64,000 nt of DNA, from the NCBI GenBank assembly GCA_028687995.1, contig JAQTZA010000010.1, forward strand, positions 1 to 64,000. Reading direction: 5' to 3'. Shown piece by piece: positions 1 through 64,000 of the stretch. Position 1 is the stretch's first letter; every line of letters starts with the position of its first letter. The position numbers and the translations under genes were made by a program. The notes under the pieces are model-generated. The model was given only the letters and a program-made list of their open reading frames with translations. It was not told the origin of the DNA and made no database searches. Source of the DNA: Bacteroidales bacterium (GTDB lineage: Bacteria; Bacteroidota; Bacteroidia; Bacteroidales; UBA7332).

Positions 1-1
1 G

Positions 2-1072
2 TTCATTGTAGATGAAGCATCTCTCATCAATAATAGTAGTTTTGAGACGAGTATGTTTGGATCGGGTCATCTGCTGGATGATTTGATTGAGTATGTTTAC
101 TCCCAAGAATCATGCAATCTGATAATAATTGGTGATTCTGCTCAGCTACCACCAGTAGGACAATCTGAATCTCCGGCGCTCAATCGCTCGATTCTAGAAT
201 CGTATGGTCTCGATGTTATTGAGCACACGTTGAATGAAGTTGCGCGCCAGAGTCAGGAGTCGGGAATTCTCCACAATGCTACGAAACTTCGAAAACAAAT
301 CGAAAAAAACGAGAATTTAGACTCTTTGCCCCTACTCGACACAGACAATTTCCCTGATTTGAAAATTATTAACGGTGACGATCTACCAGATATCATTTCT
401 AACTGTTATGGAAGAGATGGAATTGAGGAAACCATTCTCATCACCCGAAGTAATAAACGGGCAAACCTATTCAATCAAGGAATTCGAGGCCGGGTTCTTT
501 ATCGTGAGGAGGAGCTATCGAATGGCGATTTAATTATGATCACGAAAAACAACTATTTCTGGAGCAAAGATTACGAAGAGATTGGATTTATTGCTAACGG
601 CGAGATTGCAGAAGTCGTAAGAGTGAGAAATCAAGAAGAAATCTACAATCTTCGATTTGCGAACGCAACACTTCGATTTATTGATCTAAACATAGAAATT
701 GACGGTAGAATCATTTATGAATCACTTCATACTGATACTCCATCGATACCCAGAGAAATGCAGGAGAAGTTATATCTTTCTGTTTTGGAAGATTATTCAG
801 AACTGCCAACTAAAAGTCTAAAAATAAAGAAATTAAAGGAAGATCCATATTACAATGCATTTCAACTTAAATACGGATATTCCATCACAAGTCATAAATC
901 ACAAGGTGGTCAATGGAAAAATGTGATACTAGATCTAGGAAATATTAGGACTGAACACCTTGGATCAAATTTCTATAGATGGCTATATACTTCAATCACC
1001 CGTGCCACCGAAAATCTTTTTCTTTTAAATATTCCAAAACAAATGCTTTCTAAATTTGTTATGATGAAATAA
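2..1072 (+). CDS. RecD-like ATP-dependent DNA helicase, 5' end outside window
   Basis: The reading frame is open from base 2, so the gene starts left of the window and only the C-terminal 356 residues are seen. The visible part starts at the Walker B motif (FIVDEAS), which places the missing part at the P-loop and N-terminus. Next comes the superfamily 1 motif IGDSAQLPPVG (nt ~128-162). The C-terminal motifs are SITSHKSQGGQW (nt ~880-915) and YTSITRATENLFLL (nt ~987-1028), typical of the UvrD_C_2/RecD-like family. Such proteins unwind DNA 5'->3' using ATP; the precise role of the Bacteroidota members is unclear. An annotation starting at the ATG at 53 would be wrong, because Walker B lies upstream of it. 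Confidence 0.85.
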   Translation, partial: FIVDEASLINNSSFETSMFGSGHLLDDLIEYVYSQESCNLIIIGDSAQLPPVGQSESPALNRSILESYGLDVIEHTLNEVARQSQESGILHNATKLRKQIEKNENLDSLPLLDTDNFPDLKIINGDDLPDIISNCYGRDGIEETILITRSNKRANLFNQGIRGRVLYREEELSNGDLIMITKNNYFWSKDYEEIGFIANGEIAEVVRVRNQEEIYNLRFANATLRFIDLNIEIDGRIIYESLHTDTPSIPREMQEKLYLSVLEDYSELPTKSLKIKKLKEDPYYNAFQLKYGYSITSHKSQGGQWKNVILDLGNIRTEHLGSNFYRWLYTSITRATENLFLLNIPKQMLSKFVMMK

Positions 1073-1150
1073 TGTTGGTTAATCTTATTTTTCGTTAATC
1101 TCTTTTTATTATATTTACACGAATTTCAATCCCTCTTAAATCCATAAATT

Positions 1151-2875
1151 ATGAAAAAATTACGCAATATTCAATGGATTGTTCTATTGATTGCAATCTT
1201 TTCAATTCAAAGTTGTGTCGATGACAAATACGATTTATCTAAACTTCCAGATCATGTGATTTTAGCTGGCGATTCTATTATTTTGCCTATGGGAAGTACT
1301 GATACTGCTTTTATGAAGAGTTTCATAGATGACAAGCATCTAAGTTATATCGAAAACAGAAATGGCGTGTATGTGCTTGTTCAAAAAGATTCAATCGAGC
1401 TATCCCTTCCATCTTCCGAAGATCTTAAAGTAGATAATGCAAGTGTTTCCTCGTCGCAAAGCGCTAAAGTATCATATATCCCAACTGGCATTCAGGTCAT
1501 TTTACCCAAGGACGAAGTCTTTGCTGAGATTGTTTCATCGAAAACATTACCAGTTAATACTGGGTCGACTATCAGTCGTCTAGATTTTGTTGAATTCAAT
1601 AATGAAGGTAATAATGCGGCTCTGAATTTGAATATTGACCTTAGACAAACAAATGCTTCGGGGCCATGTGATATTTCCTTTATCATGGAAATCCCTTCAG
1701 GTTTAGAGTTAATACCAGATGCTGGAAACGGAGTAGTGGTGGCGAATCAATATATTCTTCACATTACAGATTTAAGTTTGTTTCCTGTAAACAGAACATT
1801 CAAAATCAAAAAATTAGATCAATCAGGAGGCAATCCAATTGTCTTTAGCTACAAAAGTACCATTACATTGAAACAAGGCGCTTCAATAACCTATACGGGT
1901 AATGATCCTGGACTGGATATATCTATGGCTACTTCCAATATGTACGTAAATTATTTAAAAGGAAAAATAAATTTTAGTGGATCGAAACCGGGCATTACAG
2001 CTAACATAAGCGATCTGTATTCTCTTTTCAAAAGTAATAACGACATAGTAAGCCTCTACAATCCAGCTCTTTATATTGAATCTGTTGCAGACTTTGGAGT
2101 TCCACTTACTATTTCCTTAAAATCAAGTGCTGTAAAAAATAACAGCATTATCAAACAAGATAATACTGAACTAAACATAGTAGCTCCAACTGTTATCAAT
2201 GAGTCTCGCACCAATAAATTCGCATTAAGTAATCTCAAACCTTCAGGAATCGGATCAGATGTTAACTGGTCTATTCTGGATTTGAAAGGTTATATTAAGT
2301 TGAAGCCAGATGTATTAAATGCTGATATTGATTTTGCTTCAACCGTTGGAACTGGCACTATTGCAAATCCCCATTTTATGTCTTCGACGTCAAAAGCAAA
2401 AGTGAATTATCGCTTTGAATTACCATTGGCTTTCGACAGCGATTTTCTACTCAATTTCAATGATACTGTTATGGATGTATTCACTGATGATAAAATCAAA
2501 GAATATTTTTTCAGCACTGGAAGTGTGGTGATTGCTGGCACATTCACTTCTACTATTCCGATGAATGCGAATCTTACAGCTGCCGTTTTATCTAAAGATT
2601 TTACTGAAACACCTGTAACTATTCAATCAACTGTAAAAATAGATGCTGACACAAAAGGAATAAAAATCGACACACCTTTTAGTCTTATTCTAACAGCAGA
2701 AGATATGAAAACGATGAATTTTCCACGACATCTTGCCCTGTATGTTAAATTAGATGCAGGAAATGATATCAATGGAACTTCGTTAGCAGGTATTCCTTTG
2801 AAATCAACTGATTACATTGTTATCAAAAATCTTAGAGTGATAAAAAAAGGTGGCATTCAAATAAGTACTAAATAA
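1151..2875 (+). CDS. Large secreted lipoprotein of unknown function
   Basis: A 574-residue protein with a typical lipoprotein signal: charged MKKLRN start, hydrophobic stretch, and lipobox SIQSC with Cys22. The residues after the Cys are acidic (VDDKYD), a pattern associated with surface export of lipoproteins in Bacteroidota. The rest is rich in beta-type sequence with repeated hydrophobic/Ser/Thr strands and no catalytic motif I recognise. It ends 22 nt before the DUF5723 gene and is probably co-transcribed with it, suggesting an envelope partner. A weak TATATTTA box at 1110-1117 could be its -7 element, but I see no good -33 element. Function unknown. Confidence 0.75.
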   Translation: MKKLRNIQWIVLLIAIFSIQSCVDDKYDLSKLPDHVILAGDSIILPMGSTDTAFMKSFIDDKHLSYIENRNGVYVLVQKDSIELSLPSSEDLKVDNASVSSSQSAKVSYIPTGIQVILPKDEVFAEIVSSKTLPVNTGSTISRLDFVEFNNEGNNAALNLNIDLRQTNASGPCDISFIMEIPSGLELIPDAGNGVVVANQYILHITDLSLFPVNRTFKIKKLDQSGGNPIVFSYKSTITLKQGASITYTGNDPGLDISMATSNMYVNYLKGKINFSGSKPGITANISDLYSLFKSNNDIVSLYNPALYIESVADFGVPLTISLKSSAVKNNSIIKQDNTELNIVAPTVINESRTNKFALSNLKPSGIGSDVNWSILDLKGYIKLKPDVLNADIDFASTVGTGTIANPHFMSSTSKAKVNYRFELPLAFDSDFLLNFNDTVMDVFTDDKIKEYFFSTGSVVIAGTFTSTIPMNANLTAAVLSKDFTETPVTIQSTVKIDADTKGIKIDTPFSLILTAEDMKTMNFPRHLALYVKLDAGNDINGTSLAGIPLKSTDYIVIKNLRVIKKGGIQISTK

Positions 2876-2897
2876 CAAATCTAAAGAAAAAGCGATT

Positions 2898-4577
2898 ATG
2901 AAATCAAGATATAAACTGACTCATTTTGCAATAAGCGCAACTCTTTGGATAATTGGAGTTGCAGCGATTGCTCAATCCACGGCCACAAAAACGAGCTACT
3001 TTCTCAACAACTCATATTATAGAGGAGAGCTCAACCCTGCTTTACAACCAGAACGTGGTTATCTCAATATTTTCGGGATTGGAAATAGCACATTTAATCT
3101 AGATGCTGGAAATATCACATTGGATAGAATCGTATATTTTAAACCAGATGGAACGATGGATTTCACGGTAAATGACCCTACCGAACGAAAACGATTTCTG
3201 GATGCTTTGGAGCCAACAAACAGATTGCAAGCAGATGTAAGTATCCAACCTTTCGGGATGGGATTTTATACAGGAAAGGTATTTTGGACATTAAATGTTG
3301 GAGTAAAAGAACGGATGCTGATGCAAGCACCAAAGGAGTTTTTCGAAATGATTTTAAATGGTCCTGCTCAGGGTGTAACATCCATGAAAAATGCTAAAAT
3401 TTCAAACATTAGCTATCTGGATGCAGATTTAGGAATCTCCTTTCCAATCACTAAATACGTTACCGTTGGAGGTAAATACAAGTATATCAAAGGGCTACAA
3501 TATCTAGATGTTGCATTCGATCAATTTGATTTAACGATGAATCAAAACGAATGGAAACTCGATATGCAAGGGAAATTGCGTTCATCGATGACTGGTTATC
3601 AAGGACAAGTGGGTGGAAGATTTGACGCCAGCCTTTATGGAGATGGCATCAAATCAGGCATTAAGAATCCAGCTGGATCGGGCTACGGAATTGATTTAGG
3701 AATTGTAGTAAAACCGATTGAAGCGCTTTCACTCTCTTTTGCAGTTATCGACCTAGGATCAATCAACTGGTCAAAAGATGCAAATACGTTCAGCGATATT
3801 ACCTATAGCCAGGTTTTATTGGATAATAAATTAAACGTCAATGACCAGATGAATAATTTACCCGAACCTGAAATGACAAATGTATCGGCCGAAGATTTTT
3901 CCACAGATTTACCAACCGCCTACAATGCCGGTATTGAATATTCATTTTTCAAAGACAGAATAAGTTTTGGACTTCTATCCACTCATCAATCAGGTGATTA
4001 TAAATCTTCCGACATGACCTATTCTGCAAATCTGAAACCGATGAAATCTTTCAATACTGCAGTGTCTTACACATCTAGTAGCAGAGGATTTAGTTCTTAT
4101 GGTGCTGCAGTAAGTTGGACACCAAGTTGGTTCCTAGGATTCTTTGTAGCGACAGATTACATGGTTTCGAAGGTGACTCCTGAATATATCCCTATAAATT
4201 CAGGTCAAGCCAATATTCAGTTTGGAGTAAATATCGCCTTAGCGGCAAAAAGAAAAGACAAGAAAAAGATTTCTGTGAATTCGGCGCCAATGCCAATTGA
4301 GACAATTCCGACAGAACTGAAACAAGATACTATTCGGACAAATCCGACGCAGCTCGACGATAAAGTAATCAAATCTGATACTGTTGTCTTCGTTCCACAA
4401 GTAGATAGTATCTCACAAATTGCAACTGACTCTATAGGGAGTGTGACGAGAATTGATGATTCTACCATAAAAGTGATAGAATCTGCTGTAACTACACCAA
4501 ATAGTGAATCAAATGATACACCAGCTAAGGCAATACCCGAGAACAATTCAAACGAAGGTATTCTAAAACCAGAATAG
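2898..4577 (+). CDS. DUF5723-type outer-membrane beta-barrel protein
   Basis: A 559-residue protein with a cleavable signal peptide (hydrophobic residues ~10-24, AIA-QS cleavage region). The mature start has the pattern YFLNNSYYRGELNPALQPE followed by RGYLNIFGIGN, which I recall as characteristic of the Bacteroidota DUF5723 family. Many amphipathic strands with Gly-rich turns (GVDLGI-like, SFGLLSTHQ) fit a PorV/FadL-like barrel. The last ~110 residues are a Ser/Thr/Asp-rich, low-complexity tail, probably unfolded. It follows the lipoprotein gene by 22 nt and ends just before a strong terminator. The family's substrate is unknown. Confidence 0.7.
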   Translation: MKSRYKLTHFAISATLWIIGVAAIAQSTATKTSYFLNNSYYRGELNPALQPERGYLNIFGIGNSTFNLDAGNITLDRIVYFKPDGTMDFTVNDPTERKRFLDALEPTNRLQADVSIQPFGMGFYTGKVFWTLNVGVKERMLMQAPKEFFEMILNGPAQGVTSMKNAKISNISYLDADLGISFPITKYVTVGGKYKYIKGLQYLDVAFDQFDLTMNQNEWKLDMQGKLRSSMTGYQGQVGGRFDASLYGDGIKSGIKNPAGSGYGIDLGIVVKPIEALSLSFAVIDLGSINWSKDANTFSDITYSQVLLDNKLNVNDQMNNLPEPEMTNVSAEDFSTDLPTAYNAGIEYSFFKDRISFGLLSTHQSGDYKSSDMTYSANLKPMKSFNTAVSYTSSSRGFSSYGAAVSWTPSWFLGFFVATDYMVSKVTPEYIPINSGQANIQFGVNIALAAKRKDKKKISVNSAPMPIETIPTELKQDTIRTNPTQLDDKVIKSDTVVFVPQVDSISQIATDSIGSVTRIDDSTIKVIESAVTTPNSESNDTPAKAIPENNSNEGILKPE

Positions 4578-4584
4578 AAACCCA

Positions 4585-4639
4585 TTTAATAAACGAAAAG
4601 AGCACTTGATTTCATCAAGTGCTCTTTTCGTTTATTAAA
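4585..4639. terminator. Bidirectional terminator, perfect 55-nt palindrome
   Basis: Two 26-nt arms (4585-4610 and 4614-4639) are exact reverse complements around a TTC loop. The stem has a GC-containing core (GAGCACTTGAT) flanked by A-rich and T-rich ends, so it can terminate transcription in both directions. It sits between the converging DUF5723 gene and murF. Confidence 0.9.
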
Positions 4640-4644
4640 ATACC

Positions 4645-5937
4645 CTATAACAATTCGATTGTTTTCTCAAGTCTCATTCCTCGCGAACCCTTTATCATTA
4701 CATAAGAGTTTGATATTAGATTGGCTCGAAGATACTCTATTAGCAATTCAGTGTTTCGGAATGTTAGAAAATCAGATTTTGTTTCATTGAAAAACTCACC
4801 ACAAAGCAACACTTTTTGAAATTCAAATTTTTCAATCAAATCTACCACCTTTTGATGCTCCATTTCACTACTTTCTCCCAATTCAAACATATCGCCCAAA
4901 ATTAAAATTTTGGATTCAACTTCCATTTTTCCAAAATTGGTAACAGCCGCCAGCATACTCGATGGATTGGCATTGTATGCATCGACAACCAATATATTTC
5001 GATCAGTTTTTGTCAGTTGTGAACGATTATTTTGAGGTAAATACTCCTCAATCGCAGTTGATATCTCATTCATTCCTATATCAAATGTAAGTCCAATAGC
5101 AGCAGCAGCTAACGCATTCATCAAATTATAACCACCAATCAATTGAGTATTAACAGTAGATCTCTGATTTGAATGACTCCATTCAAAAGAAAGATATGGG
5201 TTATTAGCTGTTATTTGACCAGACACAAACAAATTAGGAGTTTCTCCATAGGCAATCTTTGCCATGCCATCAGAGATTTTCTGCAAATACAAATTCTCTT
5301 GATGAATAAATATTTGCCTATTTCTGTTTCGCAAAAAATCATACAACTCCCCTTTTGTTTTAATGACACCTTCGAATGAACCAAATCCCTCTAGATGTGC
5401 CTTTCCAACATTAGTTATCAATCCAAAATCAGGTTCAGCCATTTCTGCCAAAAATTTAATTTCGCCTTGATGATTAGCTCCCATTTCGATTACCGCAATA
5501 TCGTGCGTAGAATTGATGGAGAGTAATGTTAAAGGAACACCAATGTGATTATTCAGATTACCTTTTGTAAAAAGCACATTGAATTTTTTGGATAGAACTG
5601 AAGCAGTCAACTCTTTGGTGGTAGTCTTACCATTTGTGCCAGTAATTCCGATTACAGGAATCGTCAACTGCTTGCGATGCCAATTGGCGAGTTGTTGAAG
5701 CATGAGCAAGCAATCTTCCACAAGAATGATTTTATCCTCATTAGCATACTCTACTTCATCTACAAATGCATAAGCAGAGCCTTTGACCAACGCTTGTTGA
5801 GCAAACTTATTTCCATTGAAATTATCACCTTTCAACGCTATAAAAATAGAACCATCCGGACAGTTTCGACTATCAGTCGTTACAACCGGATGATTCAAAT
5901 AGATTTGATAAATATCTTGAATTTTCATTCCATTCAA
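4645..5937 (-). CDS. murF: UDP-MurNAc-tripeptide--D-Ala-D-Ala ligase MurF
   Basis: Cytoplasmic peptidoglycan ligase that adds D-Ala-D-Ala to the UDP-MurNAc-tripeptide using ATP. The N-terminal substrate domain carries TTDSRN and GSIFIALKGDNFNG (residues ~20-43). The ATP-binding P-loop GITGTNGKTTTKEL spans residues ~97-110, followed by the Mur signatures NLNNHIGVPLTLL, EMGANHQGEI and ITNVGKAHLEGFGS. The C-terminal ligase domain has VVDAYNANPSSM and ILGDMFELGE. At 430 residues it has normal family length. Met4 (codon at 5928) is an equally good start. It is the last gene of a leftward run after dnaX and the M48 peptidase (14-nt gap). Confidence 0.96.
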   Translation of the reverse strand: MNGMKIQDIYQIYLNHPVVTTDSRNCPDGSIFIALKGDNFNGNKFAQQALVKGSAYAFVDEVEYANEDKIILVEDCLLMLQQLANWHRKQLTIPVIGITGTNGKTTTKELTASVLSKKFNVLFTKGNLNNHIGVPLTLLSINSTHDIAVIEMGANHQGEIKFLAEMAEPDFGLITNVGKAHLEGFGSFEGVIKTKGELYDFLRNRNRQIFIHQENLYLQKISDGMAKIAYGETPNLFVSGQITANNPYLSFEWSHSNQRSTVNTQLIGGYNLMNALAAAAIGLTFDIGMNEISTAIEEYLPQNNRSQLTKTDRNILVVDAYNANPSSMLAAVTNFGKMEVESKILILGDMFELGESSEMEHQKVVDLIEKFEFQKVLLCGEFFNETKSDFLTFRNTELLIEYLRANLISNSYVMIKGSRGMRLEKTIELL

Positions 5938-5951
5938 ATTCTTGAAAAAAA

Positions 5952-6746
5952 TTATTTTTTCTTGTAAGTCAATGCTTCGGGTATCTCTTGTTTGATCTTG
6001 GCTATGCGATTTTCATCAGAAGGATGCGTGCTCATAAATTCTAATGGTTTGGATCCACCCGAAAATTCAGCCATTCGCTGCCAGAAATTAATAGCTTCGT
6101 TCACATCATATCCTGCCATAACTAGAAAAATCAATCCCATTCTATCAGCTTCAGACTCCTGTTTGCGAGAGAAGGGCAACATCACACCGTATTGAGCACC
6201 CAGCCCATAAACCGTTTGAGCAATCTGCTGTTTACTTTGGGTACTTTTCGACATAGCTGCGTCAAGTATCGATCCGCCATACTGCGCCATCATTTGCTGG
6301 CTCATTCGTTCGTTGCTATGCTTTGCTACTGCGTGAGCTACTTCATGCCCCAGAACAACTGCTAAACCAGCTTCATTTTTCGTCAATGGCAAAATACCTT
6401 CATTTACAACGATTTTACCTCCTGGCATACAAAACGCATTCGGTACCGAATCTTTCACCAAATGAAATTCCCAAGCAAAATTCGCAATTTCAGCTTCCAA
6501 TCCATTTGCTTTCAGATAAGCTTCGACAGCAACAGATATCTTCTTCCCGACTTTTACCACCATCGCGGTATTCGTTTTGTTTGTCGATTCTTTGGCGCTT
6601 TTCATATAATCGGTGAACGACTGTCCACTCAGAGATAAAACTTCTTGATCGCTCACCAACAAAAGTTGTTTTCGACCTGTCAATGGCACACTGCTACATC
6701 CATCTAAAAGGAGTGCCAACACTATAAGATAAAAGAATTTGTTCAT
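5952..6746 (-). CDS. M48-family metallopeptidase lipoprotein
   Basis: Membrane-anchored zinc protease of the M48 family (BepA/LoiP/YcaL relatives, which act in outer-membrane quality control). The signal peptide ends in lipobox LLDGC with Cys17. The zinc site is HEVAH (His134, Glu135, His138), with the third ligand in EADRMG (Glu199). NAFCMPGGKIVVNEGIL (residues ~103-119) is the usual substrate-strand motif before the active site. STHPSDENRI near the C-terminus is also typical. At 264 residues it is a minimal version without TPR domains. It is 21 nt downstream of dnaX and 14 nt upstream of murF. Confidence 0.93.
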   Translation of the reverse strand: MNKFFYLIVLALLLDGCSSVPLTGRKQLLLVSDQEVLSLSGQSFTDYMKSAKESTNKTNTAMVVKVGKKISVAVEAYLKANGLEAEIANFAWEFHLVKDSVPNAFCMPGGKIVVNEGILPLTKNEAGLAVVLGHEVAHAVAKHSNERMSQQMMAQYGGSILDAAMSKSTQSKQQIAQTVYGLGAQYGVMLPFSRKQESEADRMGLIFLVMAGYDVNEAINFWQRMAEFSGGSKPLEFMSTHPSDENRIAKIKQEIPEALTYKKK

Positions 6747-6767
6747 AAAATCATTTTTTAATTGTGA

Positions 6768-8546
6768 TTAAATTATCTCCAACCCAAATGCCTCTTTCAA
6801 TTTATACAAATTTGGATTTTCAGAAGCCATAGCTATAAACTTCTCTTGTTTGCTGTAAATTTTTGGGCGTTCATTTACTTCGTTTACTTTTACAGTCATT
6901 TGCAAAAATGAGTTCTTAAGCTTTCTCTTCAAAAAAACGATTAAATTCGTCGATTCAGCCTCAACCAAATCTACTTGCGCCTGACTATCAACATATATCT
7001 CAAACCGTTTATCCCCAGTTAATTTAGGATTCGAATTGGTCAACGTTTTTTTAATTAGAATTCTATCACCTGCAATTTGACCAGCATATTCTGCCCATGC
7101 CTCTTTTAACGAATTCTCATCAACAGGAGCATCTTCAACAATAGAATTCATTGATGTAGTCGTTACCGTATTTTCCTTGCTCTGCAAAGATGTCTTAATC
7201 GAAATTCCTGGAATCCTAGTAGTTGGTTTTGCGATTTTCGGTTCGTTTTCGGCAACAATTGGGAGAGCAAAACTATTATGAATTTGCATTTCCACATCTG
7301 TATTTGCTATTGGAGTCGAAGATTCTGACTTCGCCAAAGGTGTATTCGTGGATACTGTTATGGGCGTTACCAGATTAACTACAGGCGCTTGCGGAATCAC
7401 ACTAGGTGAAATAGGCTGAATCGTAGGTTTTGGAGATTCAAGCGAAGTCAATGGCTGTAGGATCTGGCACAATCGAATCAACGACAATTCAACAATAAGT
7501 CGTTTATTTTTACTGATTCGATAATTCAAATCGCATTCGTTAGCAATTTCAAGTGCTTTATATAGAAAAGGCAAGCTGCATTGCTGAGATTGAATCACAT
7601 ATTTCTTACCAATTGCTTCACCAACCTCCAACAGATTGATTGTCTGGGGATCTTTTGAAACCAACAAATCACGGAAGTGTGAACTTAATCCTGAAATAAA
7701 ATTATGTCCCTCGAATCCGTGATTCAATATTTCATTAAAAACCAATAATGCTTGTTGAACATTTCCTGTCAAGAAGGATTCTATTAATCGAAAATAGTAA
7801 TCGTAATCCAACACATTGAGATTATCAATTACCGATTTATAAGTAATATTTCCGCCCGTAAAACTGACCACTTGATCAAAGATAGACAATGCATCACGCA
7901 TCCCACCATCCGATTTTTGAGCAATAATATTCAAAGCTTCCGCCTCGACATTTACTCCCTCTTGTTGTGCCACATATTGCAAATGTTCCACTGTATCATT
8001 TACGCCAATGCGTTGAAAATCATAAATCTGACATCTTGAAAGAATTGTCGGTAGGATTTTATGTTTTTCAGTAGTTGCCAATACAAAAATGGCATGTCGA
8101 GGAGGCTCTTCCAGTGTTTTCAAAAATGCATTAAATGCTTGAGCCGAAAGCATGTGCACCTCATCTATAATATAGACTTTATATTGACCAATCTGTGGTG
8201 GGATTCGCACCTGCTCTATCAACGTACGTATATCGTCAACCGAGTTGTTCGAAGCAGCATCCAATTCATGAATGTTATATGAGCGATGATCGTTGAAAGA
8301 CACGCAAGATTCACAATCATTACATGCTTCACCCTCAGATGTGGGATGAAAACAGTTTATCGTTTTGGCGAAAATACGAGCGCAGGTCGTTTTACCAACC
8401 CCTCTTGGCCCGCAAAAAAGATATGCATGTGCCAATTTTTTAGTAATCACTGCATTTTTCAAAGTGGTAGTCAATGCATGTTGACCAACCACCGATCGAA
8501 AAGTAGCAGGGCGATATTTGAGAGCCGAAACGATAAAATCTTCCAT
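6768..8546 (-). CDS. dnaX: DNA polymerase III subunit gamma/tau
   Basis: Clamp-loader ATPase of the replicative polymerase. The start at 8546 gives MEDFIVSALKYRPATF, the normal family N-terminus; a longer frame from 8606 would add 20 residues that do not look like DnaX. The P-loop GPRGVGKT is at residues 46-53, and the zinc module uses Cys65, Cys75, Cys78 and Cys81. Walker B is IIDEVHML, and the SRC motif (LSRCQIYDF) provides the arginine finger. The total is 592 residues. The region from ~370 to 470 is Pro/Ser/Thr-rich linker, followed by a C-terminal tau-like domain. It is the first gene of the operon with the M48 peptidase and murF. Confidence 0.95.
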   Translation of the reverse strand: MEDFIVSALKYRPATFRSVVGQHALTTTLKNAVITKKLAHAYLFCGPRGVGKTTCARIFAKTINCFHPTSEGEACNDCESCVSFNDHRSYNIHELDAASNNSVDDIRTLIEQVRIPPQIGQYKVYIIDEVHMLSAQAFNAFLKTLEEPPRHAIFVLATTEKHKILPTILSRCQIYDFQRIGVNDTVEHLQYVAQQEGVNVEAEALNIIAQKSDGGMRDALSIFDQVVSFTGGNITYKSVIDNLNVLDYDYYFRLIESFLTGNVQQALLVFNEILNHGFEGHNFISGLSSHFRDLLVSKDPQTINLLEVGEAIGKKYVIQSQQCSLPFLYKALEIANECDLNYRISKNKRLIVELSLIRLCQILQPLTSLESPKPTIQPISPSVIPQAPVVNLVTPITVSTNTPLAKSESSTPIANTDVEMQIHNSFALPIVAENEPKIAKPTTRIPGISIKTSLQSKENTVTTTSMNSIVEDAPVDENSLKEAWAEYAGQIAGDRILIKKTLTNSNPKLTGDKRFEIYVDSQAQVDLVEAESTNLIVFLKRKLKNSFLQMTVKVNEVNERPKIYSKQEKFIAMASENPNLYKLKEAFGLEII

Positions 8547-8570
8547 AAGTAGGTTTTTCTCTATGAATTG

Positions 8571-8578
8571 CAAAAATA
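8571..8578 (-). promoter_or_regulatory. dnaX: Possible -7 box of dnaX promoter
   Basis: On the minus strand this reads TATTTTTG, a full match to the Bacteroidota -7 consensus TAnnTTTG, 25 nt before the chosen dnaX start. The only TTG upstream is about 25 nt away, which is longer than usual, so the call is tentative. Confidence 0.4.
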
Positions 8579-8598
8579 GTAATTTACACCTATTATTG

Positions 8599-8631
8599 TT
8601 GTACAATGCTATAGGAATTTCGCTAACTTTG
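8599..8631 (+). promoter_or_regulatory. Promoter of the DivIC-like gene
   Basis: TTG at 8599-8601 and TAACTTTG at 8624-8631 are separated by 22 nt and match the Bacteroidota -33/-7 pattern (TTTG ... TAnnTTTG). The box ends 14 nt before the ATG at 8646, so the leader would be very short. Confidence 0.55.
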
Positions 8632-8645
8632 CAAAAACTATTTTT

Positions 8646-8960
8646 ATGTCAGTGAAGGATTGGGCAATTTACAGTTTTAGTAAGAAATTTGCAAAATACA
8701 TTATTGCATTTCTTATTTTTGGGTTCATCATCATTTTTTGGGATGAAAACAACCTGATTTATCGCTGGACCCTCGATCGAAAAATTCATCAACTAAAGGG
8801 AGATATTGAGCATTATAATACCATTATTGATGAGAGCACCCAGCAACTTGAGCAGCTTCAAAATGATAGTGACAAATTAGAAAAATATGCTCGTGAAAAT
8901 TATCTAATGAAGCAAAAAGAGGAAGATATATTCATTGTAGAAGAACAAAAAGCGAAATGA
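8646..8960 (+). CDS. FtsB/DivIC-like septum formation initiator
   Basis: A small bitopic membrane protein (104 residues) of the DivIC/FtsB type. It has a short cytoplasmic N-terminus, one transmembrane helix (about residues 17-32), then a coiled coil (about 42-80; RKIHQLKGDIEHYNTIID, TQQLEQLQNDSDKLEKYA). The end has the signature ARENYLMKQKEEDIFIV, close to the family pattern AREkyxMkkxxEdvfvi. In the divisome these proteins bridge FtsL and FtsQ. The gene is divergent from dnaX and overlaps the next gene by 4 nt (ATGA). Confidence 0.85.
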   Translation: MSVKDWAIYSFSKKFAKYIIAFLIFGFIIIFWDENNLIYRWTLDRKIHQLKGDIEHYNTIIDESTQQLEQLQNDSDKLEKYARENYLMKQKEEDIFIVEEQKAK

Positions 8961-9295
8961 AAACACCCATCAAAGTTATAATTTTTTACATATCCGCAGT
9001 ATTGATTTTAGTATCCTCAGCTCTTTTTATCACCAAGTGGGAATACGCACCTTATCTATTTGCATTTGGTTCTGCGGGAGTTGCCTCCTACCTTCTTTCA
9101 ACTCCTTATACTGGAACAAATTTTCGGGTCAAACGCCTTCGTCGCTTTGAGATAATTTCTGCTGTTTTATTAGTAGTTACCTCTTATTTTATGTTCAAAC
9201 ACCGTACTGAATGGATTATGACACTATCCATTGCCGCTTTCCTTTTACTCTACTCCTCCATCGTAGTTAGTATTGAAGAGAAAAAAGAGAAGTAA
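8957..9295 (+). CDS. Small four-helix membrane protein, function unknown
   Basis: A 112-residue protein made almost only of four hydrophobic segments (about residues 5-24, 28-46, 61-80, 85-104), ending in a charged EEKKEK tail. It has no known catalytic motif. The 4-nt ATGA overlap with the DivIC-like gene implies translational coupling, so a role in or around the division apparatus is possible, but this is context only. Confidence 0.7.
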   Translation: MKTPIKVIIFYISAVLILVSSALFITKWEYAPYLFAFGSAGVASYLLSTPYTGTNFRVKRLRRFEIISAVLLVVTSYFMFKHRTEWIMTLSIAAFLLLYSSIVVSIEEKKEK

Positions 9296-9310
9296 CAAAT
9301 TACCTCTCTT
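9285..9310. terminator. Probable convergent terminator hairpin
   Basis: AAGAGA-A-GTAA and TTAC-C-TCTCTT can pair over 11 positions with one A-C mismatch around a CAAA loop. It overlaps the stop codon of the membrane-protein gene and lies just before the converging nitroreductase end. It is weaker than the other terminators in this window. Confidence 0.45.
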
Positions 9311-9316
9311 CAATCT

Positions 9317-10084
9317 TCAAATATTAAACCCTTGTCCCTGTATTGCCTCAAGCCACTCTTTAGAGAAATGTTCAAAATTTACTTTTGTGTACCTCACTTC
9401 GGCAAAAACTTGAGCAAGATTTTCTTTATTGTTATCCTTTACAAACTGCTGATTGACGTCTAACATCTCTTTTCTTTCATAAATCTGAAGAATATCCTCG
9501 TCTCCATAATCAGTATATTTGTCTTGATGGAGAACTGCTTCCAGCGGCAATCTCTCAACTTGTTGAGGAACTGATGCCGGATAACCAACAGTAACTGTTG
9601 CTACCGGAACCACAAATTTGGGCAAATCCAACACTTCAGCAATAGCTTTAGCAGTATAAGTTGTGGTGCCGATATAACAGATCCCCAATCCCTTTGATTC
9701 TGCTGCAATGCAAAAGGTCTGCGAAACAAGTAAAGCATCTATGGCCGCAGTCGTGAATGCCTGAAAATTACCGCATCCCGCATCGGCGTCTCTCAAAGTG
9801 CACCATTTGGCAAAACGATTATAATCAGCACAAAATGTCAATACAACAGGAGCTTGCATTATCATGGGTTGATTAAAGTGCAAAGGAGATAACTCTCTTT
9901 TAACATTTTCATCTTTAGTTATCACAATACTATACAATTGCATGTTTCCAGTTGTTGAGGTACGAATTGTTGCTTCAAGCAATTCATCTAACAAAGTTTC
10001 ATCAATTGGCTCAGAAGTATAACTTCTTATGCTACTCCGATTTTTCAATAATTCAATCATTACTCTATCTATATTACATTTCAC
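9317..10084 (-). CDS. Nitroreductase-family flavoprotein (NfsA-like)
   Basis: An FMN-dependent NAD(P)H oxidoreductase of the nitroreductase superfamily. The FMN-phosphate motif is RSSIRSYTSEPI (residues ~16-27). Further FMN contacts are likely in TSTTGNMQLYSIVI and in LGICYIGTTTYTAKAIAEVL. VPVATVTVGYPAS is the conserved C-terminal core motif. At 255 residues with a C-terminal extension (DYGDEDILQIYERKEML) it resembles the NfsA/FRP branch. Met9 (codon at 10060) gives MIELLKNRSSIRSY, the commoner family start, so the first eight residues are uncertain. It converges with the 8957 gene. Physiological substrate unknown. Confidence 0.88.
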   Translation of the reverse strand: MKCNIDRVMIELLKNRSSIRSYTSEPIDETLLDELLEATIRTSTTGNMQLYSIVITKDENVKRELSPLHFNQPMIMQAPVVLTFCADYNRFAKWCTLRDADAGCGNFQAFTTAAIDALLVSQTFCIAAESKGLGICYIGTTTYTAKAIAEVLDLPKFVVPVATVTVGYPASVPQQVERLPLEAVLHQDKYTDYGDEDILQIYERKEMLDVNQQFVKDNNKENLAQVFAEVRYTKVNFEHFSKEWLEAIQGQGFNI

Positions 10085-10164
10085 TAAATAAATGGAAAAT
10101 CATCAAACTTAAATTTTAACTAATAGATGCAAATAATTCAAAATTATACGCTCGATTTTTCATA

Positions 10165-10172
10165 CAAAGATA
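10165..10172 (-). promoter_or_regulatory. -7 box of nitroreductase promoter
   Basis: Reads TATCTTTG on the minus strand, an exact match to TAnnTTTG, about 80 nt upstream of the start codon. At the expected -33 distance there is only TTCG rather than TTTG, so this half is weak. Confidence 0.5.
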
Positions 10173-10254
10173 ATCAATTTAGCAAATATAAAAGCGAAAA
10201 TACCAATTTATAATGAGAATGAATAATAGACAGACGTAACTGCCTGATTTTCAA

Positions 10255-10385
10255 TTTGGAAAACTTTTATCACATTTAAAATATTTAATAGACTGATTAT
10301 TAGTAATTTAAAATTTATTTTGGAAAACTTTCATTCCTAATCAAAATTTTCGAGTTGAATATTTTGTCAATTGAAATGTTTTCCA
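10255..10385. repeat. Three TGGAAAAC elements upstream of nrdJ
   Basis: Two direct copies of TTTGGAAAACTTTYAT lie at 10255-10270 and 10319-10334 (15 of 16 bases identical, 64 nt apart). An inverted core, GTTTTCCA, lies at 10378-10385 in the spacer of the predicted nrdJ promoter. The placement suggests operator sites for one regulator. The rest of the 378-nt intergenic region 10085-10462 is AT-rich, holding the nitroreductase and nrdJ promoters; I see no riboswitch or RNA gene in it. Confidence 0.5.
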
Positions 10386-10393
10386 TAAACTTG
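10363..10393 (+). promoter_or_regulatory. nrdJ: Promoter of nrdJ
   Basis: TTTG at 10363-10366 and TAAACTTG at 10386-10393 are separated by 19 nt, which is the usual Bacteroidota spacing. The -7 box differs from TAnnTTTG at one base. Transcription would begin near 10400, giving a leader of about 60 nt. Confidence 0.55.
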
Positions 10394-10462
10394 CAGAACA
10401 ATTTATATAGTCAACTTCAACTCGTCCAATAATTAACAAATTTAACGAAAATCAAATTTCCC

Positions 10463-12988
10463 GTGGAACAAAAAACTTACACATTCGATGAAGCGAATCA
10501 AGCATCACTTGAGTATTTCAAAGGTGATGAATTAGCAGCCCGTGTATGGGTGAACAAATATGCCTTGAAAGATTCGTATGGAAAAATTTACGAAAAATCT
10601 CCAGAAGATATGCATCTTCGTATTGCAAGTGAGGTTGCTCGTATTGAAGCAAAATACCCAAACCCTCTGAGCCAAGAAGAATTAATAAATTTATTAAGCG
10701 ACTTTCGCTACATCGTTCCACAGGGAAGTCCGATGACAGGTATTGGAAATAATTTCCAAATTGCCTCGCTTTCAAACTGTTTTGTAATTGGAATGGATGG
10801 AAAAGCTGACTCTTACGGTGCTGTGATTCGCATAGACGAAGAGCAGGTACAATTAATGAAACGTCGAGGTGGTGTGGGTCATGATCTGTCTCACATTCGC
10901 CCAAAAGGTTCACCCGTAAAGAATTCGGCTCTAACTTCTACTGGTATTGTTCCGTTCATGGAGAGATACTCAAATTCCACTCGCGAAGTTGCGCAAGACG
11001 GACGTCGTGGAGCCTTGATGCTCAGCGTATCCATCCAGCACCCTGATTCAGAAGATTTTATTGATGCAAAAATGACTCAAGGAAAAGTAACCGGAGCCAA
11101 TGTTTCGGTAAAACTCGATGACGATTTCATGAAAGCTATCACTTCTGGAACACCTTACACACAAAAATATCCAGTATACTCGGCCAATCCAACAACTATT
11201 AAAGAGATTGATGCGAGTGGATTATGGAAAAAAATCGTACACAACGCTTGGCGTTCGGCTGAACCAGGTGTACTTTTTTGGGACACTATTATTCGGGAAT
11301 CGGTGCCGGATTGCTATGCAGATCTAGGCTACCAAACTGTTTCGACTAACCCTTGTGGAGAAATTCCACTCTGCCCATACGACAGCTGTCGACTTCTTGC
11401 CGTAAATCTGTACTCTTATGTCGTGAATCCTTTCACCAAAGAAGCATATTTCGACTACGATCTTTTCAGAAAGCATGCCCAATTGGCTCAACGCATCATG
11501 GATGATATCATCGATCTTGAGATGGAGAAGATTGATAAAATACTTGACAAAATTGATTCTGATCCCGAATCTGAAGAGGTGAAAGCTGCAGAAAGAAACT
11601 TATGGATAAAAATTAGAAATAAAACGATTAATGGTCGTCGTACGGGTGTTGGCACAACAGCTGAAGGGGATATGCTTGCTGGACTTGGCTTACGATATGG
11701 CACCGAAGAAGCAACAGATTTTTCAGAAGAAGTTCACAAAGTATTGGCAATCGAGGCATATCGTTCATCGGTAATCATGGCAAAAGAGCGCGGTGCATTT
11801 AAAATTTACGATTCAAAAAGAGAAGAAAACAATCCATTTATCAATCGATTGAAAGATGCTGATGCCGATCTGTATAAAGACATGAAGAAATATGGTCGTC
11901 GCAACATTGCATGTCTCACCATTGCGCCAACTGGAACTACCAGTTTGATGACTCAAACTACTTCAGGAATCGAACCAGTCTTTTTACCCGTTTACAAACG
12001 CCGTCGCAAAGTAAATCCGAACGATCCACAGGTTCACGTTGATTTCACAGACGAATCAGGCGACACGTGGGAAGAATTCATCGTTTTCCATCATAAATTC
12101 GTTACTTGGATGGAAGCAAACGGAATATCTACAACAAAAAACTACACATCTGCTGAAATAGATGAGTTAGTAGCTAAATCCCCCTATTTCAAAGCTACTT
12201 CAAACGATGTCGATTGGATGCAAAAAGTAAAAATGCAAGGTCGCATTCAGAAATGGGTAGATCACTCTATCAGTGTCACCATAAACCTTCCGGCAGATGT
12301 TGATGAAGAGTTAGTAGGCAAATTATACATCGAAGCTTGGAAATGTGGATGCAAAGGGTGTACGGTCTATCGCGATGGTTCACGCTCAGGTGTTTTGGTA
12401 GCGGCTACTGAGAAAGAGACCAGTTCAATCAATGAAGAAGAGACCTCCAGCAGACCAAAAGAATTAGCAGCAGACGTTGTTAAATTCCAAAATAACAAAG
12501 AGAAATGGATTGCGTTTGTGGGACTCAACAACAACAAACCGTATGAAATCTTTACTGGTTTGGCGGATGACGAAGATGGAATTCTGCTTCCCAAAAATGT
12601 ATCACATGGAAAAATCATCAAGAGTTTTGATGAAGAGGGCAACAAACGATATGACTTTCAATATTCAAATCGTAGAGGCTACAAAACCACTATCGAAGGA
12701 TTGGATGGAAAATTCAATCCAGAATTCTGGAACTATGCCAAACTAATTTCAGGCGTTTTGAGATATGGTATGCCTATTGACCAAGTTATGAAGTTGGTAT
12801 CTGGATTGGAGCTTGACAGTGAATCGATTAACACATGGAAAAATGGTGTGGAGCGTGCTCTCAAAAAATACCTTCCAAACGGAACTGAGGCAAAAGGCCA
12901 AACCTGCCCAAATTGCGGAAACCAGACTTTGATTTATCAAGAAGGTTGCTTAATTTGCACATCTTGTGGCAATTCAAAATGTGGATGA
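10463..12988 (+). CDS. nrdJ: Adenosylcobalamin-dependent ribonucleotide reductase (class II)
   Basis: Reduces ribonucleotides to deoxyribonucleotides using a thiyl radical formed from coenzyme B12, with or without oxygen. The start codon is GTG at 10463; a stop codon at 10430 excludes a longer frame and there is no nearby ATG. The redox Cys is probably Cys106 (SLSNCF). The active site NPCGE is at residues 296-300 with radical Cys298, and the partner Cys is probably Cys309. The C-terminus carries GCKGCTVYRDGSRSGVL and a Cys-rich tail (CPNCG ... CTSCGNSKCG) that probably re-reduces the active site. At 841 residues the length fits NrdJ. It is monocistronic with its own promoter. Confidence 0.96.
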   Translation: MEQKTYTFDEANQASLEYFKGDELAARVWVNKYALKDSYGKIYEKSPEDMHLRIASEVARIEAKYPNPLSQEELINLLSDFRYIVPQGSPMTGIGNNFQIASLSNCFVIGMDGKADSYGAVIRIDEEQVQLMKRRGGVGHDLSHIRPKGSPVKNSALTSTGIVPFMERYSNSTREVAQDGRRGALMLSVSIQHPDSEDFIDAKMTQGKVTGANVSVKLDDDFMKAITSGTPYTQKYPVYSANPTTIKEIDASGLWKKIVHNAWRSAEPGVLFWDTIIRESVPDCYADLGYQTVSTNPCGEIPLCPYDSCRLLAVNLYSYVVNPFTKEAYFDYDLFRKHAQLAQRIMDDIIDLEMEKIDKILDKIDSDPESEEVKAAERNLWIKIRNKTINGRRTGVGTTAEGDMLAGLGLRYGTEEATDFSEEVHKVLAIEAYRSSVIMAKERGAFKIYDSKREENNPFINRLKDADADLYKDMKKYGRRNIACLTIAPTGTTSLMTQTTSGIEPVFLPVYKRRRKVNPNDPQVHVDFTDESGDTWEEFIVFHHKFVTWMEANGISTTKNYTSAEIDELVAKSPYFKATSNDVDWMQKVKMQGRIQKWVDHSISVTINLPADVDEELVGKLYIEAWKCGCKGCTVYRDGSRSGVLVAATEKETSSINEEETSSRPKELAADVVKFQNNKEKWIAFVGLNNNKPYEIFTGLADDEDGILLPKNVSHGKIIKSFDEEGNKRYDFQYSNRRGYKTTIEGLDGKFNPEFWNYAKLISGVLRYGMPIDQVMKLVSGLELDSESINTWKNGVERALKKYLPNGTEAKGQTCPNCGNQTLIYQEGCLICTSCGNSKCG

Positions 12989-13011
12989 TTACAAAATAAT
13001 ATCCAACAAAT

Positions 13012-13039
13012 TACGGTTTCGGCATTCGTCGAAACCGTA
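13012..13039 (+). terminator. Hairpin after nrdJ
   Basis: TACGGTTTCG (13012-13021) pairs perfectly with CGAAACCGTA (13030-13039) around an 8-nt loop, 24 nt after the nrdJ stop. No T-run follows, so it may act as a terminator or only as a transcript-stabilising 3' hairpin. Confidence 0.6.
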
Positions 13040-13143
13040 CTTGTATATAATAGTCACTCTTTGTCATTATAATTCTGCATTTCATCCTTATTTTGTTTCA
13101 TTGAAAGCTAAAATTTCTTTATTTTAGTCCAAATTTTTAAACC

Positions 13144-15828
13144 ATGACACACATAGAATTTAATATCAATTACCAAACCAAATGGGGCGAGGAGATTCAA
13201 CTCATTGGTGATGTAGCTGAACTTGGCTATAATGATGTAAAAAATGCCGTAACACTGCTTCACAAAGGTGGGGGTAACTGGGGCATTGCATTAGAATTTG
13301 CCAACGATTCGCTTGATTTCAACTACTCCTATTTGGTTCGTGAAAATGAATCGTATATTTCGCATGAATGGGGAAAACCTCGTCATTTTTGCTCCACAGA
13401 GAACAACAGCTACAGATTACACGACCATTGGCAATCTTTGCCACCAAACAACCCATTCTTTTCTTCTGCTTTTACCGAATGTTTATTTTCTCGACCAGAA
13501 AATAAAACATCAGCATTGAAGCAATACAAACAAAGCTTAACTTTTAAAGTTTTTGCACCGACAGTACCTCCACATCTCTCATTAGGTATTATTGGAAATT
13601 GCACAGAATTAGGAAATTGGAGCCAAGAAAAAGCATTAAAACTAAGTCCATCAAATTTCCCCGAGTGGAAACTTACCGTAAATGGAGCAAAATTACCTGC
13701 CACCGTCGATTACAAATTTGTGCTTATTGAATCTGATACTAATAAAATTATTGGCTGGGAATGGACTGAGAATAGGACTCTCTTTATCGGTAAAGTTAAA
13801 AAGAATGAAGCCATCTCAATTAACGGATTACACTTCAATAATCCCCTCCAGAATTGGAAAGGGACAGGTGTTGCGATCCCCGTCTTTTCGCTACGCACAA
13901 AAGAGAGTTTTGGAATTGGAGAATTTAATGATTTAAGGAAAATGGTCGATTGGGCGGTTGCAACCGGTCAGAAATTAATTCAAATTCTGCCAATCAACGA
14001 CACAACGATGAATCGCACTTGGCAAGATTCGTATCCATATAACTCAAATTCAATTTTTGCACTTCATCCAGTTTATTTGAATCCTAAAAAAATTGGAATT
14101 TTAAAAGACAATGCTTTGATGGATGAATTTACAAAGAAAGCTATCGAATTGAACCAATTGACAGAAATAGATTATGAAGCTGTCAATCAAACTAAGTGGA
14201 ATTATTTTAGAGAAATCTTCAAACAAGAAGGTGCAAAAACATTTAAAACCAATGAGTACAAAGCATTTTTTGAATCAAATAAAGATTGGTTGATTTCTTA
14301 TGCTGCTTTTTGCTACTTAAGGGACATCAATAAGACACCAGATTATCGATTATGGGAAACAAATTCAACGTTTAAACAAAGTGAAATTGATGAATTATGC
14401 AACCCTAAATCGGCTAAATATTCGGATATTGCCATTCATCTATTTTTGCAGTTTCATCTCGATAAACAACTACGTGAATCGATTAAATATGCTCACAACC
14501 AACAAGTAATTTTAAAAGGCGACATTCCTATTGGAATAAGTCCAACCAGTGTAGAAGCATGGACTGAACCATTCTATTTCAACATGAACGGACAAGCGGG
14601 TGCACCTCCAGACGATTTTTCTGTCAATGGTCAGAATTGGGGGTTTCCTACCTACAATTGGGCGGAGATGGAGAAAGACGGCTACAAATGGTGGAAGCGT
14701 CGCTTCAACAAAATGGCGGATTACTTCGATGCATATAGAATTGACCATGTGCTAGGTTTTTTTAGAATATGGGAAGTGCCAACTGACGCAGTGCACGGCT
14801 TACTCGGTCATTTCACTCCAGCCTTACCTTTACCCGTGAGTGAAATTGCTAATTATGGATTGCATTTTGATGCAAAACGCTTTACTAAACCATACATTTA
14901 CGATCACACTCTCCACATTGTTTTTGGTGAATATTTCTCCGAAGTAGTAGGTCAATTCTTGCTTCAAAAAGATAATTTTGAATATGAACTTAAAAAGGAG
15001 TACGATACACAGCAAAAAATAAAAGTATGCTTCGAGGGGAAAAATGACCCTAAAAGCATGACAATCAGAGAAGGATTGTATAGTCTAGTAAGCGATGTGC
15101 TATTCGTGGAGGACCCCATAGAAAAAGGAAAATATCACCCACGGATTTCAGCGCAACACACATTTAGTTATCAAGCGCTAAACGATTACGAAAAGGGATG
15201 TTTCAATACATTGTACAATGACTTCTTCTACAATCGACACAATGACTTCTGGTATCAACAGTCGATGAAAAAACTCCCATCTCTGATTTCATCCACCTCG
15301 ATGTTGGTTTGTGCCGAAGATTTAGGAATGATACCTAAGTGCGTACCAGCAGTGATGGATCAACTTCAGATATTAAGTCTTGAGATTCAACGAATGCCAA
15401 AAGACGAGAGACTTGAATTTGGGCAAACCGATTACTATCCATATCTCTCAGTTTCAACAACTTCCACTCACGATATGAGTACCTTACGAGGATGGTGGGA
15501 AGAGAATGGCGACAAAACGCAACGCTATTTCAACCAGATATTAGGTCGTGGGGGTCAAGCGCCAGTTTTTTGTGAGCCATATATTTGCGAAAACATTGTA
15601 CGCAATCATTTATGGTCGCCAGCTATGTTGGTAATTCTTCCGCTGCAAGATTGGCTTTCGATAGATGGAGATATTAGACGAACCAATCCAGAGGATGAGC
15701 GAATCAATCTACCGTCGAATCCAAGACATTACTGGCGATACAGAATGCATATTTATCTCGAAGATCTTATTGCAGCTGAGACATTCAATAAGAAAATGAA
15801 AGAGATGATTACACAAAGTGGTCGATAA
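13144..15828 (+). CDS. malQ: 4-alpha-glucanotransferase with two CBM20 domains (DPE2 type)
   Basis: A GH77 amylomaltase that transfers alpha-1,4-glucan segments between maltodextrins and glycans in the cytoplasm. Two N-terminal CBM20 starch-binding domains (about residues 1-100 and 125-225; the second has IIGNCTELGNWSQEKALKL) precede the catalytic barrel, as in plant DPE2. The catalytic residues are Asp534 in RIDH (nucleophile), Glu725 in CAEDLGMIP (acid/base) and Asp777 in STHDMS. PINDTTMNRTWQDSYPYN is the DPE2-like substrate loop. At 894 residues it is much longer than E. coli MalQ but normal for this subtype. It is a single gene ended by a strong terminator. Confidence 0.95.
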   Translation: MTHIEFNINYQTKWGEEIQLIGDVAELGYNDVKNAVTLLHKGGGNWGIALEFANDSLDFNYSYLVRENESYISHEWGKPRHFCSTENNSYRLHDHWQSLPPNNPFFSSAFTECLFSRPENKTSALKQYKQSLTFKVFAPTVPPHLSLGIIGNCTELGNWSQEKALKLSPSNFPEWKLTVNGAKLPATVDYKFVLIESDTNKIIGWEWTENRTLFIGKVKKNEAISINGLHFNNPLQNWKGTGVAIPVFSLRTKESFGIGEFNDLRKMVDWAVATGQKLIQILPINDTTMNRTWQDSYPYNSNSIFALHPVYLNPKKIGILKDNALMDEFTKKAIELNQLTEIDYEAVNQTKWNYFREIFKQEGAKTFKTNEYKAFFESNKDWLISYAAFCYLRDINKTPDYRLWETNSTFKQSEIDELCNPKSAKYSDIAIHLFLQFHLDKQLRESIKYAHNQQVILKGDIPIGISPTSVEAWTEPFYFNMNGQAGAPPDDFSVNGQNWGFPTYNWAEMEKDGYKWWKRRFNKMADYFDAYRIDHVLGFFRIWEVPTDAVHGLLGHFTPALPLPVSEIANYGLHFDAKRFTKPYIYDHTLHIVFGEYFSEVVGQFLLQKDNFEYELKKEYDTQQKIKVCFEGKNDPKSMTIREGLYSLVSDVLFVEDPIEKGKYHPRISAQHTFSYQALNDYEKGCFNTLYNDFFYNRHNDFWYQQSMKKLPSLISSTSMLVCAEDLGMIPKCVPAVMDQLQILSLEIQRMPKDERLEFGQTDYYPYLSVSTTSTHDMSTLRGWWEENGDKTQRYFNQILGRGGQAPVFCEPYICENIVRNHLWSPAMLVILPLQDWLSIDGDIRRTNPEDERINLPSNPRHYWRYRMHIYLEDLIAAETFNKKMKEMITQSGR

Positions 15829-15834
15829 TCAAAT

Positions 15835-15878
15835 AAAAATCCCGCGAATCCAAAATGATAGGAAACGCGGGATTTTTT
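15835..15878. terminator. Bidirectional rho-independent terminator
   Basis: AAAAATCCCGCG (15835-15846) and CGCGGGATTTTT (15866-15877) are exact reverse complements, with a 19-nt loop. A-run and T-run flanks serve both directions, between the converging malQ and dnaA. Confidence 0.9.
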
Positions 15879-15891
15879 ATTCTAGAACTTT

Positions 15892-17292
15892 CTATTTTTT
15901 AAGTTGCTTTTCAATTTCATCAACCTGTGAACGTACATTTTTGTCAATTTCAATCAGTCCTTTAATCGTCTTACAGGCATGCAACACTGTCGCGTGATCT
16001 TTTTTGCCGATTACCTGCCCTATTCGTGAAAAGGATTGATCTGTGAGCTTCTTAGATAGGAACATTGAGATTTGACGTGCTTGAGCAAACTCTCTTTTAC
16101 GAGATTTTGAACCGACCATCCGTTGATCTACCTTTAGAAATTGACATACTGTATCTAAGATTGTCTCAATGGTGATTTCTTTCTTTTCAAACTTCACACA
16201 TTTACTCAACACACGCTCCGACAATTCAAGATCAATCTCCCGATTGTATACCATCGAATGAGCCATCAATGAAACAATCACTCCCTCCATGTCACGAACA
16301 TTCTCGGTAACATGATTCGCAATATAATCCAAAACCTCTTCCGAAATAGACAATCCGTCATGACGCACCTTGTTTTGCAAAATCACTTTTCGCAATTCGT
16401 AATCAGGTTTTTCCAATTCAGCAGTCAATCCCCACTTAAAGCGAGTTAACAGACGAGGCTCCATACCAATTAGAGATACTGGCGGACGGTCGGCACTCAT
16501 CACCAATTGCTTGTTGTTTTGGTGCAAATGATTAAAAATATGAAAAAATGTATTTTGAGTTTGGGTTTTACCTGACAATTCTTGAATGTCATCTATCAAT
16601 AAAACATCTATACTTTGGTAAAAATTGATAAAATCATTCACACTGTTATTGATAACAGCATCTGTATATTGAATTTGAAATAGATGCGTAGAGACATACA
16701 ACACTCGTTTTTGCGGATCAATCTCTTTAGTTAATGCTCCAATGGCATTCAACAAGTGTGTTTTCCCAACACCTGATTCACCATGGATAAATAAAGGATT
16801 AAATGCAGTCCTACCAGGATTTTGCGCAATGGTTTCTCCAGCAGTACGAGTTAGTTTATTACTAATTCCACCAAAGAAATTTTCGAAAGTATAATTAAAA
16901 TTGAGCTGTGGATCCAAATCTTCATATACTCTTTGAGCAAAAGGATCTGGTACCTTTTTCAAGTCTTTTGAAAGAGCAAGTTTTTTCTTATCTGTAAATG
17001 ATGGAGCACCTTGCCAGTCGGAAGTACTTTTAGATTCATTTTCAACTAAAACACGATACATTAGTTTTGTATCGGGGCCAGCCACACGATGAATCGTATT
17101 ATGCAGTAATCCAATATATTTCTCTTCGAGATATTCGAAAAAGAACATGCTTGGCACACAAATCAACAACTCCTTATTCACATATTGGAGAGGTTCGATA
17201 GGTGCAAACCAGGTTTCATAAGCAGTATCTGAAACATTATCCTTAATAATCTGAAGACACTGATTCCAGATTACGGAATGACTTAAACTCAT
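15892..17292 (-). CDS. dnaA: Chromosomal replication initiator DnaA
   Basis: Binds DnaA boxes at oriC and opens the duplex. Domain I is at residues ~1-85 (WNQCLQIIKDNVSDTAYETWFAPIEP is typical), followed by a linker to ~130. The AAA+ domain has the P-loop GESGVGKT at 171-178, Walker B LLIDDIQ, and the sensor region SADRPP. The C-terminal DNA-binding domain has the DnaA signature KDHATVLHACKTI. At 466 residues it has family length. It is not next to dnaN or another typical origin gene here, and I see no cluster of perfect DnaA boxes in the adjacent intergenic region. Confidence 0.97.
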   Translation of the reverse strand: MSLSHSVIWNQCLQIIKDNVSDTAYETWFAPIEPLQYVNKELLICVPSMFFFEYLEEKYIGLLHNTIHRVAGPDTKLMYRVLVENESKSTSDWQGAPSFTDKKKLALSKDLKKVPDPFAQRVYEDLDPQLNFNYTFENFFGGISNKLTRTAGETIAQNPGRTAFNPLFIHGESGVGKTHLLNAIGALTKEIDPQKRVLYVSTHLFQIQYTDAVINNSVNDFINFYQSIDVLLIDDIQELSGKTQTQNTFFHIFNHLHQNNKQLVMSADRPPVSLIGMEPRLLTRFKWGLTAELEKPDYELRKVILQNKVRHDGLSISEEVLDYIANHVTENVRDMEGVIVSLMAHSMVYNREIDLELSERVLSKCVKFEKKEITIETILDTVCQFLKVDQRMVGSKSRKREFAQARQISMFLSKKLTDQSFSRIGQVIGKKDHATVLHACKTIKGLIEIDKNVRSQVDEIEKQLKK

Positions 17293-17627
17293 AACAAAAA
17301 AACTTATTTCAATTCTTCAACTTCGAATACAAATTTCAGATAAATCTTTCAAAAAAAAAAATGGATAATATTCTTGCTTTTTCACAAAATTCAATATGTG
17401 ATTTACTTTCAGGCAGTTATATAAAAGCCCCTCTATACAAATAGAAGGGCTACTAAAAATCATTACCAATCTTATTTTCAATAAGTTATCTTTATATAAA
17501 ATTTACCATGTTACACAACATATTAACATAAATAGAGTTGAAAAGCTTATTGATAGGGTACTTATTACAATTATATTACAAAAAGTTCAATTCAATTACA
17601 ATATAGATAACTTTCTAAATAACCAAA
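17293..17627. other. 335-nt intergenic region upstream of dnaA
   Basis: AT-rich spacer holding the terminator hairpin of the upstream MCE gene (17426-17451) and presumably the dnaA promoter. The best -7-like match is TAAGTTTT, just before the start and one base off consensus. Only degenerate DnaA-box-like words occur (such as TTTTTCACA near 17380), so I do not call an origin. No ORF or RNA gene is seen. Confidence 0.5.
17426..17451 (-). terminator. Terminator of the MCE/MlaD gene
   Basis: On the minus strand AGCCCTTCTAT pairs with ATAGAGGGGCT (one mismatch) around a short TTGT loop and is followed by TTTTATAT. The position downstream of the MCE gene and before dnaA fits an intrinsic terminator. 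Confidence 0.75.
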
Positions 17628-18518
17628 TTATTTTCGTCCAAAAACAGAAAAGTGAACATATCTTTTTGGATGCGATTTTAAGTCAATCATCAATTGATTT
17701 GCATTTCCTACAGTAGCAGATAATGAGTCGTAAAGAACACGATCTTGCATCAATAATCCAAGTGTATTATCTGATTTATTTAATCGACCTGTGAGAGTTT
17801 TCAGATTCATCAAAGTCGTATCTACAGAAGAGATTGTCTGAGCAAAATCCACTTTTTTCAGATTTCCACTTACAGTTGAAAAGTCACTACTTATTGTTTT
17901 CATATTTTCAACAATCTTAGGCACATCATTTTGAACTAATTTGTTCAACATAGCGGAAGTCTCATTCAGTTGAGCAGTTGTACCTTCAATATTATTGATG
18001 GATTGATTAAGTGCTGGGTTCGCAACAATTTTTTGAAGACCGACCAAAACTGTATCGATTCTCAACATAACCTGAGAAAATTGAGGCATCATCTCTTTCT
18101 CAACTTTATCCATTAAGCTAATAGAGTGCATAGATGGCAATGTATCACCGGGTTGATAAAACTGATTGCTTTGAATATTGAGTATAAGATTGATAACTGC
18201 AGTACCTAATACATCCCCTTCGTATTGGGCATGACTTCCTTTGGCAATTTTCATCTCTTTATCCATCGATATTTCTACCAAAATATTACCTGGATGATCG
18301 TAATCATAGTCAAAAGAGCGTACCAATCCCGCCTTGTAGCCATCTACATATACTGGACTTGAAATTGTAAGACCCGAAACGTCATGCAAAATTAAATAGT
18401 AATAGTTGGCGGGTTTCAAGAGATTAACTCCCTTCAAATAATTGATACCATAATATAATAGCAACAAGCTCATGATTGACACAATGGCTATTTTAATCTC
18501 TTTAGTAAATTTTCTCAT
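17628..18518 (-). CDS. MlaD/MCE-family lipid transport protein
   Basis: A substrate-binding component of an ABC-type lipid transporter between the membranes. It has one N-terminal signal anchor (about residues 9-26; IAIVSIMSLLLLYYGINYL) and one MCE domain (about residues 38-115; VSGLTISSPVYVDGYKAG, ISMDKEMKIAKGS, DVLGTAVINLIL). A long helical C-terminal part (~135-270) is rich in Asn/Thr/Ser and probably a coiled coil. At 296 residues it is typical of Bacteroidota MlaD-like proteins. The permease and ATPase genes are not in the window. It lies 22 nt downstream of the amidase gene, probably in one transcript. Confidence 0.9.
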   Translation of the reverse strand: MRKFTKEIKIAIVSIMSLLLLYYGINYLKGVNLLKPANYYYLILHDVSGLTISSPVYVDGYKAGLVRSFDYDYDHPGNILVEISMDKEMKIAKGSHAQYEGDVLGTAVINLILNIQSNQFYQPGDTLPSMHSISLMDKVEKEMMPQFSQVMLRIDTVLVGLQKIVANPALNQSINNIEGTTAQLNETSAMLNKLVQNDVPKIVENMKTISSDFSTVSGNLKKVDFAQTISSVDTTLMNLKTLTGRLNKSDNTLGLLMQDRVLYDSLSATVGNANQLMIDLKSHPKRYVHFSVFGRK

Positions 18519-18540
18519 GATTCTATTTTTATATTTTCAA

Positions 18541-19668
18541 TTAATATTTTGCGACAACTTTCTCTCCATTCTTAAAACCAACAACAAAGCATCCTTTGAA
18601 TTTAGATGAAAGTTCTTTCTTAATTTTATTTATCTCATTTACGTCTGTAGTTGAACCATAGGTGTATTTAAATACACCTTTTTCCTCAAAATAGTCTACA
18701 TCTTTATAACTTTTAAATTGAGCTGAGTTACGTCTCAATTTTGTCGGACTGGCCAAGATTTGCACCTTATATATTATTTCATCAGAAGTAGTTGATGTCG
18801 TATTTGCTGGATCAGGAGTTTCCTCTTTTTGGTCAACAATGATTGGTGCTTGTTTTGGATTTACAGTTGGAGTTGAAACCTGACGACCTTGTCGATTATC
18901 AAAATTACGTTTAAATTGGCAAAAAGCGGTATATATTGCAGACGCTAATTTTTGTTGTCCACTTTTTGATTTTAAAAATTCCTCTTCGGTTGGATTTGAG
19001 ACATATCCCACTTCAATTAACACGCTTGGCATTCCCGTATTTCTTAAGACCAGAAACACATCTTGTCTCACCCCTCGATCTATACAATTTGCTTCTTTAA
19101 ACTCCTTTTGAATAGCTGATGCCATCGAAATACTTTGCTCTATAAAACGATCATGAAGCAATTCAAACATAATATATGATTCTGACGATGTTGGATCAAA
19201 ACCTTCGTATTTCACTTTATAATTGTCTTCCAGCAAAATTACCGAGTTTTCTCGTTTTGCCACTTCTAAATTCTCGTTGGCTCGTCTAAGACCCATCGTA
19301 TATGTTTCTGTACCTCGAGCTTCTTTACTTTTTGCAGAGTTAGTGTGTATTGATATAAAAAGTTGTGCTTTAGATCTATTGGCAATATTTGCTCTTTCTT
19401 GAAGTTCTACAAAAAAATCATCATCTCTGGTGTAAATTACTTTTACATCAGATTGTCTTTGTTTAATCATTTCGCCCAAAGCAAGCGCAACTCCAAGATT
19501 TATATCTTTTTCTTTAGCAAACGCACCAATTGCTCCTGGATCTTTACCTCCATGACCCGCATCGATTATCACCTTAAATTCTTGTGCTGAAGCTTCACAA
19601 AACAGTAAGAAAAGAGTAACGAATAAAAGAATGAAATCGCGTTTTTTTTGTGCTGATAGACCAAACAT
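18541..19668 (-). CDS. N-acetylmuramoyl-L-alanine amidase with C-terminal SPOR-like domain
   Basis: A periplasmic zinc amidase (Amidase_3, AmiC type) that cuts the peptide stem from MurNAc. I start at 19668 (MFGLSAQKKRDFIL) because this gives a clean signal peptide (cleavage after ...EASA, residue ~28) and the promoter lies just upstream; a longer open frame to 19869 would cross that promoter. Zinc and catalytic residues are in DAGHGGKDPGA (His39), the Glu in AKEKDINLG, FISIHTNSA (second His) and VLIEVGYVSNPTEE (catalytic Glu). A Gln/Pro/Thr linker leads to a ~75-residue SPOR-like domain (YKVQILASPTKL ... GCFVVGFKNGEKV). The product is 375 residues. Confidence 0.93.
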   Translation of the reverse strand: MFGLSAQKKRDFILLFVTLFLLFCEASAQEFKVIIDAGHGGKDPGAIGAFAKEKDINLGVALALGEMIKQRQSDVKVIYTRDDDFFVELQERANIANRSKAQLFISIHTNSAKSKEARGTETYTMGLRRANENLEVAKRENSVILLEDNYKVKYEGFDPTSSESYIMFELLHDRFIEQSISMASAIQKEFKEANCIDRGVRQDVFLVLRNTGMPSVLIEVGYVSNPTEEEFLKSKSGQQKLASAIYTAFCQFKRNFDNRQGRQVSTPTVNPKQAPIIVDQKEETPDPANTTSTTSDEIIYKVQILASPTKLRRNSAQFKSYKDVDYFEEKGVFKYTYGSTTDVNEINKIKKELSSKFKGCFVVGFKNGEKVVAKY

Positions 19669-19682
19669 AATGCAGTTTTGCG

Positions 19683-19714
19683 CAAAGATAACGATTTCGA
19701 ACCAAATTAAGCAA
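19683..19714 (-). promoter_or_regulatory. Promoter of the amidase gene
   Basis: On the minus strand TTG (19714-19712) and TATCTTTG (19690-19683) are separated by 21 nt, an excellent match to the Bacteroidota -33/-7 pattern. The -7 box ends 14 nt before the chosen ATG, which supports the start at 19668. Confidence 0.75.
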
Positions 19715-19873
19715 TCGAAAAGTTGCAAAAAACCGCATAATGAGTAGTAAATATTTTTCATACTTTGCTTTATTGTAAAAGGTGAATATAAAAGGTAAAA
19801 GCTAACACTCCAAATTAGTTTACAATTGACATGGCTATCAATTGGCAAAACGCTATTAATACAATTCACTATA

Positions 19874-19895
19874 ACGTCAAAGAATTTACGTCAAA
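19874..19895 (+). repeat. Contiguous direct repeat upstream of porW
   Basis: ACGTCAAA occurs at 19874-19881 and again at 19888-19895, inside near-identical 14-nt units (ACGTCAAAGAATTT and ACGTCAAAAATTA). This lies 50-70 nt upstream of the porW -7 box, where an activator would bind. No factor is known to me for this sequence. Confidence 0.4.
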
Positions 19896-19944
19896 AATTA
19901 CCATACGGAATAAGAATTTCGATAAAAATTTGCTCATTTTTATG

Positions 19945-19952
19945 TAAGTTTG
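19945..19952 (+). promoter_or_regulatory. porW: -7 box of the porW promoter
   Basis: TAAGTTTG matches TAnnTTTG exactly. There is no TTTG at the usual distance upstream (one occurs only 12 nt away), which would fit an activator-dependent promoter. A start near 19960 means that the TTG codon at 19950 cannot be the porW start. Confidence 0.55.
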
Positions 19953-20009
19953 CAAGATTATCTCACAATATTTGCCAATCAATCTGGTTTAATAGTAAAA
20001 CGAAATATT

Positions 20010-22757
20010 TTGAAGAGTAATTTTAAAATAACACACATCCTTTTCGTCTCAATAGTTCTCATTGCAACAAGCTGTTCTACTGAGAAAAATACCTCTTTTT
20101 CGAGATTTTATCAAGGATTTACTACACGCTATAATGTTTTCTATAATGGCGAAACAAATTTTGAAAAAGCATCAAAATCTCAACTTCAAAACTATTCAGA
20201 AAACTTCACTCAACTGCTTCCGATTCATCCTGTTAGCAAACTGAAGGGACAAATGAACAACGAATACGATCGTACCATTGAAAAATGCCAGAAAGCCATT
20301 CGGCTTCATTCTATTAAAACTAAACCAACTTTTAAAGGGATTAAAGGAGGCGAGGCCTACAAAGAATGGCAAAAAACAGAAGAATATAATCAATTTTTGC
20401 ATCAAGTATGGTTGACAATGGCCAAGTCGCAGTTCTATAAAGGTGATTTTATGGCTGCCTCTTCTACGTTCTCATACATTATACGCCATTTCAGGAATTT
20501 ACCCCACACAGTATTAGAAGCACAAATATGGAGTGCTCGCTGTTTGGCAGAATTAAAATGGTTGTATGAGGCCGAAGATATTCTGCATAAAATAAAGCCT
20601 TCTGATTTAAATGCTACCAATAAAACACTTTGGAATTTAGCTGAAGCGGATCTTTTACTAAAACAACAAGAAGCGAAGAATGCAATACCATATCTCGAAA
20701 AGGCAATTTCAGGTGAGAAAAATAAAACTCAACGTTACCGACTAAACTATTTGTTGGGGCAAATATATGCCGAGAATGGAGAAAATATTAAAGCTTATGC
20801 TGCTTTTGACAAAGTAGTAAAACTTTCGCCACCATACGAAGTAGATTTCTCTGCTCGCATAAGACAAACAGAATGCATCGGTTCTGAAAAAAGCAGTGAT
20901 GTATTAAAAAAACTACTTGGAATGACTAAGAAATCAAGGAATAAAGATTACTTAGATCAACTTTATTATGCGATTGGGAACATCTATTTAAACAAAAAAG
21001 ACACCATACAAGCCATTAAATATTATTCGCTTGCTATTGAAAAAGGCGAAAAAAGTGCCGATCAGAAATCTTTGAGTCAAATAAAATTAGGAGATATATT
21101 TTTCACCACAAAAAAATACCCAGCGGCTCAACCACTGTACAGTGAAGCAATTGCAACCATTGGAAAAGAACATCCTGACTATACAAGACTATCAAAAAGA
21201 TCAGAAGCCTTAGACGAATTAATCATTCATTATCAAAACGTACATTTACAAGATAGTTTACTCCATTTGGCAAGTTTACCTGATACCGAAAAGCTAAAAA
21301 TAGTTCAAGCTTATATTGCAGCCGAAGAAAAGAGAGAATCTGACGAAAAGAAAATAGCAGATCGCGAGAAACTATTACTCGAGCAAGCATCAAGAGAACA
21401 AGAACGAGACGATAATTTTGATAACGCCAGAATAAAAGCTCCAACTATGCCAAATCTGAACGGCGATAAATCTTGGTATTTTTACAATACGGCAAGCGTT
21501 TCGAAAGGAAAGGCTGATTTCCAAAGTCGTTGGGGAAGCAGAAAATTTGAAGATAATTGGAGAAGAAAAAACAAGGCTTCAAATAATTTCGGGGAAAATA
21601 AATCTCAAAATGAAAACGAAAATTCGGGTGAACTAACTCAAAAAATTGACAGTTCAAAGTTGGACAAAATAACTGATCCGAAAAATCCTCAATATTATAT
21701 TCAACAACTACCAAAAACAGATGAAGAGATAAAAAATGCGAATGATATAGTTATTGATGGGCTTTACAACATGGCTCTTGTTTACAAAAATAGGCTAGAA
21801 GATTTCCCATTGGCTGTAACTACATTCTATCAACTTACAACTCGCTATCCGAATACAAATTATTTGCCTGATGCCTACTACAATCTTTATTTAATTGGAC
21901 AGCAAACCAATGATAATGTTCTCTCTGAAAAATACAAATCAAAACTCGTTTCAGAATTTCCAACGAATAAATATTCCGTTGCACTTTCTGACCCAAATTT
22001 TATTCAAGATTATTTGAAGAAACGAAACGAAGTTGAAACCTTATATGAAGAGACTTATACCAAATATCTCAAGAATGATATTAAGGCAGTTCGTGCGACT
22101 TATGAATTGGCAAAAGAGAAATACCCGTTATCTAAATTGATGCCTAAATTTGCTTTTCTAAATGCATTATCAATGTTATCTGAAAAGCGAACTGAGGATT
22201 TCAAAAATGCATTATCCGATATTTTGACAAAATATCCTGATTCGGATATTTCAACACTAGTAGGAGGAATGATGTCGAATCTTGCTCAAGGCAAACAAAT
22301 TTCAGGAGAAAATACCAATTCTGATATATGGAATTCTAGAATTACAGAAAAAGGAGCGGATGCTGACAAAACAATAATTAAGAATATTCCAGAATTCACG
22401 GTCGATCCAATTTCTCCACACTTCATACTTTTTGTTTATCCTGCCGATTCAACCTATAACAATCGATTAATGTACGAGGTGGCTGGTTTTAATTTCACGA
22501 ACTTTGCCATTCGGGATTTTGATTTCGATATGTTACCGCTACAAGGGATTGGTATGTTACGAGTTAAAGGTTTTACTTCATTTAACGAAGTGCAAATCTA
22601 TTTTCAACGTCTATTTGGAGATAAAGGTATTGCACAACGACTTCCGTCTCAACTGAAGACAGTGCTTATTTCTGAAAAAAACTTCGAAAGTTTATTAAAA
22701 GGTAGAACCTTTGCCGAATATTTTACGTTCTTTGATAAAAACTTCAAAAAGAAGTAA
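20010..22757 (+). CDS. porW: PorW/SprE-like TPR lipoprotein of the type IX secretion system
   Basis: A large outer-membrane lipoprotein needed for type IX secretion and gliding in studied Bacteroidota. The chosen TTG start at 20010 gives a lipoprotein signal with lipobox LIATSC (Cys22). No ATG is available; ATT at 20007 is possible, and the frame stays open to 19950. After the Cys, SFSRFYQGFTTRYNVFYNGETNF is the family signature. TPR-like helical repeats fill ~90-430 (WLTMAKSQFYKGDFMAASSTF, YAIGNIYLNKKDTIQAIKYY). A charged Glu/Lys/Arg stretch (~430-480) and more TPRs follow, including TTFYQLTTRYPNTNYLPDAYYNLY. About 915 residues. It is followed by porX after 36 nt, which supports the name. 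Confidence 0.85.
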   Translation: MKSNFKITHILFVSIVLIATSCSTEKNTSFSRFYQGFTTRYNVFYNGETNFEKASKSQLQNYSENFTQLLPIHPVSKLKGQMNNEYDRTIEKCQKAIRLHSIKTKPTFKGIKGGEAYKEWQKTEEYNQFLHQVWLTMAKSQFYKGDFMAASSTFSYIIRHFRNLPHTVLEAQIWSARCLAELKWLYEAEDILHKIKPSDLNATNKTLWNLAEADLLLKQQEAKNAIPYLEKAISGEKNKTQRYRLNYLLGQIYAENGENIKAYAAFDKVVKLSPPYEVDFSARIRQTECIGSEKSSDVLKKLLGMTKKSRNKDYLDQLYYAIGNIYLNKKDTIQAIKYYSLAIEKGEKSADQKSLSQIKLGDIFFTTKKYPAAQPLYSEAIATIGKEHPDYTRLSKRSEALDELIIHYQNVHLQDSLLHLASLPDTEKLKIVQAYIAAEEKRESDEKKIADREKLLLEQASREQERDDNFDNARIKAPTMPNLNGDKSWYFYNTASVSKGKADFQSRWGSRKFEDNWRRKNKASNNFGENKSQNENENSGELTQKIDSSKLDKITDPKNPQYYIQQLPKTDEEIKNANDIVIDGLYNMALVYKNRLEDFPLAVTTFYQLTTRYPNTNYLPDAYYNLYLIGQQTNDNVLSEKYKSKLVSEFPTNKYSVALSDPNFIQDYLKKRNEVETLYEETYTKYLKNDIKAVRATYELAKEKYPLSKLMPKFAFLNALSMLSEKRTEDFKNALSDILTKYPDSDISTLVGGMMSNLAQGKQISGENTNSDIWNSRITEKGADADKTIIKNIPEFTVDPISPHFILFVYPADSTYNNRLMYEVAGFNFTNFAIRDFDFDMLPLQGIGMLRVKGFTSFNEVQIYFQRLFGDKGIAQRLPSQLKTVLISEKNFESLLKGRTFAEYFTFFDKNFKKK

Positions 22758-22793
22758 GATTCCCCACATTCACATTGATATTAATCAACAATT

Positions 22794-24341
22794 ATGAGCA
22801 GAAAAGACCAATTACTTTGGGTTGACGACGAAATAGAGCTTTTGAAACCTTATATCTTCTTTTTGGAAGAAAAGGGATACGATGTCAGTGCTGTATCAAA
22901 TGGTCGGGATGCCATTGATTTATGTCGAGATCAAAATTTCGACATGATATTTTTGGATGAAAATATGCCAGGTTTAAGTGGTCTTGAAACATTATCCTAC
23001 ATCAAGGAGATCAACCCATCGGTTCCTGTCGTGATGATTACAAAAAGTGAGGAAGAGAACATCATGAATCAGGCAATCGGCAGCAAAATTGCCGATTACT
23101 TAATTAAACCTGTAAACCCTAATCAAATTTTGATGAGCATAAAAAAATATGTTCACAAAAAAGAGATTATTTCAGAAACTACAACCATCAATTATCAGCA
23201 AGAATTTAATAAAATCGGTGTTCAAATCAATGAATCAACGACTTATTTCGATTGGATGATGGTTTATAAGAAACTTGTCTATTGGGAACTTGAATTAGAA
23301 GAAACGACAAATCACTTAGACGATCTGCTGAAAATGCAGAAAAAAGAGGCAAACACAACATTTGGCAAATTCATCAGAAACCAATACGAAAGTTGGATAA
23401 ACAACCCTGATACCCGTCCAATGATGAGTCCAGATCTTTTCAAAAGACGCGTTTTTCCAATTCTTGATGATGGTGAAAAAGTATTTTTTATTCTTATTGA
23501 TAATTTCCGCCTCGATCAGTGGCATGTTGTTAAAAAAATGCTATCGGAATATTTCAATTTCGATGAAGAACTATATATTGGAATTCTTCCAACAGCCACA
23601 CAATATGCTCGAAATGCAATATTCTCAGGATTAATGCCTGCCCAAATTGAAAAAATGTATCCACAACTTTGGGTAGATGAAGAAGAAGAGGAAGGCAAGA
23701 ATCTGAATGAAGCTCCACTTATTCAGACTCAGATTGATAGATTTAGAAAAAACTACACTTTCTCATATAATAAAATCAATGACTCACAATTGGGTGAAAA
23801 GATGCTACAGAATTTTTCAGAATATGAAAAAAGCCAATTAAATGTTGTAGTGCTAAATTTCATCGATATGCTATCTCATGCTCGCACAGAATCCAAAATG
23901 ATTCGTGAATTAGCATCATCTGAGGCTGCATACCGCTCACTTACGGAATCATGGTTTAAACACTCGACTACAGCAGAATTATTTAGACTCTTAGCAGAAA
24001 AAAAAATCAAAGTCATTTTGACAACCGACCACGGCACAATTCGCGTAGAGAACCCAATAAAAGTAGTAGGTGACAGAAATACAAATACAAATTTGCGGTA
24101 CAAAGTTGGCAAGAATCTAAATTACAATCCTAAACAGGTATTTGAAATGAAAAATCCTGAAAAATTTGGATTACCTGCTCCGAATTTAAGTTCGTCATAT
24201 ATTTATGCTCTCAACGATGACTTCTTTGCTTATCCTAACAACTATAACTATTACGCAGGTTACTTCAAAAATACGTTTCAACATGGTGGCATTTCAATGG
24301 AAGAAATGTTAATCCCGTTTATTACTCTTGAACCTAAATAA
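22794..24341 (+). CDS. porX: PorX response regulator with PglZ phosphodiesterase domain
   Basis: A regulator of the type IX secretion system that partners with sensor kinase PorY and sigma factor SigP in Porphyromonas. The receiver domain (1-125) has acidic residues Asp11/Asp12, phospho-acceptor Asp55 in FLDENMPG, Thr83 and Lys105, all intact. The C-terminal PglZ domain belongs to the alkaline-phosphatase superfamily. Its metal-site motifs are [27 protein letters not shown] (Thr nucleophile region, residues ~264-280), [22 protein letters not shown] and [11 protein letters not shown]. At 515 residues it has the normal length. It follows porW by 36 nt and is 1 nt before tsaE, so all three are probably co-transcribed. 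The porY kinase is not in the window. Confidence 0.95.
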
Positions 24342-24342
24342 T

Positions 24343-24759
24343 ATGACAATAACGATAAACCATTTAGATGAAATAAAAGAAGCTGCTCGTACTTTCATCA
24401 ATCAAATGGGTGATAATACAGTTTTTGCATTTCGCGGCTCAATGGGAGCTGGAAAAACTACATTCATCAAAGCCATTTGTGAAGAGTTAGGCGTTGAAGA
24501 TACAATTAACTCTCCTACTTTCGCTATTGTGAATGAATATCGTTCAATATCAGGAGAACTAATCTATCATTTCGATTTCTATCGAATAAACAAGATTGAA
24601 GAAGCGTTTGATTTTGGCTATGAAGACTATTTTTACAGTGGCGCACTTTGTTTCATCGAATGGCCAGAAAAGATTGAAGATTTGTTACCTAGAAATTGTG
24701 TGCAGGTTGAAATTAATGAAACTTTGAGTAGCTCGCGTTTAGTAACCATGAGCTATTAA
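24343..24759 (+). CDS. tsaE: tRNA threonylcarbamoyladenosine biosynthesis ATPase TsaE
   Basis: An ATPase that drives TsaD/TsaB in making the t6A modification of tRNAs that read ANN codons. The start at 24343 gives [15 protein letters not shown], one base after the porX stop; a TTG start 15 nt upstream would overlap porX and is less likely. Walker A is GSMGAGKTT (residues 32-40). The family motifs [11 protein letters not shown] and HFDFYRI (Walker B region) follow, then [14 protein letters not shown]. At 138 residues it has standard size. Confidence 0.95.
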
Positions 24760-24802
24760 ATTTATTAACAATTAGATAGGTCCAATATAAAATATATTCC
24801 AA

Positions 24803-25681
24803 ATGTCCAAAATATTTATTCATTCTGACGATTTTGGATTAAGCAAAAACATATCAGACAATATTCTGGACTGTCATGATTATGGCATTCTAAATAGTAC
24901 AAGCATAATTGTCAATGGATCAGCATTTGAGTATTCAATGTCTGAATTTGTAAAGCGTCAAGACTCTCTACGGCTCTGCCTACACTTAAATCTTGTCGAA
25001 GGTAAACCACTCTCTTCTCAAGTTTCCATTTTAACAAATTCACAAGGTGAATTCAAATACTCTTTTCAGACTCTTTGGCTGAAATATCTATTGTCAAATA
25101 AAGACCTGAAGACACAACTAAAAATAGCCGTTGAATTAGAAATTAAAGCACAAATTCAAAAATATTTAACACTTCTTCCAAAAGATTACCCCTTGAATAT
25201 TGATGGACATATCCATATCCACGTTATTCCGTTTATTTTTGACATAATTTGTAAACAAGCAAGTAAGATTTGCTACATTCGTGTACCTCTTGAGCCATTC
25301 TTTTTTTCAACGAAAGGATTCTATAATTATTTAACACCTAATACATTAAAGCATATTATTTTAAAAATATTATCTAAACGGTGTAATCGTATACTGAAAC
25401 AAGAATCAAGAATTAAAAAAAATGATTATTTAATTGGGATTCTATTCTCCGGAAGAATGAGTTTAGAAAGTATTAAAAGTGCATTAAAAAAAATCAAAAA
25501 TACAACCAAAAATCCTGATACAGTGATTGAGGTGCTTTTTCACTCAGGCTATGAAACAGCAAAAGAAAATATTGCTTGGACATCTTCAACCAAATACATC
25601 TATGCTTCCCTTCATAAAAACAGGATTATCGAAAAAAAAATTATTTGCAGCAATGGGTTTAAAGAACTCTTTCAAAACTGA
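24803..25681 (+). CDS. YdjC/ChbG-family carbohydrate deacetylase
   Basis: A probable metal-dependent deacetylase of N-acetylated sugars (PF04794). HSDDFGLSKNISDNI (residues 7-21) carries the metal-binding Asp, HLNLVEGKPLS provides a His, and NIDGHIHIHVIPFI the second His cluster. GILNSTSIIVNG is also a family pattern. At 292 residues the length is normal. It lies 43 nt after tsaE and before a strong terminator, so it may be the last gene of the porW transcript, although it is functionally unrelated. Its position ahead of the glycan locus suggests, but does not prove, a role in sugar modification. Confidence 0.85.
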   Translation: MSKIFIHSDDFGLSKNISDNILDCHDYGILNSTSIIVNGSAFEYSMSEFVKRQDSLRLCLHLNLVEGKPLSSQVSILTNSQGEFKYSFQTLWLKYLLSNKDLKTQLKIAVELEIKAQIQKYLTLLPKDYPLNIDGHIHIHVIPFIFDIICKQASKICYIRVPLEPFFFSTKGFYNYLTPNTLKHIILKILSKRCNRILKQESRIKKNDYLIGILFSGRMSLESIKSALKKIKNTTKNPDTVIEVLFHSGYETAKENIAWTSSTKYIYASLHKNRIIEKKIICSNGFKELFQN

Positions 25682-25703
25682 GATATACCAAACGTATTAT
25701 TCT

Positions 25704-25745
25704 AAAACGAAAAAGGATTGCATAAATGCAATCCTTTTTCGTTTT
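25704..25745. terminator. Bidirectional terminator, perfect 42-nt palindrome
   Basis: Two 20-nt arms (25704-25723 and 25726-25745) are exact reverse complements around an AA loop, with outer A/T runs on both sides. It separates the converging YdjC and LruC genes. The outer stem AACGAAAA resembles the palindrome at 4585-4639. Confidence 0.92.
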
Positions 25746-25766
25746 AATGAGATATATTTCAGAATT

Positions 25767-27983
25767 CTATCTTCCCGAGAATATTCTATTAGTATTTCTA
25801 TAACTTACATCAGTATTACTAAACCAATCGGTAAATGTTGAACCATTAGACTGCGCCCAACTATCAAATTTCTTAAATGCTGTACTTACATGATAGTCGT
25901 TAGAAGGTGGGCTAGGGCGTAAGTCTTCTGTAGGATATGCTAAGGTTGTCGGTGTATCTAATACCCAAGGATAACTCGCAGATCCAACATAATAAATCCC
26001 TGAACCAGGAATAGACAAATCATCCATCGTGCCAAAACGTACTTGTGCCATTTTATTCGTAGGTGCATGATTAACTTTATGCACTTCAATACTTCTTACA
26101 CCATCAACTATTATAAATGGATTATAAGGCATTGAACCAAGAGAGCCTAATGTTACAGCACTTGTAAAAGTTACTTTCTTGATAACTGAAACAGGAGCAT
26201 AATATGGATTACCAGGAATGGTATTTACAAATCCAGGTATGCTTGTAGCCCCAAACAAAGTGAATGCATTATCAAAGAATGGAATTACAACTTTCGAAGT
26301 TGGAGTAATACCAGTTTCATAACCAGTTCCACTTACAGGAAATACTGCTCCTGGAAGAAGAACTCCAGGTCCGGTATATGAAGTAGTTACACTTGCAATA
26401 TTAGACTGGTTAGCATCAATTTGCCAAGCAAAACCATTTTTATATGATGCTCCAATTGCAGGAACACGCGTTTGGAATTCTATATCTTTCACATTACCCG
26501 AAGCATTGGTTACGTACATAATACGATAGTCAACAACTAAATCATTAAAATCATAATCCCCTTTTGAAGGCCAATTATCCTCGAATGCTAAAGAACCAAA
26601 AACTGCTCCTCCTGGATAGAAATTATTAAAAGCACGCAATGGGTCAGTTGGATAATCATCTGTTGTATCCGGAACACCATCACCATCAGTATCACCCGCA
26701 TCTGAAATTCTCTTAATTGGATCAGTGTTTACAGCAGTTATAGGGTTTGCGGAGATAGCAAAAACAACATCATTAAAATCTTTATCAGAAGGATATGTAC
26801 CTGCTCCTGAAGTACCTGTTGCGGGACTTAATGCAGTATCTTCAAAACCAAGTACGATTTTTTGTGTTGCTGCGTCATAAAGTAATACTGTCTGAGGCAG
26901 ACCTGCTTTATTAAAGGATGGTAATGAAAAGTGATCCCTTTGTCTTGAAGCAAACCATGAATCATAAGCTGATCCACCCCAGCCACTTTCAGTCAAAAAC
27001 CAACTTATGGTAGTTCCTGCTGGAAAAACATCACTCCAATCACCTGTATTCGGATCTTGGTATTTAAGTTTCACTTTTGTGCCATTCGTTAAACGACCAT
27101 TTGTTCCACCTCCATCGTTTGCAGAAGTTGAAGCATTAGGAAAGATTATGAGTCTTTTTGAAATATGTGCGGTGTCCGATGGTGGTGTATTAGTCGGATA
27201 ATAAAAATAACCCATCGTATTATTAACGCCAGCACCCTCCGAAATGAATGTCACCCAAATATTTGCGTTGTCAATCACCTGAATATTTGCTTGAGCAACA
27301 TTATCGAAATAATGATTAGTCGCTGCTTGTCCATAAGTATTAAAAGACTCAGGTAAAGCTGTAGTGATTCTTGTCACTAAACCAGCTGAAGCAGGATCTG
27401 CTGTTTCAAGCACATCTGGCTTTCCAGATGTTGCATTATATGTATCAAGTACAAAAACTTTATTACTCACGGGCAAAGCTGAAGTTGCTCTTGTGTAAGC
27501 AATTGGAGCTCCAACTGCAGAACGTTTTGAAACACTATTTTTCAACACGCCATAACCAGCAGGATAAATATTAGAAGTATAATTTTGAGACTTTTTGAGG
27601 GTCAGACAATGAGAATAAAGCAAATTATCAATAACTACAAAGATATGTGTTACGTCTCCAGGAACGGGAACATTCGTTGCAAAATTTCCATTTGCATCAG
27701 CAATTCCTTTCATACTCGGAATTAAATCAGTTTTAAATGCAAGACCATCGTATGGATTTTGGGTATATATTTTCACAAAAACACCGGCATTAGCCTTTCC
27801 ATAACTATCTCTAAAAGTCAGATTGAGCTGCATATCAGACTTATTCTCATAGTTAAAGTTAGTACCACCATTTGGATTAATATCTGTAGACACAGAAACA
27901 TCGTCTTTACAGGATGAAAATGCTAATCCTAGTAAAAGCATACCAGAAATTAGCGACGATTTGTACATTAGTTTAATTTTCAT
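25767..27983 (-). CDS. LruC-domain surface lipoprotein
   Basis: A 738-residue lipoprotein with lipobox AFSSC (Cys25), acidic KDDVS after the Cys, and a beta-rich N-terminal domain of carboxypeptidase-regulatory type (residues ~50-135; LTFRDSYGKANAGVFVKIY, GIADANGNFATNVPVPGD). The LruC core comprises YPSDKDFNDVVFAI (~400) and LAFEDNWPSKGDYDFNDLVVDY (~470), plus FAWQID. Between them, DTDGDGVPDTTDDYP looks like a thrombospondin type 3/dockerin-like calcium loop. The family is common in Bacteroidota envelopes but has no proven function. Met6 is an alternative start. It is monocistronic with its own promoter and terminator. Confidence 0.88.
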   Translation of the reverse strand: MKIKLMYKSSLISGMLLLGLAFSSCKDDVSVSTDINPNGGTNFNYENKSDMQLNLTFRDSYGKANAGVFVKIYTQNPYDGLAFKTDLIPSMKGIADANGNFATNVPVPGDVTHIFVVIDNLLYSHCLTLKKSQNYTSNIYPAGYGVLKNSVSKRSAVGAPIAYTRATSALPVSNKVFVLDTYNATSGKPDVLETADPASAGLVTRITTALPESFNTYGQAATNHYFDNVAQANIQVIDNANIWVTFISEGAGVNNTMGYFYYPTNTPPSDTAHISKRLIIFPNASTSANDGGGTNGRLTNGTKVKLKYQDPNTGDWSDVFPAGTTISWFLTESGWGGSAYDSWFASRQRDHFSLPSFNKAGLPQTVLLYDAATQKIVLGFEDTALSPATGTSGAGTYPSDKDFNDVVFAISANPITAVNTDPIKRISDAGDTDGDGVPDTTDDYPTDPLRAFNNFYPGGAVFGSLAFEDNWPSKGDYDFNDLVVDYRIMYVTNASGNVKDIEFQTRVPAIGASYKNGFAWQIDANQSNIASVTTSYTGPGVLLPGAVFPVSGTGYETGITPTSKVVIPFFDNAFTLFGATSIPGFVNTIPGNPYYAPVSVIKKVTFTSAVTLGSLGSMPYNPFIIVDGVRSIEVHKVNHAPTNKMAQVRFGTMDDLSIPGSGIYYVGSASYPWVLDTPTTLAYPTEDLRPSPPSNDYHVSTAFKKFDSWAQSNGSTFTDWFSNTDVSYRNTNRIFSGR

Positions 27984-28066
27984 AAATGCGAATATTTTTA
28001 ATTGAGTATAATGTTAAAACGAGATGAGCTTAGTCTTATTTAAGATAATTCTAAACAATATAAATA

Positions 28067-28100
28067 CAAAGATAATTAGTTTTACAGAATAATCATTCAA
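28067..28100 (-). promoter_or_regulatory. Promoter of the LruC gene
   Basis: TATCTTTG on the minus strand (28074-28067) is a perfect -7 box. A TTG at 28100-28098 lies 23 nt upstream of it, slightly longer than ideal. The leader would be about 80 nt. Confidence 0.55.
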
Positions 28101-28181
28101 TACATTCTACAAAAAAAACACTGCTTAACCTTATTTAACAATCATCATACACTATAGACGGATTATTAGCAAATAAAAACG

Positions 28182-30110
28182 CTATTTATCAAGCTCTTCA
28201 AATTCGGAATTGTTACTTATAAATTCTGGAACAAGCTCTTTCATGAGCTTAACCGTACGTGGAATATCTATTTTTTGCGCAGCAAAAATCAATCTGTTTA
28301 GGTCAGCAATAACCTCTTTTAGATTATATTCTCGCACATCTGCTACCATGATTTTTTCGTGGCGAGTAGGTTTTGTTTTTTCACTATCATTCAGCAACTC
28401 TTCGTAAAGTTTTTCCCCTGGTCTCAACCCAGAATAAACAATTTCAATATCAACATTTGGGGTAAATCCAGCTAATTGAATCATGCGACGTGCCATGTCA
28501 TCAATTTTCACTGGATCTCCCATATCAAAAACGTAGATTTCACCATTCACACCCATAGATCCTGCTTCGAGAACTAAACGACAAGCCTCTGGTATGGTCA
28601 TAAAAAATCTAGTGATTTCTGGATGGGTCACAGTAACAGGACCACCCTGTTCTATCTGTTGCCTAAATCGAGGGATTACAGAACCATTAGATCCAAGCAC
28701 GTTTCCAAAACGAGTGGTAATAAATTGCATTGACTTATCTCGCTTTTGTATATATTTCGCCAAGGATTGAACATAAATCTCTGCAATTCTTTTGGAGGCA
28801 CCCATCACATTGCTTGGATTAACTGCTTTATCGGTAGAGATCATTACAAATTTTTCTGCGCCATAACGAATTGCATGATTTGCAATATTTCTTGTGCCAA
28901 AAACGTTTACGGATATAGATTCACATGGATTTTCTTCCATTAGTGGAACATGTTTATATGCAGCGGCATGATAAACAATTTGCGGCCTAAATTTCTTAAA
29001 TACATAAGTCATACGATTTGCATCGCGCACATCACCCAGTATAACTACAAAATTTAAATTTTTAAATTTATCCTCTAACTCTAGTTGCATATCGTGCAAA
29101 GGTGTCTCTGCAGAATCTAACAAAACGATTAATTTAGGCTTGAATTTACTCAATTGACGAACCAATTCACTACCAATAGAACCAGCGGATCCAGTAACCA
29201 AAACGACCTTTCCTTGAGTTTGCTTTGATATTTCATCATTATTAATTTTTATCTCATCTCTGCCTAATAAATCTTCAATCTGAATATTTCGAATTCGACT
29301 AGATTTTAATGAATAATCGGCAATATCCTGCGGCGCTTGAGAAATTAAAACCTTAATCTTCAGAGACATGCATCGTCTTATCAAATCATCATAATTTCTA
29401 CTTATATACTTTGTATCGGGGAAAATTATAGTATCAATCTCGTATCCCTCAAGTAATCTGCCCAAATCTCCATTTAATAGAATCACTGGTAGATCCATGA
29501 TTCTCTTTTGTTGAATTTGATAATCATAAGTCATAAATCCAACTAAACGAAAGCTCCTGTTCCGAGTCATCAATATTGCTCTTGCTAAAGCAACACTATC
29601 GGGTGAAGTACCATAAATCACGGCTCTTTCCAATCTCTCGTCTGTATCCATTATTAACCTCGCATGTACTTTTACTATAATATAGCGAAGTGCAATTAGT
29701 GTCAAAAGTGAAACTGTAAAATTTATCAAAAGACCAGTTAATGAAATTGGGAAATAGAATTTAAAAACAAATACACCTATTGCAAGTAGTATATTTGAAA
29801 AACTAATTGCCATAAAAATACGCCAAACCTCATAATAGGAGGAATACCTAATTATGCCAGAATGAGTTTTGAACAACAAAAACGATGAAGATACTATAAA
29901 TAAATTAACAAGGACTAGTTCACCAAGCATTGGCAACTCATCTGTGACCTCGGGATAAATAAAAATACAGACAAGATAACTAAATACAATGGAAAAAGTC
30001 GCAATAAAACTATCTAACGAAAGGATAATCCACCGGCTTGTAAAGCTGGATCGTACCATTTTGCGTAAGATTGAATCTAGAAAATTTCGTAAATGCAAAA
30101 GTACATTCAT
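28182..30110 (-). CDS. Membrane UDP-GlcNAc 4,6-dehydratase (PglF/WbpM/CapD type)
   Basis: Converts UDP-GlcNAc to UDP-4-keto-6-deoxy-GlcNAc(-type) sugar, the first step to bacillosamine, QuiNAc and related sugars. The N-terminal four transmembrane helices (residues ~25-145) and a CoA-binding-like Rossmann domain (~160-280) are followed by the SDR domain. The NAD motif is VTGSAGSIGSEL (~314-325). The usual SDR Tyr is replaced by Met436 (NVMGASKR, Lys440), as in WbpM and PglF, which keep activity with this SMK-type triad. GLRPGEKLYEELL closes the domain. At 642 residues it has full length. It has its own promoter and is separated by 265 nt from the glycan operon, which supplies matching downstream enzymes. 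Confidence 0.92.
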   Translation of the reverse strand: MNVLLHLRNFLDSILRKMVRSSFTSRWIILSLDSFIATFSIVFSYLVCIFIYPEVTDELPMLGELVLVNLFIVSSSFLLFKTHSGIIRYSSYYEVWRIFMAISFSNILLAIGVFVFKFYFPISLTGLLINFTVSLLTLIALRYIIVKVHARLIMDTDERLERAVIYGTSPDSVALARAILMTRNRSFRLVGFMTYDYQIQQKRIMDLPVILLNGDLGRLLEGYEIDTIIFPDTKYISRNYDDLIRRCMSLKIKVLISQAPQDIADYSLKSSRIRNIQIEDLLGRDEIKINNDEISKQTQGKVVLVTGSAGSIGSELVRQLSKFKPKLIVLLDSAETPLHDMQLELEDKFKNLNFVVILGDVRDANRMTYVFKKFRPQIVYHAAAYKHVPLMEENPCESISVNVFGTRNIANHAIRYGAEKFVMISTDKAVNPSNVMGASKRIAEIYVQSLAKYIQKRDKSMQFITTRFGNVLGSNGSVIPRFRQQIEQGGPVTVTHPEITRFFMTIPEACRLVLEAGSMGVNGEIYVFDMGDPVKIDDMARRMIQLAGFTPNVDIEIVYSGLRPGEKLYEELLNDSEKTKPTRHEKIMVADVREYNLKEVIADLNRLIFAAQKIDIPRTVKLMKELVPEFISNNSEFEELDK

Positions 30111-30209
30111 TCTTTACTCTATTTCAGATAAATTATGGTTAAAATTCATAATACAATTCTCGAACAAATTATTATTTTAATGCATTGAATCGATTATTTT
30201 ATTAAATTG

Positions 30210-30238
30210 CAAAGATAGCTCAATATTTACAAGCACAA
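30210..30238 (-). promoter_or_regulatory. Promoter of the 4,6-dehydratase gene
   Basis: On the minus strand TTG (30238-30236), an 18-nt spacer and TATCTTTG (30217-30210) form a good Bacteroidota promoter. The leader would be about 90 nt. It shows the dehydratase can be expressed separately from the operon to its right. Confidence 0.7.
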
Positions 30239-30375
30239 CTTAATCCTAGAAACAAAACCGTTTCACACAAGTTCAAAAAAAGACGAAATTACTACAAATT
30301 GATGTATTTTGGTCAACGAAAATAAATTAAATGCTAATTTAGATTGCGCCTATTTTATCAATAGTCAAATACTTT

Positions 30376-31515
30376 TTATCTAAAGAAGTCTACAATAACC
30401 TTACTCACACGATGTAATTCCGAATCACTAAGTATCGAACCTGAAGGGAGACACAACCCTCTTTCGAAAAGAAAATCAGAAATCCCTGTTCCGTAATACG
30501 GACTATCGGAAAATATTGGTTGCAAATGCATAGGTTTCCACAATGGGCGTGACTCAATATTTTCCTGTTCAAGTTTTAATCGTAAGTCCTCTCTTGTCTT
30601 CCCATTCGTCAAAGTAGGGTCAATCAATATTGAGGTTAACCAGTAATTAGAATAAAAACTGTTATCTGGTTCTGTTTGAAAGGATACGCCTCTGATAGAC
30701 TTCAATTCATTTCTGTAGAACTCATTATTTGACCTTCTTTTTTCAACTCGACTCTTTAAAACAAGCATTTGACCTCGCCCAATTCCTGCGACAACATTGC
30801 TCATTCGATAATTATACCCGATCTGAGTGTGCTGATAATGAGGCGCAGAGTCTCTCGCCTGAGTAGCTAGGAATCTAGACTTCTGAGTCTCATCCTCACT
30901 ATGAGAAACAAAAGCACCACCTCCTGAAGTAGTAATAATTTTATTGCCATTGAATGACAAAATAGCTGACTCTGCCAATGTACCACACGCCTTACCGTCT
31001 AAAAAGGAGCCCAATGCCTCAGCGGCATCTTCAATAACTGGAATTTTATACTTTAATGCAATAGCATTGATTTCATTCATCTTAGCTGGCATGCCGTATA
31101 GATGAACTGGGATAATAGCCTTCACTTTTTTACCGTGTGATATCCTATCAATGATAGCTCTTTCTAATTGTAAAGGACACATATTCCATGTATCCATCTC
31201 ACTATCAACAAAAACAGGGGTAGCCCCCAAATACGTAATCGGATTGGCTGAAGCAGCAAAAGTAAAACTTTGGCAAATCACTTCGTCACCAGCTCCAACG
31301 CCTAACATCACTAATGCCAAATGCAGAGCTGCTGTGCCAGCACTTAGCGCAGCAACATGAACATCATTTCCGAGAAAGCTCTCTAAATCTTTCTCAAAAC
31401 CATCTACATTTGGACCCATAGGGACAACCCAATTGGTCTCAAATGCTTCTTTAATAAATTCTTGTTCTTTACCACCCATGTGTGCTAAAGAGAGCCATAT
31501 TCTTGAGGTATTCAT
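30376..31515 (-). CDS. DegT/DnrJ/EryC1 aminotransferase (PglE-like)
   Basis: A PLP-dependent sugar aminotransferase, 379 residues. SAGTAALHLAL (residues ~58-68) holds the PLP-phosphate site. EDAAEALGS (~162-170) has the pyridine-binding Asp, and SFNGNKIITTSGGG places the PLP lysine at Lys192. YNYRMSNVVAGIGRGQM is the conserved substrate-binding motif. LYGMPAKMNEIN and NGNK are close to PglE/WbpE-type enzymes that aminate the 4-keto sugar made by the dehydratase next door. It is the last gene of the long minus-strand operon, 10 nt after the membrane protein. I infer UDP-4-amino-4,6-dideoxy-GlcNAc as product; other 4-amino or 3-amino sugars are possible. Confidence 0.9.
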   Translation of the reverse strand: MNTSRIWLSLAHMGGKEQEFIKEAFETNWVVPMGPNVDGFEKDLESFLGNDVHVAALSAGTAALHLALVMLGVGAGDEVICQSFTFAASANPITYLGATPVFVDSEMDTWNMCPLQLERAIIDRISHGKKVKAIIPVHLYGMPAKMNEINAIALKYKIPVIEDAAEALGSFLDGKACGTLAESAILSFNGNKIITTSGGGAFVSHSEDETQKSRFLATQARDSAPHYQHTQIGYNYRMSNVVAGIGRGQMLVLKSRVEKRRSNNEFYRNELKSIRGVSFQTEPDNSFYSNYWLTSILIDPTLTNGKTREDLRLKLEQENIESRPLWKPMHLQPIFSDSPYYGTGISDFLFERGLCLPSGSILSDSELHRVSKVIVDFFR

Positions 31516-31525
31516 ACTTTTCTAT

Positions 31526-33181
31526 TTATATAACTTTGAATTCTAATGATCTATTCGGAAAATCTGGATGAAATACTAATCGAATGAAATAATTTTTATC
31601 AAAAATAAAACTTGGTGGCACATGAAAAAATAAATAGGTTTTAAATTGAGTAGAACAACAACCTACTGAACTAATTCGAACCATATCATGATTCGTTGTA
31701 TTTGGGTTTTCGCCATATTGCACAAAAGAATTTCTGCCAATTTTCGATGTAAAGATAGTGGGACATTCCAATAAAATCAATCTCGTCTGTTTAAAATAAA
31801 CCATTTTGGGATGTACATTGTCAAATAACAAATTATCTCTACGTAACAATTCATTAACTACTACATTAGGTAAAAACACAATATATGGCTTATCGAATAA
31901 TCTACTCATTCCTTCATTTGATATCCAATACCGATTTTGATTACCAAGTCCAGTATAACAGACAAATCTATTCTTTTTAATTTTAAAATCTTCAAACACG
32001 GTAATCCGCACATCTGATTTGAGCATTTGATGCTCAATTTTTTGATACGATTTTTGACTTTCTACAAGCTCATCGACGACGGTTCTATACTCAAACAACA
32101 TAAAAAAAGCACCAATTAACAAAACAAGTAAGACGGAAGTTTTTCGGAATAGATTAATATACGTTCTAGCGACAGTTAACAATATAACTAATGCTAGTAT
32201 CGAAGCTGGGAAAATGGCTCGTTGACTAAATGCATTCACCATATAAGCAAATATCAATGATATCACCATTGCGATCAGATATAGATGATTTTCACGTAAA
32301 AGTTGAAAAAAAAGTTGTCGTTTTTGAAGAAAAAGGATAAACCCAATAATCAACAGTATGATAAAAATTTTGGTGGCAACTAAAGCAATAAAGATATGAC
32401 TTTCATTAGATTCCATTACACTCTGAATGGAATGTATAGGCGACGAGGTCGCTGCTGCCGCCATCTTGAAGTTAGCGGGAGAGATTGCGGTAAATATGGC
32501 ACTCAATATCGCTCCACATGATATCGCAAGCGTTTTTCCGCATATCTTCCTCCAATTAACAAATAGATGAAATATAAATGAAATTGAAATTCCAATAGAT
32601 AAAACTTCATGAGTCGCATTCAGAATAATTCCGAGAAAAAAATAAAATAAAATATCAAGTTTTGAAATATTTGACGAAGAAGACGATTTTCCATGAAAAT
32701 AAAACAGTAGCAATGCCAATGTAACAGACCATAGATAATTTACGCTTCCTGACAGCCAAAACATACAATAATTTTGGCCTGGGATAACAAACCAAAGAGA
32801 GAGAATTAGTAAGAGGTATATAGTGACGTTTATCTTACTTTTAGAAATGGATGCACTTCTTAAAATCAAAATTTGCAACAATCCGAACACAAGTGTATTT
32901 GCAATATCGAACCAAATTTTATTGTCAAACATTAAAAAAAACTGCACAATGGTATGAATAAGAACTCTACCGCTGTGAACAAAATAGTGATGATATTGTG
33001 AGTAGAAAATATCAGACAACGATTCTACACGTTTATTCGTTGCACCATTAGCATCAAATATAAATTTATAGTTAAAATCGTCGTACGCTAAATTCGAAAA
33101 AAAGCTTATAACAAAAAATCCCATCAAAGACAGGATAAAAAGGATAAGAACTTTGAGATTTAAGTTTTTAATAAGTAGCAT
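31526..33181 (-). CDS. Polytopic membrane protein, GT-C-like glycosyltransferase (DUF6056-like)
   Basis: A 551-residue protein with about 10-11 transmembrane helices in the first ~380 residues and a soluble C-terminal domain of ~170 residues. LAYDDFNYKF (residues ~30-39) has an acidic pair in the first external loop, the usual catalytic feature of GT-C enzymes, and HSGRVLIH follows at ~66-73. I recall similar Bacteroidota proteins under DUF6056. The gene is 13 nt downstream of a GtrB-like gene, and GtrB partners are typically membrane transferases that add a side-chain sugar from undecaprenyl-phosphate-sugar to the glycan. Specificity unknown. Confidence 0.65.
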   Translation of the reverse strand: MLLIKNLNLKVLILFILSLMGFFVISFFSNLAYDDFNYKFIFDANGATNKRVESLSDIFYSQYHHYFVHSGRVLIHTIVQFFLMFDNKIWFDIANTLVFGLLQILILRSASISKSKINVTIYLLLILSLWFVIPGQNYCMFWLSGSVNYLWSVTLALLLFYFHGKSSSSSNISKLDILFYFFLGIILNATHEVLSIGISISFIFHLFVNWRKICGKTLAISCGAILSAIFTAISPANFKMAAAATSSPIHSIQSVMESNESHIFIALVATKIFIILLIIGFILFLQKRQLFFQLLRENHLYLIAMVISLIFAYMVNAFSQRAIFPASILALVILLTVARTYINLFRKTSVLLVLLIGAFFMLFEYRTVVDELVESQKSYQKIEHQMLKSDVRITVFEDFKIKKNRFVCYTGLGNQNRYWISNEGMSRLFDKPYIVFLPNVVVNELLRRDNLLFDNVHPKMVYFKQTRLILLECPTIFTSKIGRNSFVQYGENPNTTNHDMVRISSVGCCSTQFKTYLFFHVPPSFIFDKNYFIRLVFHPDFPNRSLEFKVI

Positions 33182-33194
33182 TGAATATATTGGC

Positions 33195-34118
33195 TTAAAC
33201 TTTTTCTCTAATCAAATACGGAGGTCGAGGTTTCGCTTCATAAAACATCCTACCTAGATATTCTCCCAAAATACCGATAGTAAGCAATTGAATTCCACCC
33301 ATAAAAACAATAGCGAAAAGCACAATGGGTTGTGTTTGTGCTAACCATTCTATATTAAAACTATTACCAAAAAATAGAAATCCAAAAGATAACACCAAAA
33401 AGAATACCCCTAAAAAAAGGGATAAACGGAGAGGTGCTATCGTAAAAGATGTAATTCCTTCGATAGCCAAGTCCATCAATTGATTAAATCCGAATTTCCC
33501 TTTACCATGTGAGCGCAACGGTTCGTCATACATCACGATTTTTTTCTTGAACCCAATCCAGCTGTATAAACCCTTCGTATATCGTTGCGCATCGCGAATC
33601 TGACACATTGCATCAATACAAACTCTATCGAGTAAACGAAAATCGCCCACATGTTCCTGAATTGGAGTTTTAGAAACACGTGATAATATGGCATGGAAAA
33701 CTTTTGAAGAAATATTTTTAAATAGCGTAGCGTCAGCCAGAGATTTTCTTTGCGCAGCTACATCGTCGTACCCTTCTTCCCAAAATTGCAATAATTCAGG
33801 TATTATTTCGGGAGGATGCTGAAGATCTGCATCCATGATGACAACTGCATCAGCTTCTACAAAATCCAAACCAGCCATCATTGCAATCTCTTTTCCAAAA
33901 TTGCGCGATAAATCGATATATCGAATGTAATTTTTCTTTTCTCTGTAGCTCTTTATTAAATTAAGTGTAGAATCAGTACTTCCATCATTCACAAACAGAA
34001 TCTCCCATTGATAGTTTGTCGAACTCTCAATAAGTAAATCTAATCGCTCGACGAGCAAAGGCAAAACCTGTTCTTCGTTACGACAAGGAATTAGGATGGA
34101 TACTTTTTTCATAAACAA
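33195..34118 (-). CDS. GtrB/DPM1-like polyprenyl-phosphate glycosyltransferase
   Basis: A GT2 enzyme that moves a sugar from a nucleotide donor to polyprenyl phosphate. The GT-A fold has IPCRNEE (residues 10-16), FVNDGSTDST, and the metal-binding DAD at 96-98 (IMDADLQHPPE). DLSRNFGKEIAMMAGL and QRYTKGLYSWIGF are characteristic of the GtrB/dolichyl-phosphate mannose synthase group. Two C-terminal transmembrane helices (~228-255 and ~265-288) are followed by YLGRMFYEAKPRPPYL, the normal GtrB end. At 307 residues it has standard length. The next gene is its likely acceptor-side partner. Confidence 0.92.
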   Translation of the reverse strand: MFMKKVSILIPCRNEEQVLPLLVERLDLLIESSTNYQWEILFVNDGSTDSTLNLIKSYREKKNYIRYIDLSRNFGKEIAMMAGLDFVEADAVVIMDADLQHPPEIIPELLQFWEEGYDDVAAQRKSLADATLFKNISSKVFHAILSRVSKTPIQEHVGDFRLLDRVCIDAMCQIRDAQRYTKGLYSWIGFKKKIVMYDEPLRSHGKGKFGFNQLMDLAIEGITSFTIAPLRLSLFLGVFFLVLSFGFLFFGNSFNIEWLAQTQPIVLFAIVFMGGIQLLTIGILGEYLGRMFYEAKPRPPYLIREKV

Positions 34119-34122
34119 TTAT

Positions 34123-34869
34123 TTAGCGTAAAGTGAGCCCCCCGTCAATCGTAAGAACGCTACCTGTCATCCACTTGGTGGCATCAGAAAGGAGATATAT
34201 GGCAGCGTAGGCAACTTCTTCGGGATTACCATAACGACCTAACGGATAGCGTAACACATCTTTTGCAATTTCGTCATCAGGTATTGCTGTTGTCAGATTA
34301 GTTTTAATCATGCCAGGTTGAATAGCATTAGCTCGTATATTGGATGATGATAATTCAAATGCAATACCTTTCATAAAAGAGTTCATCGCGCCTTTAGAAG
34401 CCATATACATGATGTTACCAAGCGATGCAATGTTAGTTGCAACCGATGAAATCAGCACAATAGATGATTCTTTTGCCAATAAATTCTTTTTATAAATTTT
34501 CTGAATTAACGAAGCCTGACTTAAGAAATTCACATTCATCAAATCTTCAAAGGTCTGATTTTTAATAAATTTCAGGGGCAATCGTTTGATTATTCCTGCA
34601 CAATTTACTAGCCCATTTAATGCGGGCAATTCCTTAACGAATAAATCCACATCTTCTTCATTGGTCAAATCGACCAAATATTGTCGATGTCCTTCTCCTG
34701 ATAATTGAGAAAAAGTATTATTCAATCTTTCTCCATCCCGACCAGTAATAATCAACGTTGCACCCATCTTTGAACATTCAATCGCAATCGATTTCCCAAT
34801 TCCAGATGATGCTCCTGTGATTAATACAACTTTATTTTGAAGCGAAAACGGATTGAAATTTTCCATCAT
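34123..34869 (-). CDS. FabG-like short-chain reductase (cassette A)
   Basis: A classical SDR of 248 residues, resembling 3-oxoacyl-ACP reductase. The cofactor motif is TGASSGIG (18-25), NCAG is at 89-92, and the catalytic Ser142-Tyr155-Lys159 are intact (SSVATNIASL ... YMASKG). It ends with the family pattern SDATKWMTGSVLTIDGG. The start overlaps the stop of the KAS III gene by one base (TAATG), which implies translational coupling. I infer reduction of a 3-oxoacyl-ACP made by that KAS III; a sugar ketoreductase is the alternative. It closely resembles the SDR at 38836-39585. Confidence 0.88.
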   Translation of the reverse strand: MMENFNPFSLQNKVVLITGASSGIGKSIAIECSKMGATLIITGRDGERLNNTFSQLSGEGHRQYLVDLTNEEDVDLFVKELPALNGLVNCAGIIKRLPLKFIKNQTFEDLMNVNFLSQASLIQKIYKKNLLAKESSIVLISSVATNIASLGNIMYMASKGAMNSFMKGIAFELSSSNIRANAIQPGMIKTNLTTAIPDDEIAKDVLRYPLGRYGNPEEVAYAAIYLLSDATKWMTGSVLTIDGGLTLR

Positions 34870-35927
34870 TAAATCTCCACTAATTCACTCAGATAACAAT
34901 CTTTTGTATTGATAATAGCCGAAGCCCATGTCATGCCTACGCCAAATCCTGACAAAAACAGTTGTTTATTGTCATTTAATCTTCCTTGTAATTCAGAGAC
35001 AATCGTTAATGGAATTGAAACAGACGATGTATTACCAAATTTAGCAATAGTAGCCGGCACCTTTTCCTTTTCAAGTTTTAGTTTCTTCGCCAAATAGCTA
35101 TTGATGAAATCGTTCGCTTGATGAAAAACAAAGAAATCAATTTCAGATGTCTGTTTTTCGGCATAGGCAAATATTTTCTTGATGTCTGCCGGAATTTCCC
35201 GAATCACGAAATTAAAAACGTCTCCCCCATTCATATATCCATGCTCTTCACTACGAATATTTCCATATTCATCCACTACCTTCTCTTGTAATGTTTCGAC
35301 AGTTGTCGGATTGCGATATCCACCGGCATTCATTTTGATTAAATCTTCTTTTGAACCGTCTGAGTTCATCGAAAAATAACTTTTCCCGAAATGATCGTTT
35401 CGTTCAATCAATGCGGCAACGCCTGCATCTCCAAATATAAAAGCTGTCTTTCTATCTTTTGGTGAATAAATGCGCGAACGAGTCTCTCCATCAAGTAATA
35501 ATGCTTTACGCAAATTGCTACGCTCCATCATCGAATAAACGATAGACATTCCATATATAAAACCTGAACAACCCAGATTCAAATCAAATGCAATAGTATT
35601 GTGAGACAATCCCAATCTATGTTGCAAGATAATTGATGTAGCTGGCATTCGATAATCGGGTGTTTGAGAAACAAAAACGAGTAAATCAATTTCATCCCGA
35701 TTGATAGACATATCTACAATCAATTTCTCAGCAGCCGCAAAACACAAATCTGAAGAACAAACTCCTTGCTCTGCAAAACGACGCTCAAATATACCAATTT
35801 TGTCCACAACAGCCTTCACATCTTCCTCCGGAAAATGCTCTGTATATTCGTAGTTTTTAATAGTATTTTTGGGAACTGCTGCAGCTATTCCTGAAATTCC
35901 AACATCAGAGAAACTCAATTGAGCCAT
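34869..35927 (-). CDS. Ketoacyl-ACP synthase III (cassette A, first copy)
   Basis: A FabH-like condensing enzyme, 352 residues. The catalytic triad is Cys120 (LGCSGFIYG), His269 (VFHQAN) and Asn299 (GNTSS), so it should be active. SQTPDYRMPATS and FGDAGVAALIE are standard KAS III elements. It lies 53 nt after ACP 1 and is fused by TAATG to the FabG-like gene. Housekeeping fabH is usually beside plsX and rpmF in bacteria; this copy lies inside a glycan operon and so is probably dedicated to making an acyl substituent. Substrate chain length cannot be read from the sequence. Confidence 0.9.
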   Translation of the reverse strand: MAQLSFSDVGISGIAAAVPKNTIKNYEYTEHFPEEDVKAVVDKIGIFERRFAEQGVCSSDLCFAAAEKLIVDMSINRDEIDLLVFVSQTPDYRMPATSIILQHRLGLSHNTIAFDLNLGCSGFIYGMSIVYSMMERSNLRKALLLDGETRSRIYSPKDRKTAFIFGDAGVAALIERNDHFGKSYFSMNSDGSKEDLIKMNAGGYRNPTTVETLQEKVVDEYGNIRSEEHGYMNGGDVFNFVIREIPADIKKIFAYAEKQTSEIDFFVFHQANDFINSYLAKKLKLEKEKVPATIAKFGNTSSVSIPLTIVSELQGRLNDNKQLFLSGFGVGMTWASAIINTKDCYLSELVEI

Positions 35928-35980
35928 ACATTTTTGATTAAATCATTATTCAAATGTCATGTGTTAATCCATAAAGGGAA

Positions 35981-36208
35981 TTACGCTTTTCGTTTCTTAA
36001 TTTCTTCAATTAACTCAGAAATCGTAACAAGTTTTTTGAAATCGTTTCCTTCAATAACCACATCGTACTCTTCATCGATCATCGCAATTACTGATAAGAA
36101 TGCTAATGAATCCCACTGTTCCAATTCGCGAAAAACAGTATCCAAATGCACGGTATCTGCTTCAATTTCTAATGTCTCTTTGAATAATTCAATAAATCTG
36201 GTTTCCAT
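35981..36208 (-). CDS. Acyl carrier protein (cassette A)
   Basis: A 75-residue acidic four-helix carrier. The phosphopantetheine site is Ser34 in the motif WDSLAF, the normal DSL type. VIAMIDEEYDVVIEGNDF is the helix-III recognition region and ISELIEEIKKRK the last helix. It lies between two KAS III genes (34 nt and 53 nt gaps). It is probably a dedicated carrier for the cassette rather than the general AcpP, which is normally next to fabF. Confidence 0.88.
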   Translation of the reverse strand: METRFIELFKETLEIEADTVHLDTVFRELEQWDSLAFLSVIAMIDEEYDVVIEGNDFKKLVTISELIEEIKKRKA

Positions 36209-36242
36209 AATTTTTTATCTGTTTATTTATAATTTATAGTTA

Positions 36243-37304
36243 CTACACTTCTACAATAGGTGGACATACGACATTATCTAGTTCAAAAGACGCTGATGCC
36301 CAAGACAAGCCAACACCAAAGGCACAGACAACTATTTGCTTAGTATGCCCCTCGAGTTGTTTTTTTAATTCTGAAATCATCGTCAATGGAATGGATGCAG
36401 AAGATGTATTTCCATATTTACCTAATGAATATGGCACCTTCTCAGGTTCAATTTTGAGTTTCGTTCTGATTTTCTCATTCATCATTTTATTCGCTTGATG
36501 AAATACAAAGTAATCTACCTGCTCTTTTTCAATCCCAAAAGTTTCAAGCAAAGTATTCACGCTACGAGGCGCTTTTGTAATTCCAAAAGTAAATACAGAT
36601 GGGCCATCAAGAATACTTTGTAACCGATTTCTGTATTGACCTTGTTCAATTTCCGCAAACTCAAACGAAGATTGTGTCGGGAAATTCCGGAAGCCACCGT
36701 CAGGAATGATAATTGATTCAAAGCCTTTCCCATCCGTTCCTAACTGAAATTTAATACCATCTTCTCCTTCAACAAATTCAAGAGCTGTAGCCGTCCCTGC
36801 ATCACCAAAAAGCGGATAAGTGCTTTTATCTCGATCTGATTTAGTCACGGTTGTTGTATCACCTACTAACAAAAGTCCTTTTTTCATCGTACCTGACGAT
36901 AATAATGCAGAAATTGTCGATAATCCATAAACCCAACCAGAGCAACCAAGCGAAATATCCATCGAATAACAATCAATGGGCAATCCTAAACGATGTTGCA
37001 AAATACAAGATGTAGCTGGGAGTATATAATCGGGCGTTTGAGTGACAAATATCAAACAATCAATTTCTTCTTTGGCCCAATTAAGCTCAGCGATTAACTT
37101 TTCTGCTGCATGAAAGCATAAATCTGAAGTGCAAAAACCAGTATCTTTTACCATCCTGCGGTATTCAATTCCGGTAACATCCACAAATCGTTGTGCTTCT
37201 TCAACACTTCCTAACAAAGAGAGTTTTTTATTGTCTTCAATATGTGTTGGAACACAAGCAGACATCCCTTTAATTTTAATATTTTTCGTATGAAGTATTG
37301 CCAT
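36243..37304 (-). CDS. Ketoacyl-ACP synthase III (cassette A, second copy)
   Basis: A 353-residue KAS III with an intact triad Cys121 (LGCSGWVYG), His269 (VFHQAN) and Asn299 (GNTSS). It is more like the enzyme at 39587-40645 than the one at 34869-35927: both have TQTPDYILPATSCILQHRL, HQAN.xMNEKIR.KLKI and a VPYSL stretch before GNTSS. It is 34 nt upstream of ACP 1. Having two non-identical KAS III genes on either side of one ACP suggests either two successive condensations or a heterodimer; both are inference. Confidence 0.9.
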   Translation of the reverse strand: MAILHTKNIKIKGMSACVPTHIEDNKKLSLLGSVEEAQRFVDVTGIEYRRMVKDTGFCTSDLCFHAAEKLIAELNWAKEEIDCLIFVTQTPDYILPATSCILQHRLGLPIDCYSMDISLGCSGWVYGLSTISALLSSGTMKKGLLLVGDTTTVTKSDRDKSTYPLFGDAGTATALEFVEGEDGIKFQLGTDGKGFESIIIPDGGFRNFPTQSSFEFAEIEQGQYRNRLQSILDGPSVFTFGITKAPRSVNTLLETFGIEKEQVDYFVFHQANKMMNEKIRTKLKIEPEKVPYSLGKYGNTSSASIPLTMISELKKQLEGHTKQIVVCAFGVGLSWASASFELDNVVCPPIVEV

Positions 37305-37324
37305 TATTTTCCTTTTATACTAAT

Positions 37325-37966
37325 TTATAGAGTCATTTTCTTTGCTGGATTCCCAAAATATAGAAATCCGTCTTTTGTATCTCGCATCACAACCGAATTT
37401 GTCCCAATTCGAGTATTATTGCCAATTTTTTTCCCTTGAAGAACAATGGCTTGAACTCCAAAGAAATTCTCATCGCCCACAGTACAATCACCAGATATAC
37501 GAGTAGATGGGCTTAATATATTAAAATTACCCAAAGATACATCATGTCCTAAAGAAACTGCTCCGTTAAACAGATTAAAATCACCAATCGTGACATCGCA
37601 ACTCAATCTACACCCAAAAAAAATGATGTTTCCTTGACCCATTTTAATTGTATTCTTATCAAACAGAATCACATTAGGTGCTATTAAATTTGGAAAGTCA
37701 ATTAACGGATTTGAAATATTATTGAACAATTTTCGCACTATTGTTGGATTGGCTATGGCAATGGCAACAGATAGATTCGAGCTATATTTCTGCAAAAAGT
37801 CAATTCCGCCAAGAATTTCCCCATAGCTGTTTCGTATTCCTTTTTCAACTCCATCATCCACAAAACCAAGTAAATTCCAAGTTGGTGATACCTCGTTTAT
37901 AGCATTCAACAGGCAGGCAATTTCTCTACCAAACCCACCAGCACCATATATTACAATATTCTTCAT
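37325..37966 (-). CDS. NeuD/PglD-type hexapeptide acyltransferase
   Basis: A 213-residue sugar acyltransferase. The N-terminal UDP-sugar-binding Rossmann-like part begins IVIYGAGGFGREIACLL (residues 4-20). The rest is a left-handed beta helix of hexapeptide repeats (about 95-200; VTIGDFNLFNGAVSLGHDVSLG, IGNNTRIGTNSVVMRD), ending YFGNPAKKM. PglD N-acetylates the 4-amino group of UDP-4-amino-sugar, which would complete the PglF-PglE-PglD route. The typical catalytic His is probably in SLGHDVSLG. Because it sits directly beside the KAS III/ACP cassettes, it could instead accept an acyl-ACP donor. It is 3 nt from the deacetylase gene. Confidence 0.88.
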   Translation of the reverse strand: MKNIVIYGAGGFGREIACLLNAINEVSPTWNLLGFVDDGVEKGIRNSYGEILGGIDFLQKYSSNLSVAIAIANPTIVRKLFNNISNPLIDFPNLIAPNVILFDKNTIKMGQGNIIFFGCRLSCDVTIGDFNLFNGAVSLGHDVSLGNFNILSPSTRISGDCTVGDENFFGVQAIVLQGKKIGNNTRIGTNSVVMRDTKDGFLYFGNPAKKMTL

Positions 37967-37969
37967 TTT

Positions 37970-38818
37970 TCAATATTCAACTATTGGCACATTTGTCCAA
38001 TCTATTTCGTTCATTGCTTCTCCGACAGACTGAAATTGGAAATCTTGCATGAATTTTTCGTATTTTTCGTAGGCACCACTTATCCCATAATAAGATAAAA
38101 AGTATCGCTTTGAAAAAAATCGTTTCTGTTCTTTATCAAAATCACGAATATGAAAGTAAGTCATATTGTAATCAGATTCAAGCATCCAATTCTTTATCAA
38201 AGAATATGGGAAGAATCGAAAAAAACCACCCCCACTAAAAATAAAATTTCTCCCTAAAATTGGATGGTAAGAAATTGGAAATTGCTTCAATTCTAATCCT
38301 TTTGATTTGATGAGAAATGGTGTGGTTTGATTGACAAACTTATTTCCAGATTTACTTGAAACAGGGAATAAAGAACTATCGCAAGTAATCCCTTCTTCCA
38401 TTAATATTTCCAAAGCCCAGTTCCAGCTTCTATTCATCGAAAATGAAGGTGCTCGATACATATCAACCTTTGTTCCAATTAATTGCTGCAAGCTATCAAT
38501 TGCCAATCGTGTATCTTCACGAAAAGCTTTTGTAGTCATTGTATTAATTAAAGTATGCTTATCTGAATGACAACCAATTTCATGACCTCGCGCAACAATT
38601 CTTCTGATTACTTCAGGTGACTCTCTTGCAATAATACCTACACAGTAAAATGTTGCTTTATAATTTTTCTCATCTAATAAGTCTAAAACTCTATCCAAAT
38701 ATCCATTAATGCAGGGTAAATAGTAATCTTTACCACCCTTTGGATATAAATTATACAAGTGCCACTCTTCTATATCGAATGACAAAATATTCATACTATT
38801 TTTAGCAGGTCCTATCAA
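37970..38818 (-). CDS. NodB-type polysaccharide deacetylase
   Basis: A metal-dependent carbohydrate deacetylase (CE4-like), about 282 residues. SFDIEEWH carries the catalytic/metal Asp. GHEIGCHSDKHTL holds the metal-binding His pair (H-x3-H), and MYRAPSFSMN is the conserved motif 3. It resembles the group found in exopolysaccharide loci (PEP-CTERM/XrtA-associated type). Met9 (codon at 38794), giving MNILSFDIEEWH, is a more typical start, so the first eight residues are uncertain. No signal peptide is seen, suggesting action on a cytoplasmic lipid- or nucleotide-linked sugar. Confidence 0.86.
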   Translation of the reverse strand: MIGPAKNSMNILSFDIEEWHLYNLYPKGGKDYYLPCINGYLDRVLDLLDEKNYKATFYCVGIIARESPEVIRRIVARGHEIGCHSDKHTLINTMTTKAFREDTRLAIDSLQQLIGTKVDMYRAPSFSMNRSWNWALEILMEEGITCDSSLFPVSSKSGNKFVNQTTPFLIKSKGLELKQFPISYHPILGRNFIFSGGGFFRFFPYSLIKNWMLESDYNMTYFHIRDFDKEQKRFFSKRYFLSYYGISGAYEKYEKFMQDFQFQSVGEAMNEIDWTNVPIVEY

Positions 38819-38835
38819 AATTGAGATTTTAGTTA

Positions 38836-39585
38836 TTACAACAATGTGTATCCACCATCAATCAGTAGATTAGATCCAGTCACCCATTTAGAGGCATCGG
38901 ATAACAAATAAATAATCCCATGAGCCACTTCCTGAGGTTCTCCATATCTTTTCAACGGGTATTTATTCATATCCTCAGCAAGTTGTTCTTTTGTGACTAA
39001 TTCGTCATGTAAAATATTTGTATTGACCATTCCAGGAGTAACGCAATTCACCCGAATGCCTTTTGGTGCTAAATCCAATGCCATACTCTTGGCAATACCG
39101 TTTATTGCTCCTTTAGATGCAGAATACATCGCATTTCCTAAAACAGTGACATTAACGCCAGAAATTGACGAGACAAAAACCACTGAAGAACTTTTGCCAA
39201 TTTTTTTAGATTTCACCAAACTTTGCGAAAGCATGGTTGCTGCCACAAAATTCACTTGCATGATTGCAGTTAAATCAACTTCATTAACAAACTGAAATGG
39301 CAAAGTATGCGTAAATCCTGCACAATGAACCACACCATCCAAATTTGGTAACGATTCTACTAGGGGAATAATCTCTTTATTCGTCGAAAAATCAACTATT
39401 CTCGACGTATGATTTGTTCCTTCAAGAGAATCTAATGTCTCGTTTAATCGCTGCTCATTTCTCCCACAGACAATTACATTCGCACCCAATTTTGAACACT
39501 CAATAGCAACAGCTTTACCAATTCCTGAAGAGGCTCCAGTCACCAAAATAGTTTTGTTTTCGAGTGTAAAAGGATTGTAGGACAT
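38836..39585 (-). CDS. FabG-like short-chain reductase (cassette B)
   Basis: A 249-residue classical SDR with TGASSGIG (residues 17-24), HCAG at 87-90, and catalytic Ser140-Tyr154-Lys158. It is clearly a paralogue of the SDR at 34123-34869: both start with the pattern NPF.L.NK, share ECSK.GA, and end in SDA.KW.TGS. Its start is 1 nt after the KAS III stop. It is the probable reductase partner of that KAS III. As with its paralogue, a sugar substrate cannot be excluded. Confidence 0.88.
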   Translation of the reverse strand: MSYNPFTLENKTILVTGASSGIGKAVAIECSKLGANVIVCGRNEQRLNETLDSLEGTNHTSRIVDFSTNKEIIPLVESLPNLDGVVHCAGFTHTLPFQFVNEVDLTAIMQVNFVAATMLSQSLVKSKKIGKSSSVVFVSSISGVNVTVLGNAMYSASKGAINGIAKSMALDLAPKGIRVNCVTPGMVNTNILHDELVTKEQLAEDMNKYPLKRYGEPQEVAHGIIYLLSDASKWVTGSNLLIDGGYTLL

Positions 39586-39586
39586 A

Positions 39587-40645
39587 TTATATTTCTACTA
39601 AATTAGAACAAACAATATTTTCCGTTTCAAAATAGACACTTCCCCACGAAAGACCAACACCAAAACCACAAGCAACAATTCTGTTTATTCCATTGGAAAG
39701 TTCTGTAGCTTTCTCGGTAACAAGAGTCAACGGAATGGTTGCAGAACTAGTATTACCAAAATTCTCTAACGAATATGGAACTTTTTCTACTGGAATTTTG
39801 AGCTTCTTTCTTATTTTTTCATTCATAAAAAGATTTGCCTGATGAAAAACAAACAAATCCACATTTTCTTTATCAATCTGGAAATGTTGTGTTAATTTTT
39901 CAATCGAATCAGGCGCATTTGCTATTCCAAACGAGAAAACATCCATTCCATTCAATACCGTATGTAACTTATTCCGTTCAATTCCCTCTTCAATTTTTTC
40001 CAATTCTAATGAATTAGCAGTGAAAGGCGCTCTATACCCTCCCTCAGGAATAATAATAGCATCATATCCACTGCCATCTGTTGAAGTATGGAATAAGAAA
40101 CGAGACTCACTATTTTCTGTATATTCAAATGCTACAGCCGTGCCAGCATCGCCAAAAAGTGGCCAAGTGCTTTTATCGGTAGTAGAACATGATCTCAACG
40201 ATGTGTCGCCAACAAGTAGTAAAGCTTTTCGAAAACTCCCAGATTGCAAAAAAGAGGTCACGACACTTACACCGTAAATCCAACCCGAGCAACCCAATGA
40301 TACATCCATTGCATGACACTCTTGCGAAAGTGCCAGTCGATGTTGAAGAATGCAAGATGTGGCAGGTAAAATATAGTCGGGAGTTTGGGTAACAAAAACC
40401 AGGCAATCAATCTCATCTTTTACCCATCCTAAATCAGCTATTAACTGCTCGGCAGCGTGATAGCACAAATCGGAAGCAGTAGTATTTTCGTCGGCAATTC
40501 TGCGCCGTCTTACTCCTGTAGAAGTCATAAACTTCTCAGCCTCATCATTCTGAAATAACGACAAGTCTTTATTTTCCTCTAAAGTTCTCGGCACACAACC
40601 AGAAATTCCGGAAATCTTTACATTTTTAACTTCAAAAAAAGCCAT
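39587..40645 (-). CDS. Ketoacyl-ACP synthase III (cassette B)
   Basis: A 352-residue KAS III with triad Cys119 (LGCSGWIYG), His268 (VFHQAN) and Asn298 (GNTSS). It overlaps the ACP 2 stop by one base (TAATG) and ends 1 nt before the SDR start, so ACP 2, KAS III and SDR form one coupled block. It is the third KAS III within 6 kb and most similar to the copy at 36243-37304, which suggests an ancient local duplication. Confidence 0.9.
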   Translation of the reverse strand: MAFFEVKNVKISGISGCVPRTLEENKDLSLFQNDEAEKFMTSTGVRRRRIADENTTASDLCYHAAEQLIADLGWVKDEIDCLVFVTQTPDYILPATSCILQHRLALSQECHAMDVSLGCSGWIYGVSVVTSFLQSGSFRKALLLVGDTSLRSCSTTDKSTWPLFGDAGTAVAFEYTENSESRFLFHTSTDGSGYDAIIIPEGGYRAPFTANSLELEKIEEGIERNKLHTVLNGMDVFSFGIANAPDSIEKLTQHFQIDKENVDLFVFHQANLFMNEKIRKKLKIPVEKVPYSLENFGNTSSATIPLTLVTEKATELSNGINRIVACGFGVGLSWGSVYFETENIVCSNLVEI

Positions 40646-40887
40646 TATTGAGCTCTCGCTTTAACTATATTAAAAAGATCATTAATAGTAGATGACTCTC
40701 TTACATCTACTCCTTTTAATCTTACTTTATAAGATTCATCAACCATCGCAATGACAGATAAAGCAACCAAAGATGACCACTCATCTAACTCTTTAAATTT
40801 AGTTTGAGGCGTGAAAACAGCAGCATCAGTTTCATCAAACTGTTCAGCCATTTTTTCTACAAAATCTACTATTTCCATGTTATTCAA
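40645..40887 (-). CDS. Acyl carrier protein with altered DSL motif (cassette B)
   Basis: An 80-residue acyl carrier protein (77 if it starts at Met4). The attachment motif reads WSSL: Ser39 is the phosphopantetheine site, but the preceding Asp of the usual DSL is Ser38. The following helix ALSVIAMVDESYKVRLKG is ACP-like and parallels ACP 1. The replaced Asp normally contacts the pantetheinyl transferase, so recognition may differ. It overlaps KAS III by 1 nt and is 2 nt after the GNAT-like gene. Confidence 0.85.
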   Translation of the reverse strand: MNNMEIVDFVEKMAEQFDETDAAVFTPQTKFKELDEWSSLVALSVIAMVDESYKVRLKGVDVRESSTINDLFNIVKARAQ

Positions 40888-40889
40888 AA

Positions 40890-41867
40890 TTATCTTGCAT
40901 CAAAATTCAATAAACTAAAGTCCCAATTTTCTGGTTTTGAGATAAAATCGTTCAAATCTCGATTATCATTTATTAATAAATCATACGTTAAAGGCAATCT
41001 CTGTGGTTCAAATTTTCGAGGAATTTTGACTAACATATTCTGAAAAAATGAAAGTTCTCCAACAAAAAGTATTATATCAACTTTTTCATTTTTGAGAATA
41101 TAACTAATCAAAGAATTCAACGCCAATAATGAGCGTTTTCCGTTACGTCGAAAATCCATTAAATAGGCCGCATTTAAACCAGCTTCATTCACAATACGAT
41201 AAACACCACTCAACTCTTTAGAATGAAACCTCTTGTAATTCATTCCAAATCGTCTTTCATAGACTTTATCCGTTAAATCTAGACGGATAGCTTTCTCAAT
41301 TTCAAATACATCCCAAATTAAAGAATATAATTTAACGCCAAAGCACCAAAAAATTAAAATAATTCGAAAAATTGCATCTACAAAGATAAATTTCTTTTTC
41401 AGAAATACCTTAGTTAATGCCACCGGAATCGCATAATAGCTCAAATCTTTGAGGTGAATTGAACCTAACAACTTTACAGCGATACCAAAAGAATTCTCAT
41501 TTGAAACGCCATAAGTGAGTACTACACCTTTTGATTTAACGAATTCCTTCAATTCTTCGAGTAAATCTACATAGAGAAAAGCCTCTTTTCGATACGCTTT
41601 CAAAACAAAAGTTCCACCACTTAATCCGAAAATAAATTTTTCATTATTTACCAAATAATGATAGGGGAAAATAGAAGAATGGGCGATAATTTCGTCGTCA
41701 TCATTTCGGCAAATTGCATGAAAAGAATACCCGAATTCATTCGAACAGTAATAATTAATTAAATCAACCGGTTGCTTGTTAAGCGAAAATGACTCATTAA
41801 ACCCAGAAGTTATCTGAGTCCAATCTATTTCATTCAATTCACCGCTTTTGACAACCGATATTTTCAT
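40890..41867 (-). CDS. GNAT-like acyltransferase
   Basis: A 325-residue protein with an N-terminal GNAT-like fold: IIAHSSIFPYHYLV and FIFGLSGGTFVLKAYRKEAFLYVDLLEEL (residues ~60-110) look like strands 4-5 and the acyl-donor-binding turn. The C-terminal half is less typical (hydrophobic helix ~160-185, then LLINDNRDLNDFISKPENWDFSLLNFD). I see no FemAB or MBOAT motif. It is 2 nt before ACP 2, so its donor may be acyl-ACP rather than acetyl-CoA. The acceptor would be an amino sugar or sugar hydroxyl. The assignment to GNAT is good, the substrate is inference. Confidence 0.65.
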   Translation of the reverse strand: MKISVVKSGELNEIDWTQITSGFNESFSLNKQPVDLINYYCSNEFGYSFHAICRNDDDEIIAHSSIFPYHYLVNNEKFIFGLSGGTFVLKAYRKEAFLYVDLLEELKEFVKSKGVVLTYGVSNENSFGIAVKLLGSIHLKDLSYYAIPVALTKVFLKKKFIFVDAIFRIILIFWCFGVKLYSLIWDVFEIEKAIRLDLTDKVYERRFGMNYKRFHSKELSGVYRIVNEAGLNAAYLMDFRRNGKRSLLALNSLISYILKNEKVDIILFVGELSFFQNMLVKIPRKFEPQRLPLTYDLLINDNRDLNDFISKPENWDFSLLNFDAR

Positions 41868-41881
41868 TGTAAATATTGCCG

Positions 41882-42550
41882 TTAATCTTCAATTGTGCGA
41901 ATCACCATAAAAGCCTCTGCTCGCTGAAACCCAACTGTAGCACCTCTAAATTTAGCCAACGCTTCCAATGTTTCTAACGAACGTGGATTTGGGAAAACCC
42001 TTAATTGCCCAGAATAACACTCCATTGCTTTCAGTTTGGCAGAAAGATTGTCCTCAATATTAATAAAATGGGTTGGAATAAATGCATCGTCGCCAAAAGG
42101 TGCGGCCCATTCAGTTTCCGAAAGCGTTTCGTAAGCATAAATCCGCTTCACTGTATAATCGCCAACAGGACGACCTGCAACAATTGCCGCATTGAAAACA
42201 GCATAATGATCGTGATGAATATCTCCACGATGAGGAATAAAAAGGGTATCAATTGAAAGTTTTTTTATCAATCCAGAAATAGCAACCGACATTTCAGCTC
42301 GTGACGTAATATCCAGATTTGGAGCTGGGTAATCAAAGAAAAAAGTCTCTTTAACACCTAATACAGCATGAGATTCTTTTGCCTGCGCTCGTCCTTTTGC
42401 TATACGTTCGTCAGAATAAAGCTTTGCATCGCCACGTGTCATGATCAACGCATAGACACTCTTTCCTTCTTTGGCATATTTATCCATCACACCACCACAA
42501 CCCAGCACTTCATCGTCGGGATGCGGTGCAATTATCAGAATATTTTTCAT
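41882..42550 (-). CDS. PIG-L family N-deacetylase
   Basis: A zinc deacetylase of the PIG-L/LmbE family (222 residues). APHPDDEVLGCGG (residues 8-20) holds the metal-binding His-Asp-Asp and PHRGDIHHDH (~106-115) the other His ligands. Members remove N-acetyl groups from GlcNAc-type sugars, or make bacillithiol. In a glycan operon, a sugar intermediate is the likely substrate, leaving a free amine that could be re-acylated. It is adjacent to the GNAT-like gene (14 nt). Confidence 0.9.
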   Translation of the reverse strand: MKNILIIAPHPDDEVLGCGGVMDKYAKEGKSVYALIMTRGDAKLYSDERIAKGRAQAKESHAVLGVKETFFFDYPAPNLDITSRAEMSVAISGLIKKLSIDTLFIPHRGDIHHDHYAVFNAAIVAGRPVGDYTVKRIYAYETLSETEWAAPFGDDAFIPTHFINIEDNLSAKLKAMECYSGQLRVFPNPRSLETLEALAKFRGATVGFQRAEAFMVIRTIED

Positions 42551-42560
42551 AAATCAATAT

Positions 42561-43247
42561 TTATTTAGGTTGATTTTCCATTACTCTTTTCCAATCGTAT
42601 CCACAGTGCATCAAATAGTCTAAGAAACAAATATTCGACTGAAATCCTTCAAAAAACTGAGGATACTCGAACGGTGTAAAATGCGAATAACGAAGTTCTA
42701 ACCCTCTCTTTGTGAAATTTTCTTCGATTTGATAAGCTTTTGCGCCTGTTCCAGAATAATAAACCGTTGCATCTAAAGCATTACAAATATCAAGCACTTT
42801 TTCTTCGCGTGTTGTCGTAGTTTTTAAATCGGAAGATTTAACAAACTCGGTCGTAAATTCGAATTTGTGGCAAACTGATTCAACAATGGCTTGATTCATT
42901 TCTGCAATATTCGGATAATCAGCCAGTAAAAGTGCAGAAAAATCAGTAAATACTTCCTCAAAAAAGGCAGCTTTTTTGTAGGTATGTTCAATTGTTTTGA
43001 GGTGACTCTTCTTCCAGTTCAACTCATCTCGCGTACGTACCTGATTGATCAAATCTCCCATTTTTTGTTCTACTGGGATTTTCATTCGGAATGGCCCTTG
43101 TGCCATTTTAATGTAATGAAAATTGTGCATCCCCTGAGTTGAATATTGTACATCATCGAGAAATACAAACACATCTGATTGATCAATTTTATAAAAATAT
43201 CCCAACCAAGGCAAATAGTTGGGTTGATGTATAGAGACAATTTTCAT
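42561..43247 (-). CDS. WbqC-family protein
   Basis: A 228-residue protein of the WbqC family (PF08889), recognisable by IHQPNYLPWLGYFYKI (residues 6-21), FVFLDDVQYS and the C-terminal FEGFQSNICFLDYLMHCG pattern. WbqC-like genes are frequent in O-antigen loci, and roles in attaching amino acids or acyl groups to amino sugars have been suggested, but I know of no firm biochemistry. It is followed by the longest gap in this part of the operon (110 nt). Confidence 0.85.
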   Translation of the reverse strand: MKIVSIHQPNYLPWLGYFYKIDQSDVFVFLDDVQYSTQGMHNFHYIKMAQGPFRMKIPVEQKMGDLINQVRTRDELNWKKSHLKTIEHTYKKAAFFEEVFTDFSALLLADYPNIAEMNQAIVESVCHKFEFTTEFVKSSDLKTTTTREEKVLDICNALDATVYYSGTGAKAYQIEENFTKRGLELRYSHFTPFEYPQFFEGFQSNICFLDYLMHCGYDWKRVMENQPK

Positions 43248-43282
43248 GTGTTCACAATTTATTTAATGGGTCATATTGCTTG

Positions 43283-43298
43283 TCCCGACTTGGCGGGA
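43283..43298. other. Small GC-rich hairpin in an operon gap
   Basis: TCCCG and CGGGA pair perfectly around a 6-nt ACTTGG loop inside the 110-nt gap between the WbqC and PglC-like genes. It is markedly more GC-rich than its surroundings. No T-run follows in the direction of transcription, so it is more likely a processing/stability element or a repeat remnant than a terminator. Confidence 0.4.
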
Positions 43299-43357
43299 GA
43301 ACTCGCACATAAACATAAATCTGTTTATCAGAATTTGTTTGTCGTGCTCGTATAATA

Positions 43358-43960
43358 TTACTTTTTATTCTCAATTTTAGTATATACATTATCTGTTTTG
43401 AAGAAAACAAATAATGAAGCGAAAAACAATTGAACATCAAATACGAAAGAAATTTTATCTACATATTCAACATCCATTGGAATTATTTTACTCCAATCAT
43501 TTACTTCTCGTGCACGAACTGCAGCAAAGCCACTTAATCCGGGTTTAACTTCAAATCTTCGTTTTTCAAATTCGTTGTAATCCTCGTATTTTTTGGGATA
43601 AAGAACAACTGGTGGTCGAGGGCCAATAAAGCTCATATCTCCTTTTAAAATATTTATCAACTGTGGAATTTCATCAATACTTGTTTTGCGCACAAAGCTT
43701 CCCATTTTTGTAATCTTCGGATCATTTGCCAACAAGGGCTTTCCAAACATAAAATTATCAGGTCGATTAACCATGGAACGAAACTTCACTATCTTGAAAA
43801 CTTTTCCTTTTTTTCCCAATCGTTCTTGCAAAAAGAAAACTGGTCCCGGAGAATCAATTTTTATCAAAATTGCAATTATAAATAACAAAGGCGATAATAT
43901 GATTAGTGCGAAAAATGCTAGAATCCAATCATATACAGGCTTAATAATATTTACATACAT
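43358..43960 (-). CDS. PglC-like phosphoglycosyltransferase (initiating sugar transferase)
   Basis: A monotopic phosphoglycosyltransferase that moves sugar-1-phosphate from a UDP-sugar to undecaprenyl phosphate and so starts repeat-unit synthesis. At 200 residues it is the minimal PglC size, without the extra membrane domain of WcaJ/WbaP. It has a re-entrant hydrophobic N-terminus (~11-33), DSPGPVFFLQERLG, FKIVKFRSM, and the catalytic Asp96-Glu97 in SIDEIPQL, followed by MSFIGPRPP. With the PglF-, PglE- and PglD-like genes nearby, diNAc-bacillosamine or a related sugar is the probable substrate. Confidence 0.92.
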   Translation of the reverse strand: MYVNIIKPVYDWILAFFALIILSPLLFIIAILIKIDSPGPVFFLQERLGKKGKVFKIVKFRSMVNRPDNFMFGKPLLANDPKITKMGSFVRKTSIDEIPQLINILKGDMSFIGPRPPVVLYPKKYEDYNEFEKRRFEVKPGLSGFAAVRAREVNDWSKIIPMDVEYVDKISFVFDVQLFFASLFVFFKTDNVYTKIENKK

Positions 43961-43962
43961 AA

Positions 43963-45090
43963 TTATTCAACTATAAATTTTGACACATTCGACTCGTCGT
44001 AGTTTTTCGACGTTTTAAGAACATTTTGATGATACTTAACTTGTAAAGACTTATTAACTGACAACTGCAGAATGAAATCAACAATTTCTTCATTCATTCC
44101 AAATCGAAAACATTTACCAATCTCATTGCTTGTTATAATATGAGCAAGTTCAGTATCCTTATTGCATATTCCCAAAATTGGAACTCCGACCGAAAGCAAG
44201 CTGTAGAGCTTACTCGGTAATGCAATACGACCCGCTGAATTACTTAAACTCACCAATGCAAGATTTGCAGAAGCCAATGAATATGGCAACATTTTAGCAT
44301 CCTGCCAAGGCAATAACAGACAGTTTTTAAGCGACAATTCTTCAATTTGTTGAGCAATATTTTTCTTTTGCGAACCCTCTCCAGCAATAACAAAAACTAT
44401 ATCTAATCGGTCTCTCAATAATTCTGCGAAGCGAACCATTACTTCCGCATTTGCTGTTTCGCCTAGATTGCCAGAATACATCACGACAAATTTACCTTGC
44501 AAGCTGTGAGTTGTAAGAAATAAATTTTCTTCTGGTGATATCGGTTTTAGATATGTATTATCTGTCCAAATCGGAATCACTTCAATTTGCTTGCTCGTAT
44601 ATTGGGCTATTGTTTTTGCCATACATTCGCTAAGCGTAATAATTCGTTCAGCTTTAGAATAAACAATTCGATTACAATAGCTCCAAATTTTGTATAAAAT
44701 TGAATTCCGATTCGCATACCCAATCTCTTCTAAAGCATCGGGATACACATCATAAATTAGGGATGTGAATCTTCTTTTAACAAAAACATTTACAAATGTG
44801 GCAATTGGCGGATTCGAAACAATAATAAAGTGTGACTTTCTAAATCGAAACACAACAATAAATGCAATTTGAAATGTAGCAATAATCCAACTCAACATGC
44901 GATGAAGTGTAGTACTTTTGTCGTATTTCTTAATTTTGATAATTTCAATTTCAGAATTTAATGGTTTATTGCGTTCAACTAAACGGCCAGTAACCAAACG
45001 AACACGAAAACCTGCTTGATGATAGGCATTTGCCAAATCAACCATTAGATATCCTGAGTCTTGATTTATGATCGTAATTTCTTTGTTCAA
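43963..45090 (-). CDS. GT4-type glycosyltransferase (WbuB-like)
   Basis: A GT-B glycosyltransferase, 375 residues. The N-terminal acceptor domain includes LANAYHQAGFRVRLVTG and SNPPIATF.N. The C-terminal donor domain has VVMYSGNLGETAN, VFVIAGEGSQK and IALPSKLYSLLSVGVPILGI, the WbuB-type LPSKLY motif that replaces the usual EX7E. It lies 2 nt before the PglC-like gene and may add the second sugar to the lipid-linked acceptor. Donor unknown. Confidence 0.88.
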   Translation of the reverse strand: MNKEITIINQDSGYLMVDLANAYHQAGFRVRLVTGRLVERNKPLNSEIEIIKIKKYDKSTTLHRMLSWIIATFQIAFIVVFRFRKSHFIIVSNPPIATFVNVFVKRRFTSLIYDVYPDALEEIGYANRNSILYKIWSYCNRIVYSKAERIITLSECMAKTIAQYTSKQIEVIPIWTDNTYLKPISPEENLFLTTHSLQGKFVVMYSGNLGETANAEVMVRFAELLRDRLDIVFVIAGEGSQKKNIAQQIEELSLKNCLLLPWQDAKMLPYSLASANLALVSLSNSAGRIALPSKLYSLLSVGVPILGICNKDTELAHIITSNEIGKCFRFGMNEEIVDFILQLSVNKSLQVKYHQNVLKTSKNYDESNVSKFIVE

Positions 45091-45115
45091 CTTTTTATAA
45101 TTTTTCGAGTGAAAA

Positions 45116-45649
45116 TCAAGCTTCCCCTCTATAACCTACTGTTTTTTTAATTAATTTGGCAGGATTTCCTCCAACCATCGATTGTGAATCGACATCCTTT
45201 ATCACCACTGCTCTTGCGGCTACAATAGAGTTATCGCCTACAGTTACATTAGGGCCAATAAATGCGTCTGCTGCAATCCAAACCTTATTGCCTATCGTTA
45301 ACCCTGTTCTCTTCAAAACAAATCCAGGATGAGTGATATCGTGAGTTCCACCACACAAATGGGCATTTTGCGAAATAATAGTCTGCTTACCAATTTTTAT
45401 CATGCCAAGATTATAAACTTTTACATTCCAAGCAATGACAGATTTGTCGCCAACCTCCAAAAGCCAAGGAAAGGTGATATCGACCGAAGGGAAAATCTGC
45501 ACACCTTTTCCAATTTTTGCACCCATTAATCTTAGGAGAAAATTACGCCACGAATAAAACAAACGAGGAGATAATCTAAAAAGAGTTGGTTGCACAACAC
45601 CCCAAATGATTCGTAATAAAATCTCTTTTTTTGAGTAATATCTTGACAT
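45116..45649 (-). CDS. WcaF-like hexapeptide acetyltransferase
   Basis: A trimeric acetyl-CoA-dependent O-acetyltransferase of the colanic-acid WcaF type, 177 residues. WGVVQPTLFRLSPRLFYSWRNFLLRLMGAKIG is the typical N-terminal helix region. Hexapeptide repeats cover ~60-160, with the likely catalytic His in LCGGTHDITHPGF and the end IGPNVTVGDNSIVAARAVV ... GGNPAKLIK. It probably acetylates a sugar hydroxyl of the repeat unit. Confidence 0.88.
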   Translation of the reverse strand: MSRYYSKKEILLRIIWGVVQPTLFRLSPRLFYSWRNFLLRLMGAKIGKGVQIFPSVDITFPWLLEVGDKSVIAWNVKVYNLGMIKIGKQTIISQNAHLCGGTHDITHPGFVLKRTGLTIGNKVWIAADAFIGPNVTVGDNSIVAARAVVIKDVDSQSMVGGNPAKLIKKTVGYRGEA

Positions 45650-45654
45650 AACCT

Positions 45655-46725
45655 CTATTTTTCTTGAAGAATTCGTTGATAAAGTTGAAACAATTGTTCT
45701 CCAATCACCTCTTCTGATAAATTATCCTGAACATAATTTACGTTTCTCAATGATAGTTGATTATCGAAAGCTTTGTTTTCGACTTCTCGTAAAACTATTT
45801 CAATAGAACTGACATCTGGAGACACCTCATACCCAAGTTTTTGGGCGAAAACATCGGGGAAGTTACAACCTTCTGATATGATTGGAATAGCACCGTAACT
45901 CATTGCCTCCACTACACTAGTGGGAAATCCTTCACTAAAAGATGGCAGTAGGTAATAGTGTGCTTTTTCCAATAATCGAACTTTATCCACTCCATAAACC
46001 GTTCCGACGTATTCTATATTTTTGGACAAAAAAGGCTTTATTTTTTCCAATTCTCCTTCGTCAGGCCCAGCAATAATAAGTTTTGCAGTTGGATGATTAG
46101 ACATCACTCTCGACCATGCTTCCGCAAGGAACACAATTCCCTTTTTCTTTTGAAGTCTCGCTAAAAAAAGGAAATTCAGGCTATCTGTTGGCTTTTTATC
46201 AAATGAAACTCCTTCCGTTTTCACACCGTTAAAAATTCGCTCAACCTTAGGAAACATTTTCTTCAGGTTTTCGCATTCAATATCTGACACAGCACGAATC
46301 AAATCGACTTTTTTCAGATAACGACCTTCGAACAGCTTTATATAAACTTTTTTCTGAAAACCTTTGGTCGTGAAAGCATAAGGTTCGAACATGCCGTGCG
46401 GCAGATGAATCCACCTATATTTTAGTTTTTTTGCCCAGTATCCCAATTTAGTAGGTTCGAGCCAAGCTCCATGAGTAACAATAATGGTATCTTGAGTATT
46501 ATATTTTGAAATCCATTTCTCAAATCCAGCTTTTGTTTTCTTCTCTTTATCAAAGTAGAAAAATGGAACTTCAATATTCTGAAAATCAGTAGTCGATGGA
46601 TTACAAATCCACATTTCTGAATCAACTTTATGCGATTTTTTTAGATAATCTGTGCCAAACAGTGCGGCATTCCAAACACCAAAGTTAATTTTACTAATTG
46701 ATGAGACGATATTGATTACTTTCAT
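45655..46725 (-). CDS. GT4-family glycosyltransferase
   Basis: A 356-residue GT-B enzyme. The acceptor half has VNFGVW-like start (INFGVWNAALFG) and HLPHGMFEPYAF. The donor half has FLFLARLQKKKGI, KLIIAGPDEGELE, YVGTVYG and FSEGFPTSVVEAMSYGAIPI, with the EX7E motif. The IHLPHGMFEPYA motif occurs in enzymes that use fucose, mannose or rhamnose donors, but I cannot assign one. Confidence 0.88.
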   Translation of the reverse strand: MKVINIVSSISKINFGVWNAALFGTDYLKKSHKVDSEMWICNPSTTDFQNIEVPFFYFDKEKKTKAGFEKWISKYNTQDTIIVTHGAWLEPTKLGYWAKKLKYRWIHLPHGMFEPYAFTTKGFQKKVYIKLFEGRYLKKVDLIRAVSDIECENLKKMFPKVERIFNGVKTEGVSFDKKPTDSLNFLFLARLQKKKGIVFLAEAWSRVMSNHPTAKLIIAGPDEGELEKIKPFLSKNIEYVGTVYGVDKVRLLEKAHYYLLPSFSEGFPTSVVEAMSYGAIPIISEGCNFPDVFAQKLGYEVSPDVSSIEIVLREVENKAFDNQLSLRNVNYVQDNLSEEVIGEQLFQLYQRILQEK

Positions 46726-46757
46726 CTTTTACTCCTTACTTTTTTGGTTGCTCTTTT

Positions 46758-47804
46758 TCAATAGGGTCTTTTCAACGGCGATAGTAAAGCTGCAGTTGCA
46801 ATATCAGGAGTAATACTCGTTGAGAGTTCTCTGCTCCTCTTTCCATATTCAAAAAGAGTATTTGCATCGGCATCAATAATCTTCTGCATTGCTTCGGCTA
46901 ATTCTTCTGCTGATTTAGGATTCACTACAAATCCATTGTAGTTATTCATCACAAAATGATCAGATGCACCACACGAGTTGGTCACAATTAAGGGCAATCC
47001 TGCAGCTGCAAACTCATGAATAACAAGCGCCCACGGCTCAAAAATAGATGCTAAAACAAAGCATGATGAGCGATCTGCAATTTCCAACAAATCATTCTGG
47101 TTAGAAAAATCCTTTACTAGCACATCGGCAGGATATTGAAATTCATTTTTCAAAGGTCCATTGCCAACAAGAGTAAGTGTTGCTCCATTTTTACGCTCAA
47201 TCTTCGACCAAGCGTTAAGCAAATAATCGAGACCTTTCACTTTTGCAAAACGACCGACAAAGAGAAAATTTCTTGCCACTGAAAATTTTTCTACGGTTAA
47301 CTTTTGGCTTAAAAAAAGATCGGTATCTGCTGAATAGAGTGGCCACGAAACTTTGTCATTCGTAAAACCAAGTCTTTTAGCACCTTCAAATTGACGAAAA
47401 CCTGCTACCAACATGTGTGAAGCATAAAGTTTATGACGAAACCAAGAAGTGAGCACATTCACCCACTGCTTTCCGCCAATCCACTGAGTGTCAGATCCCA
47501 TTACCACTGGTGTGTTAAACTTACGTCGCAACATCATCGATGTTCTGTTGTAAATCACTGTGGTTCGTCCATTCAAATAGACCAATTCGGGTTTCAGTTG
47601 TAAAGCAAAATCATTGAGAGAGTGCTGATTGAAACTATCTTTAGTATAAAATTCAACACCTTCTAACTTTGGTGGTTGATAAGGAGTCAATTTATTACCT
47701 GTATCATGAACCACTATCACATGGAATCCCCAATCAACCATTTTCCTTAAAATGGGTATATTGTAAGGCATTATTTCTCTGTACAGATATAGTATATTTC
47801 TCAT
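46758..47804 (-). CDS. GT4-family glycosyltransferase
   Basis: A 348-residue GT-B enzyme. The donor domain has NFLFVGRFAKVKGLDYLLNAW, LTLVGNGPLKNEF and ASIFEPWALVIHEFAAAGLPLIV with an intact EX7E motif. The N-terminal half contains LVYLNGRTTVIY and VMGSDTQW, similar to capsule-locus GT4 enzymes. Donor and acceptor unknown. Gap of 27 nt to the next upstream gene. Confidence 0.87.
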   Translation of the reverse strand: MRNILYLYREIMPYNIPILRKMVDWGFHVIVVHDTGNKLTPYQPPKLEGVEFYTKDSFNQHSLNDFALQLKPELVYLNGRTTVIYNRTSMMLRRKFNTPVVMGSDTQWIGGKQWVNVLTSWFRHKLYASHMLVAGFRQFEGAKRLGFTNDKVSWPLYSADTDLFLSQKLTVEKFSVARNFLFVGRFAKVKGLDYLLNAWSKIERKNGATLTLVGNGPLKNEFQYPADVLVKDFSNQNDLLEIADRSSCFVLASIFEPWALVIHEFAAAGLPLIVTNSCGASDHFVMNNYNGFVVNPKSAEELAEAMQKIIDADANTLFEYGKRSRELSTSITPDIATAALLSPLKRPY

Positions 47805-47831
47805 CTTTTCGTCTAAATCAACAAATCTGAA

Positions 47832-48887
47832 TTATTCAAATATAAACTCTTCATATCTTTTTGCCAAAACTTCAAAACGATTTGTATCATTTATTTTGGA
47901 GGCATTTTCAGCTAGTTTATTTCGCAAATCTTCATTTGCAATCAATATTGCAATAATTTCGGCAAGCGCATTTTCATCACGAACGGGTACCAAAATCCCA
48001 TTTTCATTATTTGTGATAATCTCTGATGGGCCAGCCACACAATCTACGCTAATACAGGGCAATGACAACGACATAGCCTCAATCAATGCATTTGGATAAC
48101 CTTCAGTGAGTGACGACAGCACAAAAATACCCGATTTTGACAGCCATAAATCAACATCTTTTGAAAATCCTGCAAAAATAACTTTTTCACTAATGCCTAA
48201 TTCATCAGCAAGTGTTTTCATCTCTTGTTCAAGATAACCCCCACCAACAATGGCTAGTTTCCAATCGGCAGTATCTGCTTTTGCAAAGGCTTTTAAAAGA
48301 TACTCATGCCCTTTTTCGGGAACCATTCGCCCAACAGTAACTACGATTTTCTCCTTCGGAACCTCCTGACGATGAATTTCTCTCAGGAAATTTGGAATAA
48401 CGGTGATTCGCTTGTGGCCAATCCTTTGTTCATAGATTCCTTTTGCAAAATAGGTTTGAGCAATCATTCCATCGGCCGTCTTATAAAGCAAATTGCGGAT
48501 AGTTTGATAACCTTTAAACAGCGATCGAAGTGGACTTGCGCGATTTGAAATGATAATTTTATATTTTTTCTTTTGCAAAATTAGCGAAAACAAAAAAAGA
48601 GAAATATAACCCAGAATAAAAAGTCTGTCAGGATTGATTTGTTTTATCGCTTTAGGAATAAAAAAGATTAATAAAAATAGATAGGCAAAGCGATTCATTT
48701 TTTCTCTGTTAAATTCGGGAGAAACAATTTTCGCTTTTGAATCTATTTCGTAGAAAACATCACCACTGAACAACAGTAGGAATGTAACGGAGTATCCTTT
48801 CTGTGCAAAATAATTACCTAATAAGGCAGCCGTTCTTTCTGTTCCGCCACAGCCTAATGCAGGTAGAGCAATACAAATTTTTTTCAT
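47832..48887 (-). CDS. GT4-family glycosyltransferase
   Basis: A 351-residue GT-B enzyme beginning ICIALPALGCGGTERTAALLGNYFAQKGY, the typical GGxER nucleotide-sugar transferase start. The donor half has VVTVGRMVPEKGHEYLLKAF, LAIVGGGYLEQEMK, VIFAGFSKDVDLWLSKS and SLTEGYPNALIEAMSLSLPCI, with an intact EX7E motif. It resembles GalNAc/Glc transferases of the PglA/PglH/WbpY type, but specificity cannot be fixed. The start overlaps the stop of the ATP-grasp gene by 4 nt. Confidence 0.9.
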   Translation of the reverse strand: MKKICIALPALGCGGTERTAALLGNYFAQKGYSVTFLLLFSGDVFYEIDSKAKIVSPEFNREKMNRFAYLFLLIFFIPKAIKQINPDRLFILGYISLFLFSLILQKKKYKIIISNRASPLRSLFKGYQTIRNLLYKTADGMIAQTYFAKGIYEQRIGHKRITVIPNFLREIHRQEVPKEKIVVTVGRMVPEKGHEYLLKAFAKADTADWKLAIVGGGYLEQEMKTLADELGISEKVIFAGFSKDVDLWLSKSGIFVLSSLTEGYPNALIEAMSLSLPCISVDCVAGPSEIITNNENGILVPVRDENALAEIIAILIANEDLRNKLAENASKINDTNRFEVLAKRYEEFIFE

Positions 48888-49915
48888 TCTTTGTTATTTG
48901 ATTTTCTCATCACCAAATCCACCATCCATTCTTGCGGATTAAACGGACCTTCGTGCCACTTCATATCCGATGTCCAATAACCGACACATCGGTCATATCC
49001 TCCAACAGCAAAGCCATAACTTATTTCCACGATAAGTGGATTATTGTCCAAATAGACATAATCTAGAGCTAGACATTGCGTTTTTAGCTTCTCAGCCACA
49101 TCAAACGAGAGTTGAATCGTTTTATCGTCAAATAGAGCCTTTTCGTAGTGAATTTCGCCACTACCCGAAGCCCTAAAATCATTTTTTCGAACCATTCGTT
49201 TGATGGCAAATGCTTTATCATCAATCACAACCACACGAATATCGTGATCGTTATTCGGAATAAAATCTTGAAAATAGACATAACCCTTTTCTTTGCCGGC
49301 CATCTTAGCAAAATTGGTGGTATGAAAAAGCCGAATCACTCCTTTAAAAACGTCAAACAAATTGGTTTTACCGCGTTGGTATTTTTCAATACGATCTTGT
49401 AGATTCGCCCAAGCATCGTATTGGCTGAATCCAGAACTAAATGCTTTTTTAATCAATTTTCTGGCATCCGCATTTGTTTTGGCAATTTTCACATTCGAGG
49501 ATCCAGCTCCTCCTCTCAACTTGAAAACTTTCGGAAAGATGGTATGTTCCGCCCAATTCAATGCCTCTTTTTTACTATAGAAAACATAAGACGGTACTAA
49601 GGGAGCATCAATCGCCTCAAGAAGGTATTTCTGACCAACTTTGTCGTCGAAATGCCAAACTGTTTCAAAATCAGGAAAAATTGTCTTCCCCATCGATTCT
49701 ACCGAATACAAGAGCTGCTTTGCAAACAACACATCACGAGGACTGGCATGATAAAAATGCCACATCAAAGCATCGCAATCACTTAGCTGTGTTATGATAT
49801 CATTCTGATAACAATTCACCAATTTATAAAGGATATTTTGCTTTTCGCAATACGTAATCCACCGATCTGAGAAACTATCCTTATTTTTATGAATGCCAAT
49901 TTTCATCTTTTCCAT
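48884..49915 (-). CDS. RimK-like ATP-grasp ligase in the glycan operon
   Basis: A 343-residue ATP-grasp protein. FPKVFKLRGGAGSSNVKI (residues ~127-144) is the nucleotide-binding glycine-rich loop. YVYFQDFIPNNDHDIRVVVIDDKAFAIKRMVRKND is the central strand-helix with metal/ATP contacts, and NPLIVEISYGFAVGG the final metal-binding acidic motif. Family members join a carboxylate to an amine through an acyl-phosphate. The start overlaps the end of the AsnB-like gene by 29 nt (20 nt if translation starts at Met4). I infer peptide or amino-acid linkage to a uronic acid or amino sugar; known polysaccharide ATP-grasp ligases make such amides. Confidence 0.82.
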   Translation of the reverse strand: MEKMKIGIHKNKDSFSDRWITYCEKQNILYKLVNCYQNDIITQLSDCDALMWHFYHASPRDVLFAKQLLYSVESMGKTIFPDFETVWHFDDKVGQKYLLEAIDAPLVPSYVFYSKKEALNWAEHTIFPKVFKLRGGAGSSNVKIAKTNADARKLIKKAFSSGFSQYDAWANLQDRIEKYQRGKTNLFDVFKGVIRLFHTTNFAKMAGKEKGYVYFQDFIPNNDHDIRVVVIDDKAFAIKRMVRKNDFRASGSGEIHYEKALFDDKTIQLSFDVAEKLKTQCLALDYVYLDNNPLIVEISYGFAVGGYDRCVGYWTSDMKWHEGPFNPQEWMVDLVMRKSNNKE

Positions 49916-51797
49916 CTAAATAAGTTAATGCCCAAATTTCGAATGCGACGACAATCCACAACGACTCTATTTCGTTATATTTCAATGTTTTAATATTGTT
50001 CACCCAACGCTCTACCAGTTGATAGTTGAAAATTCCACGACGTTTAAGTGACGGTAAAATCTCATCCCGCAAATACTCTTTCATGAAATTATTTGCAAAA
50101 AACTGCTTCAAAGGAATGCCAAATCCCATTTTATCTCTGAAAGAAAACTCTTCACCTAATACATCAGCCGTCAGCAGTTTCAGCAGGTATTTTTCGCTAT
50201 TCTTCACTCCTTTTTGAGGCATCAACAGGCGCTCTGGTAATCGGAACGAAGCATCAAGCACATCATTATCCAAAAAAGGAACTCTATTTTCAATGGAATG
50301 AGCCATCGACATTTTGTCCTGACGAATCAATAAATCGGGCAAATAGGTCTGAATTTCATATTTAACTTGTTTGTCAAAGATGGAACCTTTGAGTTGAGAA
50401 TATATTGCCTTCCGAGACTCCAACGCTTTATCTACATCAAATGTTTTAACCAATTGGTCGGCCATATTCAACGGCATAAAGGACGTTGCCATTATGGCTC
50501 TAGTGTCTGCACTCAAATAGTCAAAAGTTTTTGATAAATTGGGCGTCGTTTTGGCGATATGGTTAACCAAATACTTAGCCTTCCAAGGATTACAAATATG
50601 ATTGAAGCGGCTATAACCACCAAAAACCTCGTCAGCTCCTTCACCACTCAATAATACGGTTACATATTCCTTCGCACGCTGTGCTAGAAGAAAGATTCCA
50701 ATTGTATTGGGGTGATTAATCGGTGATTCGAAATGAAACGTCGCTTTCTGAATATTTTTCAAATAATAGTCGTCATCTAGGAGGAATTTATGCGACTCAA
50801 TGTCCAATTTATCAGTTACATAATCTATGAATTTCTCTTCGCTAAATCGGTGATCATCAAAGATAATTGACACGCTTTCGAATAGATTTCCCTTATCTGT
50901 TTTGTTTGCCAAATAGGTAACCAAGGAAGAATCAACTCCACCCGAAAGTTGACATCCTAACTTTACATCACTCATCAATTGGCGATTCACACTCTTCGAC
51001 AAAGAATCAGACAATGCAGTCTTGTATTGTTCGATTCCGTCGGTCGATTCTTGGCGTGAATAACTATTTACATTAAAATATGAGGTGTTTTGAACTCCTT
51101 TTTCTGGATGATAAGACAAATATTGCCCCGGTTCCAAAGATTCAATTCCTTTGAGTAAAGTACCCGACACATTCGTCCGAAAAAGTAAATATTCGTTTAA
51201 CTGAGACTCGTCTAACTGATAAGAAAAATTATCGAGACAATAGAAGCTTTTGAATTCGGAAGAAAATGCAAGGATATCGTTAGTATGCAAATAATACATC
51301 GGTTTGATACCTAATCTATCTCGAATAATATAAGTCGTTGAAATTCTGAAATCAACTATCACAATAGCAAACATTCCATTTAAACGGGATAACATTCCGT
51401 CTAAACCATATTCTAAATAGAGTGCTAATACGACTTCAGTGTCACTTGTTCCTTTAAATGGATAGTTTAATCTGGGTTTGTAATCAAACACATTATAGAC
51501 TTCTCCATTTAAAGCTAAAACTACCTGACCATCGTCACTCGTCATTGGTTGATGCCCAGCAGGAGTTAAATCCAAAATACTTAAACGATTAAATCCTAAA
51601 ATACCATTGAATTGACTATCTACAGATTCATTCTGCGAAATGGACAACTCTTTTGACTCCTTTGTTTTTAGGCTAAAAGCTCTTATTCCCGAATCATCTG
51701 GTCCCCGATGTTTTTGAATGGCAAGCATCTTTCGATTTATTGCATTCGACTTGATGGGTTCCCCATTTATATTAATATATCCCGCTATACCACACAT
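49887..51797 (-). CDS. asnB: Asparagine synthetase B-like glutamine amidotransferase
   Basis: A 636-residue class II amidotransferase plus synthetase. The mature N-terminal Cys2 (MCGIAGYI) is the glutaminase nucleophile, with HRGPDDSGI, LNGEVYN and FKGTSDTEV following. The ATP-PPi domain has the PP-loop SGGVDSS (about residues 283-289) and LSGEGADEVFGGYSRF. MAHSIENRVPFLD and DKMGFGIP follow. Copies in O-antigen/capsule loci usually amidate a uronic acid of the glycan (as WbpS-type enzymes do) rather than making asparagine. Paired with the ATP-grasp gene, a glycan-amide function is more likely. Confidence 0.92.
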   Translation of the reverse strand: MCGIAGYININGEPIKSNAINRKMLAIQKHRGPDDSGIRAFSLKTKESKELSISQNESVDSQFNGILGFNRLSILDLTPAGHQPMTSDDGQVVLALNGEVYNVFDYKPRLNYPFKGTSDTEVVLALYLEYGLDGMLSRLNGMFAIVIVDFRISTTYIIRDRLGIKPMYYLHTNDILAFSSEFKSFYCLDNFSYQLDESQLNEYLLFRTNVSGTLLKGIESLEPGQYLSYHPEKGVQNTSYFNVNSYSRQESTDGIEQYKTALSDSLSKSVNRQLMSDVKLGCQLSGGVDSSLVTYLANKTDKGNLFESVSIIFDDHRFSEEKFIDYVTDKLDIESHKFLLDDDYYLKNIQKATFHFESPINHPNTIGIFLLAQRAKEYVTVLLSGEGADEVFGGYSRFNHICNPWKAKYLVNHIAKTTPNLSKTFDYLSADTRAIMATSFMPLNMADQLVKTFDVDKALESRKAIYSQLKGSIFDKQVKYEIQTYLPDLLIRQDKMSMAHSIENRVPFLDNDVLDASFRLPERLLMPQKGVKNSEKYLLKLLTADVLGEEFSFRDKMGFGIPLKQFFANNFMKEYLRDEILPSLKRRGIFNYQLVERWVNNIKTLKYNEIESLWIVVAFEIWALTYLDGKDENWHS

Positions 51798-51842
51798 AAA
51801 TTTTCATCACTAGAAATCAACCAAAACGGTCAATTTTCATAA

Positions 51843-52979
51843 TTATTTTCGATATTTATCTAACATTCTCAACAGCACATCCCTGTGGGAATCACATCTA
51901 ATCAAGTTCAAATATAACAATCTTTTTCGGTTGTTCAGTAAGCGAGGAAACAATCCGAGTGATTTTAGCTTGTGAATATACTTGCCCCAATAGGGTTCGA
52001 TAAAGGCATCGTACATATTTTCAACACTTTTGCAATACGCTTGAAATTCATTTTCTAACCGAATATCATCAGCAATAATTTGCGATAAATTTTCAATTTT
52101 CTCGTTAAAAGCGGATGATTCGATCTTCGACAAACGGAAAACACCGGGTGTTTCATTTCCTTGTTTCAAAGGGATAATCTCAAAATTAACCCTGTCAGTC
52201 AATAACAGTTTTACAACGTAACCTTCGTTCCAATCTCCATTTTTTTTCTCAGGATTGTCATAGACAAAATTACCTAAACCATAAAAAATCGGTTTTTCTT
52301 TATAAACCTCATATCCGCTAAAGCAATGAGTATGATGAGCAATTACCGCATCCACTCCTACATCCACGAAAAATCGATACAGCTCCTTTGTTCTAGGTGA
52401 TGGGAGATGAAAAAATTCGTTACCTGCATGAGCAACGAGAATCACAAAATCACACTCCGATTTCGCTTGTTGTATATCGTAGAAATTATGAATTGGAAAT
52501 ACCGGATTTGCCTGAACTTCACTTTGGGGAGTAGAGAGAAACTCGTTGTCGCTAAAATTAAGTATGGCTATTTTTTTTCCTTTTATCTCTTTCACAAAAT
52601 AGGCTCTAGCTTCCTCTTGATTTCGTCCAATGCCTACAGTTTCTATGTTTGAATTCTTACATAATTTAAGTGTATCCTCAACCCCCTCTTCGCCCAAATC
52701 TAAAATATGATTATTAGCCATCGCTACCAAATCAATCTTGGCAAACGAAAGCAAATTTATACAATCGGGATGAGCATATTGATGTGGTCCTGTTTTTTTC
52801 ATACGATAAGAACTCATTGATAAAGGACATTCCATATCGGTCACATTCAAATCATTTTCTTCAAAGACAGATTGAAAATCGTTGAAAACAGCCTCGTATT
52901 TTTTATTTAAAGCAAGAGATTCCACTCTATTTATCGGACAAAAATCTCCCGTAATTAATATCGATATTTCGCTTTGCAT
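51843..52979 (-). CDS. CapA-family (PGA_cap) metallophosphatase-like protein
   Basis: A 378-residue protein of the CapA/poly-gamma-glutamate family, a calcineurin-like fold. It has ITGDFCPINR, MECPLSMSS, MANNHILDLGEEGVEDTL, LVAHAGNEF and IAHHTHCFSGYEVY, which are the expected metal-binding Asp/Asn/His motifs. PIFYGLGNFVYDNPE is a typical family end. No signal peptide or N-terminal anchor is visible, unlike Bacillus CapA. The family occurs in many capsule operons; the activity on sugar is not known. Confidence 0.88.
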   Translation of the reverse strand: MQSEISILITGDFCPINRVESLALNKKYEAVFNDFQSVFEENDLNVTDMECPLSMSSYRMKKTGPHQYAHPDCINLLSFAKIDLVAMANNHILDLGEEGVEDTLKLCKNSNIETVGIGRNQEEARAYFVKEIKGKKIAILNFSDNEFLSTPQSEVQANPVFPIHNFYDIQQAKSECDFVILVAHAGNEFFHLPSPRTKELYRFFVDVGVDAVIAHHTHCFSGYEVYKEKPIFYGLGNFVYDNPEKKNGDWNEGYVVKLLLTDRVNFEIIPLKQGNETPGVFRLSKIESSAFNEKIENLSQIIADDIRLENEFQAYCKSVENMYDAFIEPYWGKYIHKLKSLGLFPRLLNNRKRLLYLNLIRCDSHRDVLLRMLDKYRK

Positions 52980-52993
52980 TTTGCTATTAGTTT

Positions 52994-54121
52994 TTATAAT
53001 CTAAATTCTTTCTCTTCCATCAAATCACCCAATTGATCTGAAGTCATGAATTCCACATCAGGCCATTTAGTCATAATTCGTTTCAACAATTGTGTCAAAA
53101 GTTTCAGATTTACATCTCTATTACGTTCGTCCAACGATCCCATATAATTGATTCGATGTGAAGTAATAATTACTGGCTTATTCCATCGAAAAGCTGAATC
53201 AATCGTTTGAAGCGTATAATCAACCCAATCAGATTTTGGAATAAGCGATGGTTCAAAAATACCGTTTCTCACTAGGTAACGTTGACCCAAATCATTCTTT
53301 TCACCCATATAATGATTAATTGTATTGTAAACTTCATTTTCACCAGTTGGAACATACTGTTTACGACTCCCTTGCAAATAGATTATTCCCGCCTCTTTGA
53401 GAGAAGATTCAATTCGTTTATCCCACACATAGCATGGAGCTATAAATGATTTTGACCGATAGCCAAATAACAATTCAAATAGATTCAACCCATCCTTTAA
53501 CGTATGGATTTGTTGCTCAATTTCATTTTCTGAATCAAAATCAAAAGCCTCCATAAAACTATAATCACTTTTACCAGAATAGGTCGATTTCTGGTTAAAG
53601 GAAAAATGTACATCCTCGTCTTTATTTTGAAGCCTTTTCAGCCATCTGTTTATATTCAAGTGTTCCCGACCATGAAATTGTGGGTGGAAAACTCCATTTA
53701 TTTCACCCTGTTTGTATAAATCAAGCACTCGGTTCGAATTTGGATAATTGGAAATAGTAGTTGAAATTGGTTCGTAGAAATATTGTTTAAACCCAGAGTC
53801 CTCTATTCTAGTAAAATCGGGATTAGCGACTATTGTATTAGCGGTAATAACTGGATGCTTCGAATTCTTATCCGAAAACGCCGATAAAACGTCAAAAAAC
53901 AACTCCAAATCATCGTTTGATTCCAGAGCATCCAATCGATTATAGTCACTTTTATCCACAGGGTATCCTTTTTCAAGATAATGAGAATAGACCTCTTTCG
54001 ATGGCATACGAATACTCCCCCAATCGTCAGATTCAAAAACGACAATTTTTCTTTTTGTCTTCCAACCTTTTAAATTATGAGCATCCCGGATAATCCCTTT
54101 TATGATATTCTTGATAAACAT
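52994..54121 (-). CDS. Polysaccharide deacetylase-like protein, tandem copy 1
   Basis: A 375-residue protein. VVFESDDWGSIRMPS (residues ~26-40) resembles the CE4 motif with the Asp pair, HPQFHGREHLNINRWL has H-x3-H, and PVIITSHRINYMGSLDERNR a late His. SKSFIAPCYVWD fits motif 3. No signal peptide, so probably cytoplasmic and active on a lipid- or nucleotide-linked sugar. It is followed 16 nt upstream by a paralogue with the same motif order; the two clearly arose by duplication. Confidence 0.8.
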   Translation of the reverse strand: MFIKNIIKGIIRDAHNLKGWKTKRKIVVFESDDWGSIRMPSKEVYSHYLEKGYPVDKSDYNRLDALESNDDLELFFDVLSAFSDKNSKHPVITANTIVANPDFTRIEDSGFKQYFYEPISTTISNYPNSNRVLDLYKQGEINGVFHPQFHGREHLNINRWLKRLQNKDEDVHFSFNQKSTYSGKSDYSFMEAFDFDSENEIEQQIHTLKDGLNLFELLFGYRSKSFIAPCYVWDKRIESSLKEAGIIYLQGSRKQYVPTGENEVYNTINHYMGEKNDLGQRYLVRNGIFEPSLIPKSDWVDYTLQTIDSAFRWNKPVIITSHRINYMGSLDERNRDVNLKLLTQLLKRIMTKWPDVEFMTSDQLGDLMEEKEFRL

Positions 54122-54137
54122 TTCTCTGTTTAATATT

Positions 54138-55253
54138 TTACTTAGACATTAAATCGCCCAGTTGATCGGTTGTCATAAATTCAACATCAGGCCATTTTTT
54201 TACAATTGATTCAAGCAACGTTTTTAGTTGACTCAATCCATTTGTGCGATTTTGCGGATCCAATGCTCCAATGTAATTCACCCTATGACTGGTGATAACT
54301 GCCGGTTTTCTATTTTTAAATGCAAAATCGATATCCGACATACAAGAATCTGCCCAATCTTTTCCTCCCATGCACGGTTCAAAAAAACAATTTCGCAAAA
54401 TATACCGTTGATTAAATCTATTTTTTTGACCTAAATAGTGGAAGACTCGTCTCGATTTCCCTCCACCAACAGGCTCATTTTGCAATCTTGAAGAGTACAT
54501 ATAACAAATACCTGACTCTGCAGCAACTTTTTCCAACGAATTGTTAAAAGGCCCATTCGTAGGAACAAAATAGCTCGCTTTGTATCCGAACAACTTTTCA
54601 AAAAGGATAAGTCCACTTCGAATGCTTTCCGCCTGTATCAACAAATCACTTGGATCAGAAAAATCAAAAGCTGCTTGATAAGAAATGTTAGTTTTCGACG
54701 TAGAGGCATTGTCATAACCCCAAAATTCGTGTTCAAAAGCTAATCGAGTATGCGCATCTCCATTTTGCAAATTTCGCAACCATTCACTTACATTCAAGTG
54801 CTCGCGTGCATGAAACTGTGGTATGAAGAGTTTATTTTCAATACCCTCTTTCCATAACTGAAAAGAATTCTCACATCCTTTTTGCCGTTTCAAAGTCTCG
54901 GTGAATGGTTCGTAATGGTAGTTTCTGAAATTATCTTCTTGGATTTTATCAAAATCGGGATTGGCGACAACTGAAACAGCTGTCATAACTGCTGTTTGTC
55001 GCTGACTGTCTTTTACAGAGTTTAGTACTTCAAATAAAGCCGACAAGTCATCTTCAGTTGCTAAAGAATCTTTCGTGTTATATATTTTATTGTCTCCGTT
55101 CGAAACAGCAACATTCTTATTTTTCAGTTTCTCGTACAATTCCAAAGATGGCATACGCTGGCTTCCCCAATCGTCAGATTCTAAAACAACGATCTTTCGA
55201 TGAGATTGCCAATCGGGTAGTTCAACTATTCTTTTTATGAATCTTCGTGTCAT
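54138..55253 (-). CDS. Polysaccharide deacetylase-like protein, tandem copy 2
   Basis: A 371-residue paralogue of the neighbouring gene. The corresponding motifs are VVLESDDWGSQRMPS, IPQFHAREHLNVSEWL and AVITSHRVNYIGALDPQNR, with similar spacing. The sequence between them differs substantially, so it may act on a different sugar or position. It directly abuts the EpsG-like gene (0-nt gap). Confidence 0.8.
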   Translation of the reverse strand: MTRRFIKRIVELPDWQSHRKIVVLESDDWGSQRMPSLELYEKLKNKNVAVSNGDNKIYNTKDSLATEDDLSALFEVLNSVKDSQRQTAVMTAVSVVANPDFDKIQEDNFRNYHYEPFTETLKRQKGCENSFQLWKEGIENKLFIPQFHAREHLNVSEWLRNLQNGDAHTRLAFEHEFWGYDNASTSKTNISYQAAFDFSDPSDLLIQAESIRSGLILFEKLFGYKASYFVPTNGPFNNSLEKVAAESGICYMYSSRLQNEPVGGGKSRRVFHYLGQKNRFNQRYILRNCFFEPCMGGKDWADSCMSDIDFAFKNRKPAVITSHRVNYIGALDPQNRTNGLSQLKTLLESIVKKWPDVEFMTTDQLGDLMSK

Positions 55254-56510
55254 TTATGTTGTTATTCCAAGTATATTTTTAATTATTTCAATTAAAGTAT
55301 TATTGTCTTCAAAGAAAGATGCCAATATTGGATTTCCAAAGATTGTCAAAATACCCATTGCTTCAAATGCGATTCTAAAAGAAAATAATATTGAAAAAAT
55401 TAGGCCAGGTACCGCAATGATTTTCCACCAATTTATTAAATGATTAGATTTATAATATTGAAAATATAAATAAAAGAATCCCAAGACAATAAATTCAGAG
55501 AGAACAATAAATCTAATGCCCGATGGTATAAGACTAGATACATTTGCAATACCTGAAATTAATAGTGAAAAATTAAACAAACTTGACATAATTTTATTTT
55601 CTAAGATGTCCTTTGTTTTTGTATAAAGAATTACTAGCAACGTAGCAATTGACCATCGCAAAACAAATGCTGAGAAAACAACATGCCAAGTTGCATTGTC
55701 TATCATATCTTTTCTTACATTGGCGTATTCTTCATTAGCATATATATCTACTCTTTCATGAAATATATTAGGAAGAAGATCTTTCAAAAGGTCCCCAACA
55801 AAATTTACATTTAGTTCCTTTAAAAAGAAAGTAAAAATATAGAAGAAGAAATAAATAGGCAATCGGTTTCCCACCAAGAGATAAAAAACAAATACCGATG
55901 CTGGCAACATAAAAGAGAAGTGAAACAAAGGTGTGAGAACAACCCAAAGGAGTGCCTTTTTATTTCCAACAACTAGATATTGATAAACACCATAAACAAA
56001 TATCTGAGCTGAGGCCCAAAATCGAAATCCGTTTATGTTCCAGAAACCAACAATAAGCGAAAACTTAACCAACAAAATAAATAATAACAGATTGAACTTA
56101 TAAGGTGATTTTTCGATCAATAGCCATATATTTCGTGAATAAAAGAATCCAAATATAAGTGCGTAAACAGCAAATAAAATATGATGATTTCCTGTAAATT
56201 GTGAGACTACAAATAAAATGATTGGATTTGCAATATCAAGTTGACCGTCCTCATCAGAATAAAATTCTTTAGAAAATTCTGCAAAAGAGACCTTCGTTTC
56301 ATGAAGCTTCATCACTGCAGCCTTTTCTCTGGTCGAGTCAGAGGAATCACCTACTACAACCATCGTATAACCATAAAAAACCACAAATAGCCAAACGATA
56401 TTTTTCGCCCACGAAGCTCTGTAATTCTTAATAGCCAATATCAATGACGCCAGTGGCCAAAGAAAAAATATTACAGAAATATATTTACTATTTGTGACCT
56501 TTTCTGCCAT
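55254..56510 (-). CDS. EpsG-family membrane protein, probable Wzy-type polymerase
   Basis: A 418-residue integral membrane protein with about 10 transmembrane helices and a large loop near residues 55-95 (GDSSDSTREKAAVMKLHE, then FYSDEDGQLD), the EpsG hallmark region. RFWASAQIFVYGVYQYL and FHFSFMLPASVFVFYLL are typical of the family. EpsG-like proteins polymerise lipid-linked repeat units. It is the only polymerase candidate in the window. It ends 1 nt from the upstream glycosyltransferase gene. Confidence 0.82.
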   Translation of the reverse strand: MAEKVTNSKYISVIFFLWPLASLILAIKNYRASWAKNIVWLFVVFYGYTMVVVGDSSDSTREKAAVMKLHETKVSFAEFSKEFYSDEDGQLDIANPIILFVVSQFTGNHHILFAVYALIFGFFYSRNIWLLIEKSPYKFNLLLFILLVKFSLIVGFWNINGFRFWASAQIFVYGVYQYLVVGNKKALLWVVLTPLFHFSFMLPASVFVFYLLVGNRLPIYFFFYIFTFFLKELNVNFVGDLLKDLLPNIFHERVDIYANEEYANVRKDMIDNATWHVVFSAFVLRWSIATLLVILYTKTKDILENKIMSSLFNFSLLISGIANVSSLIPSGIRFIVLSEFIVLGFFYLYFQYYKSNHLINWWKIIAVPGLIFSILFSFRIAFEAMGILTIFGNPILASFFEDNNTLIEIIKNILGITT

Positions 56511-56511
56511 T

Positions 56512-57645
56512 CTATTGTTTCAACTGTAAAAAACTATTTACAATATTTTTGATATTGTATTTCTGGATATTATCAAATTTCATTTTACGAGAATAATTTC
56601 GTTGAAGAAATTCATCAATTATTTCTGGATAAATTTGCTTTTCAATATTAAGAACTGGACGATTAGTCATATAATAATCGATCAGTTTACTTGGTGATTG
56701 TATCTCTGTGTTATTGTCAAAATTGACCAAAAAATCCATTTTGGATAGCTCTAATAAGAGCTCATCACGTGGTATATAATTGCGTAATACTAACTTACTA
56801 CCTAATTTCGACAAGTGTTGTTGAAATAAATCTTTTTGATTAGTGAATACCACAAATCGAAAATCGAGTTCAAGAGTTGAAATGTAATCGAGTAAAGGTC
56901 TCGGATCTCTGATGAATGGTGCTAAACTGCCTGCATAACCAAACGTAATTATTGGATTTATTATCTCTTCGTTATTTTCGACATACCCCTCGAAACTAAA
57001 TCCTTGTGGTATAATGTGGATCTTTTCGTGAAATTCAGGATAGTATGCCTTTCGCCCATTTTCTATTGGAATGGTAACAAAATCAGCCTTTCGCATAAAC
57101 CATTTCTCTATGTATTTAAAATAGAAAGGTTTTCGAAATGTATCTAATACATCTCCCATGTATGGATCTCCACAATCTGCCACCCAAGTATGAGCAATTT
57201 TATGTTTTTTGGTGCGAGAAAGAGCAACACCCCAATGAACTGGATACGGTGCAGAGAAAGAGATTAATAAATCATATCCCGTTTCAGCATTAAGAATACT
57301 ACGTACTTTAAAAACCTCCTCTACGGCTGGATATTCGAACAACAATAGCATAAGCCTGTTCGCAATTCTAGAGAAAATACTTCCTATGGAATTCTTAAAA
57401 TCGGGTACCGTTCTAAAAGTTGATTTCTCCCACATTTTGAATTTAAGTGGATATTTTTGAAGAAAATCTGTGTAATCATGATCCCTGAATTTTGAAAATA
57501 CTGTTACATCATATCCTCGACAGATTAGTTCTTTGGCAAGTTCAGTCGCTCTGAAACTTCGGGGTGAAATTTCGGGATAAAATCCATTCGAAACTAATAA
57601 TATTTTCTTTTTTAATTCGCTCATATTTTTATAATCATTATCCAC
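56512..57645 (-). CDS. GT4-like glycosyltransferase
   Basis: A 377-residue GT-B protein. ILLVSNGFYPEISPRSFRATELAKELICRGYDVTVFSK is a characteristic acceptor-side start, and YPVHWGVALSRTKKHKIAHTWVADCGDPY follows. The donor half has PIITFGYAGSLAPF and VNFDNNTEIQSPSKLIDYYMTNRPVLNI, using PSKL instead of EX7E. Met8 (codon at 57624), giving MSELKKKILLV, is an alternative start; the first seven residues lie close to the repeat region upstream. Confidence 0.83.
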   Translation of the reverse strand: MDNDYKNMSELKKKILLVSNGFYPEISPRSFRATELAKELICRGYDVTVFSKFRDHDYTDFLQKYPLKFKMWEKSTFRTVPDFKNSIGSIFSRIANRLMLLLFEYPAVEEVFKVRSILNAETGYDLLISFSAPYPVHWGVALSRTKKHKIAHTWVADCGDPYMGDVLDTFRKPFYFKYIEKWFMRKADFVTIPIENGRKAYYPEFHEKIHIIPQGFSFEGYVENNEEIINPIITFGYAGSLAPFIRDPRPLLDYISTLELDFRFVVFTNQKDLFQQHLSKLGSKLVLRNYIPRDELLLELSKMDFLVNFDNNTEIQSPSKLIDYYMTNRPVLNIEKQIYPEIIDEFLQRNYSRKMKFDNIQKYNIKNIVNSFLQLKQ

Positions 57646-57798
57646 AGGTTAAAATTACAGTCCTCAGATTTCACAACTGTTCACAGATTAAGTATTACGA
57701 CCGAAATAATGGCACCTACTTTGTACATAATTGAATCACTGCTTAGTGAGTATTGAAAACGACTTTATATAATTTATCTGTGTTAATCCGCACAAACT
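57638..57798. repeat. Degenerate CACAGATT repeat region with one DnaA box
   Basis: Between wecB and the downstream glycosyltransferase lie repeated CACAG/CTGTG words: TTATCCACAG (57638-57647), TTCACAGATTAAG (57680-57692) and the inverted ATCTGTGTTAATC (57776-57788). TTATCCACA is a perfect DnaA box, but single. A small hairpin TCACT-GCTT-AGTGA sits at 57736-57749. I recall similar CACAGATT repeats scattered in Bacteroidota genomes, so this is probably a worn repeat element. At 167 nt this is the widest gap in the operon. Confidence 0.45.
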
Positions 57799-57812
57799 AT
57801 GCGAAAATCTTG

Positions 57813-58898
57813 TCACATCTTTGTTTTCAGTACCTCAACAATTCTCTCGGCAGCTTTTCCATCCCAAAGTTCAGGAATTCCTCCCTTTTTCCAGTTTCCC
57901 GAGAATAATAGACCTAATGCAGGAGCAATATTTGCAGGGTTTGTACCAATTAATTCATTGGTGCCAACAGTAATGGTTTCTGGTCGTTCAGTATTATCGC
58001 GTAGAGTCAAACACGGAACCCCCATCACCGTGGTCTCTTCGGTTATCCCACCAGAGTCTGTAATTACCGCTTTAGCATGCTGAACTAGGTAATTGAAATG
58101 CAAATAACCCAGCGGATCTACAGTATGCAAAGTTGGAGCAGAAATACCTAATTCGTTGAATATCTTTGCAGTTCGTGGGTGTATCGGGAAAATAATTGGT
58201 AAACCGTTCGAATGCGCAACAATTTCATCGATTAACGTTTTAAGTTTACCAGCTTCATCCACATTTGCTGGCCGATGAAGAGTCATTATGATATAGTTCT
58301 TATCTGACAAATTTAAATCATCAAAAAATGAAGGTTTCTCAAAGCGACTCATATTCTTTAGCAAGGTATCTATCATCACATTGCCCACAAAAAAGATGCG
58401 CTCCTCCTCCACCCCAGCTTTTCGCAGGTTTTGATTTGCCACTTCTGATGTAGTAAAAAAGTAATCTGCCAAACTATCAGTCACCATCCGATTAATCTCT
58501 TCGGGCATCGACAAATCGAATGAGCGTATACCAGCTTCCACATGAGCTACCTTCGTATTCATTTTTTTTGCAACAATTGAACACGCCATAGTTGATGTTA
58601 CATCACCTACCACAATTACTAAATCGGTGGGATTTGCTACCAACTCTTTCTCAAATGCAACCATAATAGCAGCTGTCTGCTCCGCTTGAGTGCCACCTCC
58701 GCATCCCAAATTTGCATTTGGTTGAGGAATATTCAATTCTGAGAAAAAGGTATCGCTCATTTTCTGGTCGTAATGCTGACCGGTATGAACTAAGCGATAA
58801 GACAATTTGGTTATTGAGTCTATCGAAACAATTGCGTGAATAATAGGTGCTATCTTCATAAAATTCGGACGGGCACCAGCTATTATAGTAATCTTCAT
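57813..58898 (-). CDS. wecB: UDP-N-acetylglucosamine 2-epimerase (non-hydrolysing)
   Basis: Interconverts UDP-GlcNAc and UDP-ManNAc, supplying ManNAc (or ManNAcA precursor) to the glycan. ITIIAGARPNFMKIAPII (residues 3-20), GGGTQAEQTAAIM, VVGDVTSTMACSIVAKKM, HVEAGIRSFDLSMPEEINRMVTDSL and ITDSGGITEET are all diagnostic, with the catalytic Asp/Glu/His present. At 361 residues it has family length. No UDP-ManNAc dehydrogenase is seen in the window. Confidence 0.95.
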   Translation of the reverse strand: MKITIIAGARPNFMKIAPIIHAIVSIDSITKLSYRLVHTGQHYDQKMSDTFFSELNIPQPNANLGCGGGTQAEQTAAIMVAFEKELVANPTDLVIVVGDVTSTMACSIVAKKMNTKVAHVEAGIRSFDLSMPEEINRMVTDSLADYFFTTSEVANQNLRKAGVEEERIFFVGNVMIDTLLKNMSRFEKPSFFDDLNLSDKNYIIMTLHRPANVDEAGKLKTLIDEIVAHSNGLPIIFPIHPRTAKIFNELGISAPTLHTVDPLGYLHFNYLVQHAKAVITDSGGITEETTVMGVPCLTLRDNTERPETITVGTNELIGTNPANIAPALGLLFSGNWKKGGIPELWDGKAAERIVEVLKTKM

Positions 58899-58919
58899 AT
58901 CAATTTGCTAATTAATAAG

Positions 58920-60074
58920 TTATAATTGAGCTTCAAGCGCTTTAAAGAATGAGTTCGACTTTTGTCTCTCAACTTCCATATTTTCATCAATCGTCTGACT
59001 TATTTGATCGCGATTTTTTACGGCAAAATCTATTTGACTGAAGAGTCTCTCTTCGTCTTGTTTACTCATTCTATTATACTCAAAGCAGAAATCGCTTAAA
59101 TTCAAATCATTCAATACTTGTTTTATTTTTCCCACATAATCATATTTGAAATTTGTATTATCAAACGAAAAAGTGGGTACTCCGCCTTTTAAACCTAATA
59201 ACGTTCCATGAAAATAGTTTGTAAAATTTAAATGCAAACCTGCATACAAATTGTACCATTCAAATGGAGATAAATTATTGTAAAAATGATTTTTTAGAAA
59301 TGGATTGTATTTATCCTTCAATCTGTTTCTCAAATAAAGGTTTACATATTGGTATCCAGGACCAAGATGTTGTTGAATTTTAGGCATATAATCAATTGCG
59401 CCTGCCATTATACCAACAATTGGTTTTTTGATGTCAATCTTTTCTCTTTGCAACAAATAGCTAGCATAATCTTTTTCGGGCTTGCGAAGTAGAACCGTTG
59501 GATCGCAATTTCGGTTTATAATCAAAGACGAATCAATCGATTGAATGAAATTGTGTGTTTCTTGGTCACGAACGCCAATATAGTTGAAACTTTTTAACGC
59601 TTGTCCAATGTATGATTTCTCCTCTTCGGTTACTTTGGCAAAATCTGTACTATAAGCAGACGCGGCATAACTTAACTTAGCACATTGAAGGTTATCTCCA
59701 AAAAGCCAATACGGATTTTCGACTTCCATCTTTTGATAAGCCCATACAGCATCACTACCTGTGATAACAATATCATAGCGCTTTGAAATATAGTTCAACA
59801 ATTTTGAATAGTCATTGGTAATAAGCGTTTCGGGCGAAAGTGGCAAAAGATTCAAATCGCTTCTGAATCTTTTATACTTCTGGTAATATTCTTTTGCTCC
59901 AAGAATTCGATACAAAGGCTCCTTGTAATGTGCATTCTTATATTCAATCTCAAAATCAATAATTTCAACGATTGGACCATAACGCTTCATAATTTCGTGA
60001 GAAAGCGCATAAGCTTGCATAAAAGCGCCATAATTGATACTTCGATGGAAAGTAAGAATTCCTATTTTTTTCAT
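58920..60074 (-). CDS. Polysaccharide pyruvyl transferase
   Basis: Adds pyruvate from phosphoenolpyruvate as a ketal to a sugar of the repeat unit (PF04230). IGILTFHRSINYGAFMQAYALSHE (residues 4-27) is a typical start, and YDIVITGSDAVWAY (~98-111) is the conserved core. GVRDQETHNFI, NRNCDPTVLL, and LNFTNYFHGTLLGLKGGVPTFSFD contain the catalytic His region. At 384 residues it has the expected length. It is 2 nt from the nitroreductase-like gene, a pairing seen in other capsule loci. Confidence 0.9.
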   Translation of the reverse strand: MKKIGILTFHRSINYGAFMQAYALSHEIMKRYGPIVEIIDFEIEYKNAHYKEPLYRILGAKEYYQKYKRFRSDLNLLPLSPETLITNDYSKLLNYISKRYDIVITGSDAVWAYQKMEVENPYWLFGDNLQCAKLSYAASAYSTDFAKVTEEEKSYIGQALKSFNYIGVRDQETHNFIQSIDSSLIINRNCDPTVLLRKPEKDYASYLLQREKIDIKKPIVGIMAGAIDYMPKIQQHLGPGYQYVNLYLRNRLKDKYNPFLKNHFYNNLSPFEWYNLYAGLHLNFTNYFHGTLLGLKGGVPTFSFDNTNFKYDYVGKIKQVLNDLNLSDFCFEYNRMSKQDEERLFSQIDFAVKNRDQISQTIDENMEVERQKSNSFFKALEAQL

Positions 60075-60076
60075 TA

Positions 60077-61048
60077 CTAATAGACTTTTGTATAAGATTT
60101 ATAACTAAACCGCTCAGAGTGCGCTACATCAAGTTCTTCGGGTAAAACTCCCACTCCAATCATCATAATGGGTACCTCGCTTTCTTGTATATCGCAATAT
60201 TGTGATAATTTCTTCAACTTCGAATATTCAAAACCCATATTGAGCGAAACGGTTCCCAAACCAAAAGAATGCAATGCATACATTAAAGTCATGGCGTATA
60301 AACCACCATTCACATAAGGCTGATGAAATTCTCCTCCAAAAAAACTGTTATAACTTGAGGTGACCAAAATTACGCAACCCATCTCTTCTTTGAATTGTCG
60401 CGCACCAGTTTGATAATCCAAAATATTAATCATTTTCTGCTTATCGAAAAAGACATGAGCTCCCCAGGGTTGACGGTTACATGCAGATGGAGTTCCTTCT
60501 GCAATCTTCAAAGCCTTAAATACAAGTTCAGGATCAACCGCTTCACCCGTAAAATTGCGAATACTGTAGCGCGAATTCACAAAATTCTCAAAATCAATCA
60601 TTGCACTTTTTTGAATTTCCTCCCGTGTAATATGATTCACCCCACCTATAATCTCGGGGTATTCATTATTCTCAAATTCTTTAAGCTTATGATACCTATT
60701 ACTTATCGCTTCATTTACCACGCCATGTTTTGCGTTAAACTCAATATATTTTTCCACTATTCTAAGAATAAAGGAGAGCATATATTGATCTTTATATTGA
60801 TGATGATAAATTGTTAAGTGATCTAATAGGTCGATAATTTTGGGTACACCAAATCCAACCTTGGTATGCCGAAATGACAATCCTTTTTCAATAATATGAG
60901 CCTCAACAATAAGATCTGCTCTTAATTTTGTTTGACTATGTTCTCTATCACTGGTACCTAAATGTCTCAACAACAAAAAGAACTCATGGGATAACCACCT
61001 AAAAGCATTGTATCTTTTACCGAGGTAATGTCTGATTTTTGAATACAT
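60077..61048 (-). CDS. Nitroreductase-like protein of the glycan operon
   Basis: A 323-residue protein in which residues ~150-320 are a nitroreductase fold: SRYSIRNFTGEAVDPELVFKALKIAEGTPSACNRQPW (FMN site), INILDYQTGARQFKE, VNGGLYAMTLMYALHSFGLGTVSLNMGF and MMIGVGVLPEE. The first ~140 residues are an unusual helical extension (YHHQYKDQYMLSFILRIVEKYIEF) with no known motif. Similar long nitroreductases lie next to pyruvyl transferases in other Bacteroidota capsule loci. A role in sugar oxidation/reduction is inference. Confidence 0.83.
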   Translation of the reverse strand: MYSKIRHYLGKRYNAFRWLSHEFFLLLRHLGTSDREHSQTKLRADLIVEAHIIEKGLSFRHTKVGFGVPKIIDLLDHLTIYHHQYKDQYMLSFILRIVEKYIEFNAKHGVVNEAISNRYHKLKEFENNEYPEIIGGVNHITREEIQKSAMIDFENFVNSRYSIRNFTGEAVDPELVFKALKIAEGTPSACNRQPWGAHVFFDKQKMINILDYQTGARQFKEEMGCVILVTSSYNSFFGGEFHQPYVNGGLYAMTLMYALHSFGLGTVSLNMGFEYSKLKKLSQYCDIQESEVPIMMIGVGVLPEELDVAHSERFSYKSYTKVY

Positions 61049-61057
61049 TTTATAGAA

Positions 61058-62149
61058 TTATTTTCTGATTAAATAGCGGTTATACAATCCCAATCCACTA
61101 TACAAAAATTCCAAAATAAATATGTGGCGAATGGTTAAGAAGTTTTTTATACGACATAAAATGGTTCTAAACTTCCAAAAACACATAAAATAGATATAAC
61201 CCTTATTGAAAACTATGCCAATTCTCGCAAATACATAATTGCATCCATCTGTATCCAACTTATGAACTCCTCTTTCAACTAATTTTTTGTAAATGACACC
61301 TCCTGTTTTAAATTTAAGTGCAGTAGCAGCACTTACAAAGGGAAGTGTAACAAATTTGGCAATGGCTTGATTAAGAAAGTTTCTTTGTTCTTGTTCCAAA
61401 TCTACCCTATTTTTAAAAGCAATCAGATTATCAACTGCCAGCAAAAAACCATTCACAGCTCGATCGGTATAAAATAGGTTAGAGTTAGTAGCCGAACCTC
61501 GACGTGTAGTTCTTCGATAAAATGAATGTCCGTCAAAGATACATCTTTTAGCCACACACATCAATCGGGCAATCAACTCTCCATCTTCAAGAAAAGGAAC
61601 ATTCGGTAAATAACGTAGTTCATAAATATTTAATAGATTTCTTTCAAAAATTACACCTACTAATCTATCAGGATCAGTCTGACTATCACCACGCGCAATA
61701 AAATATGCATCTATGCCAACATAAAGTTCACTACTGTTTTCAAGATTGAATACATCACTTCTAATACTTCCATCTTCGTTGAGGAAAGTATAACCCAAAA
61801 AGGAGACTTGTGCATTGTATTTTTCAACTTTTGCAATAATCCGACAAAAGCTATTCTCCTCAACATAATCATCAGGATCAATAAACAAAATGTATTTACC
61901 TATGGCTTTGTCAATACCGTTGTTTCTAGCCTTCGAAACGCCTTGATTTTGTTGGTCTATCAGAATAATATTTGCAAATTCTTTTTGCAAACTTTCAACG
62001 ATGTCTTTACAATTATCAGGAGATCCATCATTAATACAAATGATCTCGTAGTCCGTTTTCGGAATATCTTGATTTTCTAACGATCTAATGCATTTTTCCA
62101 CATAAGGAGCCACGTTGTACATTGGGACAATTATCGAGATCACTTTCAT
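61058..62149 (-). CDS. GT2-family glycosyltransferase
   Basis: A 363-residue GT-A enzyme. ISIIVPMYNVAPYVEKCIRSLENQDI and EIICINDGSPDNC are the canonical nucleotide-binding start, and ILFIDPDDYVEENSF holds the metal-binding acidic residues (~90-98). The C-terminal half (after ~210) carries amphipathic helices and a hydrophobic end typical of capsule GT2 proteins. The stop overlaps no gene; the start overlaps the fusion gene by 4 nt (ATGA). Confidence 0.9.
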   Translation of the reverse strand: MKVISIIVPMYNVAPYVEKCIRSLENQDIPKTDYEIICINDGSPDNCKDIVESLQKEFANIILIDQQNQGVSKARNNGIDKAIGKYILFIDPDDYVEENSFCRIIAKVEKYNAQVSFLGYTFLNEDGSIRSDVFNLENSSELYVGIDAYFIARGDSQTDPDRLVGVIFERNLLNIYELRYLPNVPFLEDGELIARLMCVAKRCIFDGHSFYRRTTRRGSATNSNLFYTDRAVNGFLLAVDNLIAFKNRVDLEQEQRNFLNQAIAKFVTLPFVSAATALKFKTGGVIYKKLVERGVHKLDTDGCNYVFARIGIVFNKGYIYFMCFWKFRTILCRIKNFLTIRHIFILEFLYSGLGLYNRYLIRK

Positions 62150-63789
62150 TTTGACTGTAATTTATTATTGAAAAGAGATGTCTTTATTTTATTCCATATA
62201 TTCTCAATTGAAAATTTAATATTCTCAACTAATCCAAAAACATTACTTGCAACTTTTGATTGAGTTATCCAATAGAGTATTTTCACATTAAATGGTAACA
62301 TGTCTTTTTGGACTGGATACATTGCCTTATAATTAAAATCGTGTAATTTATACCTCAAAAATATAGTATTGTATTTCAACATAATAAAACGAACAAATTC
62401 AATAGAAAACTCATATTTTGAAATATAATAAAGTCTTAGTTCTATGGATGACAACTGAAACCTCAACTGTTTTTTTAATTCTTTCTCACGACTAAGAGTG
62501 CCTTCATTGATGCGATAGACTGAAGTAACTTCATCTAAATATTTGACAGCTGACAATTTTGAAATCCCAAACCAAATTTGAATATCTCCCATTTTAAAAA
62601 GTGAAGTAAAGGCTATTGGGTCATTCTCTACACTTTTGAAATAAAGGTCTTTTTTAAATAAAACCGTAGATGTTCTGATTTTATAAGATCCTATCAAAAT
62701 TGCTTCACTTACATTCAACTCTCGACTTATATCATAAATTTTATTTGAAGTTGTGGCAGAATTAACTGCCTCTACTAAAGAATTACTGTGTTGATAATAC
62801 AAATTGCAGTCAGTATGAATTAAGCCAAAATCATCATTTGCTTCCAAAAAGTCGACTTGTTTTTGCAATTTCAACGAATCTATCCAGTAATCGTCTCCTT
62901 CGCACATGGCAATGTATTTTCCCTTTGCTCGAGGAAATTGAAAAGTCTTAGATACGCTGATTCCTTTTGAAAATTGATTTTGTGTTTGATAGATTGGTTT
63001 AATAATATCGGGATATTTCTCTTGATAATCACTAATAATTTTAGTAGAATTATCAGTAGAAGCGTCATCATGCAAAAGAATTTCAAAATCGAAATTTGTC
63101 TTTTGATTCAGAAATCCTTGAATACACTGCTCCAGATATTGAGAATGGTTATATACCAAACAGCAGATGCTTACTAAAATTTTAGGTTGTGATTTTGTAT
63201 CTAAAATATATTGGTCTTTTATCATTTTAACAGCCAAAGGCAATAATTTCACCTCCTCATCGAAGACTCGTCCACCTAAATTCCAGGCTGTTTCGTTCTC
63301 TACGACGGCAATACTTTTCTGAAGGATAATTTCACCTGTATCTATTCCTGAATCAACAAAGTGAACGGTACATCCTGCTTCTTTTTCATTTGCTGCCAAA
63401 ACAGCTTCTTGAACTTTCACGCCATACATTCCTTTTCCTCCGAATTTAGGCAGAAGTGAGGGGTGTGTATTAATTATCTTGTTTTGCCATTTTGCACAAA
63501 ACCAATCAGGTAATATCGGGAAGAAACCTGCCAAAACAATTAAATTCGTAGTATAAGGAATTGATGCATCAATTTCATAGAAAAAACGATCACCTAGAGA
63601 ATCAATATTGAAAGAAAATACTGGTATTTGATGCCTTTCTGCTCGATTTATGGCACCACAATCTCGATCAACAACTAACTGAGAAATTGAGTAATCAAAT
63701 TCAGCTTGATGATCAATAAGAGATTGAAAATTGCCTCCACCGCCCGACGAAAACACTACAATCTCAAATATTTCTTTTGAACAATTCAT
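62146..63789 (-). CDS. Fusion of PurN-like formyltransferase and GT2 glycosyltransferase
   Basis: A 547-residue two-domain protein. Residues ~1-195 match the PurN/formyl-transferase fold: VVFSSGGGGNFQSLIDH (~11-27), INTHPSLLPKFGGKG, and GCTVHFVDSGIDTGEII. The catalytic set is Asn107, His109 and Asp150, with all three present. Residues ~205-310 are GT2: ILVSICCLVYNHSQYLEQCI, ILLHDDASTDNST and CEGDDYWIDSLKLQKQVDFL with metal-binding acidic residues. The remaining ~230 residues are a helical GT2 tail. It should use N10-formyl-THF to formylate a sugar amine and also transfer a sugar; the substrate is unknown. Confidence 0.82.
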   Translation of the reverse strand: MNCSKEIFEIVVFSSGGGGNFQSLIDHQAEFDYSISQLVVDRDCGAINRAERHQIPVFSFNIDSLGDRFFYEIDASIPYTTNLIVLAGFFPILPDWFCAKWQNKIINTHPSLLPKFGGKGMYGVKVQEAVLAANEKEAGCTVHFVDSGIDTGEIILQKSIAVVENETAWNLGGRVFDEEVKLLPLAVKMIKDQYILDTKSQPKILVSICCLVYNHSQYLEQCIQGFLNQKTNFDFEILLHDDASTDNSTKIISDYQEKYPDIIKPIYQTQNQFSKGISVSKTFQFPRAKGKYIAMCEGDDYWIDSLKLQKQVDFLEANDDFGLIHTDCNLYYQHSNSLVEAVNSATTSNKIYDISRELNVSEAILIGSYKIRTSTVLFKKDLYFKSVENDPIAFTSLFKMGDIQIWFGISKLSAVKYLDEVTSVYRINEGTLSREKELKKQLRFQLSSIELRLYYISKYEFSIEFVRFIMLKYNTIFLRYKLHDFNYKAMYPVQKDMLPFNVKILYWITQSKVASNVFGLVENIKFSIENIWNKIKTSLFNNKLQSK

Positions 63790-63794
63790 CTTTC

Positions 63795-64000
63795 TTACCT
63801 CAATATGGTTTTCAACAAATCAAAATTACTCCTTGCTTTATCTTTGATTTCAGGCATTCTTTTCTCAAGCATGGTTTTAATTTGAACTCTGTTTTCCCAA
63901 CACATCATCACTTTTTGCGTCATATCTTCAATGGAAACAGGATCAGCCACATATTCTAATACTCCTGCCACTTCCGCGAAACCTTTCAGTTTATGCGCTT
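63795..64000 (-). CDS. Partial gene, C-terminus of a probable pyruvyl transferase
   Basis: The frame is open from the right edge to a TAA at 63797-63795 and encodes about 67 residues, too short to be a full gene. The sequence (HKLKGFAEVAGVLEYVADPVS ... MLEKRMPEIKDKARSNF) resembles the C-terminal tail of polysaccharide pyruvyl transferases, with a Lys-x-Gly-Phe-Ala segment. The identification is tentative. It ends 5 nt before the start of the fusion gene, so it is part of the same operon. Confidence 0.5.
   Translation of the reverse strand, partial: AHKLKGFAEVAGVLEYVADPVSIEDMTQKVMMCWENRVQIKTMLEKRMPEIKDKARSNFDLLKTILR

Follow-up and report, generated by a model that had tools for sequence, protein, structure and literature searches.

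The window analyzed here, a stretch of 64,000 nucleotides from a Bacteroidales bacterium (contig JAQTZA010000010.1), contains, inside a surface-glycan operon, two cassettes of ACP, KAS III and SDR genes that are encoded on the minus strand (Table 1). All seven cassette genes are complete open reading frames, confirming the preliminary description that such genes occur twice, and Pfam recognizes the three KAS III, the two SDRs and ACP1. Cassette 1 has the order PglD-KAS-ACP-KAS-SDR (D-K-A-K-S; 34123-37966) with PglE and PglF downstream. Cassette 2 is organized as ACP-KAS-SDR (38836-40887) with one KAS, and is flanked by a GNAT and a deacetylase (DAC). The acyltransferase of each cassette (PglD; GNAT with the deacetylase) had been passed over in the earlier account. 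The tight coupling reported for the genes applies to three of the five junctions (TAATG overlaps at KAS_E1-SDR1 and ACP2-KAS_2, a 1-nt gap at KAS_2-SDR2), but the other two, both in cassette 1, measure 34 and 53 nt. Counts from a promoter and terminator scan were near the shuffle means.

Table 1. Genes of the two acyl-ACP cassettes and their surroundings, with proposed roles.
Feature	Position	Strand	Evidence
PglF-like UDP-GlcNAc 4,6-dehydratase	28182..30110	-	PF02719 E 2e-120
PglE-like 4-aminotransferase	30376..31515	-	PF01041 E 1e-91
GT2 glycosyltransferase, context	33195..34118	-	PF00535
SDR1, FabG-like ketoreductase, cassette 1	34123..34869	-	PF13561/PF00106; TGASSGIG, Y155, K159; TAATG overlap with KAS_E1
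KAS_E1, KAS III, E clade, cassette 1	34869..35927	-	PF08541/PF08545; CHN triad; Chlorobiaceae KAS as sister (100/98)
ACP1, acyl carrier protein, cassette 1	35981..36208	-	PF00550 E 3e-9; WDSL, Ser34
KAS_C1, KAS III, C clade, cassette 1	36243..37304	-	PF08541/PF08545; CHN triad; groups with L001/L002/L004 (100/98)
PglD-type N-acyltransferase, proposed for cassette 1	37325..37966	-	PglD_N PF17836; TIGR03570; His141 in GHDV
DAC, CE4/DUF3473 deacetylase, proposed GNAT partner	37970..38818	-	PF01522+PF11959; SFDIE, HSDKH, RAPSFS motifs
SDR2, ketoreductase, cassette 2	38836..39585	-	Pfam; SDR motifs
KAS_2, KAS III, C clade, cassette 2	39587..40645	-	PF08541/PF08545; CHN triad; Porphyromonas cangingivalis KAS as sister (98/88)
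ACP2, WSSL-type acyl carrier protein, cassette 2	40645..40878	-	ORF reaches TTG at 40887; NCBIfam, ACP family
GNAT, proposed N-acyltransferase of cassette 2	40890..41867	-	PF13527 E 2e-4; GNAT fold in model; DAC nearby
PIG-L family deacetylase, possible part	41882..42550	-	PF02585
WbqC-like protein, context	42561..43247	-	PF08889
PglC-like initiating sugar-phosphate transferase, context	43358..43960	-	PF02397

The catalytic residues reported earlier were found in every enzyme. The Cys-His-Asn triad is C121/H269/N299 in KAS_C1, C120/H269/N299 in KAS_E1 and C119/H268/N298 in KAS_2, and both SDRs contain the TGASSGIG motif, an upstream Ser and a catalytic pair (Tyr155/Lys159 and Tyr154/Lys158). 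The housekeeping FabH is another gene, since a separate KAS III on contig C23 has the best PF08545 score; none of the cassette KAS III qualifies as the main FabH of this genome. ACP2 has no Pfam match and a weak match to an NCBIfam ACP model (E 9e-4). It is nevertheless a member of a recurrent ACP family and, although without the DSL motif, falls in a WSSL subfamily. The idea of a decayed ACP that has lost this motif was rejected, as Ser replaces Asp in 54 of 66 ACP2-type sequences. Its start codon is probably the ATG at 40878 (giving 77 aa) and not the TTG at 40887, because its relatives begin there.

The two cassettes have separate origins. The preliminary description spoke of a duplicated cassette, but a local duplication was rejected, as KAS_C1 and KAS_2 do not form a sister pair by the AU test (p-AU 0.00017). 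The SDR scores agree, with SDR1 and SDR2 each scoring higher against cassettes of other organisms than against one another. In the tree, KAS_C1 and KAS_E1 group with the same Chlorobiaceae loci, and the cassette 1 block therefore travels as a unit. It recurs in Flavobacterium, Ferruginibacter and Chlorobiaceae, in the D-K-A-K-S order in L001-L005 and L007-L009 and in a slightly altered order in L006, often together with PglE/PglF; Flavobacterium paronense is a cultured species that carries it. A BacTr gene directly precedes PglD in L001-L003 and L005-L009. The PglD-type protein has PglD/VioB as PDB relatives and matches the NeuD/PglB/VioB family TIGR03570 (E 2e-46) with 158 bits, the cut-off being 161.

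The product of cassette 1 is likely a C6 dihydroxyacyl group (3,5-dihydroxyhexanoyl) and not 3-hydroxybutyryl, because its gene content matches a published set. The O-polysaccharide genes of Flavobacterium psychrophilum comprise two KAS (wfpC, wfpE), an ACP (wfpD), a ketoreductase (wfpF), a PglD homologue (wfpG), pglE and pglF, and NMR identified 3,5-dihydroxyhexanoyl on Qui2NAc4N in this polysaccharide (PMC6519341), namely the (3S,5S) form on N4 (PMC3210612). In this species, LPS antigenicity varies between strains that carry different R-group genes (PMC6519341). The O-polysaccharide locus of F. psychrophilum CSF259-93 has the GenBank accession MK214917. The window likewise has two KAS, an ACP, a ketoreductase and a PglD-type transferase in one run, with PglE and PglF in the locus, and the likeness is one of gene content. 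F. psychrophilum was not found among the 399 Flavobacterium genomes sampled, and in silico PCR with the control primers of PMC5601056 gave no match in them.

Cassette 2 probably makes 3-hydroxybutyryl, judging from a single-KAS precedent. In Pseudomonas syringae the set vioS/vioR/acp/vioB serves 3-hydroxybutyryl-viosamine, a sugar that disappears upon deletion of vioR (PMC3927599). The window has the same complement of one KAS III, a ketoreductase, an ACP and an adjacent N-acyltransferase, the latter from a family other than VioB, and the link between number of KAS and chain length draws on two published cases. Related C-clade KAS also occur in a P. distasonis locus that has an AMP-binding protein and two carriers, a setting in which acetyl-CoA is not necessarily the starter; this counts against our preferred explanation. 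A plasmid search returned distant KAS only, P. distasonis excepted.

The preliminary description inferred 3-hydroxybutyryl as the product. A model in which both cassettes make it, with one condensation each, a redundant extra KAS and a PglD that uses both products, seems unlikely to us. It draws on the frequency of 3-hydroxybutyryl on N4 of Qui2NAc4N in surface glycans (PMC8074265) and on the existence of single-KAS cassettes beside PglD. However, all ten loci whose PglD scores at least 276 bits against the window PglD have two KAS, so that the second KAS is retained in each of the closest loci, while one KAS is present in nine Flavobacterium loci where PglD is of another kind (74-102 bits). 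The two-KAS block with PglD/E/F is, moreover, the published 3,5-dihydroxyhexanoyl gene set, and the presence of distinct ACP subfamilies and of distinct transferase types, two of each, points to separate products. Dedicated acyl-ACP synthesis for amino-sugar decoration is supported, as proposed earlier, and so is a pair of different acyl groups in place of redundant cassettes.

The GNAT and DAC genes seem to belong with cassette 2, because all six loci found with that GNAT (the window, L011, L124, L125, L126 and L138, from six genomes) have a DAC-type deacetylase beside or near it. A DAC at that score is rare, being found in two of 80 genomes in the order. L126 is organized as ACP-KAS-SDR-GNAT-DAC with no adjoining PglD. 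In L124 and L125, GNAT-DAC is joined by an acyl-activating enzyme of the AMP-binding type, together with an ACP in L124 and an SDR in L125, and L011, like the window, contains a pair of cassettes along with PglD and GNAT/DAC. The GNAT is weakly recognized by Pfam, and the quality of its AlphaFold model (pLDDT 54) is too low to read more than a GNAT fold in the N-terminal half. Five GNAT members gave no match to the NodA family in Pfam, even at E-values up to 10. DAC carries the CE4 metal-binding motifs, which it shares with the NodABFE system. Its membership in the XrtA-system polysaccharide deacetylase family TIGR03006 was rejected (E 1e-50, 172 bits, curated cut-off 276), and it is a relative of this family.

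It is doubtful that the PIG-L protein, the other deacetylase candidate, and not DAC, frees the acceptor of cassette 2 while DAC acts with PglD/BacTr. PIG-L adjoins GNAT in the window and a distant GNAT in L003, and L010 has DAC beside BacTr-PglD without a GNAT, but in the five other loci of the GNAT family DAC is present and PIG-L has no match.

The interpretation turns on three other genes of the interval described earlier, those of the CE4 deacetylase, the PglD-type acyltransferase and the GNAT. The genes, their intact active-site residues, the recurrence of both blocks, the GNAT-DAC linkage and the separate origins are directly supported; we infer how long the chains are, which substrates and positions are involved and in what order the enzymes act. 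The most likely outcome is a pair of short hydroxy-acyl groups that differ in length (six versus four carbons), each with its own amino-sugar transferase. In module 1 (KAS_C1, ACP1, KAS_E1, SDR1 and PglD, with PglE and PglF), acetyl-CoA and malonyl-ACP1 would be condensed and reduced, and a second malonyl unit would be condensed and reduced again to 3,5-dihydroxyhexanoyl-ACP1. PglF and PglE would convert UDP-GlcNAc to UDP-Qui2NAc4N, and PglD would transfer the C6 acyl group from ACP1 to its N4. In module 2 (ACP2, KAS_2, SDR2, GNAT and DAC), one condensation and one reduction would yield 3-hydroxybutyryl-ACP2; DAC would strip the N-acetyl group from an amino sugar in the cytoplasm (probably polyprenyl- or nucleotide-linked), and GNAT would place 3-hydroxybutyryl on the freed amine. 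We consider it evenly balanced whether the cassettes are two independent acyl-decoration modules brought together in one surface-glycan operon and working by both of these mechanisms.

Cooperation of the cassettes in one longer chain, with three condensations giving a C8 (or other) polyhydroxyacyl, is quite improbable: the shared operon, a three-KAS locus (L069) and C-clade KAS beside loaded carriers, which may thus extend ACP-bound acyls, speak for it, but the cassettes differ in ACP subfamily, are each equipped with a reductase and are found elsewhere one without the other, and two transferases are present. KAS III-like ester-forming transferases exist, the CerJ type being marked by an altered Cys-His-Asn triad, but this function is highly improbable for any of the three KAS III, as the triad is kept in 165 of 165 KAS III compared by alignment and a dedicated ACP and ketoreductase are present.

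Cassette 1 looks like a type that has previously been linked, in a fish bacterium, to a known sugar, and cassette 2 with GNAT/DAC like a new deacetylate-and-reacylate arrangement. If the two-module interpretation is true, the length of the acyl groups on Bacteroidota surface glycans and the chemistry of their attachment would be predictable from sequence, through KAS III number, ACP subfamily and transferase type, and the GNAT/CE4 pair would be an acyl-exchange device on surface polysaccharides.

Compared with known systems, cassette 1 resembles the R1-group wfpC-wfpG genes with pglE/pglF of F. psychrophilum in placing all these functions in one surface-glycan locus, while organism and glycan differ and the window adds a second cassette, GNAT, DAC, PIG-L and WbqC. 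The dehydratase, aminotransferase and PglD-family N-acyltransferase also parallel PglF/PglE/PglD of Campylobacter (UDP-diNAc-bacillosamine), where PglD uses acetyl-CoA as donor; acyl-ACP is proposed for the window PglD. With somewhat less than even confidence, we suggest that module 2 deacetylates and reacylates in the manner of the Nod-factor system, although outside rhizobia, and that an uncharacterized GNAT-family acyl-ACP transferase puts a short 3-hydroxyacyl in place of the N-acetyl of a glycan intermediate. As with rhizobial NodB, NodA and NodF/NodE, a deacetylase would free the amine, a transferase would acylate it from a carrier and a dedicated KAS would build the chain; unlike there, the chain would be short, the KAS is a KAS III, the deacetylase is of the DUF3473 type, a recognizable NodA is absent and the target would be a surface glycan instead of a chitooligomer. 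Cassette 2 finally resembles the P. syringae viosamine island (PMC3927599) and its relative, the glycosylation island of P. aeruginosa PAK, in which KAS III, ketoreductase and ACP feed an N-acyltransferase with 3-hydroxybutyryl; P. syringae uses VioB on dTDP-viosamine for a flagellin glycan, whereas in cassette 2 a GNAT and a deacetylase take the place of VioB.

The two acyl cassettes of the preliminary description are real: their genes lie at 34123-40878 on the minus strand and encode enzymes with intact active-site residues, and the TAATG coupling claimed for them was read directly in the sequence at two junctions.

Genes of the glycan operon around the cassettes, in order of transcription (window coordinates)
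Gene	Position	Strand
BacTr (PglC-like initiating sugar-phosphate transferase)	43358-43960	-
WbqC	42561-43247	-
PIG-L	41882-42550	-
GNAT	40890-41867	-
ACP2	40645-40878	-
KAS_2	39587-40645	-
SDR2	38836-39585	-
DAC (CE4 deacetylase)	37970-38818	-
PglD	37325-37966	-
KAS_C1	36243-37304	-
ACP1	35981-36208	-
KAS_E1	34869-35927	-
SDR1	34123-34869	-
GT2	33195-34118	-
DUF6056 protein	31526-33181	-
PglE	30376-31515	-
PglF	28182-30110	-

Upstream of these genes lie further glycosyltransferases, an EpsG-like protein, a UDP-GlcNAc 2-epimerase, a pyruvyltransferase and other glycan genes. The operon also encodes a single ORF fusing a formyltransferase (PF00551) and a GT2 domain (62146-63789), a nitroreductase-like ORF (60077-61048) and, consecutively, an ATP-grasp protein, an asparagine synthase-like amidotransferase and a PGA_cap (capsule synthesis) protein (48884-52979). 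The DUF6056 membrane protein adjoining GT2 is probably a transferase that depends on a polyprenyl sugar and works on the glycan. The WbqC-like protein adjoins the PIG-L deacetylase (41882-43247); this pair also occurs near the PglD cassettes of loci L004 and L075, where WbqC is directly followed by a protein of ~325 aa without Pfam match.

The cassettes had been described as a duplication. KAS_C1 and KAS_2 share 56% identity but are not sisters: in the tree, KAS_C1 clusters with proteins of Chlorobiaceae and L004, and KAS_2 with Porphyromonas cangingivalis. Forcing them together as sisters lowers the log-likelihood by 92 units (p-AU 0.00017). Both are of clade C, whereas KAS_E1 falls in a different one (E). 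The carriers also differ, with a DSL motif in 19 of 20 ACP1-type and SSL in 54 of 66 ACP2-type proteins. Since KAS placements and ACP motif types differ, the modules stem from separate sources and were joined here. A similar pairing in L011 is put together differently (PglD with two C-clade KAS).

The PglD-KAS-ACP-KAS-SDR block of module 1 recurs in Flavobacterium paronense, another Flavobacterium sp., Ferruginibacter, two Chlorobiaceae (L001, L002) and the Bacteroidota loci L004, L005 and L009, often accompanied by PglE and PglF; in F. aciduliphilum the gene order is altered. The same content is found in wfpC (KAS), wfpD (ACP), wfpE (KAS), wfpF (ketoreductase), wfpG (PglD homologue), pglE and pglF, assigned by homology to Qui2NAc4N with a 3,5-dihydroxyhexanoyl group in an NMR-derived structure (PMC6519341). 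The configuration of this group is (3S,5S) (PMC3210612). Because FabG of fatty acid synthesis yields 3R alcohols, making an S,S group would call for a separate reductase and for a carrier isolated from the fatty acid pool, which would account for a dedicated cassette. Module 1 is better read as a C6 dihydroxyacyl module of known kind.

Where an ACP/KAS cassette adjoins a PglD gene, all ten loci whose PglD is closest to that of the window (at least 276 bits) have two KAS (the second of L001 was counted by eye, across two spurious ORFs), and a single KAS accompanies a different PglD type (74-102 bits) in nine Flavobacterium loci. The link is an association rather than a law, because two-KAS cassettes also accompany other PglD types. 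E-clade KAS occur alone in Flavobacterium and C-clade KAS in cassette 2 and L010, so either clade can probably start from acetyl-CoA, yet in P. distasonis C-clade relatives also neighbour two carriers and an AMP-binding enzyme.

Module 2 contains one KAS, one SDR and one ACP. A single-KAS precedent is vioS/vioR/acp with vioB of P. syringae, for 3-hydroxybutyryl-viosamine; upon vioR deletion, flagellin keeps rhamnose only (PMC3927599). The only PglD here adjoins cassette 1; cassette 2 is flanked directly upstream by GNAT and directly downstream by DAC. GNAT homologues are rare (3/294 other genomes of the order; 1/394 in the class sample), and a DAC of this type lies adjacent or within a few genes in all six known GNAT loci, L011 included. 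The gene order is ACP-KAS-SDR-GNAT-DAC in L126, and in L124 and L125 an AMP-binding enzyme accompanies GNAT-DAC, together with an ACP (L124) or an SDR (L125); L138 ends at a contig end, with any acyl genes beyond view. At this score, DAC occurs in two of 80 sampled genomes of the order, that of the window and one where it again lies within an ACP/KAS/SDR locus (L133). The flanking position, the constant DAC-GNAT proximity and the acyl-gene neighbours led us to assign both genes to module 2. The malonyl-CoA:ACP transacylase-like gene (PF00698) within the L133 cassette (11020-11976) supports malonyl units as extender. DAC would deacetylate first and GNAT would then acylate from ACP2; a low-confidence hydrophobic helix in GNAT (near residues 161-189) would, speculatively, suit a membrane-linked acceptor. 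Module 2 is better read as a C4 module whose pairing of GNAT with a CE4 deacetylase is apparently undescribed: the open-access papers searched yielded no account of it. Two acyl groups, as proposed earlier, are likely; the proposed 3-hydroxybutyryl would fit module 2 by the vio precedent, not module 1, read as C6 by the wfp precedent.

The cassette enzymes are additional to the housekeeping set: the genome has six KAS III matches, three of them in the window, and its best FabH-like KAS III lies outside, on contig C23. Another of the six, on contig C16 and of a more distant clade, is part of a third ACP-SDR-KAS III cassette (L139; 389-2386 of the locus), which occupies one end of another surface-glycan locus in this genome. 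No KAS_E1 relative (E 1e-60 or better) was found in the two same-genus genomes and one same-family genome searched, making this a variable or acquired locus. A capsule locus on a Parabacteroides distasonis plasmid (L140; NZ_OY725812.1, 5462-9801 of the locus) encodes, consecutively, an acetyltransferase, a phosphopantetheine-binding protein, an ACP, an AMP-binding protein, a KAS III and an SDR; judged by these genes, it is a predicted hybrid acyl-activating and chain-extending cassette, which L034, L042, L049 and L070 may resemble.

In Nod factor synthesis, NodB deacetylates and NodA then acylates, served by a carrier and a KAS of their own (PMC5080398, where the names NodE and NodF are swapped relative to usual usage). 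Pfam searches with five GNAT members (E up to 10) gave no NodA match, so module 2 is not a member of the Nod system. As far as its genes tell, module 2 would resemble that system in its working, namely deacetylation followed by acylation from a dedicated carrier.
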